DNA of 64,000 nucleotides, taken from Craspedostauros australis (lineage: Eukaryota > Bacillariophyta > Bacillariophyceae > Mastogloiales > Achnanthaceae). The notes under the pieces were generated by a model, which was given only the letters and a program-made list of their open reading frames with translations, had not been told where the DNA came from and searched no databases. The DNA lies in contig JAMXDE010000003.1 of the NCBI GenBank assembly GCA_026770025.1, positions 1,240,001 through 1,304,000 of the forward strand, read 5' to 3'. A program made the position numbers and the translations under genes. Below are positions 1 to 64,000 of the stretch, in pieces; position 1 is the stretch's first letter, and each line of letters begins with the position of its first letter.

Positions 1-1034
1 TTGTTCATGATGGCGATGCGCACAGGCTGCGGTGGTTGGTCGTCCGAGATGTAGGTGTTGGAGAAGGACAGGGAGACCTCGGGATCGAGCAGGGCCTCGC
101 TCAGCGACTCGCCGCGCATGAAGGCGGTGGAGATTTGTGTGTAAAAGAGGAAGGCCGAGACGACGAAGTTGCGCGTCATGATCTTCTCGGCCGTCGACGT
201 GGGCACGGTGGAGTAGGCCGGGAAGAGGATCTTGTCGTCGTCAAAGACGTCGACGTTGTCGGCCAACCACGTGCTGCCTTGCGTGTCGTGGCCCAACCAC
301 GCCGTGCGTTCGCCGGATTTATCCTGATTGAGGGTGAAGACGTCGTAGAGCTGCGCCACCCATAGCTTGTCGTCGAGGACCTCGATGCCGGCCAGCACGT
401 CGTAGCCCGTGCCGAACTCCTCGACCTTGGCGCACTTGTTGGTGAGATCGAGCTTGGCGGACCACACCTTGCCGTAGGCGGAGTTGGTGAAGGTGGTGCA
501 GCAGCACGGCACGCAACGGCGGAAGGCGCCGCCTGCGACGTAGAGCTGCGTCTCGTCCTTGGGATCGATGCAGACGTCGTTGGGGGACGGCAGGTCTGGG
601 ATCTCCATGTCGGCAGGCACGGGGATGTCGCCGTCCATCTCGTCCAGCTGTTTGAGGTCGTAGATGAGGAGGCTGTTGCGGTTGAAGCTGCAGAGGATGA
701 GCAGACCGTCGCTGGTGAGCGCGCTGCCGAAGATGGTGACGTCGGTGGTGCTGTCTCCGGAGCCGTTGTCGGGCGTGGCCAGCGGTCCCGCCACCAGCGT
801 GGTCTTCTTCGAGACGGAGGGCTCGATGGAGTAGACGAAGCTGAGGAGGGTGCCGTTGCTCATCTTGCGCTGGCATGGGATGTACGCCACGCCGGGCTTG
901 TAGGCGCTGTTGTGGGCTGCGCTCTCCATGAAGATGGTGTCCTCAGGGAACTCGATGAATTCTCCACCCGCCTCTTCGTCGGACCATTGGAAGTAGTTGG
1001 GCGTGCCTGGGATTGGGGATGGGAGTGATGCCAT
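1..1034 (-). CDS. Beta-propeller-like protein, 3' part missing (runs off left edge)
   Basis: An open frame runs from an ATG at 1034 leftwards to base 1 without a stop, giving at least 344 residues; the C-terminus lies outside the window. The protein has no signal peptide. It shows repeating beta-strand-like units with phrases such as SPNDVCIDPKDETQLYVAGG (about residues 150-170) and LWVAQLYDV (about 225). These resemble the blade motif Pro-Asn-Asp-(hydrophobic)-x-x-Asp-Pro of the SMP-30/gluconolactonase/strictosidine-synthase-like six-bladed propellers. A Cys-rich CVPCCC patch near residue 175 could bind metal. Codon use is GC3-rich, as in neighbouring genes. Seen: the uninterrupted frame and repeat-like phrases. 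Inferred: the propeller fold. A specific enzyme activity cannot be assigned, and the family assignment is tentative because catalytic residues cannot be checked in a partial protein. Confidence 0.7.
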   Translation of the reverse strand, partial: MASLPSPIPGTPNYFQWSDEEAGGEFIEFPEDTIFMESAAHNSAYKPGVAYIPCQRKMSNGTLLSFVYSIEPSVSKKTTLVAGPLATPDNGSGDSTTDVTIFGSALTSDGLLILCSFNRNSLLIYDLKQLDEMDGDIPVPADMEIPDLPSPNDVCIDPKDETQLYVAGGAFRRCVPCCCTTFTNSAYGKVWSAKLDLTNKCAKVEEFGTGYDVLAGIEVLDDKLWVAQLYDVFTLNQDKSGERTAWLGHDTQGSTWLADNVDVFDDDKILFPAYSTVPTSTAEKIMTRNFVVSAFLFYTQISTAFMRGESLSEALLDPEVSLSFSNTYISDDQPPQPVRIAIMN

Positions 1035-1955
1035 GCTGATGGTGTGTGTTGGTAGTGCAATGGGGTAGAGTGGTATTATAGAATATTATGTACTCTGAAT
1101 GTAATGTTACAGAATATTATTTTGTGAGTGCACAAGTGTCCAGCTGTGATTGTGGGCAATGTCGGTTGCGAACGGGTTCGATTGTGTGTAGTCGTACAAC
1201 TGTTGGATGATCTATCGCAACTGCTCCGCTTGACGATGACACGGGCAATGGCCATGCACAAAGAATTGGCGATTTGGATCGCTTTCCTCCTCTCTCTGTG
1301 TTGATTGTGTTGTTCGCTCTGTGTGCTTTCGTGTGTCGGATTCATCGTGTTGTTTCCCCAACGCACGATTCCAAAAAGATTCTGGAAGGAGAAGGATCGC
1401 GGGTGTTCCAATCCCGTTCTTGCTTCGTCAGTCACGACATTGAAAACGGAGAAAACGCTCAGAGTGCGTACAATGCATATTTCACCGCATTCCCAACATA
1501 CGATTCGATCGACTGCGGCTTGGGTTGTTCATCGTGGTGCGTCAAGTATGCAAATTAACGGACATTCGGTCTCTGATGGCGATCATGTGACGCCAACACA
1601 AGAGACATCGGACGCGGACGTTCTTCTCTGTGCGGTTTTCGGGACTGCCAAGCATCCCCAACAAAACTCTTCGTCATCATTTGTGCGCTGAAGCCATTCA
1701 CGGTTGCCCAAAAATGACTGTGCGAATTTGGACAAAGCCAGACACGATTCGTCGCGGAATTGTGAATGGAAGAAATTGCATGTCGGATTGAATCGTGAAG
1801 CCGACGACCAAGTAGACCGGCTGGGTCCTCAGGCGTGACAGATAGCAGGCATGGAGAGGACTTGGCGGAGGCGACAATAACGCCGGTCGCGTAGTCGCAG
1901 AAGCAATAGCTCAAGAGATTGTAAATCGCAGGTGCATGAGGAACATCACTCGCTG

Positions 1956-1999
<44 letters not shown>
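1956..1999. repeat. (TCTA)11 microsatellite
   Basis: Eleven uninterrupted TCTA units in gene-free DNA, with no sign that they are translated. A likely length-polymorphic locus. Confidence 0.95.
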
Positions 2000-3434
2000 C
2001 TCCATGTACGTGTATGTACCTATGCTGATCTATTGGATGTGGGTAATGACGCTGCGGGCAAAGAAGAATGCCAATGGTATCAACATGAACATGCACATGA
2101 AAATGATTATCAACATCAACGCCAACGCCAACGCCAACTGTGGCATGGAAGGTGCTCGAGCTGCGCGACTGCCATCAAGAGTAGAGCAAACGCAGGCAAG
2201 CTATGTAGGAATGTAGAGGCTGCGAATCTTGGTTGGACTAAGCCGTCCGTATCCTGCTTTGCCACCAGCGGCTTGGTCTGAGTTGCAGGGCATTCGTGAC
2301 AAATCAGCGCAGATTGGGTCTGCTGCTGGAGTATATATATACTATCGATGGCCGACAGCAGGGTGTCAATACGGTACGGAGAGACCGTCGGTGTGCCGAG
2401 GGCGGCAAGCACCGAGCGGGATAGATCCTAGGAACCAAGGGTCAAGCCCGGAGAAGGTTGGATGCGGACGAGTTGTCGAGGCCAACCGAAGGCAACCGAA
2501 GGAAGATAGCCACTAGCACGAAGCGATCGAAAGGCAGCAAGGGGCAACAAAGCAACTCCTCTGACTCCACTGCAAGAGACGAGCGGGATGCGAGCAGCGA
2601 TGCCAACGATCGCCAACCTCAGATTACAGAACGTCAGATGCCATGCTGGGTGACAACTTCGGCCCGGTCCAGTTCTCGTCGATGATGTCAGCTGATGATC
2701 AGAACCAAGAACGCAGTCAGATCCAAACAAGTGTGACAGCCGTTGACCCAATATGACACCGTGAACATAGCGGACGCATGCTCGTGCGAATCGAGGAAAG
2801 AGGCTCAACAAGCAGCATGCTTCAACAGCCGCAGAGTGTGACGACGTGCAGTGATAAATGAAATGGCGTCATCTTCACACAGGTATTTCGCTTGGGCGAT
2901 CGGGGTTTTGCTCTTCCACAACTAAGAGGATCGACAGAGCTACATACGCAAGAAACCAATGCAATGAAGGCTCTTCACTCGCCATGCAGCATGGAATCAC
3001 ACATAACAGTAGAATCTTTGCAAGGAGCTCAGAGTATCCTGGATTTTCATTGCCAACGGTTTGTGTGCTCAGAAACAAGAGTCGGCTCTCGCCTAACGCT
3101 GCCTGGAATGTGTACTAATTTCTTCATTTCTCTACGAGTATGACTATACTGCATCGTTCCTCGTCAATACAGAATGCAGCGGTGTACTTGAGCAAACAGT
3201 CTCATTGAAGTTTCCCAAACGATACGCTTCCGTACGAGTGCCTGTCTCCAACCTTGTGCAGCCTTGGTCGTTGTTTTGGATGCATTACGCGTGGGCGTGG
3301 TCGTCATCGCGTGTAGAGTGATACTATTTTCCTTATTCCGGATCGTCCAACGCTCTCAATTCCACGTACTCCGCACTTCTCTATTTCACAACCGAGCACA
3401 CACAGATCTGGTGACAACAGCGCAGCGCAGAGCA

Positions 3435-3454
3435 CTCTACTCGTACGAGTAGAG
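3435..3454. promoter_or_regulatory. 20-bp perfect palindrome, possible dyad binding site
   Basis: CTCTACTCGTACGAGTAGAG is identical to its own reverse complement over 20 bases. The half-site CTCTACTCGTA recurs at 8523-8533 (reverse orientation, about 90 bp upstream of the PARP gene start) and at 53918-53928. The shorter core CTCGTACGA occurs at 4933, 5343 and 33804. A dimeric transcription-factor site is an inference; no known factor is assigned. Confidence 0.4.
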
Positions 3455-3607
3455 CATTCCAAGCAGATATTCGAAGCGTACTCAATTCATATGACAGTGC
3501 ATAGAGGTCTGAGTAGAATTCATATTATACTATGCGTATATGCAAAAGTACAGCCAAATGTCGTTCATTCCATTCGTACAATTCATCCTTGGCCACAGTC
3601 GTCGTGC

Positions 3608-4528
3608 TCATATCACGCTGAAGAGTTCAAAGTCGTTGATGTCCACAGCAAGCTCACTATCATCAACTTCGTGGAAGTTCATGGAGTCGTCAAAGCACGC
3701 CCATGTCTTTGCCTTTTCGATGTCGCATTCCACGACATCAAGCTGCAATTTGGGAATGCAGTCCGTGTCATTGGCTGGTGACTGCGCCATGGTGTTGTTC
3801 TCGGAGCTGGAGGTTTGTTGCGAAGCCGCTGAAGATCGCAACGGCTGTGCAGCTTTTCCCGCTGGCGAAGTGGAATTTTGCAAAGACTGTGCTCTTCCAC
3901 CCACGGTTTGTATCGAATGACTTCCATCATCGGATGTGTGGTCATGATCCGAAACTATCCTGACAAGGCTTGTCTGTGTGGAAGATCCGGGGATGATGTC
4001 CTGGGTCTGAGAGAACGTGGGAACTGCTTGGGTCTCCTGGGATGGAATTCTGTGAACAGCCTCGCTTCGGCTGTCCGCGTTCGCACCGGACAACCCGCTG
4101 AGTTGAATTGCAGACGAACGGATTTCGGCCAGCTGCGTTTCTGTGAGGGCCTGCTGCATTGCCCGTCGGCGTTTGACGCGGAGCTGCGTGCTGGACTTGT
4201 AGTTTGAAGACAGAGCGTCACGGATCATGCAGCCGACCTTGGTCCTGGCCGCGTTTTCGTTCATCTCGTACCACCGACCGTCGTGGAACTTGACGAAAGG
4301 CGCGGGGCCGACATTGGACGCCTTCACCATCTCGATGATGTCGGTGACGATTCCCGTCTTTTGCTGCTTGTTGGATGCGGACAAGTAGGCATTGCGGTGC
4401 ATTTCGATGACGCAAGCCAGGCGTCTGTTGCCAGTGGCGGAGTTGCACCGCTTGCCTTTGCCAATCAGGATTGTGTGCGGATATGGAGTGTAGGTCGCTG
4501 GCAGGACTCTTGTAGTGTTGATCATCAT
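3608..4528 (-). CDS. DUF6824 domain protein, putative diatom nuclear factor
   Basis: A single-exon frame of 306 residues starting at an ATG-ATG pair. Residues about 15-105 match the DUF6824 pattern: an N-terminal His-Thr-Ile-Leu-Ile-Gly-Lys-Gly loop (where family members have Asp-Val-Leu-x-Gly-Arg-Gly), then Thr-Gly-Asn-Arg (family Pro-Gly-Asn-x-x-Phe), a helix ending TDIIEMVK, the strand GRWYEMNENAARTK (family Gly-x-Trp-Tyr-x-(Ile/Met)-x-(Asp/Glu)-x-x-Ala) and a closing helix. The family is abundant in diatoms and of unknown biochemical function. After a basic KRRRAMQQ segment the rest is Ser/Gln/Thr-rich and probably disordered, ending in acidic-hydrophobic clusters (WACFDDSM, DINDFELF) like activation domains. 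A DNA-binding or transcriptional role is inferred from this layout, not known. The Gly-Arg-Gly loop is altered to Gly-Lys-Gly. A CAG-type triplet run lies about 210 bp upstream. Confidence 0.8.
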   Translation of the reverse strand: MMINTTRVLPATYTPYPHTILIGKGKRCNSATGNRRLACVIEMHRNAYLSASNKQQKTGIVTDIIEMVKASNVGPAPFVKFHDGRWYEMNENAARTKVGCMIRDALSSNYKSSTQLRVKRRRAMQQALTETQLAEIRSSAIQLSGLSGANADSRSEAVHRIPSQETQAVPTFSQTQDIIPGSSTQTSLVRIVSDHDHTSDDGSHSIQTVGGRAQSLQNSTSPAGKAAQPLRSSAASQQTSSSENNTMAQSPANDTDCIPKLQLDVVECDIEKAKTWACFDDSMNFHEVDDSELAVDINDFELFSVI

Positions 4529-4740
4529 GATCGCTGTTCTGGTTCGTATTTGCTGTTTGCTCTTGTGCGTTGTCGTTTGGTCGCCGTTGTTGGTTGCTGT
4601 TACTAGTGGCGGGGTGGGTGGGGTTGCAGGGTGCTTGCTTCAGGAAGACCGAGCTTGAAGATGATGAGGGTTGGAATATTGTAGGGTTGATCGGGGCTGA
4701 TGTGATACGGGAAAAGATGAATGCGTCTCTGTTGTTGTCG

Positions 4741-4771
<31 letters not shown>

Positions 4772-4790
4772 TGATGCTGCTGCTGCTGTT
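4741..4790. repeat. Imperfect (CTG)n / (CAG)n triplet run
   Basis: About 14 CTG-type triplets with TTG and ATG interruptions. It lies roughly 210 bp upstream of the DUF6824 gene start, in its presumed promoter or 5' untranslated region. Confidence 0.9.
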
Positions 4791-6186
4791 GGAGCGTATT
4801 TATTGTGTATCTGCACTTGCCTGTACTTGCACTGTGGTTTCTGTTAGGTGGTTGACTGGTTAGCTGGTTGGCTGGTTGACTGGTTGTGCAGGTTTGTTAC
4901 CCGAGCGTTGGAATTGAAAACAGAGTGCTGGACTCGTACGAACACACGCACGAACACGTGAATGTATTGGCATGGCATGGTTTCGGTATGCTTCGAGTAT
5001 GGCGGAGGAATGGTCGGAGACGCTATTGGTTGCCTTCCGAGCATTTCCCCTAGCGTGAGCTTGGCCGCGCCACGTGCACGACTTTGCATACAACACGCTG
5101 GGTATTCACGCGAGGGCTTGAGTTAACGGTTTTGCTGCAGCTGTAGCTCGCGCAGCATCTATCGGGGTTTGGGGTGACACAGACGCGAAGATTAATCAAT
5201 CTCCAGTGTTCCGACTGTTGATGCAAGCTTATGGTTCCAACGAAGGGCGTATCCAGTCAAGGCATCACTTAACCGTTTGTTGCGTCACGCTGTGTACTAT
5301 ATGATAGAATCACAGATGACCGGTATGTTGCGACAAAGCGACCTCGTACGACCAACGCGCTGTCTGCTTGGGTTCCAGCAAGCAGCGGTTAACACCCATA
5401 ATTATGACAGGGTTAGACATTTCCGTCGAACACAAGAAATGCCATCTTTATTTATTGAGTCTGCATTCGCTCACAACAAATGTGTTCCGTGATCTTCGTT
5501 GAAGAACCCGTCGACAAGTACAAATATCAACCAGATATGGTTACTTTGGTCGTAGTACTCAGAGGAGTTTTGGTACGATCCCGTCTTGATTCAAGGTTTG
5601 GCTGGTGACAAATTCATGCAGACTCGTGATTTTTGGACAACACACAACCGTGATTCGCAAAAGCAGAATTAAGGATACCGAGAACGACGGAGATCGGATA
5701 CCGCTGGCTCCCTTACCTCTCTCCACTCTTCCGCGCTTGCGCCTACGTCTGCTTGGTCGATAGAGCTTTGGGATCCTTGGCTGGCTGTTGGCTGCAAGAG
5801 TTGTATGGAGTTTTGGATGATCTGCGTCACACAGAACCACAAAACCAGAGACCACTATTCACAATTGAGACATCATCGCTCCCAATGTGCCTTCCCCGAC
5901 AGTGCCTTGCTCCGTGCAGAGGCGCAGCAGCACAAAATTCTTCACCCTTTCCTCTCCAATCGACTTCAAGCAGAGCTGGTGGAGGCTGCACAACCGTCGG
6001 AAGCAGTTGCTATTGGACACGAGTGCTGTGCTTTCGACGCAGGCAGTATGGAACTGTGATACGAGCACGAACAGAGCAGGTCACCGATAGCACGGATAAC
6101 AGGACATCAATCAAGGTTGCTCATGTGAGTTCTGCTCGAGATGTTCTGTCGCAAGCAGGTTTGAACATCACTGTGAGCTCTTGCGG

Positions 6187-6210
6187 TCTCTCTCTCTCTC
6201 TCTCTCTCTC
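6187..6210. repeat. (TC)12 microsatellite
   Basis: Twelve perfect TC units. Similar TC/GA runs occur at about 9149-9162, 33224-33245 and 50962-50985, all in gene-flanking DNA. Confidence 0.9.
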
Positions 6211-7004
6211 TTGCTGGAGAGAGGAGCGCATTGCACTTGTGTCCGCAATACAGCTCAAGCAGGTTCATTGGATGCAGCGCAAAAGTCATGTTCCTCGTTT
6301 TGTTCCAGCATCATCTGCTAGATACTGCGTCAAGATGAGTGAGCCCGCCCAGCGGCGCTGAGAACTCACAGAATGGATTGTTCACATCAAGCTATTGCAT
6401 TGCTCAACAAGCAATATATCTTCAACAGAGGTGGCAGAACCGCCAATCTACCCTCTCGCTCTCTTGCTTTCTTTGGTTTATTGATTTCATTGTTGGATCT
6501 AGCCACGCGGCGTTCGTGCCACCCTGTTGTGATCCATTTGGGCGACGCTCTTGCTCACCTCGCTCCAGACCTTCGGTGTTCCTTCACAACAGCGATGACA
6601 AATAATACACACACAACTTGTAACGTGGCTGTCATCCACTGTGCCCCTATTTGGAGCGGAATGAAAGTTGCGATTGACCATGTGTGATGCCATCTCATGA
6701 TCTGACTTCTCATGCCCAGCGTGTCTCCGATTCCTCTGTCGAGCTATGCGACCGCATGAAGCGAGTTTGCTCCAGCCACTCAGCTCCTGCAGGCCTGACA
6801 ACTATAGCAATAGGGTGAAGTGGTCAAGTGCCATTGATTCAGCATATTCGCAGAATATAACTAGACGAACGCGTTTTTCATTCTATTGCGAGTCTGCATG
6901 CGTGCGTTTGTATCTTGGGCAGCAGGATTGCTGCATCGTGCGCATCCGATAGAAGGTATGGAGTACGCTGCTCAACTCACATTTGTCTCTGTCTATGACA
7001 ACAC

Positions 7005-8432
7005 CTATCGAGTGAATGTGATCAAGTACTCTGGGTAGGCCTGGGCGTCGTGGTACACCACAAAGGTGGATGGATTGTCCACACTGTCGACCGTGGAATC
7101 AAAGAGTTCCGTCTGTTGGTTAGGTTTGGTGTCAGGGATCAGCTGGTTGCTTGTTCCTTGGCAAAAGTCTCCAATAGCTACGCGGCACATGAACATGCGT
7201 TGGACGTTGTCGTCATCAGGGACGGAGTATGTATGATTGGTCGAGGTGGATAAATCTCTCGCAAAGTATACACCTTTGCCGTGCTGTGCTCCGTTGCGCC
7301 CGGCAAATGATCGATTGAATCCCTGTCTCTCGATCTTGGCGGCGTTCTCCTTTGTCGTGCCATGAAAGAGCCATTTGCGCTCCACAGACCGGCTGTGGTT
7401 GTTCACAACGGTTTCAGGGTGCTCTTCGAAGGCAATCTCCATCGTTTGCTTTTTGGCTGCATAGATCTGCCATAGCGCCAGGTTTTGAATACGCTCGATC
7501 GAGGCGATGTTGATGCTTTGGCCTGAAGAGGTGCACGGAGCGTGTTGAACGAAGCTGACCACTTCTTTCCATTCTTTGGAATGATGGCACAGTGGGAATC
7601 GTCCATCGTTGAAGCTCTGCTTGTCGTTGCTGAATCTCTCCCATGTAGGCGGTGTTTCCGATGAGACAGCCATTCCCTTCATGCCCTTGATGATATCGCC
7701 CATCACATCGACGGTGGGGGCGCTGACTGCTGTGATCGGAAACCAACCGGAGGTTGCGCAGGTTTGCAGTGACTGCGACAGTGTTTCGTTTGGCGCGCGA
7801 AAGGCAGATGCAGTTGGTAGAGCGTTGATTGTGCCTGCGCGCAATTTGAATGGGTCATAGAGTATCTCACCGTACGCCCATTCGTTATTTGTGGGATGTT
7901 CCTTCGTTACTTCGATGATCTGGCCTGGCACAATGGGGAGTAAGTTGTTGTGGTTGTCATCAATGTCGTTGGGCAAAGCCGGGATCTGATTGGCGCATCC
8001 AAAATCAACGATAACCATGACCTCTTCACGATGAATGCTGCGGTCGTACTGTGATGAATGGTTGGTTTGGATCATGCGAGCGAAGTTCACTGTGTACGAT
8101 GCCCCTGTATGAACGTTCCGCTTCTTTACCACCTTGTTCGAAAGATCCAGCGGGAACGAATGCACCGTACCATCCTTTTTGTATTGCTGAAATGCTCGCT
8201 CGATTTGCTTCGATATGTCGTTGCCGTACGACACAAAGTTCGTGTTCTCCAATCTCATTCCCGTCGCGTGCTTTTGCACGGTGTTCTGGTCCTCCTCCCA
8301 GTACCAGGTTACATCAGGGAGGGACATCTTGTTCGATCCTCTCTGATACGTCACGTACTCATTCACGGATCGAAAGGGGATGGTCTGGGTGACTGCCATG
8401 ACTCCCGTCTTCTGACAGCTGTTCTTCTCCAT
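7005..8432 (-). CDS. WWE / SH3-like / PARP-type mono-ADP-ribosyltransferase
   Basis: Single exon, 475 residues, true ATG at 8432. Residues about 40-133 form a WWE domain: Trp43/Trp45 in VTWYWEED, then IERAFQQY, then YTVNFARMIQTN followed by Arg-Ser-Ile-His-Arg. WWE domains bind ADP-ribose units or mediate ubiquitin-linked contacts. Residues about 160-237 look SH3-like: IVPGQIIEVT, EWAYGEILYD, SGWFPITAV. Residues about 265-475 are a PARP catalytic domain of the PARP10/14/15 subclass: LFHGT with His357, HGKGVYFARD with Tyr389, LFDSTVD, and the C-terminal AYPEYLITF. By comparison with PARP14/15 the third triad position falls on Leu470, so the triad is H-Y-L, predicting mono- rather than poly-ADP-ribosylation from NAD+. 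No macrodomain or transmembrane segment is seen. Location is probably cytosolic or nuclear. The half-palindrome TACGAGTAGAG lies about 90 bp upstream. Confidence 0.9.
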   Translation of the reverse strand: MEKNSCQKTGVMAVTQTIPFRSVNEYVTYQRGSNKMSLPDVTWYWEEDQNTVQKHATGMRLENTNFVSYGNDISKQIERAFQQYKKDGTVHSFPLDLSNKVVKKRNVHTGASYTVNFARMIQTNHSSQYDRSIHREEVMVIVDFGCANQIPALPNDIDDNHNNLLPIVPGQIIEVTKEHPTNNEWAYGEILYDPFKLRAGTINALPTASAFRAPNETLSQSLQTCATSGWFPITAVSAPTVDVMGDIIKGMKGMAVSSETPPTWERFSNDKQSFNDGRFPLCHHSKEWKEVVSFVQHAPCTSSGQSINIASIERIQNLALWQIYAAKKQTMEIAFEEHPETVVNNHSRSVERKWLFHGTTKENAAKIERQGFNRSFAGRNGAQHGKGVYFARDLSTSTNHTYSVPDDDNVQRMFMCRVAIGDFCQGTSNQLIPDTKPNQQTELFDSTVDSVDNPSTFVVYHDAQAYPEYLITFTR

Positions 8433-11019
8433 TTTGAAGGCTGTGCTGGATGATGAGTTGAAGCGTTAGTCTGGTTGGTCCGACTGATGAAGTTGAAGCT
8501 GCAACGTGTGGACGGCCACGCTTACGAGTAGAGCCCGTGTCGTGCTTTCGTTTGCTGTGGCCTGCGTTTTATGATCGCATTGATGATTTGCATTTGCATT
8601 TGCATTTGCCTTTGATTGCGGAGAATGGCAGCACTCGCGCGGGGACGTAGGAATTGGCAGTGCTTCATCGATTCCTCTTTCACCCGTGCGGTCGTGGAGG
8701 GTGTGCGTGATATACGTAGTGATTGGAGTAGATCGTCTAATACAACACAGATCCACTCCAGTACTGATGAGTACTGTTTGAATTTTGTTTCATTTCATGC
8801 GAGAGTGGATCGCGATGCGGGAACCGCTCCACCAACGCATTGCTCTTGCGTGACGGATCATCGTCGTGCCATGGTGTCTGCCTGCCTGCCTGCCATGTCT
8901 GATGCGTGTCTCTCTGCATATCGCTCAATCTCAGCTGGAAGAGAATGCGATTTGAGCCAGCCGCAGGATAGTGCGGGACTTCCGCAGCCTTGCGGCATGC
9001 ATCCCACAAGAACCGTTGGGTGGGTATCTGTTCGAAGACCACCAGGCACAGCTGAGAAGCATTGCAGAGTGGAATGCCCTTCTCCCGCCATCTCGTGTCC
9101 GAAACATTCCCTGTTGAAGTATTTGTTGTGTGTGGATTGCGTGTGCGACTCTCTCTCTCTCTCTGGCGTCAATTCCCCCATGTTACTCATTTGCAAGCAC
9201 AGGCTCATAAGCGATCGAACGCCTTTGTGGCCGAGGGGCAAGCGTTGTGCGCAAGACAAGGCACACACAACATCGGCACTGCTCGTCTCCGCGATGTCGA
9301 TTCTGGCGCGATTTGTTTCGCAGTCTTTGTTCTTGCGATCTTTCGCGATGGGATTCGATCATTGGCGAACACACGCACACACGTACGGACGTTGTCTTGG
9401 ATGATCATAAATATCAACTCTCTGCTTGCCTATCTCTCTGCACACCACGTCCTTGCTTCTGTTAATCCAAACATCCATACAACACAAGGCAGCACAAGGC
9501 TGCACAAGGCAGGGGCACCCTTGTGGGAAGTTGCGCGGCCGTGAGTCGTCAGTTGCACCACCAAGCAATCATACTGCACAGCTGAATTGTGCGCAAACTT
9601 CTCGAAATGAGCACCACATGTGTGATAATGTGTCCAGATGTCAGCACTGATTAGACCGGCGTAGGCAGTGGTGAGATCGTGGGCTCTGGTTTGGAGGTAA
9701 TTGTTATCGTTAGTTGTCGATTAGTTGGTTTACTGTAGGTTGGTGAGTTTGTATTGAACTCTCGGATTATGAGGTGAGGATGAGATGTTGTTCTGGACTG
9801 ATTGCAAGTTGCAGGGTCAGCAGCATCTCTCGTGTGAACGACCGTGATCATCATCATCATTCTGTTTGCATTCGTCGTGATGCGCCGCGTTATCGGCCAT
9901 GGGCATCATCGACATTCGGTTTGGTTCTGTCGCGATGTGCCGTGTTATCGGCCATGAACATCGTCGACATTCGGCTTGTTTCGGTCGCACTGTCCCGTGT
10001 TATTCTGGTCTTGGTCTTGCATTGCGACTGTACTCCGATATCGTATTCGGTGGAGTTGATATCTGTCATCCGATTCCACGGTTGATTCGGATGCATTTAT
10101 CGCGTGTTTTGTGTCGTCTTTTTCGGATTCCCACACCATGGACATTGTTGAGAAAATGTGGCGCGCAGGGATATCTTCGATTCGTGGATGATTCGATGAT
10201 CAATTCATCATGATCGAAGATTTGCTTCCGACACGATCGGGAAATTCCCGTGCCTTAAAATTGAGTCACTGGAATAATCCCACAACATGATGTTCGATCA
10301 AGTTGTCTCCGCAAAGGTGGATGTAGTGGCAAGAGCGCTGGCTGTGTCTCAACGCAACGGCTTCCAGACGGAACAGTCACCCACAATGAAGCATCATCAC
10401 CACAAAAGGGTGTGTGCCACCGTCATGCAATCGTCTCACGCAATTTTCGGCGGGTGTTGGTTGTCTCGTTCTCCACGAACAATCTATCCAACGAAGAAAT
10501 ATCGATGTCGCTGGAAAGGCTAAGTGTCGTCCACTGTGTGGATGGAAGGGGATTCTGTCAAATGAGAACACTTTCGGAGTGATGTCAACACCACTGCCCC
10601 CACGTTCTAAAGAGCACTGACCGCGATAAATGAGCCGCAGGGGTGGAGGAAAGCAAGCCGACGCGGAGCAGCACACAACCTCCTCACAACGACGGGTCGG
10701 CAAGCGATGGTGGTTGTGTGGATTCGCTCCAACATCACTTGTGCACGTACGACTATGCTTGAAGGAGCGCGGTGCCGAAGTCGATCATGTTGCGGCGGAT
10801 GCAACGGACCGAATTGATGCAATAAATCAAACCATGACGTCGCACGCAAGGAGAGGAGAGGAGACGCGTGTACCACCTCTCCGAAGGGTGTCGCTGGCTT
10901 TTCTCCCTACGATCTATTACACGCCCATCACAGGAAATAATTGCTACGTCCCAAATAATAGGCATCAGCTGTGTTTCGTGCGCACGTCCGCACAGCTGTG
11001 AGCAATCGATCAAGTACCC
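8433..11019. other. Intergenic region between divergent genes, no supported gene
   Basis: About 2.6 kb separating the minus-strand PARP gene from the plus-strand SGNH gene, so it should hold both promoters. It includes TGCATT reiterations (about 8588-8612), a TC run (9149-9162) and a 55-58-bp tandem repeat (9872-10009). One 260-codon plus-strand frame (8625-9404) has no recognisable domain and a composition unlike neighbouring genes; it is left uncalled. Confidence 0.5.
9872..10009. repeat. Tandem repeat, about 2.4 copies of a 55-58-bp unit
   Basis: Units begin at 9872, 9930 and 9985 and share the landmarks GTTATCGGCCATG and CGACATTCGG. The first two units differ at roughly one position in five; the third is partial. 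No frame is conserved across them. Confidence 0.75.
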
Positions 11020-11376
11020 ATGGCAGGGCGACCCAGGCAGGGCCGGCACCCGAATGAAGCCATCGCCCAAGCATCGGCGAGCGAAGCACCGGCTCTGAAC
11101 AAGCACGACAATGGCCACTTCTTTGGATCGAGGCGTTTGTTGGCCATAATCTCCACCATTCTCTGCTTGTGTGCCAGCCAAATACGATCGACTGTGCCAA
11201 TATCCTCAGCAACGATCGATCTCTCCACAGCGGCAGCCAAGACGGACAGCTCTCACGGTCGTCTGGAGTTCGCGGAAGGGCGCAATGAGAGGAACCGCAC
11301 CTCCGTGTTGGACGCGGTGGAGCCGTTGCCCCATTCAGCGTCACTCTCTCTGGATGGCCGACGTCCTCCTCCTTCG

Positions 11377-11414
<38 letters not shown>

Positions 11415-12864
11415 AACGGGAAGGATGGACGGTAGACCAGAAGAGAAGGTGATTGCAACCAAAACGATCCTACTTCCGCTCCAACCAGACTTCGGCATCA
11501 TCGGCAGCCTCAACAAGACCTTTGGCGACCTCAACAACTATACCGGGTACTTCTCCGACGTGGGCTGTGTACCAACTGTTCAATTCCAGCTCACAATCCA
11601 AACAGTTCGAGACAGGGATGAAGCGGTCCACCTTGCAAGCGGAGATGTCGCTACAGACCGCAAGGAGGTGCATGGAAAAAGGTTTCCCAATGACCATGCT
11701 GAAGCATCTACTGCCCAACCACCATCGCCGCGACTAGTGGCTCACCAAACAACCAGATACACCATCCAGGCACTCGATGAACACGGACAACCGAAGACCG
11801 TGGGTGGTGACGAGTTCTACCCTGTCTACTACGATGAAAAGCAAATGGCACGCCGACCGAAGCGAGGAAGCCTCGTTCCGTCAGCGGTGGCTCATGTAAA
11901 TGACAATGGCGATGGCACATACGCCCTGCACTTTGAAGCGCCTCCCTACGAGGCGCCAGTCGGCTCGTTGCATGGCCGCGGCTTCCTGAAGTTGCATTAT
12001 GCTTTCACCTGTGGCATGGCACGCCTAACCCGTCCCGCGAAGGACCATTGGAGAGACGGTGGCAGCCTCTTCGCCACGTACACGATCCACAATCTGACGA
12101 TGTCTCCCGAGATCCATCCGTTCGGATATCCATCTGAGCTGCATGACGGCCAGCAACAAGCAGGCAGCGCGGTTGATCTCGCATCCTACGATCGCGTCAT
12201 TTGCTGCGGCGATTCAATCTTGGTGCAGCTGTGTGGCACCCGCCCCAGCGCTTTGGTCGTAGAGTTCCTCTACAAAAACGTGAGAGCTATGGAAAACTTC
12301 GGATCGCTATTTCGGCATGATTCATGGCAGCAGCTCGTTCCCGACCTGTTGAACACAACGTACGGCGAAGATCTAGCAATCGCCAGCGACGCCGACAAGC
12401 GAGTCGCTGTGATTATAAACAGCGCCGCTTGGGAGATCCTTTCCGAAAAGATTCCACCACAAGACAACAACTTCACCTCCAGCATGCGGATGTATCGCGA
12501 GGTGATCACGTGGTTTCGGCAATCATATCCGAACGTCACGCTCATCTGGAAGCTACCGCAAGCATTCCATCTGCACGCAGCAGACGCCGTGCACGCCAGA
12601 CCCGCGCAGGTCACACGCCTCAAGCACGCCAGCATCGCAAACGCGAAATATCTTCATGGCCAGCAAAGGGCCTTGATGGAGGAGCTCGGCGTCCCAGTGC
12701 TGGATTTGTGGAATGCCTCGTATCTGAGTGGCCACCGCCACCGGAACGGCGATGCTGTTCACTATGAGACACAGCAGAATCACTACTTCATCGACATGTA
12801 CTACATAGATCCAAAGATGAAGCAGCTGGGAAAGCACCGGCGAGAGCGAGGACGGATACTGTGA
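11020..12864 (+). CDS. Membrane-anchored NXPE-like protein with filamin-type and SGNH (PC-esterase-like) domains
   Basis: Single exon, 614 residues. A short basic N-terminus is followed by one hydrophobic segment (about residues 40-59), consistent with a type II Golgi/ER membrane anchor. A polyGln tract (about 120-132) sits in the luminal stem. Residues about 245-330 contain the filamin-repeat signature NDNGDGTYALHF. Residues about 392-600 carry an SGNH/PMR5-Cas1p-like domain: block I ICCGDSILVQLC with nucleophile Ser400, an Asn-Ser-Ala-Ala-Trp stretch near 468, and the closing Asp-x-x-His in GDAVHYE (Asp579, His582). This Ig-like plus SGNH order is that of the NXPE family and related glycan O-acetyltransferases/esterases. 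Expected role is adding or removing acyl groups on luminal glycans; the substrate is unknown. Several Asn-x-Thr/Ser sequons fit a luminal protein. Start is the first ATG after in-frame stops. Confidence 0.8.
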
Positions 12865-13897
12865 GAGCATTCTTTGGATGAGCCCATGTCTACTTGCTGG
12901 GTGATACCTGCGATTTGGTCTGCCAATCCACCTCGCCCAGTCGTCCCTTCATCCATCCATAGATCGCAAAGCCAATTGTGTTAAATTGTTCCTGTATTCG
13001 AGCAAGAATCTAGTTCGTCTAAGTTGATGTGTCCTGTGCAGTTTTCGTTTCGTCCAACAACATCATTGTCCGTTTTCTTTCGGAAGGGTAGCATATGAAT
13101 CGAAGCAAGGCGAAGTCCAGACAAGCTCTGCGAAGCGTGGTCGTACCACGAGTACTCCTGCGGAAGATGACGTAACTCCGTTAGGTTTGATACAGCTAGA
13201 GGAAGCAAACACCCATAGACGTAGATACGGCATCAGGAACGTTGCATCCACCATGCTGGTATGGTGCGGAGGTGCAAATGGATTGGTGTTGCGAATTGGA
13301 TCCACATCAACATGGTGTTGACATGCATGTTTTAGGTAAGACGAGCTTCTCCTCTCTCTCCCCATCCCTTTCTCCAAGCAACAAGACCTTGCGCATTGCC
13401 TGCTCAATCTCGTCCCCGCTGGTCTACTCTCCAGAGTGGTCGTACCCAAGCACAAAGTGCAAAGCGCGAAGGTTGCGATACTCTCGTAGTTCATTGACCA
13501 CACTTGTGCTCCCGCCATCGTTCGTTGAGTGAAATCCGAACACCAACCCGAACCTCCCAAAGAACTGAAACGATCAATCATGCCTGTGCCAGTTCGCTGC
13601 CTTTTGAGGTGCACAGAAGATCCAACATCACCACAAGAATCATGGAGGGCGCACGAGGAGTTGGCGACGATAGAGAGCAGCTCCCATCCTCCCTGTCCAG
13701 CATTGGGTGTCATAAACTTCAAACGCACACAATCAGCATCCTCAGCTACTCTACTTTGCTCTGCTCGATTTCTCAATACCGTACACACTATCACACCTCA
13801 CTTGCCTTCACTATCCCTTGCTCTCGAGTATTATATTCTATTCTATAACATTGTAAAATAGAATACATACATCCACACACCCACCGCCAACACAATC
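12865..13897. other. Intergenic stretch, no supported gene
   Basis: About 1 kb between two plus-strand genes. The final 60 bases before the next ATG are AT-rich (TATTATATTCTATTCTATAAC), plausibly a core promoter/5' UTR. A long minus-strand frame (13063-13794) begins with a non-ATG codon and has no recognisable domain. Confidence 0.5.
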
Positions 13898-14911
13898 ATG
13901 AAGTGGATCGCCAATCTGTGGCAGCCGGTGCTATACCGCATTGAGAAAGCCGTTTCAGAACAGTCCATCCCGAAGACAAACGACATAAAGGGAAGGTTCA
14001 CGTGGGACGATCTCGCCCAAGACGATGCCGATGAAGCGCAGACGAACGACGCCAAGGCAACTTCATCCTTCGATCATTCGCTGTGGAATCAGGTGTTACA
14101 ACGCCACGTCCATGCGACGCCAGGTCGGCAGGTCGGAACGGTGCAGCATCTGCACACCGTGGACTACGAAGGCATCCGCAAGGACCCCGACTTCCAGGCC
14201 TACCTCGATAAGCTCAAATCGATGAATCAATCACCCGACATCGTGCTATCGCGCCGCCACCGCCTGGCGTTCTGGATGAACGTCTACAACGCCTTCTGCA
14301 TCTCGTTGTTGCTGCAGCAGGATGCGTTACCGGCACGCATCCTCGATCTATCCGCATCCAACGATCCCGTCTGGGACCGCGTCGCCGGCGTCGTGGCGGG
14401 TGCATCCTTCAGCCTGAATCAGATCGAACATGACAAACTGCGCAAGCAATTCGCGATTGCGGAGGTGCATAGCTGCATCGTCTGCGCCAGCGCGTCGTGT
14501 CCCGATCTGCGCAACGAAGCCTTCGTCGGCACGGCGCAGCTCAAATTGCAAATGGCGGATCAGATGAAACTGTGGTTGCTCAGCACAAGCAAAGGCATGC
14601 GTGTGGAGGATGGGACGGTGACGTTGTCTCGTATCTTTCTGTGGTTTCGCGATGATTTCGTGGGCACGCGGCCGGGTATTGAGCAGGAGAGTTCGGGGGA
14701 GACAACGAAGGTGCTGAAGACGGCTCCGAGTTGGCTCGCAGCATCCGACTACATCCCCGGCACGGACTCCACAGGCAAGGACGATGATGAGGCGGGCAAG
14801 CTTCGCGCCATGTTGCGATCGCAAAGAACCGCGATTCGGTACTTCGAGTACGACTGGTCGATCAACGATGTCGCAAACTCAACGGTCATCGATGGTGATG
14901 CCTCAAAGTAG
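13898..14911 (+). CDS. DUF547 domain protein
   Basis: Single exon, 337 residues, soluble, no signal peptide. Residues about 60-255 match DUF547: FWMNVYNAF (about 125-133), the conserved Asn-x-Tyr-Asn-Ala core; FSLNQIEHDKLR (about 171-182); the HSCIVCASASCPDLRNEAF block (about 191-209), equivalent to the family motif His-x-(Ala/Leu)-x-(hydrophobic)-Cys-Gly-x-x-Ser-Cys-Pro; and LSRIFLWFRDDF near the end, typical of the family's last helix. DUF547 proteins occur in plants, bacteria and algae, sometimes fused to glutaredoxin, DEP or GRAM domains. Their function is unknown; the invariant His and Cys residues suggest a catalytic or metal-binding site. Here the domain is alone, with an acidic N-terminal extension. 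It is convergent with the next gene, stop codons about 230 bp apart. Confidence 0.85.
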   Translation: MKWIANLWQPVLYRIEKAVSEQSIPKTNDIKGRFTWDDLAQDDADEAQTNDAKATSSFDHSLWNQVLQRHVHATPGRQVGTVQHLHTVDYEGIRKDPDFQAYLDKLKSMNQSPDIVLSRRHRLAFWMNVYNAFCISLLLQQDALPARILDLSASNDPVWDRVAGVVAGASFSLNQIEHDKLRKQFAIAEVHSCIVCASASCPDLRNEAFVGTAQLKLQMADQMKLWLLSTSKGMRVEDGTVTLSRIFLWFRDDFVGTRPGIEQESSGETTKVLKTAPSWLAASDYIPGTDSTGKDDDEAGKLRAMLRSQRTAIRYFEYDWSINDVANSTVIDGDASK

Positions 14912-15139
14912 CATCAGCAGCAGTTGCAGATAGAGATGGCTTGGATGCACCGATCTACGACTATAGATCTTGAAGAGTAACCTCGGTGGAGGACAGGGTC
15001 GCGTAATTGTGACAGTGCGCTAGTTGGCCATTGAGATTTATTCATTGTGCATCAAAAGTGGCGCGTTATAAAATTTATTATAGTATTTGTTGTCGATTTC
15101 GTTGTGCTTAACAGTGTTCCCCTGCGCACATGCCCCTGC

Positions 15140-16098
15140 TCAGCCGGAAGTGCCTCCCACGACGTCTTCGTCCATGATCCCGATGGATTCAGCATCCTGC
15201 ACCCCCTGTACGTATGCCTCGTACTGGTTCTGCAACGACCGATCGAATGCAACAGCCGCCAAGGCTTCTTCGTCGTTCTCGCCCTGATACCTCTGGCGCA
15301 TGTGCTCGAGGATGACGGCAACGCGGTATGTTTTACGAAACTCCTTGCGGTCCTTCGAGCCTTGCTTCGTTCGTCCTTCCTGCAAAATCATGGAGGGTAC
15401 GGTACAAGCAACGAATGCGATAAGAAGTGAATGCAGCGAGGAAGATGAGGGAGGGAAAGAGAAGGGTGTTAGTATACTGGTACGGCTGCGAGAGATAGGC
15501 GAAGAAGAGAATGGAGCGTCCAAGCCAATGTACCAACCAACCGATGTCGTTCGCGAATCCCCTAGACTCGTAACAACATAGTACTCTCCAATCACATGCA
15601 GCCGCCAATGGCACTTACCAACCCCCGAAAGCAGAACTCCTCGTCATCGTCCTGCAGCATATCCTCCTTGTGCAATCGAATCGCGATGCGGCACTCCTGC
15701 TTCATCTGATAGTAATCCATGGCATTGTACCACACGCGCTGCTGCGTGGCGAAGTCGCGAGCGGCGCTGAATCGTCGCACGCGCACCCTCTGGTCGAACG
15801 TGACAGATCGGGCGCTTCCATCGGAGTTGTCGGGACAGGCGTCGCTTTCTACGGACGAGATGGAGGCGTCATCGCAGTCGCAGTCGGATGATGTCTGCGA
15901 GGATGCTTCCGATTCGAGGATGGATCGTCTGGGAGATGGGGACGAAGACGATGATGATGACAAGGATGAATCGTCGAGCTCCAGCAGAGCCGGTGGTCGG
16001 TGCACCTGCTGCTCCTCTTCCTTCGTGGAGACCTGCAGAGATGCAACCATGCGTGGTTGCTGGTCTTGGTTGGCGCGTTCGATCGTGGTGGCTGTCAT
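15140..16098 (-). CDS. RGLE-family diatom hypothetical protein, two exons
   Basis: Joining exon 1 (16098-15619) to exon 2 (15379-15140) gives 239 residues. The joint uses GTAAGTG at the donor and TTTTGCAG at the acceptor, phase 0, and makes CFRGL|EGRTKQGSKDRK, the expected motif of this family. The ATG at 16098 is preferred: the frame stays open to 16149 but offers no earlier ATG, only an (ATC)n run. Layout: Ser-rich disordered N-terminus (1-95); a VTFDQRVRVRRF strand (99-110) with conserved Val-x-Phe; WYNAMDYYQMKQE helix (123-135); Cys-x-Arg-Gly-Leu-Glu (157-161); then a long charged helical region. Two paralogues lie at 27668-28672 and 30098-30670. I associate this family with diatoms from memory. 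Function is unknown; the helices may mediate protein binding. Confidence 0.8.
15380..15618 (-). other. Spliceosomal intron, 239 bp, phase 0
   Basis: GT-AG intron with an extended GTAAGT donor and a T-rich tract before GCAG. Retaining it interrupts the paralogue-conserved RGLE motif; removing it restores it. The only intron confidently seen in the window. Confidence 0.8.
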
Positions 16099-16107
16099 GA
16101 TGGTGTT

Positions 16108-16134
16108 GATGATGATGATGATGATGATGATGAT
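16108..16134. repeat. (GAT)9 / (ATC)9 microsatellite
   Basis: Nine triplets immediately upstream of the RGLE-family gene start at 16098, on the transcribed strand an ATC run. It lies in frame with the coding sequence but has no upstream ATG, so it is taken as 5' UTR. Confidence 0.9.
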
Positions 16135-18212
16135 TGCTCCCTGATTCAATTTATGAGTTTGTGTGGATGCAACGGTGTGATTATGATGTCTGACTGTTGC
16201 TGTTCCTGAAGCTGTTCGTGATTGTCGTGGTGGGCAAGATCACTTGGCTTTCTTGCTTGGTTGACTCTGTGTTTGCTTTCTGTCGCGGTGTCGTCGTGTG
16301 GAGCTGTTGTGCTGTTGTCGCACTGGGTTGTCGCTTGTCGATTGTCGATCAAGGTGATGGGAGAATTGGATTTATGTGACAAGTATCGGCGTAGGTCGTT
16401 GGGAGGCAGCAAGAAGAAGAAGAAGAAGAAGGAGTTGATGCTGTTGATGTCAACTCCGAAGTTCCTGGTTGCAGCGATTGCTTGTGTTCGCCGTCTCTTT
16501 GTTTCTTGCTTGCTTGTTTACTTGGTTGCTCTGTTCTTGTTCCCTTCCGTTGGTTGATCTTGCTGGTTGTGTGTGAACTTGAATGTCGCTTCGAGGGTGA
16601 GTGAAACGCTGTCGTTACCGTGTTTGTGTGTGTGTTGTCCCTTCCCGTTTTCGCCGCAATTTTCATTCCTGCGACGATCGTCGACACCGTTCTTTCTTGT
16701 CGCTCTTTGTTTTCGCAGCTGCGAACGCACCGTGAGTCAGTCTTCACGACATGCGCCTCTCTTTCGTGTCCCTGGATTGCCAAAGTGATCGAGTATGCTC
16801 ACGAGGGCAGCATTCGCCTACACGAAGAAGAGTTTAGTCCTTCCGAAAGTACTGTGAAGGGCGTGATATATGTCGGTTGATGCGACATGGCGATGACTCT
16901 TGTTTAAGGGTGAATCATGTGTTCAACACAGTCAACGACTACAATGGCTTGTATCGAATGTATCTCTGTGATTCAATTACGCCCAGTATGCTTGTGGAAC
17001 TGGACCTTTCGTCACATTTTCTTGCTTCTTGACAGCATCGTTTCGCAGCGCTGCGACATCGCCTTCCGTGAGGCTTTGCTGTTGTTGTTCGCGTCCGTGG
17101 GCTACTATGGAGGCTCGTTCGGCGGCATGACGATCACGGAAGTCTTTATCAAGAGGCTTGCTTTCGTGGCTCGTGCTCGTGATGCTTCAACACCACTGGT
17201 ACGACTACTGCACTATACAAGGCAGCAGGGGCTTGCCTGGGGACAGTTTGTGCAGCAGCGACGGTGTCAACCTCGCTGTCGTGGCCGCACAAGCACCAGC
17301 AGTAGAATTCGTGCCCTGTGGCGCTCCAGGATAGATGTTGCGGGAGGATCGCAGACGTGAAGAAGCTTTCCGCACCCTGGTCGTTCTGTCACTGATTCAT
17401 CTCGTTGCGGTTGTGAGGCTTGTGGGTGGGTGGCGATCGGATACTTTCTGCACCACGGATTCAACGATTCTTGTACGTTTCTTGTCGGTTGAAGGCCAGA
17501 GGTAACAAGCCTTCTTGTCTTGGTGATGGAGGTTGGTTGACCGTGATCGATGCAAGTATTGCTTTGGATCCTTCACCGAGCGGCGGTGGATCTTGTCGTC
17601 CTCGTCTTGGCTTTGAGAAGCACTGGTACCGTGGCTACATGGATAGATCGTACTCCAATCGCCGTTGTGGAGGGAAGTGACGTGCCAACAAATACTCCAT
17701 GGCATTGGCACGCGTGGATAACAAGATCTCCAGCATTCTTTTTAGTTACACCATGTTGGTGGATTCTTAACAGCTCACCAAGCTTGATGGATGCGAGTAC
17801 CACCGACAAGATATGACATGCACCTCGAGAATAGCAGCACAACAATGCATCCATCCGCGCCGTGACTTATCGCCAAATAACCAAGGGACGAATTGGTGTG
17901 GATGCCAACGCTCAGACATTCTAAACCACCATGCATCCGCGTCAGACTTCTCCACCGATGTCGAACAAACAATGGTGCTCCTCTTGGAGATCGGAAAGCG
18001 TCCATCATGGCACTACCGGTACGGATGCACCTTGGTCTGCACCGGCTGGCATCTCCATCCATGACAGCGGTCACGTGAACCTAAAGCAATCCAAACGATC
18101 CTTTCGCAGATCGGCTGCGGGTGACACAATCGATCCCATCACAAAAACAGTCCACTTGCTCTCCTACTTTGTACAAATAAGTGTTCTACAATTGCAATTT
18201 GTTCTGTACTAG
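16135..18212. other. Intergenic stretch, no supported gene
   Basis: About 2.1 kb between the RGLE-family gene and the left TIR. It contains an AAG triplet run (about 16413-16431) and several frames under 150 codons, including 16917-17360 plus (147 codons, Ile/Leu-rich middle), none with a recognisable domain. Confidence 0.45.
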
Positions 18213-18253
18213 AATATTATATTCCTCCGTTCCGAAATGATTGCAACTTATCT
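18213..18253 (+). repeat. Left terminal inverted repeat, 41 bp
   Basis: Perfect inverted match to 25695-25735. Weaker similarity continues inwards for a few tens of bases (a G-rich subterminal segment in both arms). Confidence 0.9.
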
Positions 18254-19151
18254 ATTTTATCATCGGTTCGACACCGTGTCGTGGTGGCCGACTTTGGGAG
18301 CTGCGGGAGACCATTTTCCCAGTCGCCTCCCACCCTGGTCTGACGCATCCTTGTTGGCCTTCGGTACCCATCGGAGTACCATCAAGAATTGGTATACTAA
18401 TGTATGTAGATACATTATGAAACGTACCATACAAACAGAGGACAGCATCTCCACATTTAGACTGCTTGTCCGGCGCCATGCCTCCGCGTTTCTGTCACTG
18501 AAACACTGTGCAAGAGTTGGTTTGTGTGCTTTCACTTGTCCGAATGGTCGGAAGGTTAATTCTGAACGTGACGCCACACTCTGTTCCGTAAGTCCAAACC
18601 GTCCTCCAGTTCCACAGACGAAATACAACATGGTACAACACGCGAAGAACGACGCAATGACAAAATCAAGAAACATCGATTTTCTATTTGACATTTTATT
18701 TCTGTTCACAAGGACGCAATCGATATTTGTTTGAAAGGAAACCTGAGAACTCCCCTCGTGTTGTGGACATCGGTGTCTTCGTGACCTGTCGCAGACATCA
18801 TTGCGTTCCCACCAAATAAGAACTTTGACATAACGCCACGACCCAACTAGCCAATCATGATGGTCAGTTCATGCAATGCCATAGTTATGGTTGACTGATG
18901 ACGCCATCGGGCTTCCGAAGGGTTTGTCCAACACGTCACGTTGGTCGTGTTGTGAATTTTCCTTTTCCGTTTTTACGTTTCGAAGCACAATTTTTTGGTG
19001 TTGTTGTTGTGGATTCGACTCAACAACGTGATTTCTGACTGATTGCTGCACTCATCCATTTCCCGAATCGTGCAATTCTCGTGTTGTATTTGTATTAAAT
19101 GGTTTATTATTCCTGTAAAATGCCTGGTGTTGTCCAATTGTTGTTTGAATT

Positions 19152-19292
19152 TGTCAGTATCGTGAGTGTGTGGTGTGTATGATTTGGTGCTGACGATGGA
19201 TTCAAGACTACGGAGCTGTGATGTTGTTTGTTGTGTCAGCTATTGCTGCTGTCAATGATGTCTGTCATTGTACATGTGTACAGATGCCAACA
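19152..19292 (-). repeat. Putative 3' LTR of the copia fossil, about 141 bp
   Basis: Starts TGTCAG and ends CAACA on the plus strand. It aligns with 25137-25273 along its length, sharing GTGTGGTGTGTATGATTTGG and the TGCCAACA end; identity is about 70% by eye. Confidence 0.6.
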
Positions 19293-22200
19293 CCCCCATG
19301 CTTGTGGTAGCTAGTGGAACCAATTCACTCTTTCATACAGAGAAGACTGGGATCACCACACTCCACTGGCGGCATTCACCGGCGAACGTAGAATGATGGA
19401 ATACATCCCATGAGTAGGTCCGTATGTCAAAAGAACAGAATCACAGGCATCTGATTGTTGCACAGATCTGAAGCATTGGGGTTGGATGACACATCAGCGA
19501 TGAGGATGAGATATCTGCCCACCCAATCGCAGACCGCAAATGTGTGTATATCAATATGCCTGGAGTTCCTCGGCAGTTGGTTGGCGTTTGCCATCATTCT
19601 AGCGCCTTGGTTGTCCTTGTAGATAAGTATGGCATGCTGTTGGCACATGCTGATCTTGTCCAGGATGGACCGAAACCAGAGCACCATCTTGCCATTGTTG
19701 CTGGTGACATTGAACTTGGCTTTAGAGGTATTGAGAGAAATGGTGGGTTGGACGTGGGCTTTCCACGCGACAGCAGGGCCGCCAAGAAGCAACGCAATGC
19801 TGCTGGTGGATTTACGACACCTTGTATCAGCACCCCAATTGGCGTCCATGTATACATGTAGCAAAGTTGCCTGGATGGTGGCCTGGTCCATTGGGCTGTG
19901 GCGCTTGTTGTTGGCAGGCAAGAGGTGTTTCAGTGCTGGCACATCTGCAAGCTGCGGAGCAGGAGACTGTCACCAGTAGGTGATCCCATAGTCCCTGGTG
20001 GATGCAACATACCTGAAGAGGTATTTGACGGCTTTGTAGTGTACACGTGCAGGGTTCATCAAGACTTGGCTCAGCTTCACCACAGGGAAGGAGATGTCAG
20101 GGCAACAGGAAACCATGGCCCAGATGAGCTTGCCAATGGCTCAGTGGTAGCTGAAGGACTTGGATTGCAGACCATGATGCTTGGCTTCCATGTTGGGTAA
20201 GACTGCCTGATCCAATTGCCACACACATCCATTGTCTGCGCGCATGGGTAGGCGTTGTGTAGACTTCAATCAATGCCAATCGTGTCACCAGAGCACCTTG
20301 TCGATGTATGTGGAGCAGTGCTTATTCACATGTCGTCAGGCCTGAGTGAGATCCAGTCCGTTGTAGTGTGCAAACAGACCGTACCAAGTGATGGGATGGT
20401 TCAGCTGAGCATCAAGCATGTCACAGAACTCCTCATAAAAGGTCTCATCCTTGGTTGCCACCGCAAAGTTTTCCACCTGCCAGGGCTTGTATGCATTGTG
20501 GGCGTGAAGGTTTCCAATGTGCAAACATGGTGCTTGAGTTGTTGTGTGAACCCCATGTCCTTGAGTAGCTGATTGGTATGTGGACTCTGCTGTAGCGGTG
20601 CTTCAGGATGCTCTGTAGATTCTTGAGAAAAGCACAACCATGTGTTGACCCAGAGCAACGTCATGATTGTGCTTCCACTAGCTGTGGAACTGATCATCGA
20701 TTTGCATGTAGTGATGTTGTGCACTGGCAGGTGCTTTGGCGACTGCATTCGCGATGTCAGCTCTGTACATGAGCAGTCCTTGCACTTTAACGATGGCCAC
20801 CAAGATGCGGAACTCCATGAGGTCGGGAGTAGCAGCATATGTGTGACCAAAGATGTGCACATTGCCACCCCAGGTGGATCCATCACAAATGGCACAAGCT
20901 TTTTACAGTTGCTCTCTTGCGTCTATACGACGTAGAACCAAGCCCAGTTGAAGACCGTTGCGCCTGGTAGTGCCTCGATGAGCTCGTGGAACATGCCTTG
21001 GTGATGGCATTGCTCCATATTCTTGAGTTTGACTTATTGCTCCTCATCTCAATCATCGCGCTGGAGCAGTTTGCGCCAGGTGAGCTTTGGAGCAGCCTCC
21101 ACTTGACATGCAGTTGGTGAGATGTGATCGAGGATGGAGCCAATATGCCCAAGTTGGTCAAAGTACATTTGTGGAACACCGTGCTGTGTGAGGGAGTTTC
21201 GAACATTGTCGAATGCAGAGACCGCGTCGCTCGCATCCAGTACAGCCTGGGTGAGATCCGGCAGCGAGCAGATATCATGGTTGCCGATGGCCAGCAAGTA
21301 GGCGCTCTTGAGCCAGGATCTCCACCGCAGAATGCGCGCTGCAGTCGAGCTTGGCTTGCATTGTGTGGGATGCAGACACCCTCAGAGCTCATCAGGCACA
21401 AATTCCAACCCTGCAGTTGGAATGCTGTCAGAGAGGTGGATGTGCTCATGGAATACCCTTTGGTAGGGATCCACAGTCATGCGCATGATGTAGGCACTGT
21501 CAACACCGTCAACAGAGCATGCTGCTGCAGCTGCATGGAGCATGTCATTGTCATGTGTACTGTAGTTGGCGCACTTGATACGAAGGCATACGACCATCCA
21601 TCTTGGCTTTCTCAGCACCTTAACCATGTATGCCATTGCCATTGTGAGACAGTTGGAACCCAAGGTTGAGCAGAAGTTGTGGTCCTGGTGGACATTCATG
21701 GACAGAGAAGTGGGCCTCATCGAAGATCAGGTTGCCAGTGGTCTTGATATGCCCCGGATCCAAGTTGAAATATTCTTGGAGCGAGGGTGTGGCAGTATGA
21801 CCAACAAAGATGCCGTTGTAGGTGTGGATGTCCAGCTTTGCGGCGGGATGGCCAGGCTTGCACACAACCACTCTGGAACCAAGACTTGCAGGTGGCTCAG
21901 GTTGGGCTTTATGCCATGCGGAAGCTGGTATGGAGTGGTGTTGATGATGGAGTGCCAAAGCTTATTCTTGACATACACTGCATGTGCAAGGGCATGAACC
22001 TGGAACTTGGGATGCAGGCCTGAGGAGTACATCAGTGATCTGGCCATCACACCAAAGGTGCGGTTGATTCCCTCGACGTTGCCACTCATCCAAGCGCATC
22101 TGGCCCCAGTAGGTTCCAGAGTGTATCCCGCAGACCGGACGACCTCCTGGAAGGCACTCGATCATGCAAGTTCGCCACCAGTGTTGACCCTCACCGCCTT

Positions 22201-25136
22201 GCAACCATCCTTGCAACCAAACTCACGAAGCAGGTTGGCAAACATGTCCACAGGTGGGATATGGTCTTGGTAGGGGAACACCTAAGTGTACCGAGTGCAC
22301 GCATCAATGACAAGAAAGTACGAGTGTACCCTTCAAGAGGCTGCACCACCTGTTCGACTTGGCAGAGTTGCGCGACGACTCCTGTCCGTACTGAGGATCG
22401 GACGACCACATGAAACCGTAGTCAGCATGGAATCTTGCGCCAGTGGAGGGAACAGGGCTGCCATCTTGAGGTCCTTGAGGATCTGTCTGACACTGGGCTT
22501 GGCTGCATGTAGCACAATGCCGCATTGGATGTGCACAGTGGCGAGGAGGCCTGGAATACCAGAACAGTGCATATGGAGCCACTTCATGTGCGACATACCA
22601 GCGCAGCCCAGGCACATATGCCAGAGCTCCGCGTTGAGTGCAGGCGGTGCATGCTGGACAGCGAACACAGCCAGCTTGACATCACCATCGGTATTGAAGA
22701 AGTAGAGTCCATTGCGACGACGCATGGGCGCATCAATGGAACAGCTGCGGCCATGGAAGGAGAGAACAGCCCCTGATGGACCGTCATGGAGCACATAGCA
22801 CACAAAGTCATTGTCCTGCTGGCGAACAATGGCCTGCAACAAGACAACATCTCAACCAGATCAGGGCAGAGCATTGTGTTGGCCTAAATCACTCCACCAC
22901 ACAAGCTGGGAATGGTGAGAGTGCTTTCTCTCTAGCATAGCATACAGGTCGCACTGGCATTGGCTGCAGCCAGTGGGACAACATTGGTGTACCACTGATA
23001 GTCTTGGAGGATAGACCAGTCAGGCACAGCACTGACATTTGCGCAAGGATAGAATTCCCCCACATTGTCTATAGGGTTCCATGCATGCACCGTACTTCCA
23101 GAAGATGGGGCAAGTGAACAGCGCAAGTGTGGGCAACTACGAAGGTGGCCAGCTTCGACAGAGTGATCTCTGGAGGGACAGACTGTGTGAGCGAGGGCAC
23201 TTCATCACGTGGATGTCTTGCCCATGTCCTGCTAGTGCTTGGCGATAAAATATGCCGTTCGTCAAGGATTGCACCCAATCCTCACCAGCAGACCAAAATT
23301 GTGTTTGAGGGCATCCTGAATCGCATCAGACAAGATGAGATCAGAGAAGTCACTGTCACCATGGTTCCTGAAGCGCTGTAGAGCATGAGCAGTTGCCTTT
23401 GATCTGTTGCAACCAAAGTGGGTGCAATAGCTTTTGTGAATCTTGTTGGCCTCATCAGGATGCTCTTGCACAAAGTGCATGAGATGGGCGGTGCGCCCAA
23501 AGGCTTTGCACATACATGCCTTGTATCCCATGTAGCAGCATGCTTCGCAGAAGGCATCCAGATTTGGCTTGTAGAAGGTATTGTGCCGCCTGCGCAGCCA
23601 ACTGTTGTCCTGTCGGTCACCTCGTCCGCCACAACTACTGTGGGTTTGAGTGCAGTGGGCCTTGAGTGAAACAGCACTGCCAGGGGGATCTACAATTCTT
23701 GGGCAAGCTGCTCGACATGCAGATTGAAAGGCAGTGCATTGGGCGATGTCACAGTGCGCAGCATGGTGTGGTAATGCTCCAGAATGTACCCGTGCTCACG
23801 CAGATCCTCGAGAGAGATAGGACTCAGGTTGAGGTTGGAGACAGAGCGGTGGAAAACGAGTCCCTTAATGTGCAGGAAGCCAAGCAGCTTCATAGCAAAA
23901 CTCAACAGAGCCTTCAAAGGCCAGCTGAGAGTTCACATGCTGCTGCACAGTGTTGAAAGCGTTGGTGAGCACTTTGTGGAGGAGCATGTATGCAGAGAGC
24001 TGGTGTTGTAGGACATCAAAAACTGCTAGCATACTTGAGTCGGATAGTGGGATGGTCAGGATTGATGATTCCCTTGCCCTGGAGCTTGTCTAACAGCTTG
24101 CAGCTCGTGGAGAAGACACAAGAGCCATGGACCTTCCTGGGAATCACTGCTGTGCTGGGGTACAACAAATCCAATGAGCAAAAGAGGACATCCACCAATA
24201 CCACAGCAGCATGGAGCTGCGCGTACCACAAGAAGACTTGGTCGAGTGTATCATCCGCAAGCTTGATCTGCTGTCAATCCTGCGCCTGCGATGCACCAAA
24301 ACAGAGCAAATCGAGGGCATCACCAATGGTGTAGCAATTGTGCCGACAGAGGGCAGGGGTGGAGTTTGTCACTGTGTAGGAAACACCAGACCCAGCAATG
24401 TAGCTGAACTCAAATGGATCTTGGGAAGGAATGGTGTCCTCGACAGGGACAGAAAATACTGTCCTTGTGGAGAAAGCACAGGGGGCATGGCATCGGTGTG
24501 TTTGGCACAGCCACTGTTGGCAGCCTCATCAACAGGGGCGTCATCATTGGCAGGAGCCTTGGAAACCTGGCATCACTGTCAGCGGTGGTGTCAACAGCAT
24601 CAAACATGGGAACTGATGATGGTGCAGTGCGCATTGATGGAGTGATGTTGTAGACATGCAGGACAGTGATGGAGTGGCGCAGAAAATCGCGGAACTCGCA
24701 GGCCTGGAGGTTGGTGACCCAATCGTCATTGTCGATGTTGTCTGCACAAGTGCAAAACCACAATCAAACTTTCCACATGCCATGGATGTGGACAAGACTG
24801 CCACCCCAATGCACCATTTGGGCATGGAAGAAGGCATCATCACCATTGAGCAAATTGTAGAATTCATGGTTGGTGGTGGTCTTGTTATCGTCCCACATGA
24901 GGGGAAACCATGTCCAACTGAGCTGCTCAGAGATGAGGCAGGCATCAACAAGAGCATGGCACTCCATGCTATTGTTGTTGGCAGCCATGATGAAAGGAAG
25001 AAGGAAGCAAGAACAGAGAGTGGGGCAAAGAGGTTGAGAGAAGATACTGTGAATGCAACAGAATGTGACATCCCGGAGCACTTAGGAAGAGAGGAAGAAA
25101 GGAAAGACTCGTGTGAAGCATGAAAAGGCCATCACC

Positions 25137-25273
25137 TGTCAATATTGTGTGAGTGTGGTGTGTATGATTTGGTACTATTGGCGGATTTAGAGTATCGAAG
25201 ATGTGATGATCTCTGTGGCAGCCGGTGTGCCTCCATCAGCGTCTGTCATCATACGGAAGTACGCCTGCCAACA
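25137..25273 (-). repeat. Putative 5' LTR of the copia fossil, about 137 bp
   Basis: Partner of 19152-19292, bounded TGTCAA...CAACA on the plus strand. Short LTRs are within the range of copia elements. The exact ends are uncertain because the pair has diverged. Confidence 0.6.
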
Positions 25274-25694
25274 AGCGAGTTTGCAAAAGTTGAACACAAC
25301 AAATTCAGCTAAAAATACGCAAAATACGCTAACTTCGACCAATTCACACTGTCAGAATCTGCATTTTGGCATACTTCTGCCGCCTACATCATCCAAAACA
25401 AGAAAAATTAACAATTATGCACGCTTTCGAACGCCTGATGTGACGTCACGATACAGAATTGCGGGAAGACATCCACGAACAGAAGGGAGGGACGGAACGC
25501 ATCGATGATAAAACCTGTCGTAGTGACACACAGGATGGTATCGCATTCTGCTGTCGTGGTACCTGGCACCGACAGAGACGAGAGACAACCACACGAGTTT
25601 TGAAGGAAGGAAGAGTCACTAAAAACAGGCAATTTGGTTACCGCTCCCCCCACTTTTGATGACGTCGTTGGTGTCTCAACACATGTCGCAAAAA

Positions 25695-25735
25695 AGATAA
25701 GTTGCAATCATTTCGGAACGGAGGAATATAATATT
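25695..25735 (-). repeat. Right terminal inverted repeat, 41 bp
   Basis: Exact reverse complement of 18213-18253, in the 3' flank of the methyltransferase gene. Confidence 0.9.
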
Positions 25736-25816
25736 ACGAGCTACACCATCGCGTTGATCCTCTTCTTCTTCTTTCGGTGCGACCTATACGAGCTATTATA
25801 CAATACTCTCCGGAGT

Positions 25817-26452
25817 TCATTCTGCTCCCTCCTTCTTGCCAATGAATTGCACGACCGCAGCTTTTCCGGTGTGATAGGTTCCCTCCACCACCTCTCGGAC
25901 GATCTCTTCATTCTTTTCTGTCACCAGCGCACTGCCAAATGCCTTCGACAGTATGTCCGAGCTGTACATCATCTCGGGTCCCGGCGGACCGCCCGTCTTG
26001 AATTCCAGCTGCTTGGGCGTGTAGCACTCCAGAATGAATCGGCCGCCAGGTTTCAACGACGCGGGGATGGCCTCGAGCACTTTGGTGCGGATCGGCGCAG
26101 GCAGATGGCAGGAGATGCCAACGATGCAGTCCCACTTCTGCGTGCCGAGATCGTACTGCGCCAGATCGGCCACGATGGTCTCGATCGTGACGCATTCGTC
26201 TTTCGCCAGTCGCTGCGCCTTGTCCATGCCGACCTTGGAGAAATCCACCGAAACGACCTGGTATCCCTGCTTCGCCATGAAGACACCGTTGCGGCCTTCC
26301 CCGTCCGCCAGAAGCAGGCATCGCTTGCCGGCACCGGTTAACTTCATGGACTCAACCGTCTGAGCCAAGAAGTCATTCGGCTGCTTGCCGTACGCGAAGT
26401 CGTCGCCGACGGCCTCCTTGCCGTATCTCTCATCCCAAAAGTTGCCCTTCAT
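25817..26452 (-). CDS. Class I SAM-dependent methyltransferase, TehB/thiopurine-methyltransferase-like
   Basis: Single exon, 211 residues, compact and without targeting peptide, so probably cytosolic. It begins FWDERYG, the usual opening of small bacterial-type methyltransferases. Motif I is LLLADGEGRNGVFMAKQGY (about 46-64), with an acidic Asp70 ending strand beta-2 in VVSVDFS; motif II includes IVADLAQYDL; WDCIVGISCHLP is motif IV (about 107-118); LKPGGRFILECYTP (about 133-146) is the typical beta-5 motif. Motif I has Ala-Asp-Gly-Glu-Gly in place of the common Asp-x-Gly-x-Gly, as in several TehB/TPMT-like bacterial homologues. The acceptor substrate is not identifiable; xenobiotic, metalloid or sulfur acceptors are typical. 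A bacterial origin by transfer is possible but not shown. Its 3' end is close to the TIR element. Confidence 0.85.
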   Translation of the reverse strand: MKGNFWDERYGKEAVGDDFAYGKQPNDFLAQTVESMKLTGAGKRCLLLADGEGRNGVFMAKQGYQVVSVDFSKVGMDKAQRLAKDECVTIETIVADLAQYDLGTQKWDCIVGISCHLPAPIRTKVLEAIPASLKPGGRFILECYTPKQLEFKTGGPPGPEMMYSSDILSKAFGSALVTEKNEEIVREVVEGTYHTGKAAVVQFIGKKEGAE

Positions 26453-27667
26453 CGTGCCCTCTCTTGTGTCTGGTCTTGTCTTCTCTTCTTGCCTGTTGTG
26501 CTGTGGGGATTGAACTCCTTTGCTTTATGACTTGCTCTACTCCTCTATGCCCGACTTGCTATACTCGTGCGCAAGTAATGAGAGTGTGGTCACTTCCTCG
26601 ATTGATTGCAACGTTTCGTTGATGCGCGGATTGCTGCAGATGCTCCTCCTCATTACTGTATCTGTTCTTGTTCTTGTTCCTGTTGTTGTGTTTGGTGATG
26701 TCCAAAGATGCGAGTTTGACAAACGCGAACCATCGAACCTTCTTTGATCCTCCTGGATGTTCGAGGAATATCGAATGAAATCTGTGCACGCAAGCCGCTC
26801 TTCATGACGTTAACGAAGTCGTTACACACGCCGAACGGGTGTCTCTTCAAGTTGGCCATCCATCACTATCGACAATCGTCAAAACTGCCTGGAAAAAGCG
26901 TCAAAATGGAAAGAAATGAGGATATCGCTGCGATCGTCACCGCTGTTGGTACTGGAGACCACTGTGCGGCAAAGCGTATACCCCATGGCATTATCGTATC
27001 CACTCGACTTGCGTCCATCGATGCGGCCCAGTGCTTCGTTTGGGGGTGAAGTTCCAGGCTGTTCTATCCTGACGAGCAGGCGAGAGAGAGAGAGAACGTA
27101 TAACGGGGCTGTAAACTCTGCAAGCTGCTTGCCACATGCGCTGGTATGCTGCGCTCCTCATCGACATGCATACTCGTGCATGCAATACTTGCGCCGCTGT
27201 CATCTCAAGTGTTGCATGCCGAATCAATGCCCAAGATCGTGGGCCATCGATGCCTTGCTCCTCCGTACCGCTCCGGCCATCGCAGTGCGTTCAACTCATC
27301 CTGATGCCAGCAACGACATCGAACGCACCAAGAGATGATCGCGACAAGACATTGCTATTCGATGTGTGTGTGTGTGCGCGCGCGTGTGTGTGGTGCTAAA
27401 TACAGTGGAGTATGTTATCACAGCTTAGGGGACTCCATGCTGAGAGAGCAGCGAAGTGCCATTGTGGAACACCCTTGGGACGGTCATCATCCCAAAGCCC
27501 CAGACTCTCCTGCTTCTCTGCCCTGCGTCTAATTGATGTCATTTTCTTCTTTGCCTTTTGCGTGTTTTAACTTTCGCTTTGCTTTGTACTATCGCTGTTT
27601 GTGTTGTGCTGTGTTGTGAACCATGATTGGATTGTGCTATGTCGCATCGCATCGTTGGTGATGATAC
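26453..27667. other. Intergenic stretch, no supported gene
   Basis: About 1.2 kb between two minus-strand genes. It contains CTTGTTC-type reiterations (about 26660-26685), a GA run (about 27081-27092) and a mixed GT/GC run at 27362-27392. No frame with a recognisable domain. Confidence 0.5.
27362..27392. repeat. (TG)n(CG)n(TG)n alternating purine-pyrimidine run
   Basis: About 31 bases of TG, then CG, then TG dinucleotides. Such sequences can adopt Z-form DNA; any function is speculative. Confidence 0.85.
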
Positions 27668-28672
27668 TCAGTTCGCCAACCGCCCGCGCAGTTCTGCCCA
27701 CGCGCCTTTGACGTCGTCCATGTAATCCTCAATGACGATCTCATCGTAGAGGCCGCGCGCCCGTGCCCCCTGCCGGCAATCCAACGTGGATTCCATGCAG
27801 GCCATGGCGATGAACTCCGGATCATGAAATCCCTCCTCGCGTTGCAGATCCTGCTCGTTGAGCACGGCCGCGCGCGTTTGCACCTTGTTGCGGCTGCGCT
27901 GTCGTGCGCCGGCCTTTGTGCGCGCTTCCAAGCCGCGGGCGCAGAGGGGGAAGGCGAAGGGGAGGTCCGCGGCCGTCGGCGTTGTTGCGTCTGCCTGATT
28001 GATGGCATGCAGCATGGTGCGCGGATTGCGACCGGCCGCGGGGTTGTTGTTGTTGTTGGGCGTGGGATGCATGGTGCGTTCACATATCCGCTGTCCCGTC
28101 ATCATCTTCTGCACGGTGTACTTGATCTCCTGCTTCATGCAGCGATACTCGTGTTCAGCGTACCACAGCAGATCGATCTCGCCTGCTTCAAAGTCGTCCA
28201 AGTGGCGGATCTCGCGGAACCGCACGGACGGTGCGAAATGGATCTTGCGGCTTTTCTTCTTCTGTTCTATCGTGGGTGAGGACGCCAGCTTCTCGCACAC
28301 CACCGCTATCGTCGACGGCGTCACGGTGTGATTGGACGGTGCCTTCTTGGCTGCCCTCTTGTGGCTGCTCTCGCTGGCGCAGCTGCTGTCGCTGCCGTCC
28401 AAATCGAGCGGGGATCGCGGCGAGGCATTGCCGTCGTACTCTGGCAACGGTGGCAGCAGCGGCGACTCCAACGGTGCATCGCACGACGGGGTGAGCGTCG
28501 CTATCGACGCCGAAGTCGACGTTGACACTGCAGTTGATGCTTCTGTGCTATCCACATTGCTTCCGGCGTCAGCCATTGCGGAGGCCGCCTCAAGCTCCAT
28601 CATCGGCAGCGACGACAATGACATCTGAGGGACTGTTGGTAAGAGCACGGCTGGTGCGCTGATTGTCGCCAT
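27668..28672 (-). CDS. RGLE-family diatom hypothetical protein, intronless paralogue
   Basis: Single exon, 334 residues from the ATG at 28672. The first 140 residues are Ser/Thr/Ala-rich and probably disordered. The family core follows: IHFAPSVRFREI (144-155) with Val/Ile-x-Phe, LLWYAEHEYRCMKQE (168-182), a long Asn/Pro/Thr-rich insert (about 200-240), CARGLEARTKAG (244-255), then a charged helical region ending AWAELRGRLAN. It shares the motif order of the gene at 15140-16098, notably Trp-Tyr-x(4)-Tyr-x-x-Met-Lys-Gln-Glu, and the family motif Arg-Gly-Leu-Glu-x-Arg-Thr-Lys-x-Gly. Unlike that gene it has no intron at the RGLE codons. Function is unknown; no enzyme motif, signal peptide or membrane segment is seen. 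Confidence 0.8.
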   Translation of the reverse strand: MATISAPAVLLPTVPQMSLSSLPMMELEAASAMADAGSNVDSTEASTAVSTSTSASIATLTPSCDAPLESPLLPPLPEYDGNASPRSPLDLDGSDSSCASESSHKRAAKKAPSNHTVTPSTIAVVCEKLASSPTIEQKKKSRKIHFAPSVRFREIRHLDDFEAGEIDLLWYAEHEYRCMKQEIKYTVQKMMTGQRICERTMHPTPNNNNNPAAGRNPRTMLHAINQADATTPTAADLPFAFPLCARGLEARTKAGARQRSRNKVQTRAAVLNEQDLQREEGFHDPEFIAMACMESTLDCRQGARARGLYDEIVIEDYMDDVKGAWAELRGRLAN

Positions 28673-30097
28673 CGTGGAAAGCAGTGTCTGCTAGTATTGC
28701 TGCTTCTAGTATTGCTGCTGCTGTTGTTGTGATTATGAACACAATGGTTGTGATCAAACCAACGGTATTGGGAAAGTGAGAGCAGACTCTGTGCTTCCCT
28801 CTCACCCAGCAGAAAGGCGACCGACCAAGTTCCGGCTGCGTACTTTGCTGCACCTTCGGTTCGCGGATTTTCCAACTCCTCTGCTCTGCTCTCTGTCCCG
28901 ATTGATGCGATGAAACCGGCCTCCGATTTCTCTGGTTTTCCTTTGTCCGTCAGCGTTCCTTGTTTTTCTTCCGCTCTTCCTTCGCCTCAGCCAATCGTCG
29001 TCGTCTGCCTCTCCCTCTTGTCCAACCAACACCAGAGCCTCCAAGCCTCTCTTGCACACAGGTATAGCAGAAGTATAATGTTCTGCAATACGACCTCCAA
29101 GCCAACAACCCAGCCCAGGACTATGCGATTGCCGATGGAATGCAAAAGGGTCTCCGCACTTTGCAGTCGAGGTGCTTCGTGTTGTATTCGTATTCGTATT
29201 CGTTTTTGTGTTGTTGTGCTTGTGTTTTGTCTTTTCGTTTCTTGTACTCTGCTGTTGTGCCTGAAGACACAAGCAGATACGCCGACAAGCAACGTGGTTT
29301 TGCTTCGTTTCTTGGGCAGGGCACTTTGTGCGGCACTTCGCACGCTCAGTGGCGTATCTTTTTGTCATTTAGCCTCATGTGACGTCATCAAGCGATCACT
29401 CGAGTTGATGTGCATGTGGTACAAGTCGTACTCATTCGAATGGGTCAAATTCAGAACACAAATGACCAGAACAAATGTCAATGCGTCCAAACAAGACGAT
29501 GGACAATCGTGGTGCACATGTCTGGCAAACACGAAAAGTAGCGGGAGAATTCTGCACCAATCGTTGCAGCACAATGCGAGTAAACCAACAGGGCGCTTGT
29601 CGCAGCTGGTGCGTTTGTTCCGCGGGAGGAAGTGGCGCCGCAAGGACAACCTCGTCGCCATTTGCGCACCGTTGCTCCGGTATCGTTGTTGCTGTTGCCG
29701 TGAACCATTGTTGCTCGCAGATGAGCGATGATGGCGCCATTTCGATGCACTTTTTGCGCGTGATGCGTTTTAGCATTTCATCTCGGACAGAACAACACCT
29801 CCCACACAAAGCGCTGCCTACTCCTATCGCGCAAGGGACGATCAACATGACGTGCCAATGCACGATCATGCAAACAAGGTGGAGTTGTGGACAAGATGGC
29901 TCTGATTCAAATTGTAATAGTTGTACTCTGATAATCATTTCTCTTCCGCGCTGTATGGATATGTATGATGTATTGTAGGGTGTGCGGAAGTTGCAATGGT
30001 TGTATGAATCGGTTGCATGGATTGTGTTGATACACGATCATCAACATCTCTCCATCATTGCTGCTCGTTGCTACTTGTTCATTCCATGTATTCTACT
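28673..30097. other. Intergenic stretch, no supported gene
   Basis: About 1.4 kb. Contains TATTCG hexamer reiterations (about 29183-29203). A plus-strand frame of 273 codons (28910-29731) has an ATG but is Cys/Arg/Leu-rich without a domain and overlaps comparable frames on the other strand, so it is not called. Confidence 0.45.
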
Positions 30098-30670
30098 CTA
30101 GTCTTCTTTGTGGATGCGCATTGCCTCCAACGCATCTCGGCGTCCCGTGCGAATGGCTTCTTTCACACATCGTCTCGTCTTGTGCTCGACGAGCTCCGCC
30201 AGCCACTCTGCATGCTTGGCAATGCGATCATCACTCCGCTCCTCGTCGTCAGCTTCCAAGTCCTCCACGTCATCTTCCATCCATCGTCGTTGCTGTTCCG
30301 CAAAGACGATGTTGTACATAGCCTCGCGTCGATCCTCACACCTGCGCCATTCCAATCCGCGCAGGCAACCGTCGCCGTATCGCAGCCGTTCCCGGATGTC
30401 GCGGAACTCGGCACGTGACAGCCACACGGATTCGTGTTCGTCGTCGTCCATGTCGGCGTGGTGCGGGATCTGAATCACCGCGACGCGGAAGTCCCAGTGT
30501 ACTTGTCGTCGGCGTCGGCGTGGCGCGGTGGTGGGATGTTGCGGATATTCGTCGCGTTGGTCAATCTTGCAGTTCGTTGCGGACATGTGGGTTGGCAAGG
30601 AGCTGCAGCGTGTTGGAGAGTGTGATGACGACTTGCGGCATTCGACGATGGGGGAGTGGGGCTTGACCAT
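30098..30670 (-). CDS. RGLE-family diatom hypothetical protein, short paralogue
   Basis: Single exon, 190 residues. After a basic RRRRRQ run come VHWDFRVAVIQI (57-68), VWLSRAEFRDIRE (82-94), CLRGLEWRRCEDRRE (102-116) and a long charged helical region (117-187) with DRIAKHAEWLAELVEHKTRR near the end. This is the motif order of the other two RGLE genes: Val-x-Phe/Trp strand, Trp helix, Cys-x-Arg-Gly-Leu-Glu, C-terminal helices containing a late Ala/Arg-rich segment. It is the most compact copy, lacking the long disordered N-terminus. Function is unknown. A perfect TTGCG repeat lies about 75 bp upstream of the start. Confidence 0.8.
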   Translation of the reverse strand: MVKPHSPIVECRKSSSHSPTRCSSLPTHMSATNCKIDQRDEYPQHPTTAPRRRRRQVHWDFRVAVIQIPHHADMDDDEHESVWLSRAEFRDIRERLRYGDGCLRGLEWRRCEDRREAMYNIVFAEQQRRWMEDDVEDLEADDEERSDDRIAKHAEWLAELVEHKTRRCVKEAIRTGRRDALEAMRIHKED

Positions 30671-33600
30671 TGTGCTTGTTGTGGTGTGTGTAGTAGTAGC
30701 GGTACGTGGTTGTGTGACAATGCAATGAACCTTCAGGTGATGTTGTTGCGTTGCGTTGCGTTGCGTTGCGTTGGGTGAATTGTGAGTGTGATGTTCGATT
30801 GCGTTTGTATTTGTTATTGTATTTGGATGATGATCGAGTTTGTGAGAATGATGATGAAGTTGACCCCAAGGCTCAACGCTTCCTATTCAACAAAGAGCTC
30901 TGTTGTGATAGGATGTGCATCCGACACCCACGAAGCGAACATCCGTGCATCCACAGCATCACACAACAGAATCGGAAGGAATCAAGGAAGGATCGAAGAT
31001 ACGATTTGCACCAAACACGAGGTACAAACACTGACAGCACATGCGACACGCAGCAGAGACGTGCGCCATCTTCTGTGCGTGCACTGTCATCATTTTCGCT
31101 TCTGTGTGTGGAGTCAACGCAACGCCCACCCGTGCAAGCCCTGTTCGCCTTTTCGCTGTTTCGTCAATGTTCACACATGGAACTGTTCGTGGTCGAACAC
31201 CACACCTCAGCCCAACCGCGAATCAATCGGCGATAAATGTGGCGTGGTGCACACAGCGCTTGAGGCACTTACGAAGTCCCTACGACAATGGGAAGAACTG
31301 GGATGGGCCGTTTCTGTGGTATCTTTCCGGCTCTGATCAACAGCTCCCATCGTCATCACCATCACTGCCTTGGACTTGACACCAACGCGATAAGCTCCGA
31401 ACGCATTGGATCGTTTCGTTGGCCGCTGTCGACGGGTGCCCCTGACTCGAGGTGTTTGGCTGCGGGAGGGCGCTCGGTTTATCTTCGTTCTCTCTGGAGG
31501 TAGCATGCTGCATGCGATTGGGTGAAGTGCAATGTTCGTCCAAGTGCGAGTGTGAGTGGATTCAAACATCATGGCGGAGAGAAAATGAGGGAAGAGCAGA
31601 GCATCAAAGCCAAACAAGCAAATGCACACACTTCAACCTTTCAGGGAAGCGAACCTCACATGCAACAACACATGACAGCCGCAGCCTGCAGCCCGCCTTC
31701 TTAGCCATCCACCCATCAAACACGATCATCAAACGACATCATCTTCATTCTTTCACCTGCCGTGGTATGGTACACATGCAATACATGTTGGTATCGCATT
31801 GGATCATCCGCATCTCATTGCGTTCCGGTTGGGCATGCCAGCCTTTCCACATGCCATACATAGTAAAGCACTCTGTGCGTGTCACATGCGCCCTCTTCGT
31901 TTCGTCATGATCCTCTGCGTCTGTACTCGTAACTTCGCAGTCGTGGAAGTGGTCGTATGCACTGGTTGCGAACTCGTATGTCGAAATGCAGTATATGTTC
32001 GCATTTACCGTAAACTCCATCGCATGTTTGTATGCTTGCTCAACATGAGAACAGACACACGTACACAGTAGGACCTTCGTTGCATACAGACAGTCATTGT
32101 CGTAAACAAACAGTCAACGAACAAAGGGCACAAGTGAACAGAAAACTGGAGGTAAGGCGAAAGAGATTTGCGAACTTGCAAGGACATAACTCGATCAAGT
32201 ACGATCGAAGACAACCCAGTCACGGACCAAATGTTTCTTCAAAGAACGGAGATTATATCACCTCCAGGTCGAGTGCAGTTAATATAAAAGTTGGCTTGAT
32301 GCATGTACCGCACTCGTACTCCGCAACAGCCGCGAAGACTCCTCCTCTGCCTGTTGAATCAAGATGACACATGAAAGAGCGGAAGGAACACGTAGCGCAC
32401 CAGTAGAGGTCGCGAAAGGATACTGACACACGGAGACTTCGGTGAAGAATTGGAGAAAAGAGCATGTGTCCGCGCCTCTGCGCAGGGACGAATGCATCAG
32501 TGTCGATCTGGTCCCAATCGCCCACGATCACATCGCAGCCCACACAACAACAGAATGCTTCTCCTCTTGTGCGTCGGAAGTTTCAACAACGAAAAGACCT
32601 CCGTGTCCGGTTCCCTGATGATTGGCGTTACCTGTGCGTGTGGTCCCTCGGCGCCAATAGTCGCAGCACCCTCATCCTGTATGAGTAGCAGAAAAGCGCA
32701 AAGTAAGACAAGTGCGACAATGGTGAGGGAATCGACCTCATTTTGTGCCAGTGTCCATCAACTCCGGCGACCTGCGAGTAGCGGTTGAAACGTCGCGCGT
32801 TCATGGTGGCGGAGAGAGCAGTTTGGTCGTTGGAATGGCGAGGAACAATACGATCTTGGATCGTGTCCACGCTAATACGGTAGCGTCTTCATCCACCAGC
32901 GCTACCACGGGCCCCATCGAATGCCGGAGTGATCCTTGCCACCAGCGCCTCCAGTCTTAATCATGTCTGTGGAATGCTCTACCATACGCACACCTTCCTG
33001 CTCGAATTTACTGCGCCCGACCTACCACGCGCACAAGGTGAAACGCTGCGAAGTCCAGGGCGCTTTGTGCTCCACAGTAACACCGTCAACCAAATTCAAC
33101 CAAGCCGAATGTGACGTCGCAGTGAAGCACCTTTCGTGCATCACAAGGTCATCGAAGTGGCGCCATCGACATCCCACCAGCGATGAATCGAACATCTCCA
33201 AAGTGTCGTATTACTCGCGCTCTCTCCCTCTCTCTCTCTCTCTGGAGAGTATCAGCGTGCTATGATCGCATGCGAGACCAATGCGACAACCCTTCCGTTC
33301 GTATCTCCACGAGAATTGAATGCGTCATGTTCGGATTCCTTCTCGCGCTTTCGTACGCAAAGTTGTGAGCTATGCGGTCTTGGGGCGGTCGAAGCCTCTG
33401 CGGTCATTCATCCCGGAAAGGCCACTTATCCTTGACAAAATGTGAAGGCACCAACAGCCACAGCACCGCAAACAAGGAGCACCAGTCCTTCACCACCCTT
33501 CCGCCCGTGACTACCCTTGGCGTGGGGAGCCGCATGCCTCACATGATGATGAGGGGAAACGCAACGACAGAGGAGCCGATTCAGCCCACGAAGGGAGGAA

Positions 33601-33900
33601 CAGCGCTACCGACCCCTCATCAAGCGAGTGTCCGCATGAACACCCACCAAGAATGAGGGTGCCTCTCTGCTGCCTTCATCGACGACACCGCTTCTTGTTC
33701 TCAACGATCCCACAACCCTGACTTCGATCCATCATAATAACTGCAGCCAATCTTCCTCGTTGAGTATTGATCCAACTCAACTCCACTCCACTCAGCACAC
33801 ATACTCGTACGAGCTACCACAACTGTCCATGCCAACACCAACTTCGCAATAGCCAATCGCCTGATCGTGAGAGTAGATCGTACGGATTCCCGCACACACC
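30671..33900. other. Large intergenic region between divergent genes, no supported gene
   Basis: About 3.2 kb, the longest gene-free stretch. It must hold the promoters of the short RGLE gene and of the first STAND ATPase gene. It contains the TTGCG repeat, a CT run at 33224-33245 and a palindromic CTCGTACGAG at 33804-33813, about 90 bp upstream of the ATPase start. Frames reach 184 codons but overlap in several registers and show no domain. Spliced genes or noncoding transcripts are possible. Confidence 0.5.
30746..30770. repeat. (TTGCG)5 pentanucleotide repeat
   Basis: Five perfect units followed by a TTGGG variant, upstream of the 30098-30670 gene. Confidence 0.95.
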
Positions 33901-36900
33901 ATGATCACCGTCGTTGACTCTGAGACCAATATCCATGCCGATGACGCTACGTTGGGCATGCCGTCCCGTTCTGTCGTCGATGCCAACACAGGACGTGAAC
34001 GATCCAACACTCCGCAGATGAAACCGAATGCCATCGAAGATGCGAGCATGAGCAACGATGGCTCAGCAGGCCACGGCGACAGTGATGGGGACGATGGTGG
34101 TCTCCCCTTCCACAATTTGTGCTTGATTGGGAGGGACAAAGAGATTCAACTGCTCAAGAGGACATTCCTCACAACCTGCACGCAAGCAAGAGCGCTGGCA
34201 GCAGGATCAGACGCCAGTAGCCTGGGACACGATGGAAGCAGCAGCAACCGCTCCGGAGAATTTCGAAGATCCGCAGCCTCGCATGATGGAGACGCCGCTG
34301 TCCGTATGGAGCTCCGTGACCATGACGCCCAGCCAATCATGTCCTCGTCCTCGAAGAGGAGCCTCGTTCTCATCTCCGGACATTCGGGAAGCGGGAAGAC
34401 TGCCCTGGCCATGCAGGTCAAACGATTTGCATCTGCTCAAGGCAATGGCACCCACGACAACAACCGCCAGCATCGCCCCTTCCACGGATTCTTCGTCTCT
34501 GGGAAATGTGAGATCTCCAAAATGAACGCGGAACAACCATACGCCGGTATCAAATCAGCATTGGCGGATCTCTGCAACCAGATCCTTTGCTTGCCGAGAG
34601 ACGAACATGACCTCGACCACGCTGTGGAAATCACAGTGCCATTGATGAAGTCTGTTGGAGAATCCACATCATCGGAAACAGCCACAGGCTCTACGGCGGC
34701 CACCTCATCCTCGTCGAACTCATCATCGTCAATGGGCGAAGCAGATACAGATGCAGATGGGGATGTTGGCACACCTCAGAAGCGCATGCCGCACCAAACA
34801 TCTTCAACCACGACTCCGGAGTACTCCTCTGCTTCCGACACGGCCGCCGGTGGTGGCAATCATGACGATGGCGATGACCACCGTCGTCTGTCCATCCTAC
34901 GAAAGCTCCTCAAGAGAGGACTGACGAGAAGTGAGATACAGGTACTCTCTAATGTCATCCCGGAGCTACCTCAAGCCGTCTATGGGAAGGAGTACATCAA
35001 CCTGGTTGTTGGTAACGGTCTACAAGGCAACACGGAGGGTAAGGGCGCCAGCGACGAGGCTTCCGTCATGAGCGGATCCACCATGACCATGCCATACAAA
35101 CAGAGCAAAGCCAGACCATGGAACGAACGCATCGGATATCGAGCACACGGTGACAGACTCAAGTTCGCTCTGCGAAAGCTCATTCAGATCATCTGCAACT
35201 ACTGCCCCCTCATCTTCGTCATCGATGATCTACAATGGGCAGACAAGGCATCGCTCGACATCCTCAAGTCATGGATGCTGGACAGCAAGAACTCATCGCT
35301 CATGATCATCGGATGCTACCGATCCAACCTCCTGGAAGAGAACGATGTTCTCAAGACTACGCTGACATCATTGGATGAATCCAAGCGGGAGCGTGCCCTC
35401 CGCATCGTCAAGCTTCCCATCCAAGATCTGGAGGTGCATCACATCAACGAGCTGCTGTGTCGGCTGTTGGCTGTTCCAACGGATGGTCACGCACTCAATG
35501 ACCACAGTGCTAATGGCGCTGACAATGCCGACGATGTGGACGATGCTGATGATATTGATGATGCTGACGAGATGAATGGCCGATCGAAGGTCGTGAAGGA
35601 GCTTGCTGATGTGGTACATCAAAAGACGGCTGGGAATCCCTTCTTCGTCCAGCGCTTCCTTCATTCCTTGGTTGACGAAGGCCTGCTCAAGTACAACGGA
35701 GCGAAGCAGCCGTCACCGCCATCACTATCGGCATCGGCAGCATCCAACACCAAGAACGGTTTCTCGTGGGCATGGTCGTGGAACGATACCGACATTCGAT
35801 CCAAGTCACCATCCACAAGCAACATCATCGATCTCATGAAGGACAAGCTGCAGCAGGTGCAGAATGCTCGTCAGATCCTGCCCATCGCAGCATGTCTGGG
35901 CGCATCTTTCTCACACTCGACCATCTGCATCGTGATGCGTGGTCTATCCATCCATTCGGCACATTCCGCGTTCGTCCGCAAGCTGTTCGGCATCAATCGC
36001 TTCGTTTCCAACAACGACATCGATGAGATGCTGCACACGTGCGAGCAGGAAGGTCTCGTGGAGATGTCGATGGGATTCAAGCGTGCGTCCAGCCACCCTC
36101 CGACTACGTCAGACAAACTCCCAAGCAGAACGCTCAGTGGGATCAAGGGGCACAAGAAGAGGAAGAAGACCAAATCATCCACCATCTACAATTTCAGCCA
36201 CGACAAGGTCCAGGAAGCGGCACTGGCCATGCTGGATCAAGAGCAGCTGTCCGAGCTGAAGTACCGAGTTGGCGAAATTCTGCTTTTCGGTCTTCCCGAT
36301 GACGAGCTCACCGAGCGCATCTTCATGGTCGCCAATCTCGTCAACACGAGGTTCGACCTCATCCCTGATACCAACAAGAGCGAACGTGGCAAGCGTGTCA
36401 TGATGCTGAACTTCGATGCCGGAAGCAAGGCGGTGGGTTGCTCTTCGTTCCACTTGGCATCTCGGTACTTCAGGAACGCCATCAATCTGCTTCCCAACGG
36501 TCATTGGGAGACGATGCAAGAAGAGACGCTTGAGATCTACTCAGCCGCGGCCGAATGCGCGTACGTCACGTCAAATCTCGACCGCGCCCGCCGATACTGC
36601 AACGAGATCATTGAATCCAAGTGTGACATCCTGGACAAGGTCGATGCGTATCACACTCTCATCGACGCGGGAGTAGCAGAATTGCGGAACGATGGGAATG
36701 AATCCACAGCTCTTCGGTTGTGCTTGGATGTCCTGTCGCAACTAGGCTGCCAACTTCCAAAGCCCGGTATCAGACGGACACTGAGCACCATCTTTGGTCT
36801 TCTGAAGCTCAAGCGAACTGTTCACACCTTGACGACAGAATCGATCGATGACCTTCCTCTGATGACCAACAGGAAGGAGGATGCAATCATGCAGATGCTG

Positions 36901-38055
36901 CAAAAGCTGATCATCGTAGCATATTTTGCTGATGCGAAATCCATCCCGTGCATTTCGCTAGCAAGCATGAAGCGGACGATCAAACATGGCGTGTCTGAGC
37001 ATTCTGCTATGGCTTTTGTCTACCTAGGCTTAACCATGGGGGCCTTCATGGGCGACTTTCATGCCCGAGAAGTTTTTGGACAAGCAGCTTTCGACATCTT
37101 GGAAAGGGTGAACGAGCCAGCTTCAGCAGCGACCGCAGTTTTTCAGTGCTGGGCACTGGTTCGGCATTGGAAGCGACCGATTGAACAGCTCAAAGAGCCA
37201 TTGATGGAGGCCTATCACATGGGAATGTCGGTCGGTAATGTATACGCAGGATCCTGGAGCATCGCCATCTACTCTTTGGTCAACATCATCATCGGAACCC
37301 CGTTGTCAAAGATCGATGCGGACTGCGCCACGTATTCAAAAGTTCTGCTCGATTTCGACCAGAATGCGCAGTATGCCTTCTTCGCCACGATGTGGCAGGT
37401 CGTGCTCAACCTGCGCGGAGCCTCTAAACATCGCATCTTGCTCATTGGTGATGCATTCGACGAGAGAAGCGATTTAAATGATGGTGACAGCACGATCAAT
37501 GCTGTTCACAAGAGATCAGTGCAAATGGCCAAGCTACAGTTATGCGTCTACTTCGAAGACTATGGACAGGGTGCAAGCCTTGCCATCGGCCTCGTTGACC
37601 ACGTAATGCGCGATTTTCCCGGCTCGCCTTCTTTGCCTCCGGCATTATTCCGAATGGCCCTTTGCTGCCGAGCGGCATCGCATTCGAAGACCGCAAGTCG
37701 CAAGTACAAGAAGATCGCTGTTCGTTGCGTGAAAGACCTCAAGGCTTGGAGCAAGCAAGGTCATCCAAACGGCCATCACTACATCATGATCCTCGACGCA
37801 GAACGTCACTTCCTGCGCGGAAATCACGATTTCGCCACCAAGATGTATCTGAAGGCTATCGAGAGTTCTGCCGCTCGCGGGTTCATCCAAGACCAAGCGT
37901 TGGCAAATGAACGGCTCGGAGACTGTGGCATGAAATGCGGGAGGAGAGAGGATGCAAGATCCCGATACGAGGAATCAGAGCGATTGTATACCCTGTGGGG
38001 AGCAACCAGAAAGGTGGAAGATCTTCAATTGAAGATCCAAGGTATCTTCGGATAG
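33901..38055 (+). CDS. STAND-type AAA ATPase with helical-repeat C-terminus, tandem copy 1
   Basis: Single exon, 1384 residues. The NTPase module is of the AAA_16 kind found in MalT-like regulators, soluble adenylyl cyclase and hybrid histidine kinases: CLIGRDKEIQLLKR (about 75-88) opens the domain; Walker A is GHSGSGKT (160-167); GKCEISKMNAEQPYAGIKSA is the usual sensor-like stretch; Walker B is VIDDLQWAD (440-448); GCYRSN follows; TAGNPFFVQRFLHSL closes the lid. Low-complexity Ser/Thr and acidic (DDVDDADDIDDADEM) linkers interrupt it. After a winged-helix-like part (ILPIAACLGASFS, NFSHDKVQEAAL) the C-terminal 500 residues form TPR-like helical repeats ending YTLWGATRKVEDLQLK, the standard end of this module. 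No kinase, cyclase, GAF or DNA-binding output domain follows. Probably an ATP-dependent signalling switch or scaffold; the ligand is unknown. Its central 2.3 kb is almost identical to the next two genes. Confidence 0.88.
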   Translation: MITVVDSETNIHADDATLGMPSRSVVDANTGRERSNTPQMKPNAIEDASMSNDGSAGHGDSDGDDGGLPFHNLCLIGRDKEIQLLKRTFLTTCTQARALAAGSDASSLGHDGSSSNRSGEFRRSAASHDGDAAVRMELRDHDAQPIMSSSSKRSLVLISGHSGSGKTALAMQVKRFASAQGNGTHDNNRQHRPFHGFFVSGKCEISKMNAEQPYAGIKSALADLCNQILCLPRDEHDLDHAVEITVPLMKSVGESTSSETATGSTAATSSSSNSSSSMGEADTDADGDVGTPQKRMPHQTSSTTTPEYSSASDTAAGGGNHDDGDDHRRLSILRKLLKRGLTRSEIQVLSNVIPELPQAVYGKEYINLVVGNGLQGNTEGKGASDEASVMSGSTMTMPYKQSKARPWNERIGYRAHGDRLKFALRKLIQIICNYCPLIFVIDDLQWADKASLDILKSWMLDSKNSSLMIIGCYRSNLLEENDVLKTTLTSLDESKRERALRIVKLPIQDLEVHHINELLCRLLAVPTDGHALNDHSANGADNADDVDDADDIDDADEMNGRSKVVKELADVVHQKTAGNPFFVQRFLHSLVDEGLLKYNGAKQPSPPSLSASAASNTKNGFSWAWSWNDTDIRSKSPSTSNIIDLMKDKLQQVQNARQILPIAACLGASFSHSTICIVMRGLSIHSAHSAFVRKLFGINRFVSNNDIDEMLHTCEQEGLVEMSMGFKRASSHPPTTSDKLPSRTLSGIKGHKKRKKTKSSTIYNFSHDKVQEAALAMLDQEQLSELKYRVGEILLFGLPDDELTERIFMVANLVNTRFDLIPDTNKSERGKRVMMLNFDAGSKAVGCSSFHLASRYFRNAINLLPNGHWETMQEETLEIYSAAAECAYVTSNLDRARRYCNEIIESKCDILDKVDAYHTLIDAGVAELRNDGNESTALRLCLDVLSQLGCQLPKPGIRRTLSTIFGLLKLKRTVHTLTTESIDDLPLMTNRKEDAIMQMLQKLIIVAYFADAKSIPCISLASMKRTIKHGVSEHSAMAFVYLGLTMGAFMGDFHAREVFGQAAFDILERVNEPASAATAVFQCWALVRHWKRPIEQLKEPLMEAYHMGMSVGNVYAGSWSIAIYSLVNIIIGTPLSKIDADCATYSKVLLDFDQNAQYAFFATMWQVVLNLRGASKHRILLIGDAFDERSDLNDGDSTINAVHKRSVQMAKLQLCVYFEDYGQGASLAIGLVDHVMRDFPGSPSLPPALFRMALCCRAASHSKTASRKYKKIAVRCVKDLKAWSKQGHPNGHHYIMILDAERHFLRGNHDFATKMYLKAIESSAARGFIQDQALANERLGDCGMKCGRREDARSRYEESERLYTLWGATRKVEDLQLKIQGIFG

Positions 38056-39307
38056 CTTCCGACTGTCCAAGACGCACTGAGTTGTATGGAGGACGGAAGA
38101 TGGAAAACCGTCTGATAATTCATACAACATACCGCAAAACAACACATAACAATCTTCCGTTTGCACGGGATGATCCCCGAATGGGATAACTTCGTAATAC
38201 TATGAGCTAGCGAGTGCTTGTGACCTCTACCCTTGATCTCGTTCGCGCATCTGCTTACACGCCTTTTCGCGAATTTCTCAGATCGCGTGGAAATATTCCT
38301 ATTCGTACTTTCAGCATAGTACTCCAATACCTGTTCGTGGGCAGCATGGCGGATAGCGTCTGCACAATCTACATAGAAGACTTAGTCTGGCATCGACTCA
38401 TTGGATTGCACAAATGAAACGAACACCGTGTTGCCGGTCAGACGATACATCGTCTCCCCTGTTGATGGATCAGCCACGATGGGTGGTTTCTGACAGATTG
38501 CCATCACGCCACCACCACACAAATACCGCCAATCAGTTCCTCATGTTTGGGCCTTTTGTTCCTCTCGAGTGGCATTGACATTTATTTGCAAATCAGACGT
38601 GTGTGAGTGCATACGCTTGTTGGACGTGTACGGATATTTTGGGGCTGTAAAGTAGTCGTCAATATCGGATCATGCCCTTGTGATACAATCACACCGCACA
38701 GCGCCAATCAAGACCAACAAAGAAAGGCGAGTAGTCGCGGGTGACATCATCATCCTCACAAAGTCGAATTGCTTCCAGTCCTCTCCCAAAACTTACACTT
38801 TCTCCGCGGAACAGTTTCGTGCGCTGGTGTGGGTCAGCACCATCGAATCCGTCCATAGGTTGAACCGGATCCTCGAGACACATCTTTCAACAACAAGGCC
38901 TCTCTTCTTTTCTCTGCAACACCACAAGCACTTGACCTCGATGCCAAGATTCCAACCAGAAGAGGCGCAAAAATCGACCAGGACATCAACGTACCACATG
39001 ATCATTGTACCATAGCATCGCTGCACCTCGGCATCACTGTTTTCACGGCACATTGTTTCACGGCACATTGTACCACGGCACCATTGTACCACGGCGCATT
39101 GTTTCACGGCGCATTGTACCACGGCGCATTGTACCACGGCGCATTGTTTCACGACACATTGTACCAAGGCATCAGTGTACCAAGGCATCACTGTTTCACG
39201 GCATCATTTCACCACGGCATCACGGCAGCACAGCATCATATAATACAAGCAAGCAAGGCAACCAAGGACTCGGTCAACCCCTTCTGCGAAACTCATCGAC
39301 GAAGAAC
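38056..39307. other. Spacer between tandem ATPase copies 1 and 2
   Basis: About 1.25 kb, mostly featureless, with a 15-bp-unit minisatellite in its last part. No frame with a domain. It is not similar to the spacer between copies 2 and 3, so the duplication unit did not visibly include it or it has since diverged. Confidence 0.55.
39031..39231. repeat. Minisatellite with about 15-bp unit ACGGCRCATTGTNYC
   Basis: About a dozen degenerate copies. The unit is a multiple of three, so the frame upstream of ATPase copy 2 stays open back to an ATG at 39005, encoding an odd His/Arg/Pro-rich stretch. Probably 5' untranslated sequence. Confidence 0.85.
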
Positions 39308-42300
39308 ATGTTGCGGACAGCAGTGACAAACAATGATTCCAAGCCCGCGGCTGGCGGAGCAAGCCGCAGAGCACCAAACTTTCACGATGCAACTATCGAC
39401 ACCAGCAACAGCCATCGTCAGGAAGCTCTGAACAAACTATTGCCATCGATTGGACTAGTCTCCGTTGACACAAGCATGTTCAACGGTAGTGACACATTCC
39501 AAAGCGGAAGTGACAGCGACGGAAATAATGAGGATCTGCCATTCCACAGCGTCGGGCTGATTGGAAGAGGCAAGGAACTCCGGTTGCTGCGCAAGGTATT
39601 CCACTCAACCTGCGGACAGGTGCAAGGAAGATCTGTGTTCGGTCCTATTACCAGCGACAGAGATGGGAGCAACCATTCCGCAGATTTCCTGAGAGTTTCC
39701 ACAACTAGTGCTGCAACTGCCACCACTAATAACAGTGGCACTAATACCTCTGACGAATTCCGTATGTCACCGATGATCCCATCCTCGAAGAGGAGCCTCG
39801 TTCTCATCTCCGGACATTCGGGAAGCGGGAAGACTGCCCTGGCCATGCAGGTCAAGCGATTTGCATCTGCTCAAGGCAATGGCACCCACGATGACAACCG
39901 CCAGCATCGCCCCTTCCACGGATTCTTCGTCTCTGGGAAATGTGAGATCTCCAAAATGAACGCGGAACAACCATACGCCGGTATCAAATCAGCATTGGCG
40001 GATCTCTGCAACCAGATCCTTTGCCTGCCGAGAGACGAACATGACCTCGACCACGCTGTGGAAATCACAGTGCCATTGATGAAGTCTGTTGGAGAATCCA
40101 CATCATCGGAAACAGCCACAGGCTCTACGGCGGCCACCTTATCCTCGTCGAACTCATCATCGTCAGTGGGGGGAGCAGGTACACCTCGGACGCGCATGCC
40201 GCACCAAACATCTTCAACCACGACTCCAGCGTACTCCTCTTCTTCCGGCACAGCCGCCGGTGGTGGCAATCATGACGATGGTGACGACCACCGTCGTCTG
40301 TCCATCCTACGAAAGCTCCTCAAGAGAGGACTGAAGAGAAGTGAGATACAGGTACTCTCTAATGTCATCCCGGAGCTACCTCAAGCCATCTACGGACAGA
40401 ACCGCATCGATGCTATCGCCAACGACTGCAACGAGAAGCCCAAAGACGACACATCCGTCATGAGCGCATCCACCATGACCATGCCATACAAACAGAGCAA
40501 AGCCAGACCATGGAACGAACGCATCGGATATCGAGCACACGGTGACAGACTCAAGTTCGCTCTGCGAAAGCTCATTCAGATCGTCTGCAACTACTGCCCC
40601 CTCATCTTCGTCATCGATGATCTACAATGGGCAGACAAGGCATCGCTCGACATCCTCAAGTCATGGATGCTGGACAGCAAGAACTCATCGCTCATGATCA
40701 TCGGATGCTACCGATCCAACCTCCTGGAAGAGAACGATGTTCTCAAGACTACGCTGACATCATTGGATGAATCCAAGCGGGAGCGTGCCCTCCGCATCGT
40801 CAAGCTTCCCATCCAAGATCTGGAGGTGCATCACATCAACGAGCTGCTGTGTCGGCTGTTGGCTGTTCCAACGGATGGTCACGCACTCAATGACCACAGT
40901 GCTAATGGCGCTGACAATGCCGACGATGTGGACGATGCTGATGATATTGATGATGCTGACGAGATGAATGGCCGATCGAAGGTCGTGAAGGAGCTTGCTG
41001 ATGTGGTACATCAAAAGACGGCTGGGAATCCCTTCTTCGTCCAGCGCTTCCTTCATTCCTTGGTTGACGAAGGCCTGCTCAAGTACAACGGAGCGAAGCA
41101 GCCGTCACCGCCATCACTATCGGCATCGGCAGCATCCAACACCAAGAACGGTTTCTCGTGGGCATGGTCGTGGAACGATACCGACATTCGATCCAAGTCA
41201 CCATCCACAAGCAACATCATCGATCTCATGAAGGACAAGCTGCAGCAGGTGCAGAATGCTCGTCAGATCCTGCCCATCGCAGCATGTCTGGGCGCATCTT
41301 TCTCACACTCGACCATCTGCATCGTGATGCGTGGTCTATCCATCCATTCGGCACACTCCGCGTTCGTCCGCAAGCTGTTCGGCATCAATCGCTTCGTTTC
41401 CAACAACGACATCGATGAGATGCTGCACACGTGCGAGCAGGAAGGTCTCGTGGAGATGTCGATGGGATTCAAGCGTGCGTCCAGCCACCCTCCGACTACG
41501 TCAGACAAACTCCCAAGCAGAACGCTCAGTGGGATCAAGGGGCACAAGAAGAGGAAGAAGGCCAAATCGTCCACCATCTACAATTTCAGCCACGACAAGG
41601 TCCAGGAAGCGGCACTGGCCATGCTGGATCAAGAGCAGCTGTCCGAGCTGAAGTACCGAGTTGGCGAAATTCTGCTTTTCGGTCTTCCCGCCGACGAGCT
41701 CACCGAGCGCATCTTCATGGTCGCCAATCTCGTCAACACGAGGTTCGACCTCATCCCTGATACCAACAAGAGCGAACGTGGCAAGCGTGTCATGATGCTG
41801 AACTTCGATGCCGGAAGCAAGGCGGTGGGCTGCTCTTCGTTCCACTTGGCATCTCGGTACTTCAGGAACGCCATCAATCTGCTTCCCAACGGTCATTGGG
41901 AGACGATGCAGGAAGAGACGCTTGAGATCTACTCAGCCGCGGCCGAATGCGCATACGTCACGTCAAATCTTGACCGTGCCCGCCGATATTGCAACGAGAT
42001 CATTGAATCCAAGTGTGACATCCTGGACAAGGTCGCTGCGTATCACACTCTCATCGACGTGGCAGTCGCCGAGGTGCAGAAAGACATTAGTGGATCCACA
42101 GCGATTCAGCTCTGCGTGCATCTTCTGGCTCAGCTTGAATGCAAACTTCCAAAGCCCGGTATCAGACGGACACTGAGCACCACCTTTGGTCTCCTGAAGC
42201 TTCAGCGCGCAGCTCGCATGTTGACACAAGACATGATCAATGATCTTCCTTTGGTCACCGAGAGGAAAGACGATGCCATAATGAAGACGTTGGGAAAACT

Positions 42301-43447
42301 GCTTGCAGTGTGCTACTCCCATGATCCCGAAATGTCGCCCGTCGTGGCGCTCCGCATGATGCACGCGACATTCAAGAACGGGATTTCCGAGATCTCTCCC
42401 GTCGCCTTTGTTTCGCTAGGGATTATCGCAGGTATGGCCTTCGGGGACGGCGAGACAAGAGGTATATTCGGTCGATCAGCATTAGGCATACTAGCAAGGA
42501 TGGATCAGCCAGCCACAGCAGCAAACATCATTTTCCAGTACCATGCATTGATACTGCACTGGAGCCGGCCGATCGAAGAGCTCAAAGAGCCATCATTGGA
42601 GACATATCGACAGGGGATGTCTGTAGGAGACGTGGAAACTGCTGGGTGGAGCATCACTACATACATATGGTTGTGCTTTTCCACCGGAGATTCGTTGCAA
42701 CAAGTCGACGCAGACTATGCAACGTACTCGAAAATCCTGACGGATTTCAATCAGAATGCGCAGGTGAAGTTCTTCCAATGCTGGTGGCAGGCTGTGCTTA
42801 ACTTGCGAGGGGCTTCCAGCCACCGCATCTTGCTCATCGGCGATGCATTCGACGAGCGCGATAACACGAATAGCGACGGCAACGCCGTCAGTGCCATGCA
42901 CAAACGAGGTGTCAATATCTCCAAAACTACGCTGTGCGGATTCTTTGGAGAATACGAAGAGGGAGCAAAGCTGTCCGCTCACAGCGTCGATCAGACCATC
43001 GCCGATTACCCAAGTTCGCCCTCCATATCATCGATACTGTTCCGAACAGCGTTCTGCTGCTTTGCTGCCTCGCATTCAGCGACCGCAGATCCCAAGTACC
43101 GGAAGATCGGCAAACGGTGCCTCAAGAAACTCAAGGGTTGGAGCAAGCGTGGGCATCCCAACTGCCATCACTACATCATGATCCTCGGCGCAGAACGACA
43201 GTTCTTGCGTGGCAACCACGACGGCGCCACCAACTTGTACATGAAAGCTATCGACAGCGCTGGCGGACGTGGATTCATCCAAGATCAAGCGTTGGCAAAT
43301 GAACGACTCGGAGATTGTGGTATGAAATGCGGGAAGAGCGAGGACGCGAGATGTCGATACGAGGAGTCGAAGCGGCTCTACGCTCTGTGGGGAGCAACGA
43401 GGAAGGTGGATGATCTCCAATCAAAGATGCAACGCATCTTCGGATAG
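39308..43447 (+). CDS. STAND-type AAA ATPase with helical-repeat C-terminus, tandem copy 2
   Basis: Single exon, 1379 residues from the ATG at 39308. An in-frame ATG exists at 39005, but those 101 extra codons translate a minisatellite and have no counterpart in the other copies; with 39308 the length matches the 1384 and 1363 residues of copies 1 and 3. The domain opens with GLIGRGKELRLLRK; Walker A GHSGSGKT is at 169-176; Walker B VIDDLQWAD at 435-443; lid TAGNPFFVQRF; C-terminal TPR-like repeats end YALWGATRKVDDLQSK. The Ser/Thr linker is shorter than in copies 1 and 3 (SSVGGAGTPRTRMPHQ) and the segment after QAIYGQN differs from them. From Walker B to about position 42050 it differs from copy 1 at only about a dozen bases, whereas the N- and C-terminal parts are clearly diverged. 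No output domain is present. Confidence 0.88.
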   Translation: MLRTAVTNNDSKPAAGGASRRAPNFHDATIDTSNSHRQEALNKLLPSIGLVSVDTSMFNGSDTFQSGSDSDGNNEDLPFHSVGLIGRGKELRLLRKVFHSTCGQVQGRSVFGPITSDRDGSNHSADFLRVSTTSAATATTNNSGTNTSDEFRMSPMIPSSKRSLVLISGHSGSGKTALAMQVKRFASAQGNGTHDDNRQHRPFHGFFVSGKCEISKMNAEQPYAGIKSALADLCNQILCLPRDEHDLDHAVEITVPLMKSVGESTSSETATGSTAATLSSSNSSSSVGGAGTPRTRMPHQTSSTTTPAYSSSSGTAAGGGNHDDGDDHRRLSILRKLLKRGLKRSEIQVLSNVIPELPQAIYGQNRIDAIANDCNEKPKDDTSVMSASTMTMPYKQSKARPWNERIGYRAHGDRLKFALRKLIQIVCNYCPLIFVIDDLQWADKASLDILKSWMLDSKNSSLMIIGCYRSNLLEENDVLKTTLTSLDESKRERALRIVKLPIQDLEVHHINELLCRLLAVPTDGHALNDHSANGADNADDVDDADDIDDADEMNGRSKVVKELADVVHQKTAGNPFFVQRFLHSLVDEGLLKYNGAKQPSPPSLSASAASNTKNGFSWAWSWNDTDIRSKSPSTSNIIDLMKDKLQQVQNARQILPIAACLGASFSHSTICIVMRGLSIHSAHSAFVRKLFGINRFVSNNDIDEMLHTCEQEGLVEMSMGFKRASSHPPTTSDKLPSRTLSGIKGHKKRKKAKSSTIYNFSHDKVQEAALAMLDQEQLSELKYRVGEILLFGLPADELTERIFMVANLVNTRFDLIPDTNKSERGKRVMMLNFDAGSKAVGCSSFHLASRYFRNAINLLPNGHWETMQEETLEIYSAAAECAYVTSNLDRARRYCNEIIESKCDILDKVAAYHTLIDVAVAEVQKDISGSTAIQLCVHLLAQLECKLPKPGIRRTLSTTFGLLKLQRAARMLTQDMINDLPLVTERKDDAIMKTLGKLLAVCYSHDPEMSPVVALRMMHATFKNGISEISPVAFVSLGIIAGMAFGDGETRGIFGRSALGILARMDQPATAANIIFQYHALILHWSRPIEELKEPSLETYRQGMSVGDVETAGWSITTYIWLCFSTGDSLQQVDADYATYSKILTDFNQNAQVKFFQCWWQAVLNLRGASSHRILLIGDAFDERDNTNSDGNAVSAMHKRGVNISKTTLCGFFGEYEEGAKLSAHSVDQTIADYPSSPSISSILFRTAFCCFAASHSATADPKYRKIGKRCLKKLKGWSKRGHPNCHHYIMILGAERQFLRGNHDGATNLYMKAIDSAGGRGFIQDQALANERLGDCGMKCGKSEDARCRYEESKRLYALWGATRKVDDLQSKMQRIFG

Positions 43448-44445
43448 GTTTGCTGTGACGAGGAGGCTACGGGCAATTGCCAAATGTAAATAGAAGTTCG
43501 GCAGAGTTAAGTTGAGTGGAGTAGTGGTAGAGTAGAGTGGAGTGGAGTGGAGTGGAGTACTTTGTTGTACGACGTGACAGCGGCTGAGATGCGTGAGGAC
43601 AAAACACGCACACATTCATCCAGACAGATACAGATATGCAAACAAACAGACACATCGACATACATACACCGTTGATTCAAAGTGACACACAGCCAATCGT
43701 GAAAATCATCTCCAATGAAAGAAGTCTGGCGAATTCATGATCTCTTGTTCGTCACAATTTTATCACCAACAACGTCGAGAAGCGGATGATAAAATCGACA
43801 GTGGGCACAGAGGCAATCCTACTTGTGCGTACGACTACCGGTACGACCGTGCGAAGTTCAAATGTGTTATGACTTCGACGAGGAACGCAACGAACAGTTT
43901 ATCTATGATCCTTCGCAGAAGTGGATGGACAAGGGAACAACCGCGCCCTGGCCCCACACCGCCAGCGAGAAAAGGAGGATCGGACCCGCATCATTCTCGT
44001 TCAGCATGAATGTGAATGACTGGTAGCTCTTGTTTATGGCCAGGTTGGTCCTTAACCTTGTAGTTGGCCGGTCACAACCCAGAACGCCCCGGCGGTTCCG
44101 CACCTCGTTTTGTTTGCACGATCAACATGGCAAACGTTCGCGAAACAATCGCAAGAAGGAGATTTCTGGACGCGGGTGCTGTCATGCATGCGGATATATA
44201 TTAACTTCGGGAGAGTGTTTCGGCACTGTGGCGGTGATGGAGTTGGCATTGGACTGCGAAAGTGTCGAAGAGAGGAAGCGCAAACAACAATCACCCCAAA
44301 CACAGAGCACATTACGTCACCACACCACCACGCCTCCGAATAGGACCTGCGAGTACAACCTACAGAAGAGATCTATGGGGAGATCTGGGACCATATTTTC
44401 TCATCAATCATCTCGGATTGTTGCAATAACCCAAGGACGTGCAAC
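43448..44445. other. Spacer between tandem ATPase copies 2 and 3
   Basis: About 1 kb. Contains GTGGA pentamer reiterations (about 43534-43557), CAGACA/CATACA-type short repeats (about 43618-43675) and a GCGTACGACTACCGGTACGACC segment near 43826. No supported gene. Confidence 0.55.
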
Positions 44446-47400
44446 ATGACCTCCGTCCACGACATGAAGCCACACACTGCCACCGTTGGAGCCATCGCCA
44501 GCACCCTGAGCCATCAGGGCGCGGCCTCGAGCAACGCCAACCATCAAGCCGACCTCATGAACAAGTTGCCGCCCCCAATTGCGCTGACCTCGGATGAGAC
44601 AAGCATGAGCGATGGTAGTTCCACAATCTACACTGAGATCGATGGGCATTATGACAACTTGCCGTTTCACAGCGTCGGGTTGATCGGAAGAGACCAGGAG
44701 CTCCGGTTGCTCCGCAAGGCATTCCACTCAACATGTCTGCACGAGAAAGACGGGTTCCAATCCACCATCAATAATGGTGGCGTGCATGCCTCCTCCAGTA
44801 CCAGTCAACGCTCAGCGATAGCATCCTCCATGATGATCTCAACCTCGAAAAGGACCCTCGTTCTCATCTCCGGACATTCGGGAAGCGGGAAGACTGCCCT
44901 GGCCATGCAGGTCAAGCGATTTGCATCTGCTCAAGGCAATGACACCCACGACGACAACCGCCAGCATCGCCCCTTCCACGGATTCTTCGTCTCTGGGAAA
45001 TGTGAGATCTCCAAAATGAACGCGGAACAACCATACGCCGGTATCAAATCAGCATTGGCGGATCTCTGCAACCAGATCCTTTGCCTGCCGAGAGACGAAC
45101 ATGACCTCGACCACGCTGTGGAAATCACAGTGCCATTGATGAAGTCTGTTGGAGAATCCACATCATCGGAAACAGCCACAGGCTCTACGGCGGCCACCTC
45201 ATCCTCGTCGAACTCATCATCGTCAATGGGCGAAGCAGATACAGATGCAGATGGGGATGTTGGCACACCTCAGAAGCGCATGCCGCACCAAACATCTTCA
45301 ACCACGACTCCGGAGTACTCCTCTGCTTCCGACACGGCCGCCGGTGGTGGCAATCATGACGATGGCGATGACCACCGTCGTCTGTCCATCCTACGAAAGC
45401 TCCTCAAGAGAGGACTGACGAGAAGTGAGATACAGGTACTCTCTAATGTCATCCCGGAGCTACCTCAAGCCGTCTATGGGAAGGAGTACATCAACCTGGT
45501 TGTTGGTAACGGTCTACAAGGCAACACGGAGGGTAAGGGCGCCAGCGACGAGGCTTCCGTCATGAGCGCATCCACCATGACCATGCCATACAAACAGAGC
45601 AAAGCCAGACCATGGAACGAACGCATCGGATATCGAGCACACGGTGACAGACTCAAGTTCGCTCTGCGAAAGCTCATTCAGATCATCTGCAACTACTGCC
45701 CCCTCATCTTCGTCATCGATGATCTACAATGGGCAGACAAGGCATCGCTCGACATCCTCAAGTCATGGATGCTGGACAGCAAGAACTCATCGCTCATGAT
45801 CATCGGATGCTACCGATCCAACCTCCTGGAAGAGAACGATGTTCTCAAGACTACGCTGACATCATTGGATGAATCCAAGCGGGAGCGTGCCCTCCGCATC
45901 GTCAAGCTTCCCATCCAAGATCTGGAGGTGCATCACATCAACGAGCTGCTGTGTCGGCTGTTGGCTGTTCCAACGGATGGTCACGCACTCAATGACCACA
46001 GTGCTAATGGCGCTGACAATGCCGACGATGTGGACGATGCTGACGAGATGAGTGACCGATCGAAGGTCGTGAAGGAGCTTGCTGATGTGGTACATCAAAA
46101 GACGGCTGGAAATCCCTTCTTCGTCCAGCGCTTCCTTCATTCCTTGGTTGACGAAGGCCTGCTCAAGTACAACGGAGCAAAACAGCCGTCACCGTCATCG
46201 CTATCGGCATCGGCAGCATCCAACACCAAGAACGGTTTCTCGTGGGCATGGTCGTGGAACGATACCGACATTCGATCCAAGTCACCATCCACAAGCAACA
46301 TCATCGATCTCATGAAGGACAAGCTGCAGCAGGTGCAGAATGCTCGTCAGATCCTGCCCATCGCAGCATGTCTGGGTGCATCCTTCTCACACTCGACCAT
46401 CTGCATCGTGATGCGTGGTCTATCCATCCATTCGGCACACTCCGCGTTCGTCCGCAAGCTGTTCGGCATCAATCGCTTCGTTTCCAACAACGACATCGAT
46501 GAGATGCTGCACACGTGCGAGCAGGAAGGTCTCGTGGAGATGTCGATGGGATTCAGCACTTCATCCGACCACGATACTAGCCCATCACACAAAACGTCCA
46601 TCAGAACACTGAGCAAAACATCAAGCAGAACGCTCAGTGGGATCAAGGGACACAAGAAGAGGAAGAAGGCCAAATCGTCCACCATCTACAATTTCAGCCA
46701 CGACAAGGTCCAGGAAGCGGCACTGGCCATGCTGGATCAAGAGCAACTGTCCGAGCTGAAGTACCGAGTTGGTGAAATTCTGCTTTTCGGTCTTCCCGCC
46801 GACGAGCTCACCGAGCGCATCTTCATGGTCACCAATCTCGTCAACACGAGGTTCGACCTCATCCCTGATACCAACAAGAGCGAACGTGGCAAGCGTGTCA
46901 TGATGCTGAACTTCGATGCTGGAAGCAAGGCGGTGGGCTGCTCCTCGTTCCACTTGGCATCTCGGTACTTCAGGAACGCCGTCAATCTGCTTCCCAACGG
47001 TCATTGGGAGACAATGCAGGAAGAGACGCTTGAGATCTACTCAGCTGTAGCCGAATGCGCGTACGTCACGTCAAATCTTGACCGCGCCCGCCGATACTGC
47101 AACGAGATCGTGGAATCCAAGTGTGACATCCTGGACAAGGTCGATGCGTATCACACTCTCATCGACGTGGCAGTCGCCGAGGCGGAGAAAGACAAGGGTG
47201 ATCGAGCAGCGCTTCGGTTGTGCCTGGATGTTTTGTCGCAGCTGGGGTGCAAACTCCCAAAGCCCGGTATTAGACGGACACTGAGCACCGTCTTTGGTCT
47301 ATTGAGATTGAAGCGGATTGCTCATACCATCACATCCAAGACGATCGATGATCTTCCTCTGATGACCGACAGAAAGGAGGATGCTGTAATGACGACGTTG

Positions 47401-48537
47401 GGGAAACTGTTGATGGTGTGCTACTTCTCTGACCCCGGGCTCATCCCGTGCGTCACAATGCGCACTCTGCGCCAGACCATGCACCACGGTGTGTCTGAGC
47501 ATTCCGCTTCGGCTTTCACATTCTTGGGAATCATCATGGGGAGCAAAATGGGGAACATAGCGGCAAGAGAGAGATTTGGGCAAAGGGCCGTCGATGTTCT
47601 GGACAAGATTGACCAGCCCGCCTCAGCACCACGGATCCTTTTTCACTACTACGCCCTGATGCGGCATTGGACGCAACCGCTGGAAAGCTTGAGAGAGCCA
47701 CTCATGGAGGCGTACCGTGCAGGAATGTCGGCGGGATCGGTCATGGCAGCTGGATCGTGCCTTTCGATCTACGTCAGGATTGAGTTCTTCATCGGTGTGC
47801 CTCTGCGGCAGATTGACGAAGACTGCGCGGCGTATTCGAAGGTTGTGTCGGATTTCGATCAAAGCGCGCAAGTTAGGCTGTTCACATCATTGTGGCAGGT
47901 CGTGCTGAACCTTCGAGGAGCATCCAAACATCGCATCCTGATGATCGGCGACGCGTACGACGAGCGCAACGAGGCGAACTTCTCTCACCACAGAGGCGTC
48001 ACCATGTCCAAATCGATCCTCTGTCTCTACTTTGGCCACTACGAAGAGGGCGCAAAGCTCTCTGCTGGTATCATTGATCAGATCGTGCGAGAGTACATGA
48101 GCGCCCCGGCGCTGCCACCGGCGCTGTTTCGAACCGCCCTCTGCTGCCTCGCTGCTTCGCATTCGAAGACAGCGGATCGCACCTACAAGAAGACGGCCAA
48201 GCGATGCCTCAAGCAACTCAAGGCATGGCGCAAGCAGGGACATCCCAACTGTCCCCATTACATCATGCTTCTGGATGCAGAGCTGGATTTCTTGCGTGGC
48301 AATCACGACAGGGCGATCCAGCTGTATGCAGAGGCAGCGGGAAGTGCCGGAGGACGTGGATTCATCCAAGATGAGGCATTGGCGAATGAGCGGCTTGGAG
48401 ATTGCTTGCTCGACTGCGGCAAGAAAGCAGAGGCAAAGGATAGATTCGAGGATTCGACACAACTGTACAGTGCGTGGGGAGCAGACAGAAAGGTTAGGGA
48501 TTTGCGAGACAAGGTGGAGCGCATATTTGGCTCTTGA
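44446..48537 (+). CDS. STAND-type AAA ATPase with helical-repeat C-terminus, tandem copy 3
   Basis: Single exon, 1363 residues. Same architecture: GLIGRDQELRLLRK, Walker A GHSGSGKT (143-150), Walker B VIDDLQWAD (423-431), lid TAGNPFFVQRF, winged-helix-like part, TPR-like tail ending YSAWGADRKVRDLRDK. The acidic linker is six residues shorter than in copies 1 and 2 (DDVDDADEM). The Ser-rich segment before GIKGHKKRKK is different and longer (SHKTSIRTLSKTSSRTL). The middle linker (GEADTDADGDVGTPQK) and the KEYINLVVGNG segment match copy 1, while the N-terminal LPFHSVGLIGR and the GLPADEL segment match copy 2, so affinities change along the gene. No kinase or cyclase follows; the next gene begins about 590 bp downstream. 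The ATPase motifs are intact, so it is expected to be functional. Confidence 0.88.
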   Translation: MTSVHDMKPHTATVGAIASTLSHQGAASSNANHQADLMNKLPPPIALTSDETSMSDGSSTIYTEIDGHYDNLPFHSVGLIGRDQELRLLRKAFHSTCLHEKDGFQSTINNGGVHASSSTSQRSAIASSMMISTSKRTLVLISGHSGSGKTALAMQVKRFASAQGNDTHDDNRQHRPFHGFFVSGKCEISKMNAEQPYAGIKSALADLCNQILCLPRDEHDLDHAVEITVPLMKSVGESTSSETATGSTAATSSSSNSSSSMGEADTDADGDVGTPQKRMPHQTSSTTTPEYSSASDTAAGGGNHDDGDDHRRLSILRKLLKRGLTRSEIQVLSNVIPELPQAVYGKEYINLVVGNGLQGNTEGKGASDEASVMSASTMTMPYKQSKARPWNERIGYRAHGDRLKFALRKLIQIICNYCPLIFVIDDLQWADKASLDILKSWMLDSKNSSLMIIGCYRSNLLEENDVLKTTLTSLDESKRERALRIVKLPIQDLEVHHINELLCRLLAVPTDGHALNDHSANGADNADDVDDADEMSDRSKVVKELADVVHQKTAGNPFFVQRFLHSLVDEGLLKYNGAKQPSPSSLSASAASNTKNGFSWAWSWNDTDIRSKSPSTSNIIDLMKDKLQQVQNARQILPIAACLGASFSHSTICIVMRGLSIHSAHSAFVRKLFGINRFVSNNDIDEMLHTCEQEGLVEMSMGFSTSSDHDTSPSHKTSIRTLSKTSSRTLSGIKGHKKRKKAKSSTIYNFSHDKVQEAALAMLDQEQLSELKYRVGEILLFGLPADELTERIFMVTNLVNTRFDLIPDTNKSERGKRVMMLNFDAGSKAVGCSSFHLASRYFRNAVNLLPNGHWETMQEETLEIYSAVAECAYVTSNLDRARRYCNEIVESKCDILDKVDAYHTLIDVAVAEAEKDKGDRAALRLCLDVLSQLGCKLPKPGIRRTLSTVFGLLRLKRIAHTITSKTIDDLPLMTDRKEDAVMTTLGKLLMVCYFSDPGLIPCVTMRTLRQTMHHGVSEHSASAFTFLGIIMGSKMGNIAARERFGQRAVDVLDKIDQPASAPRILFHYYALMRHWTQPLESLREPLMEAYRAGMSAGSVMAAGSCLSIYVRIEFFIGVPLRQIDEDCAAYSKVVSDFDQSAQVRLFTSLWQVVLNLRGASKHRILMIGDAYDERNEANFSHHRGVTMSKSILCLYFGHYEEGAKLSAGIIDQIVREYMSAPALPPALFRTALCCLAASHSKTADRTYKKTAKRCLKQLKAWRKQGHPNCPHYIMLLDAELDFLRGNHDRAIQLYAEAAGSAGGRGFIQDEALANERLGDCLLDCGKKAEAKDRFEDSTQLYSAWGADRKVRDLRDKVERIFGS

Positions 48538-49122
48538 GCAAAGCAAGCCATTTCAGCGTCTGTTGAATATACCACAGTATTATGTATATCGATAGTATAG
48601 TATAGATTAAATGCAAAGACCGAAGTCAGCGTTTCTTCTGGCAGAGCACCATAGCTCGTACAGGGCCAAGGAGCAGGGTCTATTAGTGCTATGATGCTGT
48701 TCTTGTTCATGAAATCGTCGCTCCATGAAAGGACGGTAGACTATTTCTACGAGTCCTGTTGTCTTCAGATATCGGTCAATGGATTCCACTCACGAGTTTT
48801 TCATTTACCGGATACCCCGGGACAATGAATGAAAGAAAGCCGATGGTCACAAACAAAGAGGCATCTCTCGCATGTGTTCGTAGCTGGTGTCACCACAACA
48901 TCTAGGGGGACATTCCAGGCACCAGTTCCAGTTGTGAAGGACAGGCATCCTGCATTGCGGAGAATGATAGAGGGCATGTTACCCCTGGATGTAGCTTCGT
49001 TGGGGCCAACTCAGACTCAACACAAGTCCATGAATGGTATGCCGATTCAACGTGCATAACACGCAATCGCAAAGTATAGCAACTGGAGAAATACGAGCAA
49101 TCGCAACTGCAGATTCACAATC
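48538..49122. other. Intergenic stretch, no supported gene
   Basis: About 585 bp between the last ATPase copy and the sulfotransferase-like gene. It starts with an AT-rich segment (TATGTATATCGATAGTATAGTATAG, given here only as positions 48581-48605) that may include 3'-end signals. No domain-bearing frame. Confidence 0.5.
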
Positions 49123-50958
49123 ATGGGCACAATCGCGACCAATGCAAGTAGCAACGGGCGAACCAACGGGAGGAGCAACGGAAACAGCAATGGGCGTAGC
49201 AGCATTGGACCCAGCAAGGCCCGAGCGCATGATGGCAATGGCACGAACGGCGATGGCACAACGAAGCAGCATCGCTCACGGCACATATCAAAGCGATCCG
49301 TGCTGGTGAAGGCGATCGGTTGTCTGCTCGTAACCTCCGTCATCTGCAACGTGTGGAGCCTCATGCGTCTCTTCGCTCTGTCGCAGCGAGATGATGGTGC
49401 CAACGAGATTCATTCCATCGTCAATCAGCACGCGAAGCGAGGTTTGAGCGGCGCAATCAATGCGACCGTCGCCATCATGGATGACTCAAACCAGAATGCT
49501 CAAGAGATGCAGCAGCAACGGACAGAGCCGAAGAACCAATCACTACCAGATTACCAGGCTGCGCTGCACAAAATCTATCAGCAGCAGCAGCAACAGCAAC
49601 AGCAGCAGCAAACACCAGAGGAGCACCTCGTGGCGCGATCAAACAAAAATGAGCCCGGACGCAACAATCGTAGGAATCACACGCGAAAACTGCCGCAACT
49701 CATCCTGCATCTCGGACCAGCCAAGACGGCAACGACGACGCTGCAGATCGACATGCGACATTTGAATGAAAAACGCATCCTCCCCAAGGAACGCATCGCG
49801 TACTGGGGCATTGGACAGCTGCACGCGCGGTTCAGGATCCAGGATCTCGAGACGGTCGAGGCCTTGTGGAACAAGACCTGCATGCATCGCCATTACGCAA
49901 AGTACATGGAAGAGAAGCGGAGCCTCAAAGAAGCCAACCGTGCGAATCCGCACAAGGAGATGAAACTGCCGTCATCGATTCCCGTCCCGCAGTGTCTGCG
50001 GCGCACGAAGAAGATGATGAAGATACTGAAAGGATACCACATCAACTTGATCTTGAGCAACGAACTGTTCTCGACAGCGGAGTACTATGAGCACGGCGGG
50101 CTGTACGACGATGTGGCGTACTTTGACCATTTCAAGGACTTCTGGAAAGGGTGGAATGTCACCGTCGTCGTCACGTATCGGCGTTTCGCCGAGTGGATCC
50201 TGAGCAGCGTGAAGCAATTCAACATGCAAACGACGCAGTACGAGCAGAAACCGTGCAAGAAGTGGCCCATCGACGGTGGATCCGTGCACAACCGAACGTG
50301 GACCACGGTCCAGGGCTGGATGGCGGACAGCGCCGAATCGAAGAACATGTACCGCCACGAGATGATGGTGGCCTATATCTGGGTCTACATGGACGGCGTC
50401 ATCCGCAACTGGAGGTCCGCCGGTTTCAACACCCACATCATGAACGTGCATTCCAAACGCCAAATCACCGAGCAGTTCATGTGCGATTTCATCCAGGATG
50501 CTCCCGAGTCGTGCAGCACCCTCAAATCGCGCACAGAGGAAACCAACCACAACGTGCGCAACATGGCGTTTTCGGCCTACAACGACATCATCTTCACGGC
50601 GGCGCAGCGAGGCGTCATCAGCAACTTCACGCAGCAGAACGCCCACCGGCTGAAACAGACCGAGAAGCTGGCAGAGTATCATGGTTCGCAGCTCAACTTG
50701 ACGCTGGCAGATCTCCCGCTGATCTGTCCCAAGGAGGAGGAACTGCAGAAGCTGCTGGACATATCCCTCGCTTTGGAGAAGAAGTGGATGCCACAATGGC
50801 ACGCCACGCCGCAAGGTGAGGCCGCGCATCGCGCATCCTTCGATCGCATCGCACGCAAGAAGCGCGAGTTTTGCACCGTGGACATGGACAAGTTGTTTGC
50901 AAACGTGCGCACGTGGGACGGTTTGCTCGAAGAGATGAAGCGAACCACATGGGATTGA
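49123..50958 (+). CDS. Type II membrane sulfotransferase-like protein
   Basis: Single exon, 611 residues. A Ser/Asn/Gly-rich basic cytosolic tail (1-59) precedes one hydrophobic segment (about 60-84, LVKAIGCLLVTSVICNVWSL), giving a Golgi type II topology. A stem with polyGln (153-163) follows. The catalytic region starts at 191 with LILHLGPAKTATTTLQ (about 193-208), the 5'-phosphosulfate loop pattern His-x-Gly-x-x-Lys-Thr-x-Thr-(Thr/Ser), including Lys201. VTVVVTYRRFAEWILSSVKQF (346-366; quoted in two overlapping parts VTVVVTYRRF and AEWILSSVKQF) fits the 3'-phosphate-binding strand and helix, with Arg353/354 and Ser361/362. LILSNELFSTAEY lies between them. This is the layout of PAPS-dependent carbohydrate sulfotransferases and their diatom relatives, so sulfation of secretory-pathway glycans is the likely role; the acceptor is unknown. 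A GA repeat lies directly after the stop. Confidence 0.82.
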   Translation: MGTIATNASSNGRTNGRSNGNSNGRSSIGPSKARAHDGNGTNGDGTTKQHRSRHISKRSVLVKAIGCLLVTSVICNVWSLMRLFALSQRDDGANEIHSIVNQHAKRGLSGAINATVAIMDDSNQNAQEMQQQRTEPKNQSLPDYQAALHKIYQQQQQQQQQQQTPEEHLVARSNKNEPGRNNRRNHTRKLPQLILHLGPAKTATTTLQIDMRHLNEKRILPKERIAYWGIGQLHARFRIQDLETVEALWNKTCMHRHYAKYMEEKRSLKEANRANPHKEMKLPSSIPVPQCLRRTKKMMKILKGYHINLILSNELFSTAEYYEHGGLYDDVAYFDHFKDFWKGWNVTVVVTYRRFAEWILSSVKQFNMQTTQYEQKPCKKWPIDGGSVHNRTWTTVQGWMADSAESKNMYRHEMMVAYIWVYMDGVIRNWRSAGFNTHIMNVHSKRQITEQFMCDFIQDAPESCSTLKSRTEETNHNVRNMAFSAYNDIIFTAAQRGVISNFTQQNAHRLKQTEKLAEYHGSQLNLTLADLPLICPKEEELQKLLDISLALEKKWMPQWHATPQGEAAHRASFDRIARKKREFCTVDMDKLFANVRTWDGLLEEMKRTTWD

Positions 50959-51479
50959 TTGAGAGAGAGAGAGAGCGAGAGAGCGAGAGAATTACGTGTA
51001 CTCGCATGGCAGTGCAGTGCAGATACGACGGTTGCTACTCTGACAAACTGCATCGTATATTTATTAGAGAACGATTACAGTAGGTTTGTAGCCATGGCAT
51101 CCGCCACCGTGATCAGGAAGAACCACGGCGACTGAACGAGGCTGTGACAGCAGACGTTGTCGCTATCGCATTGATCTTCTCTCGGTCCATCTACATTAAA
51201 TGTGCGCACTACCTATCAATCGTGAAAATCCTGTTTTCCTTTTTATCTTGTATTTGCCGCATATCCTGAATCCGACCAACCGGACCAACCAAACCCAATT
51301 CAACCGCGTCCAACCACATTTTCCAATCCGACAAAAATCGACAAACCGTGATGTTCTCAGGTGATGCCATCGTTGTTGATGTTGCGCAGACGGCAATGGC
51401 GGCGATGATGATGATGGCAATCATCTTCACATGAGATGATCAACAAGTTCAAGAGGCATCAACATCCTGGACGGGAATC
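50959..51479. other. Intergenic stretch, no supported gene
   Basis: About 520 bp, beginning with a GA repeat (50962-50985). It presumably holds the 3' UTR of the sulfotransferase-like gene and the promoter of the S1-NKAP gene. Confidence 0.55.
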
Positions 51480-53354
51480 ATGAGTGACGATTACGGAAGA
51501 AGGCACCGCGGCGACGACCGTCGTGATCGCGATCGTCGTGACCATGGCAGAGACCGTCATGATCGCGGAGAACGGCGCAGCTTCGGAGGTGGCGACGATC
51601 GGCGGGAGAGGGGCAGGTATGGAGATAGGGATCGTGGCCGAGATGGCGGTGGTCGAGATGAAGGCAGACGTGATGAAGGCAGACGTGAAGGTCGCAGGGA
51701 TGGTGATGGCCGAGACAAAAGCCGAGAAGGCCGCCGATCCAACGGTGGAAGGAGTCGTTGGGACGATGTTGGCGAACAGCATGGTGATGGGCGCAACGGT
51801 GACAACCGCGCAAACGCAGGTGGAACCCCAGGTGCAACCTCAGGTGCAAATGCAGGTGCAACCCCAGGTGCAACCAACGGAGGACGCACGCGTGGCGAGG
51901 AGAGCTACTACGGCCACGCAGCCGCAGGCGACACCGATGACAACAAACACGAATCCATCCGTCCCGGTCTCGTCGTGAAGGGCACGGTGGCACGCATCGA
52001 AGCCTACGGAGCCTTCGTCGACTTCGAGGTCGGCAAGGACAAGCACCGCGGATTGGTGCACATCAGCCAGATCGCGCAACGCCGCGTCGAGCAGGTGACG
52101 GACGAGCTGCAGCTGGGCCAGGATGTCCACGCGTCCGTGCTCGATGTCGCGGAGGAACAGCGTTCGGACAGGCGCTTCGGCAACCGCGCACCGTCGCTGC
52201 GCATCCGTCTCGGCATGAAGGAGGTCAACCAGATGACGGGCCAGCGCATCGAGGGATCATCGGGCGGGGGCGGCAAGAGGGGGCGCCGCGGTGGCAACAC
52301 GAAGGAGTTGGAGAAGCGTGCGGATCAGCGTCGTCATCTCTACATGTCATCGCGCATGCATTGGAATACGGAGGAGAACGACGATGCGGGCGTCAGCAGC
52401 CGCATTCCGTACCTTCGCTTGCTGTGGTCCGCCAGTCCGGAGCCGGCCAAGGCGCAACCCGTTGCTGCCAAAAAGCCTTCGTCCGACGACAAGAAGAAGG
52501 CAAAGGACAGCGACGACGACAGCGACGACGATTCATCGTCATCTTCCGAAGATGAATCCAGCGTGTCGTCGTCCGAGTCATCGCGCGATCGACGCAAACG
52601 CCGCAAGAAACGCGGCAAACGTCGCAAATCTCGCAAACGCGACGAGAAGAAACGCAAGAAACGGAGCAGCAAATCCGACAAGCGAAGTCGCAAGCGCCGC
52701 CGATACTCAGATTCCGAGAGCGAGGCATCCAACAACAGCGATAGCGATAGCGACGACAGCGTCAAGAAGGACGACAACGAAAAGGAATCGCCGTCCGCCG
52801 AACCCAAGACCGAAGACAAGGGTGAAGACGCCATGGAAAACACCACCACCGAGGTCGACAAGGAGGCGCAGGACTTCAAGGACGCCGTCCAAGGCGGTGC
52901 CAAGGCCAACGAATCCGACGAGGAGGATGAGGGACCCAAGCCGCTCGCGCAGGGCAATGCCGGCAACGACGCGGGAGGGGCCGCCGGCTCGCAGTACGGA
53001 GGAGCCCTGTTGCCAGGCGAAGGACAAGCCATCGCCCAGTTCGTGCAGCAGAACCTGCGTATCCCGCGTCGTGGTGAGATTGGGTACTCGCAGGACGACA
53101 TCGAACACTACGAGAAGTCGGGTTTCGTCATGAGTGGTTCGCGACACTCTCGCATGAACGCCGTGCGTATCCGAAAGGAAAACCAGGTGTACTCCGCCGA
53201 AGAACAGCGGGCCCTCGCATTGATCACGATGGAGGAGAATCAGCAGAAGGAGGCCCAGCTCATGGAGGACTTCCGCACGATGCTCAAGGAGAAGAAGCAG
53301 CAGCGCGAGAAGGAGAAGAAGTCCAAGAAGAAAAAGAAGAAGTCGAAAAAGTAA
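51480..53354 (+). CDS. S1 RNA-binding domain fused to NKAP C-terminal domain
   Basis: Single exon, 624 residues. Residues 1-110 are Arg/Asp/Gly-rich (RD/RS-like), followed by a Gly-Ala-Thr-Pro repeat (112-134). An S1 domain spans about 159-250: GLVVKGTVARIEAYGAFVDF, RGLVHISQI, LGQDVHASVLDV, LRIRLGMKEVNQMTG. Its closing Ser/Gly-Met-Lys-x-Val-Asn/Asp-Gln-x-Thr-Gly is like the S1 domains of DHX8/PRP22 and ZCCHC17. The middle is an acidic then Ser/Lys/Arg-rich disordered region (330-500). Residues about 508-605 match the NKAP (SynMuv) C-terminal domain: ALLPGEGQAIAQFVQ, RIPRRGEIG, FVMSGSRHSRMNAVRIRKEN, YSAEEQRALA. NKAP binds RNA and the spliceosome and acts in transcription repression and splicing; typical NKAP proteins lack S1. 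A nuclear pre-mRNA role is therefore likely. A polyLys tail gives nuclear targeting signals. Confidence 0.9.
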   Translation: MSDDYGRRHRGDDRRDRDRRDHGRDRHDRGERRSFGGGDDRRERGRYGDRDRGRDGGGRDEGRRDEGRREGRRDGDGRDKSREGRRSNGGRSRWDDVGEQHGDGRNGDNRANAGGTPGATSGANAGATPGATNGGRTRGEESYYGHAAAGDTDDNKHESIRPGLVVKGTVARIEAYGAFVDFEVGKDKHRGLVHISQIAQRRVEQVTDELQLGQDVHASVLDVAEEQRSDRRFGNRAPSLRIRLGMKEVNQMTGQRIEGSSGGGGKRGRRGGNTKELEKRADQRRHLYMSSRMHWNTEENDDAGVSSRIPYLRLLWSASPEPAKAQPVAAKKPSSDDKKKAKDSDDDSDDDSSSSSEDESSVSSSESSRDRRKRRKKRGKRRKSRKRDEKKRKKRSSKSDKRSRKRRRYSDSESEASNNSDSDSDDSVKKDDNEKESPSAEPKTEDKGEDAMENTTTEVDKEAQDFKDAVQGGAKANESDEEDEGPKPLAQGNAGNDAGGAAGSQYGGALLPGEGQAIAQFVQQNLRIPRRGEIGYSQDDIEHYEKSGFVMSGSRHSRMNAVRIRKENQVYSAEEQRALALITMEENQQKEAQLMEDFRTMLKEKKQQREKEKKSKKKKKKSKK

Positions 53355-54663
53355 ACAAGACACCAAGGGGCGGCACCATGCTGTGTGTAGCCCGTATGTC
53401 GCCATCGCCGTGCAGGGCATAGCAGCAGCATTGCACCCTACGGATACGGAGAATCTACCACCATACGTACGTATCACACGATCCACAAGGAATCTGCCAT
53501 GCCTTTCAATACAAGTAACAGCCGCAACAGTAACAAATACAATTACAAACGACGCAGTGTGTTCGTCTATCCAACACAGCTCGTGCCTGTGTAGAGCCAC
53601 AGAGGATAAGATGGGGTATAACTCGCTACCAATACGGATATCACGATAACTCTAATCATTTCTATATTCAGCAGTCTTTTTACATGGGATATACTACCAG
53701 CATGGGACCTTTTGGATCGCTCAGGCTCTCCTTCTGTTGCTGCTTATGCTTTGATTGTATAATGCTCGCATGGTGTGGCGCTTTCGCTTCCAACCATATT
53801 ATGATTTATGATGTGCATGGCTGTACATTAGCGTGTCCATGGCTGTACGTTGTCGTTGAGCTGTCGCTCCTACTTCGGGGATCGTGGGGTGACGAGAGTG
53901 TTTTCTCTCCCTTCCGACTCTACTCGTACCATGGCATGGCGTGCTGTGCTCAGTGAGCATTGCTTCAGCTTTGGCTTAGCTTGACTTGGCTGGTGCACTT
54001 GCGACAAGAGACTGCCTCGAGATCATTGTTCTGCGCTGTTGTCTTGTGTGTGTGAGTGCAAATGCTATTGGTGTTCACACAAGACGAACAAGTACATCGT
54101 GCAGAACTTGATCTGGTGGAAATACCATGGCGATGATGATGCTGGTGATCCTGTCGTGGTGACAGGATCGGTGAAATCATCAACGCGCATGAATCGGCTG
54201 TCTCTCGGAGTGCGTCCAGCTCAAGTCGTGGCTGTGAATCGATCGTCCATTCGTCCATCGTCGATGCCTGGGGATGGAAAGATGCATCTTCTACGTTGTG
54301 TGCCTTTGCGGCGGAAGGAACGACCATATGTGACGAGTTGTTGAGTGTCCGGCGCGCCTGGGTGACTTTCTGTCGTCCATCCTCACATATTCCTCCACTA
54401 GATGGAGCGGAGCAGGATGCTGGGGTGAGTGAACCCCCAGATTTGACAACATGCCTCTGCGCGAGTGTCCGCATGAACACTGTGCGCTTGCCCAGCCCTG
54501 TGTTGACGCAATGCCATCTTCGTTGCTTGCTGCTTTGCTCTTCTGAAGTTCAACTTCTTGTTCTTCTTCGACCAAGCAACAGGCAGGCAGACCGTGTTCG
54601 TCCAACCAATGTAATGGAATGTGCACTCGTCGATTTGTGACTTCATTCAGATTGGCCGATCGT
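53355..54663. other. Intergenic region between convergent genes, no supported gene
   Basis: About 1.3 kb between the 3' ends of the S1-NKAP and STI1 genes. Contains the half-palindrome CTCTACTCGTAC at 53918-53929. Frames up to 171 codons exist but have no domain. An unrecognised short gene is possible. Confidence 0.45.
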
Positions 54664-56787
54664 TCATGTATCGCTCTTCTTTCGACGGAAGAATCCTCTC
54701 TTGGATCGGCTCTTTTCCTTCTTGTCCTTTTCGTCTTCGCTGTCACTATCACTATCACTGTCACTATCACTGTCACTGTCACTATCGTCCTTGCCCTTTT
54801 TCTTCTTCTTCTTGTCATCCTCGTCATCCTCATCGCTCTCTTCTTGGCGTTCGACGAGCTCTTCACCAAAGTCATCACCCAACAGCGTTCCTGCGATGTG
54901 CTCCTTGGCGGCCGTCATGACAGACGCGCCAAAACTCTTGACAAAGCCGAAGCGACTCTTCTTTTCTTCCACCACCTCTTCTTCCTCTTCTTGTTCTGGT
55001 TGTTTGTCATCCTTGCCACGCGTCTTGTTGTTGTTGCTGCCATCGCCCACCATTGCAGCACCTCCGGCACCACCGGCAGCTGTTGCGCCTGCCATGGCGG
55101 CAGTGTTGGACGACGCTCCACCCTTCTTGCCGTCCTTGTCCTTGTCACCAACATCATCGACATCCACGCCATCGGCCTTCTTGCTATCGTCATCGCCTTC
55201 ACCCTTCTTCTCGTCGGCCTCATCGATGGTGTCTTCCGCGACATCGGCGACGTCGTCGTTGACCACCTCACCAGCATCGTCTGCATTTTCCGCCACATCC
55301 TGCAGATCATCACCGAAACCACTTGGTTCCTCGACGTCATCGAGTCCTTCGACGTCTTCGCCAGCGGCGAGGGCACCGAAGTCGTCTCCGGCCATCGCAC
55401 CACCCGCCATGGCGCCGCCGAGCCCCATTCCGGCCCCCGGGACCAAGCCATCGCCGAAGATGTTGCCCACGATCTGGCCCGCGACCAGATCCGTGGCGGC
55501 CACACCGATGGAAGCCATGATTCCGCCGAAGCGGCCCTGGTTGGGGTTCTCCTCGCCGTTGCGCTGCTGGTTGCTCTTGTTCTGGCCACGCGCCTGCTGC
55601 TGTTGCTGATTGTTCTTGTTGTTGCGGTTGGCACCCTGCGCGTTGTCTCCTGGCTTGCCGTTGTCGTTGTCCGCCTCCTGCTCTTCGACTTCGGCATCCT
55701 CCCACCATCCTTCGTCTTCCTCCTCCTCTTCTTCTTCGTAGTCGAATTCGTAATCGCCGGTCTCCTCGCCGGCATCCGCGTCGGCGCCGAACTCGGCCGA
55801 CTCGCCATCCGCGTCCTCCGTGAAGTCGAACTCCGTGTCGAAGTCGGCCTGGTTGCCACCATCGAAGGCATCGTAGTCCATGCCGGCGTTGCCCGTCTCG
55901 AATACCGAATCGCCCATCTCGACATCCGGCGCCACGAAACCGTCGGGATCGACGAAGTCCGACTCGATGAGGGAGGGCGCCTCGCCCAACGCCCTGAGGT
56001 TGTCTGGATCCGTGAGCACGCGCATCGTCTCGGGGTCGGACATGAGCTCCTCGCAGAGGGGATTCGAATCGCGCAGCGCCTTGAGCTCGTCGTCGTTCTC
56101 GATGGCCTCCTCGAGTCCCTCGGGATCCTCTAGCAGGACCTGCATCTGCTCCTGCACCTCCGGGTCTTCCATGTGATCGGCGGCGCGGTTGAGGGCCTCG
56201 CGGTTTGGATCGGGCGCCTCGTCGGCGTCGTCGGCATCCGCGTCGTCGTTCTCGAGCTCGTCGAGGGCGTCCTCGAAGCAGCAGCCGATGAGGCAGCCGC
56301 TGAGGAAGGCGAAGCCGCCGCCCGCGATGCAGGCCATGATCTTCTTGATGAAGAGGAGGACCTTGAAGACCTTGAAGATGGGGGAGTTGACGAACCACAC
56401 GAAGCAGGAGCGGCGCTTGCTCTTGTCCTCGTCCTCGGGCAGGATGCCGCCGGCGTCCTTGTAGACCTGCTCGAAGTTGATGCGGATGAGCTTGGGATCC
56501 TCAAAGACGGGTCGCAGATCGGGGTACTGGTCGAGCAGATGCTGCAGCCTTGGGCAGTTCTTGTATATGTTGGAGGCGAAGTCAGGATCCTCGCGGATCT
56601 GCACCACGACCTCCCTCATGAGGACGAGGTTGTCGGACATGACCTCCTGCGTCTGCTGTCTCAGGTCGGAGTCCATGGACATGGTGCCGACGGAGCCATC
56701 GCCGTCGAGGCTCTTGCCCTTCTCGGCCTCGCTCACGCTGTCGCTGTCCTGGTTGCCGGCGTTGCGACGCCGTCGGAAGAGCCCCAT
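54664..56787 (-). CDS. STI1-repeat protein with hydrophobic segment and acidic tail
   Basis: Single exon, 707 residues from the ATG at 56787; two further upstream codons are open but contain no ATG. A first STI1-like module spans about 40-112: QEVMSDNLVLMREVVVQI, DPDFASNIYKNCPRLQHLL, YPDLRPVFEDPKLIRINF. Then comes a Cys/Gly-containing hydrophobic stretch (about 138-173, VFKVLLFIKKIMACIAGGG onwards) that could be a membrane segment or hairpin. A second STI1-like module spans about 205-290 with repeated Asp-Pro helices: DPEVQEQMQVLLEDPEGLEE, NPLCEELMSDPETMRVLTD. STI1 modules in ubiquilins and HOP bind hydrophobic clients or chaperones. The remaining 400 residues are extremely Asp/Glu-rich with Asn/Gln and Gly patches and end in a basic RSKRGFFRRKK motif echoing the N-terminal MGLFRRRR. 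A quality-control or membrane-protein chaperone role is inferred; orthology is not established. Confidence 0.75.
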   Translation of the reverse strand: MGLFRRRRNAGNQDSDSVSEAEKGKSLDGDGSVGTMSMDSDLRQQTQEVMSDNLVLMREVVVQIREDPDFASNIYKNCPRLQHLLDQYPDLRPVFEDPKLIRINFEQVYKDAGGILPEDEDKSKRRSCFVWFVNSPIFKVFKVLLFIKKIMACIAGGGFAFLSGCLIGCCFEDALDELENDDADADDADEAPDPNREALNRAADHMEDPEVQEQMQVLLEDPEGLEEAIENDDELKALRDSNPLCEELMSDPETMRVLTDPDNLRALGEAPSLIESDFVDPDGFVAPDVEMGDSVFETGNAGMDYDAFDGGNQADFDTEFDFTEDADGESAEFGADADAGEETGDYEFDYEEEEEEEDEGWWEDAEVEEQEADNDNGKPGDNAQGANRNNKNNQQQQQARGQNKSNQQRNGEENPNQGRFGGIMASIGVAATDLVAGQIVGNIFGDGLVPGAGMGLGGAMAGGAMAGDDFGALAAGEDVEGLDDVEEPSGFGDDLQDVAENADDAGEVVNDDVADVAEDTIDEADEKKGEGDDDSKKADGVDVDDVGDKDKDGKKGGASSNTAAMAGATAAGGAGGAAMVGDGSNNNKTRGKDDKQPEQEEEEEVVEEKKSRFGFVKSFGASVMTAAKEHIAGTLLGDDFGEELVERQEESDEDDEDDKKKKKKGKDDSDSDSDSDSDSDSDSEDEKDKKEKSRSKRGFFRRKKSDT

Positions 56788-59052
56788 GGTCAATTGGAGT
56801 GCTCGCTTTGGCTGTTGCTAGTGTTGTTATTGTTGCTATTGTTGCTAGTGTTGTAGTTGTAGTTGTGGTTGCTACCCGTGGGATGACTCAAAGCCCGTCA
56901 AGTCAAGCCAGCCAAGGTGCAGCCAAGTTGTAGACAGAGCACAGTGGAGTGAAGTGGAGTGGTTGAGAGTGGAGCGTGAACCTATGGGCCCTCTGGAATG
57001 GATGACTTTCGTGCTGGAGCTTTTTCGTCCAAACCTGTGATTATTTTGGCTCTTTTCTGGTTGCAGCTGTTGGTGGTTGTGTTGAGTTGTGTGGTTACGT
57101 TGAGTTGTGTGGTGGTGGTGGTGGTGGTGGTGGTTGTTGTAGCAGCTTGGTCTTGCTGGTTTCGTTCTCCTTGCGCCTCTGTTATCTCTGTTGAGGTCGC
57201 GACTTGTTTGTGCACAAATAGTATGTAAAGTATGGACGGCACGATCTACCACGTCAAAAGAATACAGAGCGTCTGAACCCACTGGTCAGAACTCGATCAC
57301 GCCAAATCGTATTCGTGAAGCGGAACGCACAACGCCGCACACTCTATTGATACTCAAGAGAGTATAATAGAGAGGAGAGGGAGAGACCTTTCAACTTGAT
57401 TTCGCGTTGGGTGGACCAGAATGCGTGGGCTTGTGTTTGTTGTTTGGTGCAGAGCGTTTGTTTCGGTGGGTCAACACGCTTGATTGATTGCTTGATGCGC
57501 TTTTTGTCTTGGCTCGAGGCGTTCTTGATGGGCCTTGTTGGCATGAATGTTGCTGCTCGCGTTGCTACCTTGAGCTGCCGCTTTTGTTACTGTTTCGGCT
57601 GTACACATACTTCTTGATGAACGATGTCAAAGGTCACGACCACAAAGAGCACAAACACGCCATCACACACACAATTTGCTGCGTTGAAGTTGGTTGGTTG
57701 GCTGCGTTCGAACCACCTTTTCGCGCGCAAAAAACCAAAATTTTCTGGCGACGCTCCTGTGAGTACGTTCGATCGCCGACCGGCCTGCCGCCACTAATGC
57801 CAACGGCAATTGCACCGCCATCTCCGCAAAACACCACGCACAAGGGGACGCGAAGTTTGGGCGCACCTCGCGGTATGAAAAGGACTCCTCCGGAATGACA
57901 AAAGTACTTTCATTTATCCGGCCGCACAATCCAAATGGTCCCGCGGAGAAATCCAAAAGGAAGCTCAACACCTCATTCGCGGTCATCAAGACCAATCTAA
58001 TTAACAAAATGAACAAAAAGTCTGCAAAGGCAATGACTCACAAACCCGATGGGACATTCGAACCCAACACACGGGATTGGTGCGGTGGAAGGCTGCCACG
58101 ATTCGTTGAAACTCTGAATGCGGTCGTCCGAGTCCATTACATGTGGATCGCGGACCCACCGGATCACTTTCCGTCTGCTGGACACGTCATCTGAACGAAC
58201 ACCAGATGGCGACGCGTTCTGATTGTGGCTTCGCTGTTTTGCTGTGTAGAAAATGCGTGGAACTTGTACCAACTGTGCAACACTGTGCGCTGTGATGTCA
58301 AAGATACCACGTGGTCGTTCGCGCCAACGTGAGATGTCTGCGCGAACGAAAGAGTCGTGTTTGTGCCACAGAACAGTGTCGTACTGTTGTTGTTGTTGTT
58401 GTTCTTTTGTGTGCGAGATAACTGAGACGAGTGCTTCGTGCTGACGAAGTTGTGAACGTTGAGACGGATGATGCGAACTGAGAAATCGAGAATCACGGGT
58501 TAGGAACACACGGCGAGAACAACCGTGACGGTGGCAGCAACGGCAACACGAGACAAATGTCCGAAAAGGGACATTGTCATCCGTTCTTGTCGTCATTGCG
58601 GTCAGTGTCGCCTTGATCACAAGGAGGAGCCAACCAACACAGATTCACAAGTATAGTCGTATAATACCATAGAGAGAAGCCAAAACAACGGCACACACAT
58701 ACCCACTATTCTACTATACCCACGGTCACATCTGCCGCAACGAGAGAAAGGGACACGGAGACTGGGCATCGCCCATCACAAGAGAGAGAAGGAAGATTCA
58801 TCGTCAGACATCGAATCGATTTGGGTCTTTTGGCATCATTTTGGCTTCTCCCACGATTTCCGTCAACACGCTGGCTTTGATTCGATTCCGCATCTGTCAT
58901 TGCTCTTGGGTCAGCCTCGTGGATTCGCAGAGTTGAATTGAAGCCTGATATATCACATCAGCCCAAACATATTGATCGGCAGGAACAGGAGGCCACACTG
59001 CACACACCCACACACGCAGTGAGAAAGAGAAAGAGAGAGCGCTTGAGACGAC
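56788..59052. other. Intergenic region between divergent genes, no supported gene
   Basis: About 2.3 kb. It begins with GTTGTTATTG-type low-complexity sequence (56815-56870), then GTGGA-like reiterations, a GTGGTG run (57109-57137) and a TTG run (58385-58403). A 99-codon plus-strand frame (57901-58194 from its ATG region) is Lys/Asn-rich without a domain and remains an unsupported possibility. Confidence 0.45.
57109..57137. repeat. (GTG)n triplet run
   Basis: About nine uninterrupted GTG triplets, preceded by two imperfect GTTGAGTTGTGTG copies. Confidence 0.85.
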
Positions 59053-62000
59053 ATGGCGCTCGTTCCGACCCAAATGAGGGCAGCGCACGAGGCTTCGCCT
59101 GCCTTTCAGACCACGATGGAGGCAAGCCGCGATCAGGGACGGCATCCCAAGGAAAGGAAGGTCACCCACACTGCAGCCCACAAGATGAGAGTCAAGGTGG
59201 CGCCTCCCACCAACATCAAGGCTGACCCAAATGCAGCTGCCAAGGTTCGAAATTCATCTGCTTCCGTCCCAAAGTCATTTGCGACTCCACCTCAGCATGC
59301 GGCCAGATCAAGGGCCTGGATTCCGCTGGCGTATCCCAAGCAGGCAGTCATCGCATCGTTGTCTCACCATGAACATCAGAATCAGCATCAGCGTCCATAC
59401 GAGTGCGTCACACGCAATCTTCATGAGGAGAACGATATTCGCGACACTCATTCATGCGGACGACGACCATTGCATTGCGATCCCAAGCGAGAACTGTCGC
59501 AGATGGACTCTGCCTCGTACTTCCCGCTGCACCCGGACATCCTGCTGGCCACAGCACGAGAGCTCCTCATCTTCGACGGTGTCCTGGATTCCAAGACATT
59601 GACTGTCGACTCGGTCCCTTCCATGGCCGTTTTCGCCAATGGCAATGATGCCAACAATACCAATACCAATGGCAACAAGGAAGAGCTCGTCCAGATCCCA
59701 CCATTCCTCTACCACACGCAGTATCCGGCCTACAAGAAGATCGTCCCTGACAAATCCAGCTCTACCATCGACGCCAAAGCCATCGCTACTTATGATCCAA
59801 CCACCATCATTACCACTTCCACAGCAAGAACCAATGGCCGCAAGCGATCTGCATCGGCATCCACTACTCGCAGTATGACAGAGTCACCTACCTCCTCCTC
59901 ATCATCATCTTCTTCATCTCCCAACAACAAAAGACACAAGCAAACGACAGCCTCCGTAGTCTCGCCATGCGCATCGCCCAAACGCGCTCCGACTGTCCCG
60001 AATGATCGCTGCGAAGCACTTGCCACCAGCCTCATCATCGGCACGCCGTTGCCATCGCGACTCCAGCTGTATCCACAATCGCTGTTCTCTTCGGTCCGAT
60101 CCGTCTCGCCGCCATTGATGCACAAGTCGTACCTGCAAACCTCCGCTCGGCGTCCAAGATTTAGACCGCGTTTGCCAAACAAACGAAGCACGTCAGCAAC
60201 CGAGACCGCACCTGCGCGCAAGGCGAAATGCAAATCGACCTTCAAGTCTGCCAACAGACCTGCCAAGGTCAAGCGAACCAAGCCGTCGATCAAACACAAA
60301 AATCAGAGACACGCAGCAGCCACCAAACCGATGGACGCCAAGACACCCGCAGCTGCTGCTCAAAAGGTGCCTCCACCACGTCCTGTCTTGTCCACTGCCA
60401 CCTTGACGCTGAGACAGATCACACCGTCGCATGTTCCAACACCGGAACGCATCGCGCAAATTTGCATCGATCGTGTGTGGAATGATCTGCAGACGTCCTC
60501 TTCGTCCGTGACGAATTCATTGCCACCGCCGTACTTCCAATGCAAACAAGAAGAACAACACCAGCAGCGACAATGTCACCAGGAACAATCATCTGTTGAT
60601 GCCACCACTATCAACCACCATGACGCGAATTTCTCAGCAACGAAAGGAATCAAAGCAGAACCGCGGACAACGCCGCGGAAGATATCGGTCGCAGATGAAG
60701 AGGAGGCAACGGGCACAAGCACTCTTGCTCATACGCCGGTGCAGCCAGCAATCGAAACCCGCGCATCATCTTCAGTCGCAACGTCGGAACGCATGGATGA
60801 TACCATGCCTCTATGCATCGACCATTTCGAACAGGCCAAGCAAGAATTCGACGACATCGCAAAGTACTTTGACCTTGATCGTCGTCACGGCATCACCCGC
60901 GCCCTCACTCCCAAGCAACCGCTCTGCGACATCCCATCCATGGTCCACGCTTCCATATCCACAGAAACGGAGCTGCGCCGACAGGCCGACGTCATGACCA
61001 AATCCCTCGTCGCCAGCTTTCCCGACGCCGTCCTTCGCCAATTCTTGGGATACCATGCACGATCCATCTCCGTCCCACGCCGACGCTTGGAACGTCTGTT
61101 CGGTTGCTACCTGTACGATGTCAGCCACGCCATGTTTGCATGGGAGCGCACGGAGTGGGAGTTTGCAGCGCAGCTATCATTGTCCAAATCGACAATCCCA
61201 TTGCACCCGATGGCATCCTCAGGAGAAGGACTGCGTTCCGTTCATCGCGGCGCTTCCGTCACCAATTCACCTACAAATCATCGGCCGTTGACGGAAGAGG
61301 ACACTCGTAAGATCCAAGGAACGCTCTTCGACTCTCGCACGGTGGAGTTCTTGGGTGGCATGGAACCTTCGAGCATCCTGCCGCAGGCCATCATCATCGC
61401 ACGCCAACGACGTCAGAGTCGACCCAGCTCGCCCAACAACGATGAGAGCACAGAATACGTATCACCAATCGCCAATTGCAACACCAGCAACGCAGCAGCT
61501 GCTACCGTTGCCAACACTGTCGCCAGTATCACTGGCAAAAGCAATAGTACATGGCAGGCGTTCGCGGTGTCCCCAAAGGGCAGGAAGTACTTCAAGCATC
61601 ATTTGGTGCGTAACGTTGCTGTCGACAAATCTGCCAACGTGCAAAAGCTGCAAAAGCTGAGAGCTGCGATGATTGCACCGGGCAAACGAAGACGCGGTCA
61701 TCGACTACGACGGCTGCAATATGCTGAGCTGTGCAAGCCCATCACGCCTGTCAACCATCCCATGAGCGATGCAAAACACGTTTCGACCTTCGTTGCTGCC
61801 GTAAAGACAGAGAATCTCGATTCGGTCAAGACAGGTGGTGCAGCCACGGAAACGGCATCGATCAGCATGGAATCGTCGAACTCGTCCAATCCTGAAACGC
61901 CCGCAACATCCTGCACCGAACAGTCGCCCACACAGGTGATGCGCTCGCGACTTCGTGCGAATCCCCCACGCTCTCAACGAGAGACTGAGGGGAATGCGAT

Positions 62001-62724
62001 TTCTCAAGACGCCACTCCGGTTCCTTCGACCCTAGACGACAAGAACAGCATGAGCACCGACACTGCTGTCACAGCCACAGCTACCGCTACGTACGTGGCG
62101 AACGGTGAACACAGCGGGTCGTCTTCCCATTCGAGCTCATCTTCCAGCATATCCGCTGCGTGCACGCAACAGCCGACGCACAAAAAGACAAAATCCATCG
62201 AAGCAGTAGATTCAAACCATGCGCCAAAGGCCCCACCAAGCACATCGCAAACGGCGAAATGGTTGGAATGGCGCCAACTTCGCGTGCTGGAGGAGACACC
62301 GTGCGCCGTTCCAATCACGCTCTCCCGATCTTCGTTGCAAGAGTCCTGGGACATCGGGCTGTCAAAGGAAGGCAACGCATGTGTCGTTACGCGCGTGGGC
62401 AGGGGCCGCACAATCGCGAACAATGACGACGCCTCGGTACGACTCTTTTGCGGAGATCTCATCCTCCACGTCCAAAATCATGGCACACGCACCGAGACAT
62501 GGTCTCCGGGATGTCCTGGCTCCAAGACGAACCTGAGAGCTCCAACTCCATCCTTTGTGGCATTGAAAAAGTTCAATACAGGGACCGCTGCAGCAACGAA
62601 TGGCACGGGAAGCGACGGGGATGACTGGTTCGATGATCTGGTAGCGATCTTCAAACAGAGCATGGAACTGCAACTGATTGTGCAACGAGTGGGAGTCGCC
62701 ACCACTGTTCAGTCCACGCCTTGA
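59053..62724 (+). CDS. Large disordered protein with conserved helical centre and PDZ-like C-terminus
   Basis: Single exon, 1223 residues. The first 580 residues are Ser/Thr/Lys-rich, with basic clusters (NKRHKQ, KAKCKSTFKSANRPAKVKR) that could direct nuclear entry. A more ordered part spans about 586-717: FEQAKQEFDDIAKYFDLD, ELRRQADVMTKSLVASFPD, FLGYHARSISVPRRRLERLF and CYLYDVSHAMFAWERTEWE. A second conserved-looking basic stretch (WQAFAVSPKGRKYFKHHLV, about 837-855, and KRRRGHRLRRLQY) follows. The last 140 residues look PDZ-like: PITLSRSSLQESWDIGLSKE, ACVVTRVGRG, LFCGDLILHVQN, then a Gly-rich insert and LQLIVQRVG as the last strand. The GLGF-type carboxylate loop is replaced by Trp-Asp-Ile-Gly-Leu. 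I do not recognise a named family. The PDZ assignment is inference from strand order. Confidence 0.75.
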   Translation: MALVPTQMRAAHEASPAFQTTMEASRDQGRHPKERKVTHTAAHKMRVKVAPPTNIKADPNAAAKVRNSSASVPKSFATPPQHAARSRAWIPLAYPKQAVIASLSHHEHQNQHQRPYECVTRNLHEENDIRDTHSCGRRPLHCDPKRELSQMDSASYFPLHPDILLATARELLIFDGVLDSKTLTVDSVPSMAVFANGNDANNTNTNGNKEELVQIPPFLYHTQYPAYKKIVPDKSSSTIDAKAIATYDPTTIITTSTARTNGRKRSASASTTRSMTESPTSSSSSSSSSPNNKRHKQTTASVVSPCASPKRAPTVPNDRCEALATSLIIGTPLPSRLQLYPQSLFSSVRSVSPPLMHKSYLQTSARRPRFRPRLPNKRSTSATETAPARKAKCKSTFKSANRPAKVKRTKPSIKHKNQRHAAATKPMDAKTPAAAAQKVPPPRPVLSTATLTLRQITPSHVPTPERIAQICIDRVWNDLQTSSSSVTNSLPPPYFQCKQEEQHQQRQCHQEQSSVDATTINHHDANFSATKGIKAEPRTTPRKISVADEEEATGTSTLAHTPVQPAIETRASSSVATSERMDDTMPLCIDHFEQAKQEFDDIAKYFDLDRRHGITRALTPKQPLCDIPSMVHASISTETELRRQADVMTKSLVASFPDAVLRQFLGYHARSISVPRRRLERLFGCYLYDVSHAMFAWERTEWEFAAQLSLSKSTIPLHPMASSGEGLRSVHRGASVTNSPTNHRPLTEEDTRKIQGTLFDSRTVEFLGGMEPSSILPQAIIIARQRRQSRPSSPNNDESTEYVSPIANCNTSNAAAATVANTVASITGKSNSTWQAFAVSPKGRKYFKHHLVRNVAVDKSANVQKLQKLRAAMIAPGKRRRGHRLRRLQYAELCKPITPVNHPMSDAKHVSTFVAAVKTENLDSVKTGGAATETASISMESSNSSNPETPATSCTEQSPTQVMRSRLRANPPRSQRETEGNAISQDATPVPSTLDDKNSMSTDTAVTATATATYVANGEHSGSSSHSSSSSSISAACTQQPTHKKTKSIEAVDSNHAPKAPPSTSQTAKWLEWRQLRVLEETPCAVPITLSRSSLQESWDIGLSKEGNACVVTRVGRGRTIANNDDASVRLFCGDLILHVQNHGTRTETWSPGCPGSKTNLRAPTPSFVALKKFNTGTAAATNGTGSDGDDWFDDLVAIFKQSMELQLIVQRVGVATTVQSTP

Positions 62725-63027
62725 CACTGCACAGAGTCGCAAGTGCTGAACGCACACGCAAACACGCATATGTGAAGAAAATGTACACAGATGGGGAACA
62801 AGCAAACATAGAAACTGCAAATATAACAAGACTACTAATACGAGCACATAAATGTAGAGGCATACTAATACTCGCAGTGACTAGTAGCATATGTACGTAT
62901 CCAAGCCAAAGAACGCGATGGCAGGGGCACAAGTGCTCCTTGGAAGGAAGTTGCCCTTCAGTCGTCCTTCCTTCCATTGCGCTTTGGGACGAGCCCGCAT
63001 CGAATGTCAAGAATTAGATTCGTATTC
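62725..63027. other. Spacer between convergent genes
   Basis: About 300 bp holding the 3' flanks of the PDZ-like and RapGAP genes; AT-rich around 62815-62895. Nothing else is seen. Confidence 0.6.
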
Positions 63028-64000
63028 TCACTTTGTACTATTATACGAGTTATGCGTAACGGCCCGACCGCCCTTGCCAACTGCGAGGCGCTTGAGTTGG
63101 TAGAGGATCCGGTATCGTTCCAGGCAGGGGAATGGAGGTGGAAGGGTGTCCAGAACGGAACGACATGCCAGATCGGCACGTATTGCGATGCCCCGAACCA
63201 CGTTCGCGGCATCGACGGTCGGCACGATCTCATTCTCCACGAAGTACATCAGCTCTCGACGCAACGCGCTGGGCAGATGCTTCCGGATCCGCACGCACAC
63301 CCGCACGAAGTCGTCGTTCTGCGCAAACGGCGACACGAAGATCGTGACGAAGCCAAAGTGACCACTGATCAGATTCTGTCTCATTTCCGCTGGCTCCAAA
63401 TCGATGTCGGCCGCCACAGGAGAGTCCTTGTCGACGAACACGATGGCCACGGCGTCATTTCCAACATGGCGCTTGCGGGTGTTTATCTCATCCGGCATCC
63501 ACGTGACGTCGTGGAATACAATCACGCTGCGAGCAGCATCCAAGATGTTCGGATCGGAGTCGTCGCTGATCCATGCCCGGGCCAAGGCACCGTCTGACTC
63601 GTACTCGGTGACGTCAAGTCCACCGGAATAGTAGCGCAGCTCATTCGTCGGTACCAGTCCACCGAGACCTGATGCGAACCTGTGGAACGCCGGCGCCGAG
63701 GCCTTGCTGCCAAGGATGATGGTTTCGGGATCTTGATCGTCAGCATCGTTACCATGCGGACCAGCGTACAGCAGAGCGACTTTGTGTGCCAAACAAGGTA
63801 GTCGACGATCCACGATGCTGATGGCCTGGTTCAGTTTGTGTCCTGGTCGCATCCGCTTCACCGGGAGGTAGGATGGAATCAACCTGCTTGCGTTCGCGTT
63901 TGAGTCCGCGCTTGCGTTTGCACCGCTGCTTGGTGCAGTACCATCGCTGCTGTCCGCAGAAGTAGGTGCTAGTGTCCAGCTTTTGAGGACTTCCTCATCG
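63028..64000 (-). CDS. Rap/tuberin-type GTPase-activating protein, C-terminal part (5' end outside window)
   Basis: An open frame enters from the right edge and ends at 63028, giving 323 residues; no ATG inside the window is a convincing start, so the N-terminus lies beyond 64000. After an Ala/Ser/Asn-rich linker the sequence matches the Rap-GAP domain of tuberin/RalGAP/SIPA1: KVALLYAGPHGNDADDQD and ETIILGSKAS (first strands), FASGLGGLV, YYSGGLDVTEYESDG, VIVFHDVTWMP, then KRHVGNDAVAIVFVDKD, which contains the catalytic helix with the Asn thumb (in His-Val-Gly-Asn-Asp, codon near 63460). GHFGFVTIFVSPF and the closing helices with SALRRELMYFVE and DTLPPPFPCLERYRIL follow. The Asn thumb is present, so catalysis on a Rheb/Rap/Ral-type GTPase is expected. 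The domain lies at the extreme C-terminus, as in TSC2 and RalGAP-alpha. It is convergent with the preceding gene. Confidence 0.88.
   Translation of the reverse strand, partial: DEEVLKSWTLAPTSADSSDGTAPSSGANASADSNANASRLIPSYLPVKRMRPGHKLNQAISIVDRRLPCLAHKVALLYAGPHGNDADDQDPETIILGSKASAPAFHRFASGLGGLVPTNELRYYSGGLDVTEYESDGALARAWISDDSDPNILDAARSVIVFHDVTWMPDEINTRKRHVGNDAVAIVFVDKDSPVAADIDLEPAEMRQNLISGHFGFVTIFVSPFAQNDDFVRVCVRIRKHLPSALRRELMYFVENEIVPTVDAANVVRGIAIRADLACRSVLDTLPPPFPCLERYRILYQLKRLAVGKGGRAVTHNSYNSTK

Follow-up and report, generated by a model that had tools for sequence, protein, structure and literature searches.

Conversion limited to part of each gene has already been described in clusters of STAND and NLR genes, as far as the cited parts of the literature go. 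In the zebrafish NLR-B30.2 family, which comprises nearly 400 genes with a NACHT-type core and a B30.2 recognition domain under positive selection, synonymous divergence is unequal between the core and the C-terminal domain; the cited portion of the study ascribes this to part-gene conversion (PMC4852459). Paralogues within plant NBS-LRR resistance clusters also swap tracts. In the coffee SH3 cluster, whose genes combine NB-ARC with LRR, these tracts are 200 to 1258 bp long, and conversion is accompanied by positive selection on solvent-exposed residues (PMC3113787, sections cited). With respect to domain organization, the proteins PH0952 and MalT consist of NBD, HD, WHD, an arm of three helical hairpins, and a TPR sensor (PMC6468293, in the part cited). 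A literature search by title found no paper on conversion in the STAND family studied here.

The window, i.e., the whole 64,000-nucleotide stretch of Craspedostauros australis DNA that was analyzed, encodes on its forward strand three tandem STAND ATPase open reading frames, all of them intact and 1,363 to 1,384 residues long. These are referred to here as c1 (positions 33901 to 38055; 1,384 aa), c2 (39308 to 43447; 1,379 aa), and c3 (44446 to 48537; 1,363 aa). The mechanically called frame of c2 begins with a TTG at 39005, and the likely start is the ATG at 39308. The Pfam domain AAA_16 is matched in all three proteins with 54.8 to 58.6 bits (cut-off, 32.6). There are no N bases in the window, and a tblastn search of it found no gene copies beyond these three, the only other match being a self-match in a repeat before c2. 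As in zebrafish, conversion appears to be limited to part of each STAND gene, and tracts appear to be swapped as in coffee SH3; unlike the zebrafish family, this is an array of just three tandem genes with an AAA_16-type core and a TPR-like sensor.

The c1 to c3 proteins match the middle part of bacterial kinase-STAND-GAF-output proteins with ~25% identity and E values down to 3e-80. Four such bacterial proteins (in AP018309.1, NZ_CP117771.1, NZ_CP012644.1, and NZ_CP071606.1) share with c1 to c3 what is probably the same NBD-HD-WHD-TPR-like middle, which in those four is preceded by a Pkinase domain and followed by GAF and either a histidine kinase or a cyclase. In contrast, Pfam searches of the c1 to c3 proteins detect neither Pkinase nor GAF/histidine kinase or cyclase domains, and these proteins carry serine-rich and acidic loop inserts; their alignment to the bacterial trifunctional proteins stops where GAF starts. 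No eukaryotic relatives were found in the sequence collections searched. Among viral contigs, the c1 query retrieved no close relatives and a profile query retrieved four distant ones.

The Walker A, DDLQW, and GNPFF motifs are conserved in the three proteins and their relatives, and the G and K of Walker A and the DD/LxW of Walker B are invariant in an alignment of 47 sequences. In the AF2 model (pLDDT, 76; pTM, 0.74), residues 475 to 611 form helices followed by a winged-helix-like stretch, the helical domain and winged helix being assigned by order only, and residues 614 to 1200 form helix pairs, as expected of a C-terminal helical-repeat sensor. A Foldseek search returned 15 matches with E values up to 0.001, the first being a STAND-TPR protein and many others TPR proteins. 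The top match, 6mfv, supports the likeness to PH0952 and MalT (NBD, HD, WHD, arm, and TPR sensor; PMC6468293, part cited), whereas the fold score is weak (TM, 0.26/0.41; rmsd, 11.1), a profile search of PDB sequences gave no match, and no DNA-binding effector was found. By homology, each protein may be an ADP/ATP switch whose closed state would be held by the arm and sensor; it would open when the C-terminal solenoid, which is diverged between copies, binds an inducer, and would then multimerize via the shared core. Pfam, TIGR03903, and PADLOC profiles revealed no effector domain. An identity as TOMM_kin_cyc (TIGR03903) was rejected at 28.9 to 38.8 bits against a curated 705.75, as was the anti-phage defense label mad8 of PADLOC, which matched only the P-loop, in two of the three proteins, with E values of 0.0033 to 0.0091.

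The initial annotation described a nearly identical central block in the three genes, and likelihood breakpoints reproduce its coordinates. In c1, the block extends from 34349 to 36667 according to likelihood breaks and dS windows; alignment register and BLASTN place its counterparts at 39783 to 42059 in c2 and 44843 to 47167 in c3. Support intervals for the 5' breakpoint fall within c1 positions 34300 to 34360, and those for the 3' breakpoint are 36664 to 36670 in the c1-c2 and c1-c3 comparisons and 36694 to 36796 in c2-c3. Windowed pairwise synonymous divergence, the check proposed in that annotation, is distinctly non-uniform, with dS of 0 to 0.27 in the block versus 0.68 to saturated in the ends. 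Fourfold-degenerate sites differ within the block at 11/357, 14/363, and 19/348 positions in the three copy pairs and at 51 to 73% of positions in both ends (Fisher p = 2e-39, 1e-40, and 2e-29, the block having been chosen on the same data). Thus there is a local synonymous drop between paralogues, bounded by sharp breaks, as expected of interlocus conversion. Block inserts that have no counterpart in the bacterial relatives are 96.6 to 98.5% identical between copies (islands left out), which counts in favor of conversion because such inserts are expected to evolve fast. In six comparisons, intergenic DNA aligns no better than shuffled sequences.

Outside the block, the copies are 47 to 56% identical in the N-terminal part, and the C-terminal TPR-like sensor parts (36668 to 38055 in c1) are about equally distant from each other, with 64 to 67% DNA identity. 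The suggestion that these ends evolve freely has to be abandoned: dN/dS is about 0.18 to 0.26 in the C-terminal part (a rough NG86 estimate with dS near saturation) and 0.28 to 0.42 in the N-terminal part, and the C-terminal part can be aligned to the bacterial relatives along its length. Judging by their sequences, the ends are old but constrained, and gross dN/dS gives no sign of positive selection. The N-terminal end, previously regarded as sensing, bears no sign of a sensor and consists of the opening section of the nucleotide-binding domain together with a length-variable linker. The term “ATPase core” is right in that the ATPase lies inside the block but too narrow, as the block, when mapped onto the AF2 model by the likelihood breaks, also spans the putative winged helix and ~150 residues of helical solenoid. 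Its 3' break lies close to the putative arm/sensor junction. GC-biased conversion was considered and rejected, there being no consistent rise in fourfold GC (block, 0.58 to 0.60; C-terminal part, 0.51 to 0.61; N-terminal part, 0.45 to 0.72).

Affinities switch inside the block, as had been noticed earlier. Copies c1 and c3 agree at 49/49 variable ungapped sites from 34706 to 35061, after which c1 and c2 agree at 32/33 variable sites from 35559 to 36164. The sharing of protein segments set out in the initial annotation holds: the GEADTDADGDVG linker and the KEYINLVVGNG segment are common to c1 and c3, the longer acidic linker and the FKRASSHPPTTSDK segment to c1 and c2, and GLPADEL to c2 and c3. 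The acidic-linker difference consists of 18 nucleotides at 35539 to 35556 in c1 and 40931 to 40948 in c2 that are missing in c3. The “about a dozen” differences between c1 and c2 downstream of Walker B number 12 in 1.4 kb on the list of variable sites. A recent c1-c3 tract (34460 to 35549, with its partner at 44954 to 46043 in c3) contains 2 differences (34591 and 35075) in 1090 bp, and a recent c1-c2 tract (35062 to 36168, with its partner at 40454 to 41560 in c2) contains 3 (35075, 35191, and 35964) in 1107 bp and includes an identical run of 772 bp. Two islands retain old divergence, with ~50% identity between identical flanks: at 40388 to 40453 in c2, 35/69 aligned bases are unlike both other copies, and at 46556 to 46621 in c3, 22/45 are, along with a 24-nt insertion. 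In permutations of all 117 variable core sites, the c1=c3 and c1=c2 runs were each reached in 0/5000 cases; with the 34 silent sites, 2/5000 permutations attained the observed c1=c3 run (8 sites) and 124/5000 the observed c1=c2 run (7 sites). When a single site was retained in every 30 bp, leaving 32, the c1=c3 run was attained in 1/5000 and the run total in 16/5000; the c1=c2 run (1294/5000) is non-significant alone.

Synonymous divergence, affinity switches, unalignable intergenic DNA, and old islands all support mosaic conversion of the core, which is established as far as sequence allows. We put the probability that three old tandem STAND ATPase paralogues with a TPR-like sensor have undergone repeated interlocus gene conversion, with tracts of different ages, at roughly 0.88. 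An older round would have left the whole block, which runs from Walker A of the nucleotide-binding domain through the putative helical domain and winged helix to the arm, ~2 to 4% different between copies. Later steps would have produced a ~1.1-kb tract common to c1 and c3 and an overlapping ~1.1-kb tract common to c1 and c2, and the islands would be stretches skipped by conversion, in loops predicted to be disordered. The longest identical runs (772 bp for c1-c2 and 483 bp for c1-c3) exceed short-read length, as might be expected if the reads of one copy had built the middle of the others during assembly or polishing; against such an artefact, which we consider improbable, stand the 117 variable sites in the block, copy-specific in-frame indels, three intact reading frames without an N, and divergence in graded classes instead of all or none.

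Further copies may exist elsewhere in the genome and could have served as donors if whole genes had been duplicated recently and their ends and flanks then replaced from other paralogues. That scheme, which we find very hard to accept, demands that two or more copies had their two ends and two flanks replaced with order and reading frame preserved, sits poorly with the about equally distant C-terminal parts, and by itself leaves the affinity switch unexplained. Conservation in the family resides in the core, so that purifying selection without any conversion might be invoked, but this is scarcely credible and already contradicted by the synonymous sites, which are nearly identical, as are the insert loops. 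Moreover, bacterial tandem pairs, such as one (L031) with ~80% protein identity, are highly diverged at synonymous sites in the same module. Codon bias provides no explanation either, because third-base composition is similar in the block and the ends.

Repeated conversion would make c1 to c3 a clean case of old paralogues whose switch module stays identical while their sensors differ; part-gene conversion is a known kind of event, and the edges here are unusually sharp. Phylogenies of genes like these, when based on the ATPase core, would mistake conversion for recent duplication. A speculative and rather doubtful extension is that selection confines conversion to the NOD plus arm, so that tandem paralogues whose only difference is in the sensors share an interchangeable multimerization module and form mixed hubs reading several inducers. 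If so, breaks near the arm/sensor junction in this eukaryotic array and in a cyanobacterial pair would be a trace of that rule, and if the same junction bounds conversion across unrelated lineages, it would become testable whether the STAND proteins within an array have an assembly module in common.

The generality of this pattern was assessed in bacterial tandem pairs, neighbors chosen by eye among the matches listed for 24 genomes (one listing covering part of its 222 matches) and in one further set of matches. We measured 26 pairs in 15 stretches, pairs from one array being non-independent; 7 more pairs were left out, as one copy had no complete Walker A and DDLQW motif. The synonymous difference in the NOD and arm is 0.27 to 0.81 in 25 of the 26 pairs, so synonymous sites there are not generally constrained. 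Several pairs speak against a general rule: the first-third pair of L091 is lower in the sensor (likelihood ratio, 24), that of L089 is homogenized in the kinase and output parts while its NOD is not, and a pair from L100 is similar throughout. A strong step (likelihood ratio above 50) is seen in 4/26 pairs from three arrays (L090, L097 twice, and L103), always with the lower synonymous difference on the ATPase side. The breaks in L097 and L103 fall at around +323 to +353, counted from Walker A, away from the arm/sensor junction. The cyanobacterial pair L090 is the only near-zero one, and its break lies ~6 residues from the place homologous to the 3' break of c1 to c3.

The three STAND ATPase genes, c1 (33901 to 38055), c2 (39308 to 43447) and c3 (44446 to 48537), are arranged head to tail on the forward strand, and each is an ORF with no internal stop and an AAA_16 domain above the cut-off. 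The mechanical ORF of c2 appears 101 residues longer owing to a TTG-started upstream extension containing a 15-bp tandem repeat of 11.5 units (39044 to 39219); because the 101 codons before 39308 overlap this repeat, the ATG at 39308 was taken as the c2 start. Elsewhere, Pfam searches find a single ORF that combines an S1 RNA-binding domain with an NKAP C-terminal domain (51480 to 53354, forward strand) and an ORF with WWE and PARP catalytic domains (7005 to 8432, reverse strand); the NKAP and WWE-PARP genes mark the window as eukaryotic. The reverse-strand ORF at 3608 to 4528 encodes DUF6824, which is common in diatoms and would point to one here.

These genes are old paralogues with a homogenised block (c1 34349 to 36667) made up of reticulate tracts. 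As the initial annotation had proposed, the cores are nearly identical, synonymous sites included, and the ends are diverged. Windowed pairwise synonymous divergence is not uniform: dS is 0 to 0.27 in windows inside the block and ranges from 0.68 to saturated in both ends. Fourfold sites agree, with differences in the block at 11/357 (c1-c2), 14/363 (c1-c3) and 19/348 (c2-c3), against 10/14, 11/15 and 12/23 in the N-terminal part and 66/122, 69/121 and 61/120 in the C-terminal part. Both boundaries are sharp, the best single 5' breakpoint lying within c1 34300 to 34360 and the 3' one at 36664 to 36670 (c1-c2, c1-c3) or 36694 to 36796 (c2-c3). In the flanks (1 kb upstream and a quarter kb downstream of each gene), none of six comparisons yielded a local alignment scoring above 50 shuffles.

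Within the block, the switching affinities noted earlier are borne out by counts of variable ungapped sites among the three copies (c1 coordinates throughout). After a mixed segment with 8 variable sites (34349 to 34705), c1 matches c3 at 49/49 sites in 34706 to 35061; 35062 to 35558 has only 3 variable sites, and in 35559 to 36164 c1 matches c2 at 32 sites and c2 matches c3 at 1. With the core sites thinned to one per 30 bp, the c1=c3 run is reached in 1 of 5000 permutations and the c1=c2 run in 1294, the latter not being significant by itself. The last segment (36165 to 36667) splits into 12 sites with c1=c2, 4 with c1=c3 and 8 with c2=c3, and over its 504 positions the copy pairs show 12, 20 and 16 differences. 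In 34460 to 35549, only 2 of 1,090 positions separate c1 from c3, and in 35062 to 36168 only 3 of 1,107 separate c1 from c2, which gives at least three divergence classes: about 0.2 to 0.3%, about 2 to 4%, and the ends. Two islands of old divergence with near-identical flanks remain, one in c2 (34978 to 35061; 35/69 aligned bases unlike both other copies) and one in c3 (36080 to 36121; 22/45); thus, c1 goes with c3 at the former and with c2 at the latter. The diverged ends also hint, from site patterns, at older exchange, with the nearest copy varying by end: c2=c3 at 23/36 two-state sites near the N terminus (34081 to 34160) and c1=c2 at 59/95 at the C terminus (37801 to 38060), the affinity counts of the final 460 bp differing from those of the N-terminal part (p 1.4e-4).

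Could selection alone, without conversion, have kept the block nearly identical? Some loops of c1 have no counterpart in the majority of 44 bacterial rows; inside the block, with the islands excluded, these loops are nevertheless 96.6 to 98.5% identical from copy to copy, whereas the N-terminal part is only 47 to 56% identical. Bacterial pairs keep the same protein module conserved although their synonymous sites are far apart, and fourfold-site base composition is alike in the block and the C-terminal part. All this argues for conversion. Selection does act on the C-terminal part, where NG86 dN/dS values of 0.26, 0.18 and 0.26 show purifying selection and contradict the earlier suggestion that the ends evolve freely.

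A tblastn search against plasmids returned 217 records, the best with an E of 3e-80; identity is about 25%, and the matches usually begin at residue 405 and reach the end. Four translated records contain Pkinase, AAA_16 and GAF domains plus a histidine kinase or, in one, a guanylate cyclase. The window proteins align to these relatives from just before AAA_16 to the WGA..KV..L stretch preceding GAF. Among 83 Walker A ORFs of the relatives (L001 to L084), read stop to stop and some of them cut by contig ends, three have <300 residues before Walker A and five have <250 residues following the match. No ORF falls short at both ends, so this set contains no stand-alone NOD-arm-sensor form (NOD being NBD, HD and WHD). 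Distant STAND relatives are also encoded on four contigs of a viral collection.

An AF2 model of c2 residues 150 to 1349 (47 sequences; mean pLDDT 76.0, pTM 0.74) has as its top Foldseek match 6mfv, a STAND protein with a TPR sensor (E 6.9e-06, TM 0.26/0.41). In PH0952 (PMC6468293), NBD, HD and WHD are followed by an arm built from three helical hairpins and then by the TPR sensor; counting three hairpins past WHD would place the arm at about model residues 626 to 751. The 3' break of the window copies corresponds to model residue 770 or so and, if the arm ends as predicted, would lie some 15 residues inside the sensor. The 5' break falls just before Walker A, past a variable-length linker and not at the NBD start. 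The islands and an 18-nt linker difference lie wholly or mostly in low-confidence model loops (219 to 251, 571 to 604 and 373 to 399).

By analogy with other STAND proteins, the resting state would be a closed ADP-bound form, released when an inducer binds the TPR-like sensor, whereupon an ATP-bound multimer would form; the effector may work in trans. Gene conversion keeps the common switch alike, and the data fit either chance of homology or selection as the reason. Partial gene conversion has already been reported for zebrafish NLR-B30.2 genes (PMC4852459) and plant clusters (PMC3113787), and the kind of process is therefore known. What is added here is the family, the sharp breaks and a cyanobacterial parallel.

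That parallel is a tandem pair on the fetched stretch L090 (offsets 5773 and 11212), in which 11 of 13 40-codon windows across residues 144 to 663, the kinase middle plus NOD, have no synonymous difference; the stretch from there to about residue 823 is intermediate, and both sides are far apart. Its best break lies +510 from Walker A; on this scale, c1 residue 922 corresponds to +516 (residue 847 of the first L090 copy, Walker A at 331). The 5' break of the L090 pair, in contrast, lies in the kinase rather than just before Walker A. Of 26 bacterial pairs measured, only this one approaches zero synonymous divergence; in three more a strong step occurs between +323 and +353, and the remainder have other parts homogenised, or none. 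One shared break near the arm/sensor junction is suggestive and makes no rule. In a reverse-strand array on L089 (offsets 1529 and 13166), genes 1 and 3 are synonymously alike in the kinase middle and output, not in the ATPase. Protein identity between tandem ORFs on L031 (4362 to 9575 and 9559 to 12933) is about 80% at first and drops to about 35% around residue 600 of the first ORF, with synonymous sites far apart along the whole length. A further cyanobacterial contig (L099 and L100) carries five neighbouring kinase-STAND copies, one adjacent pair of which is similar throughout.
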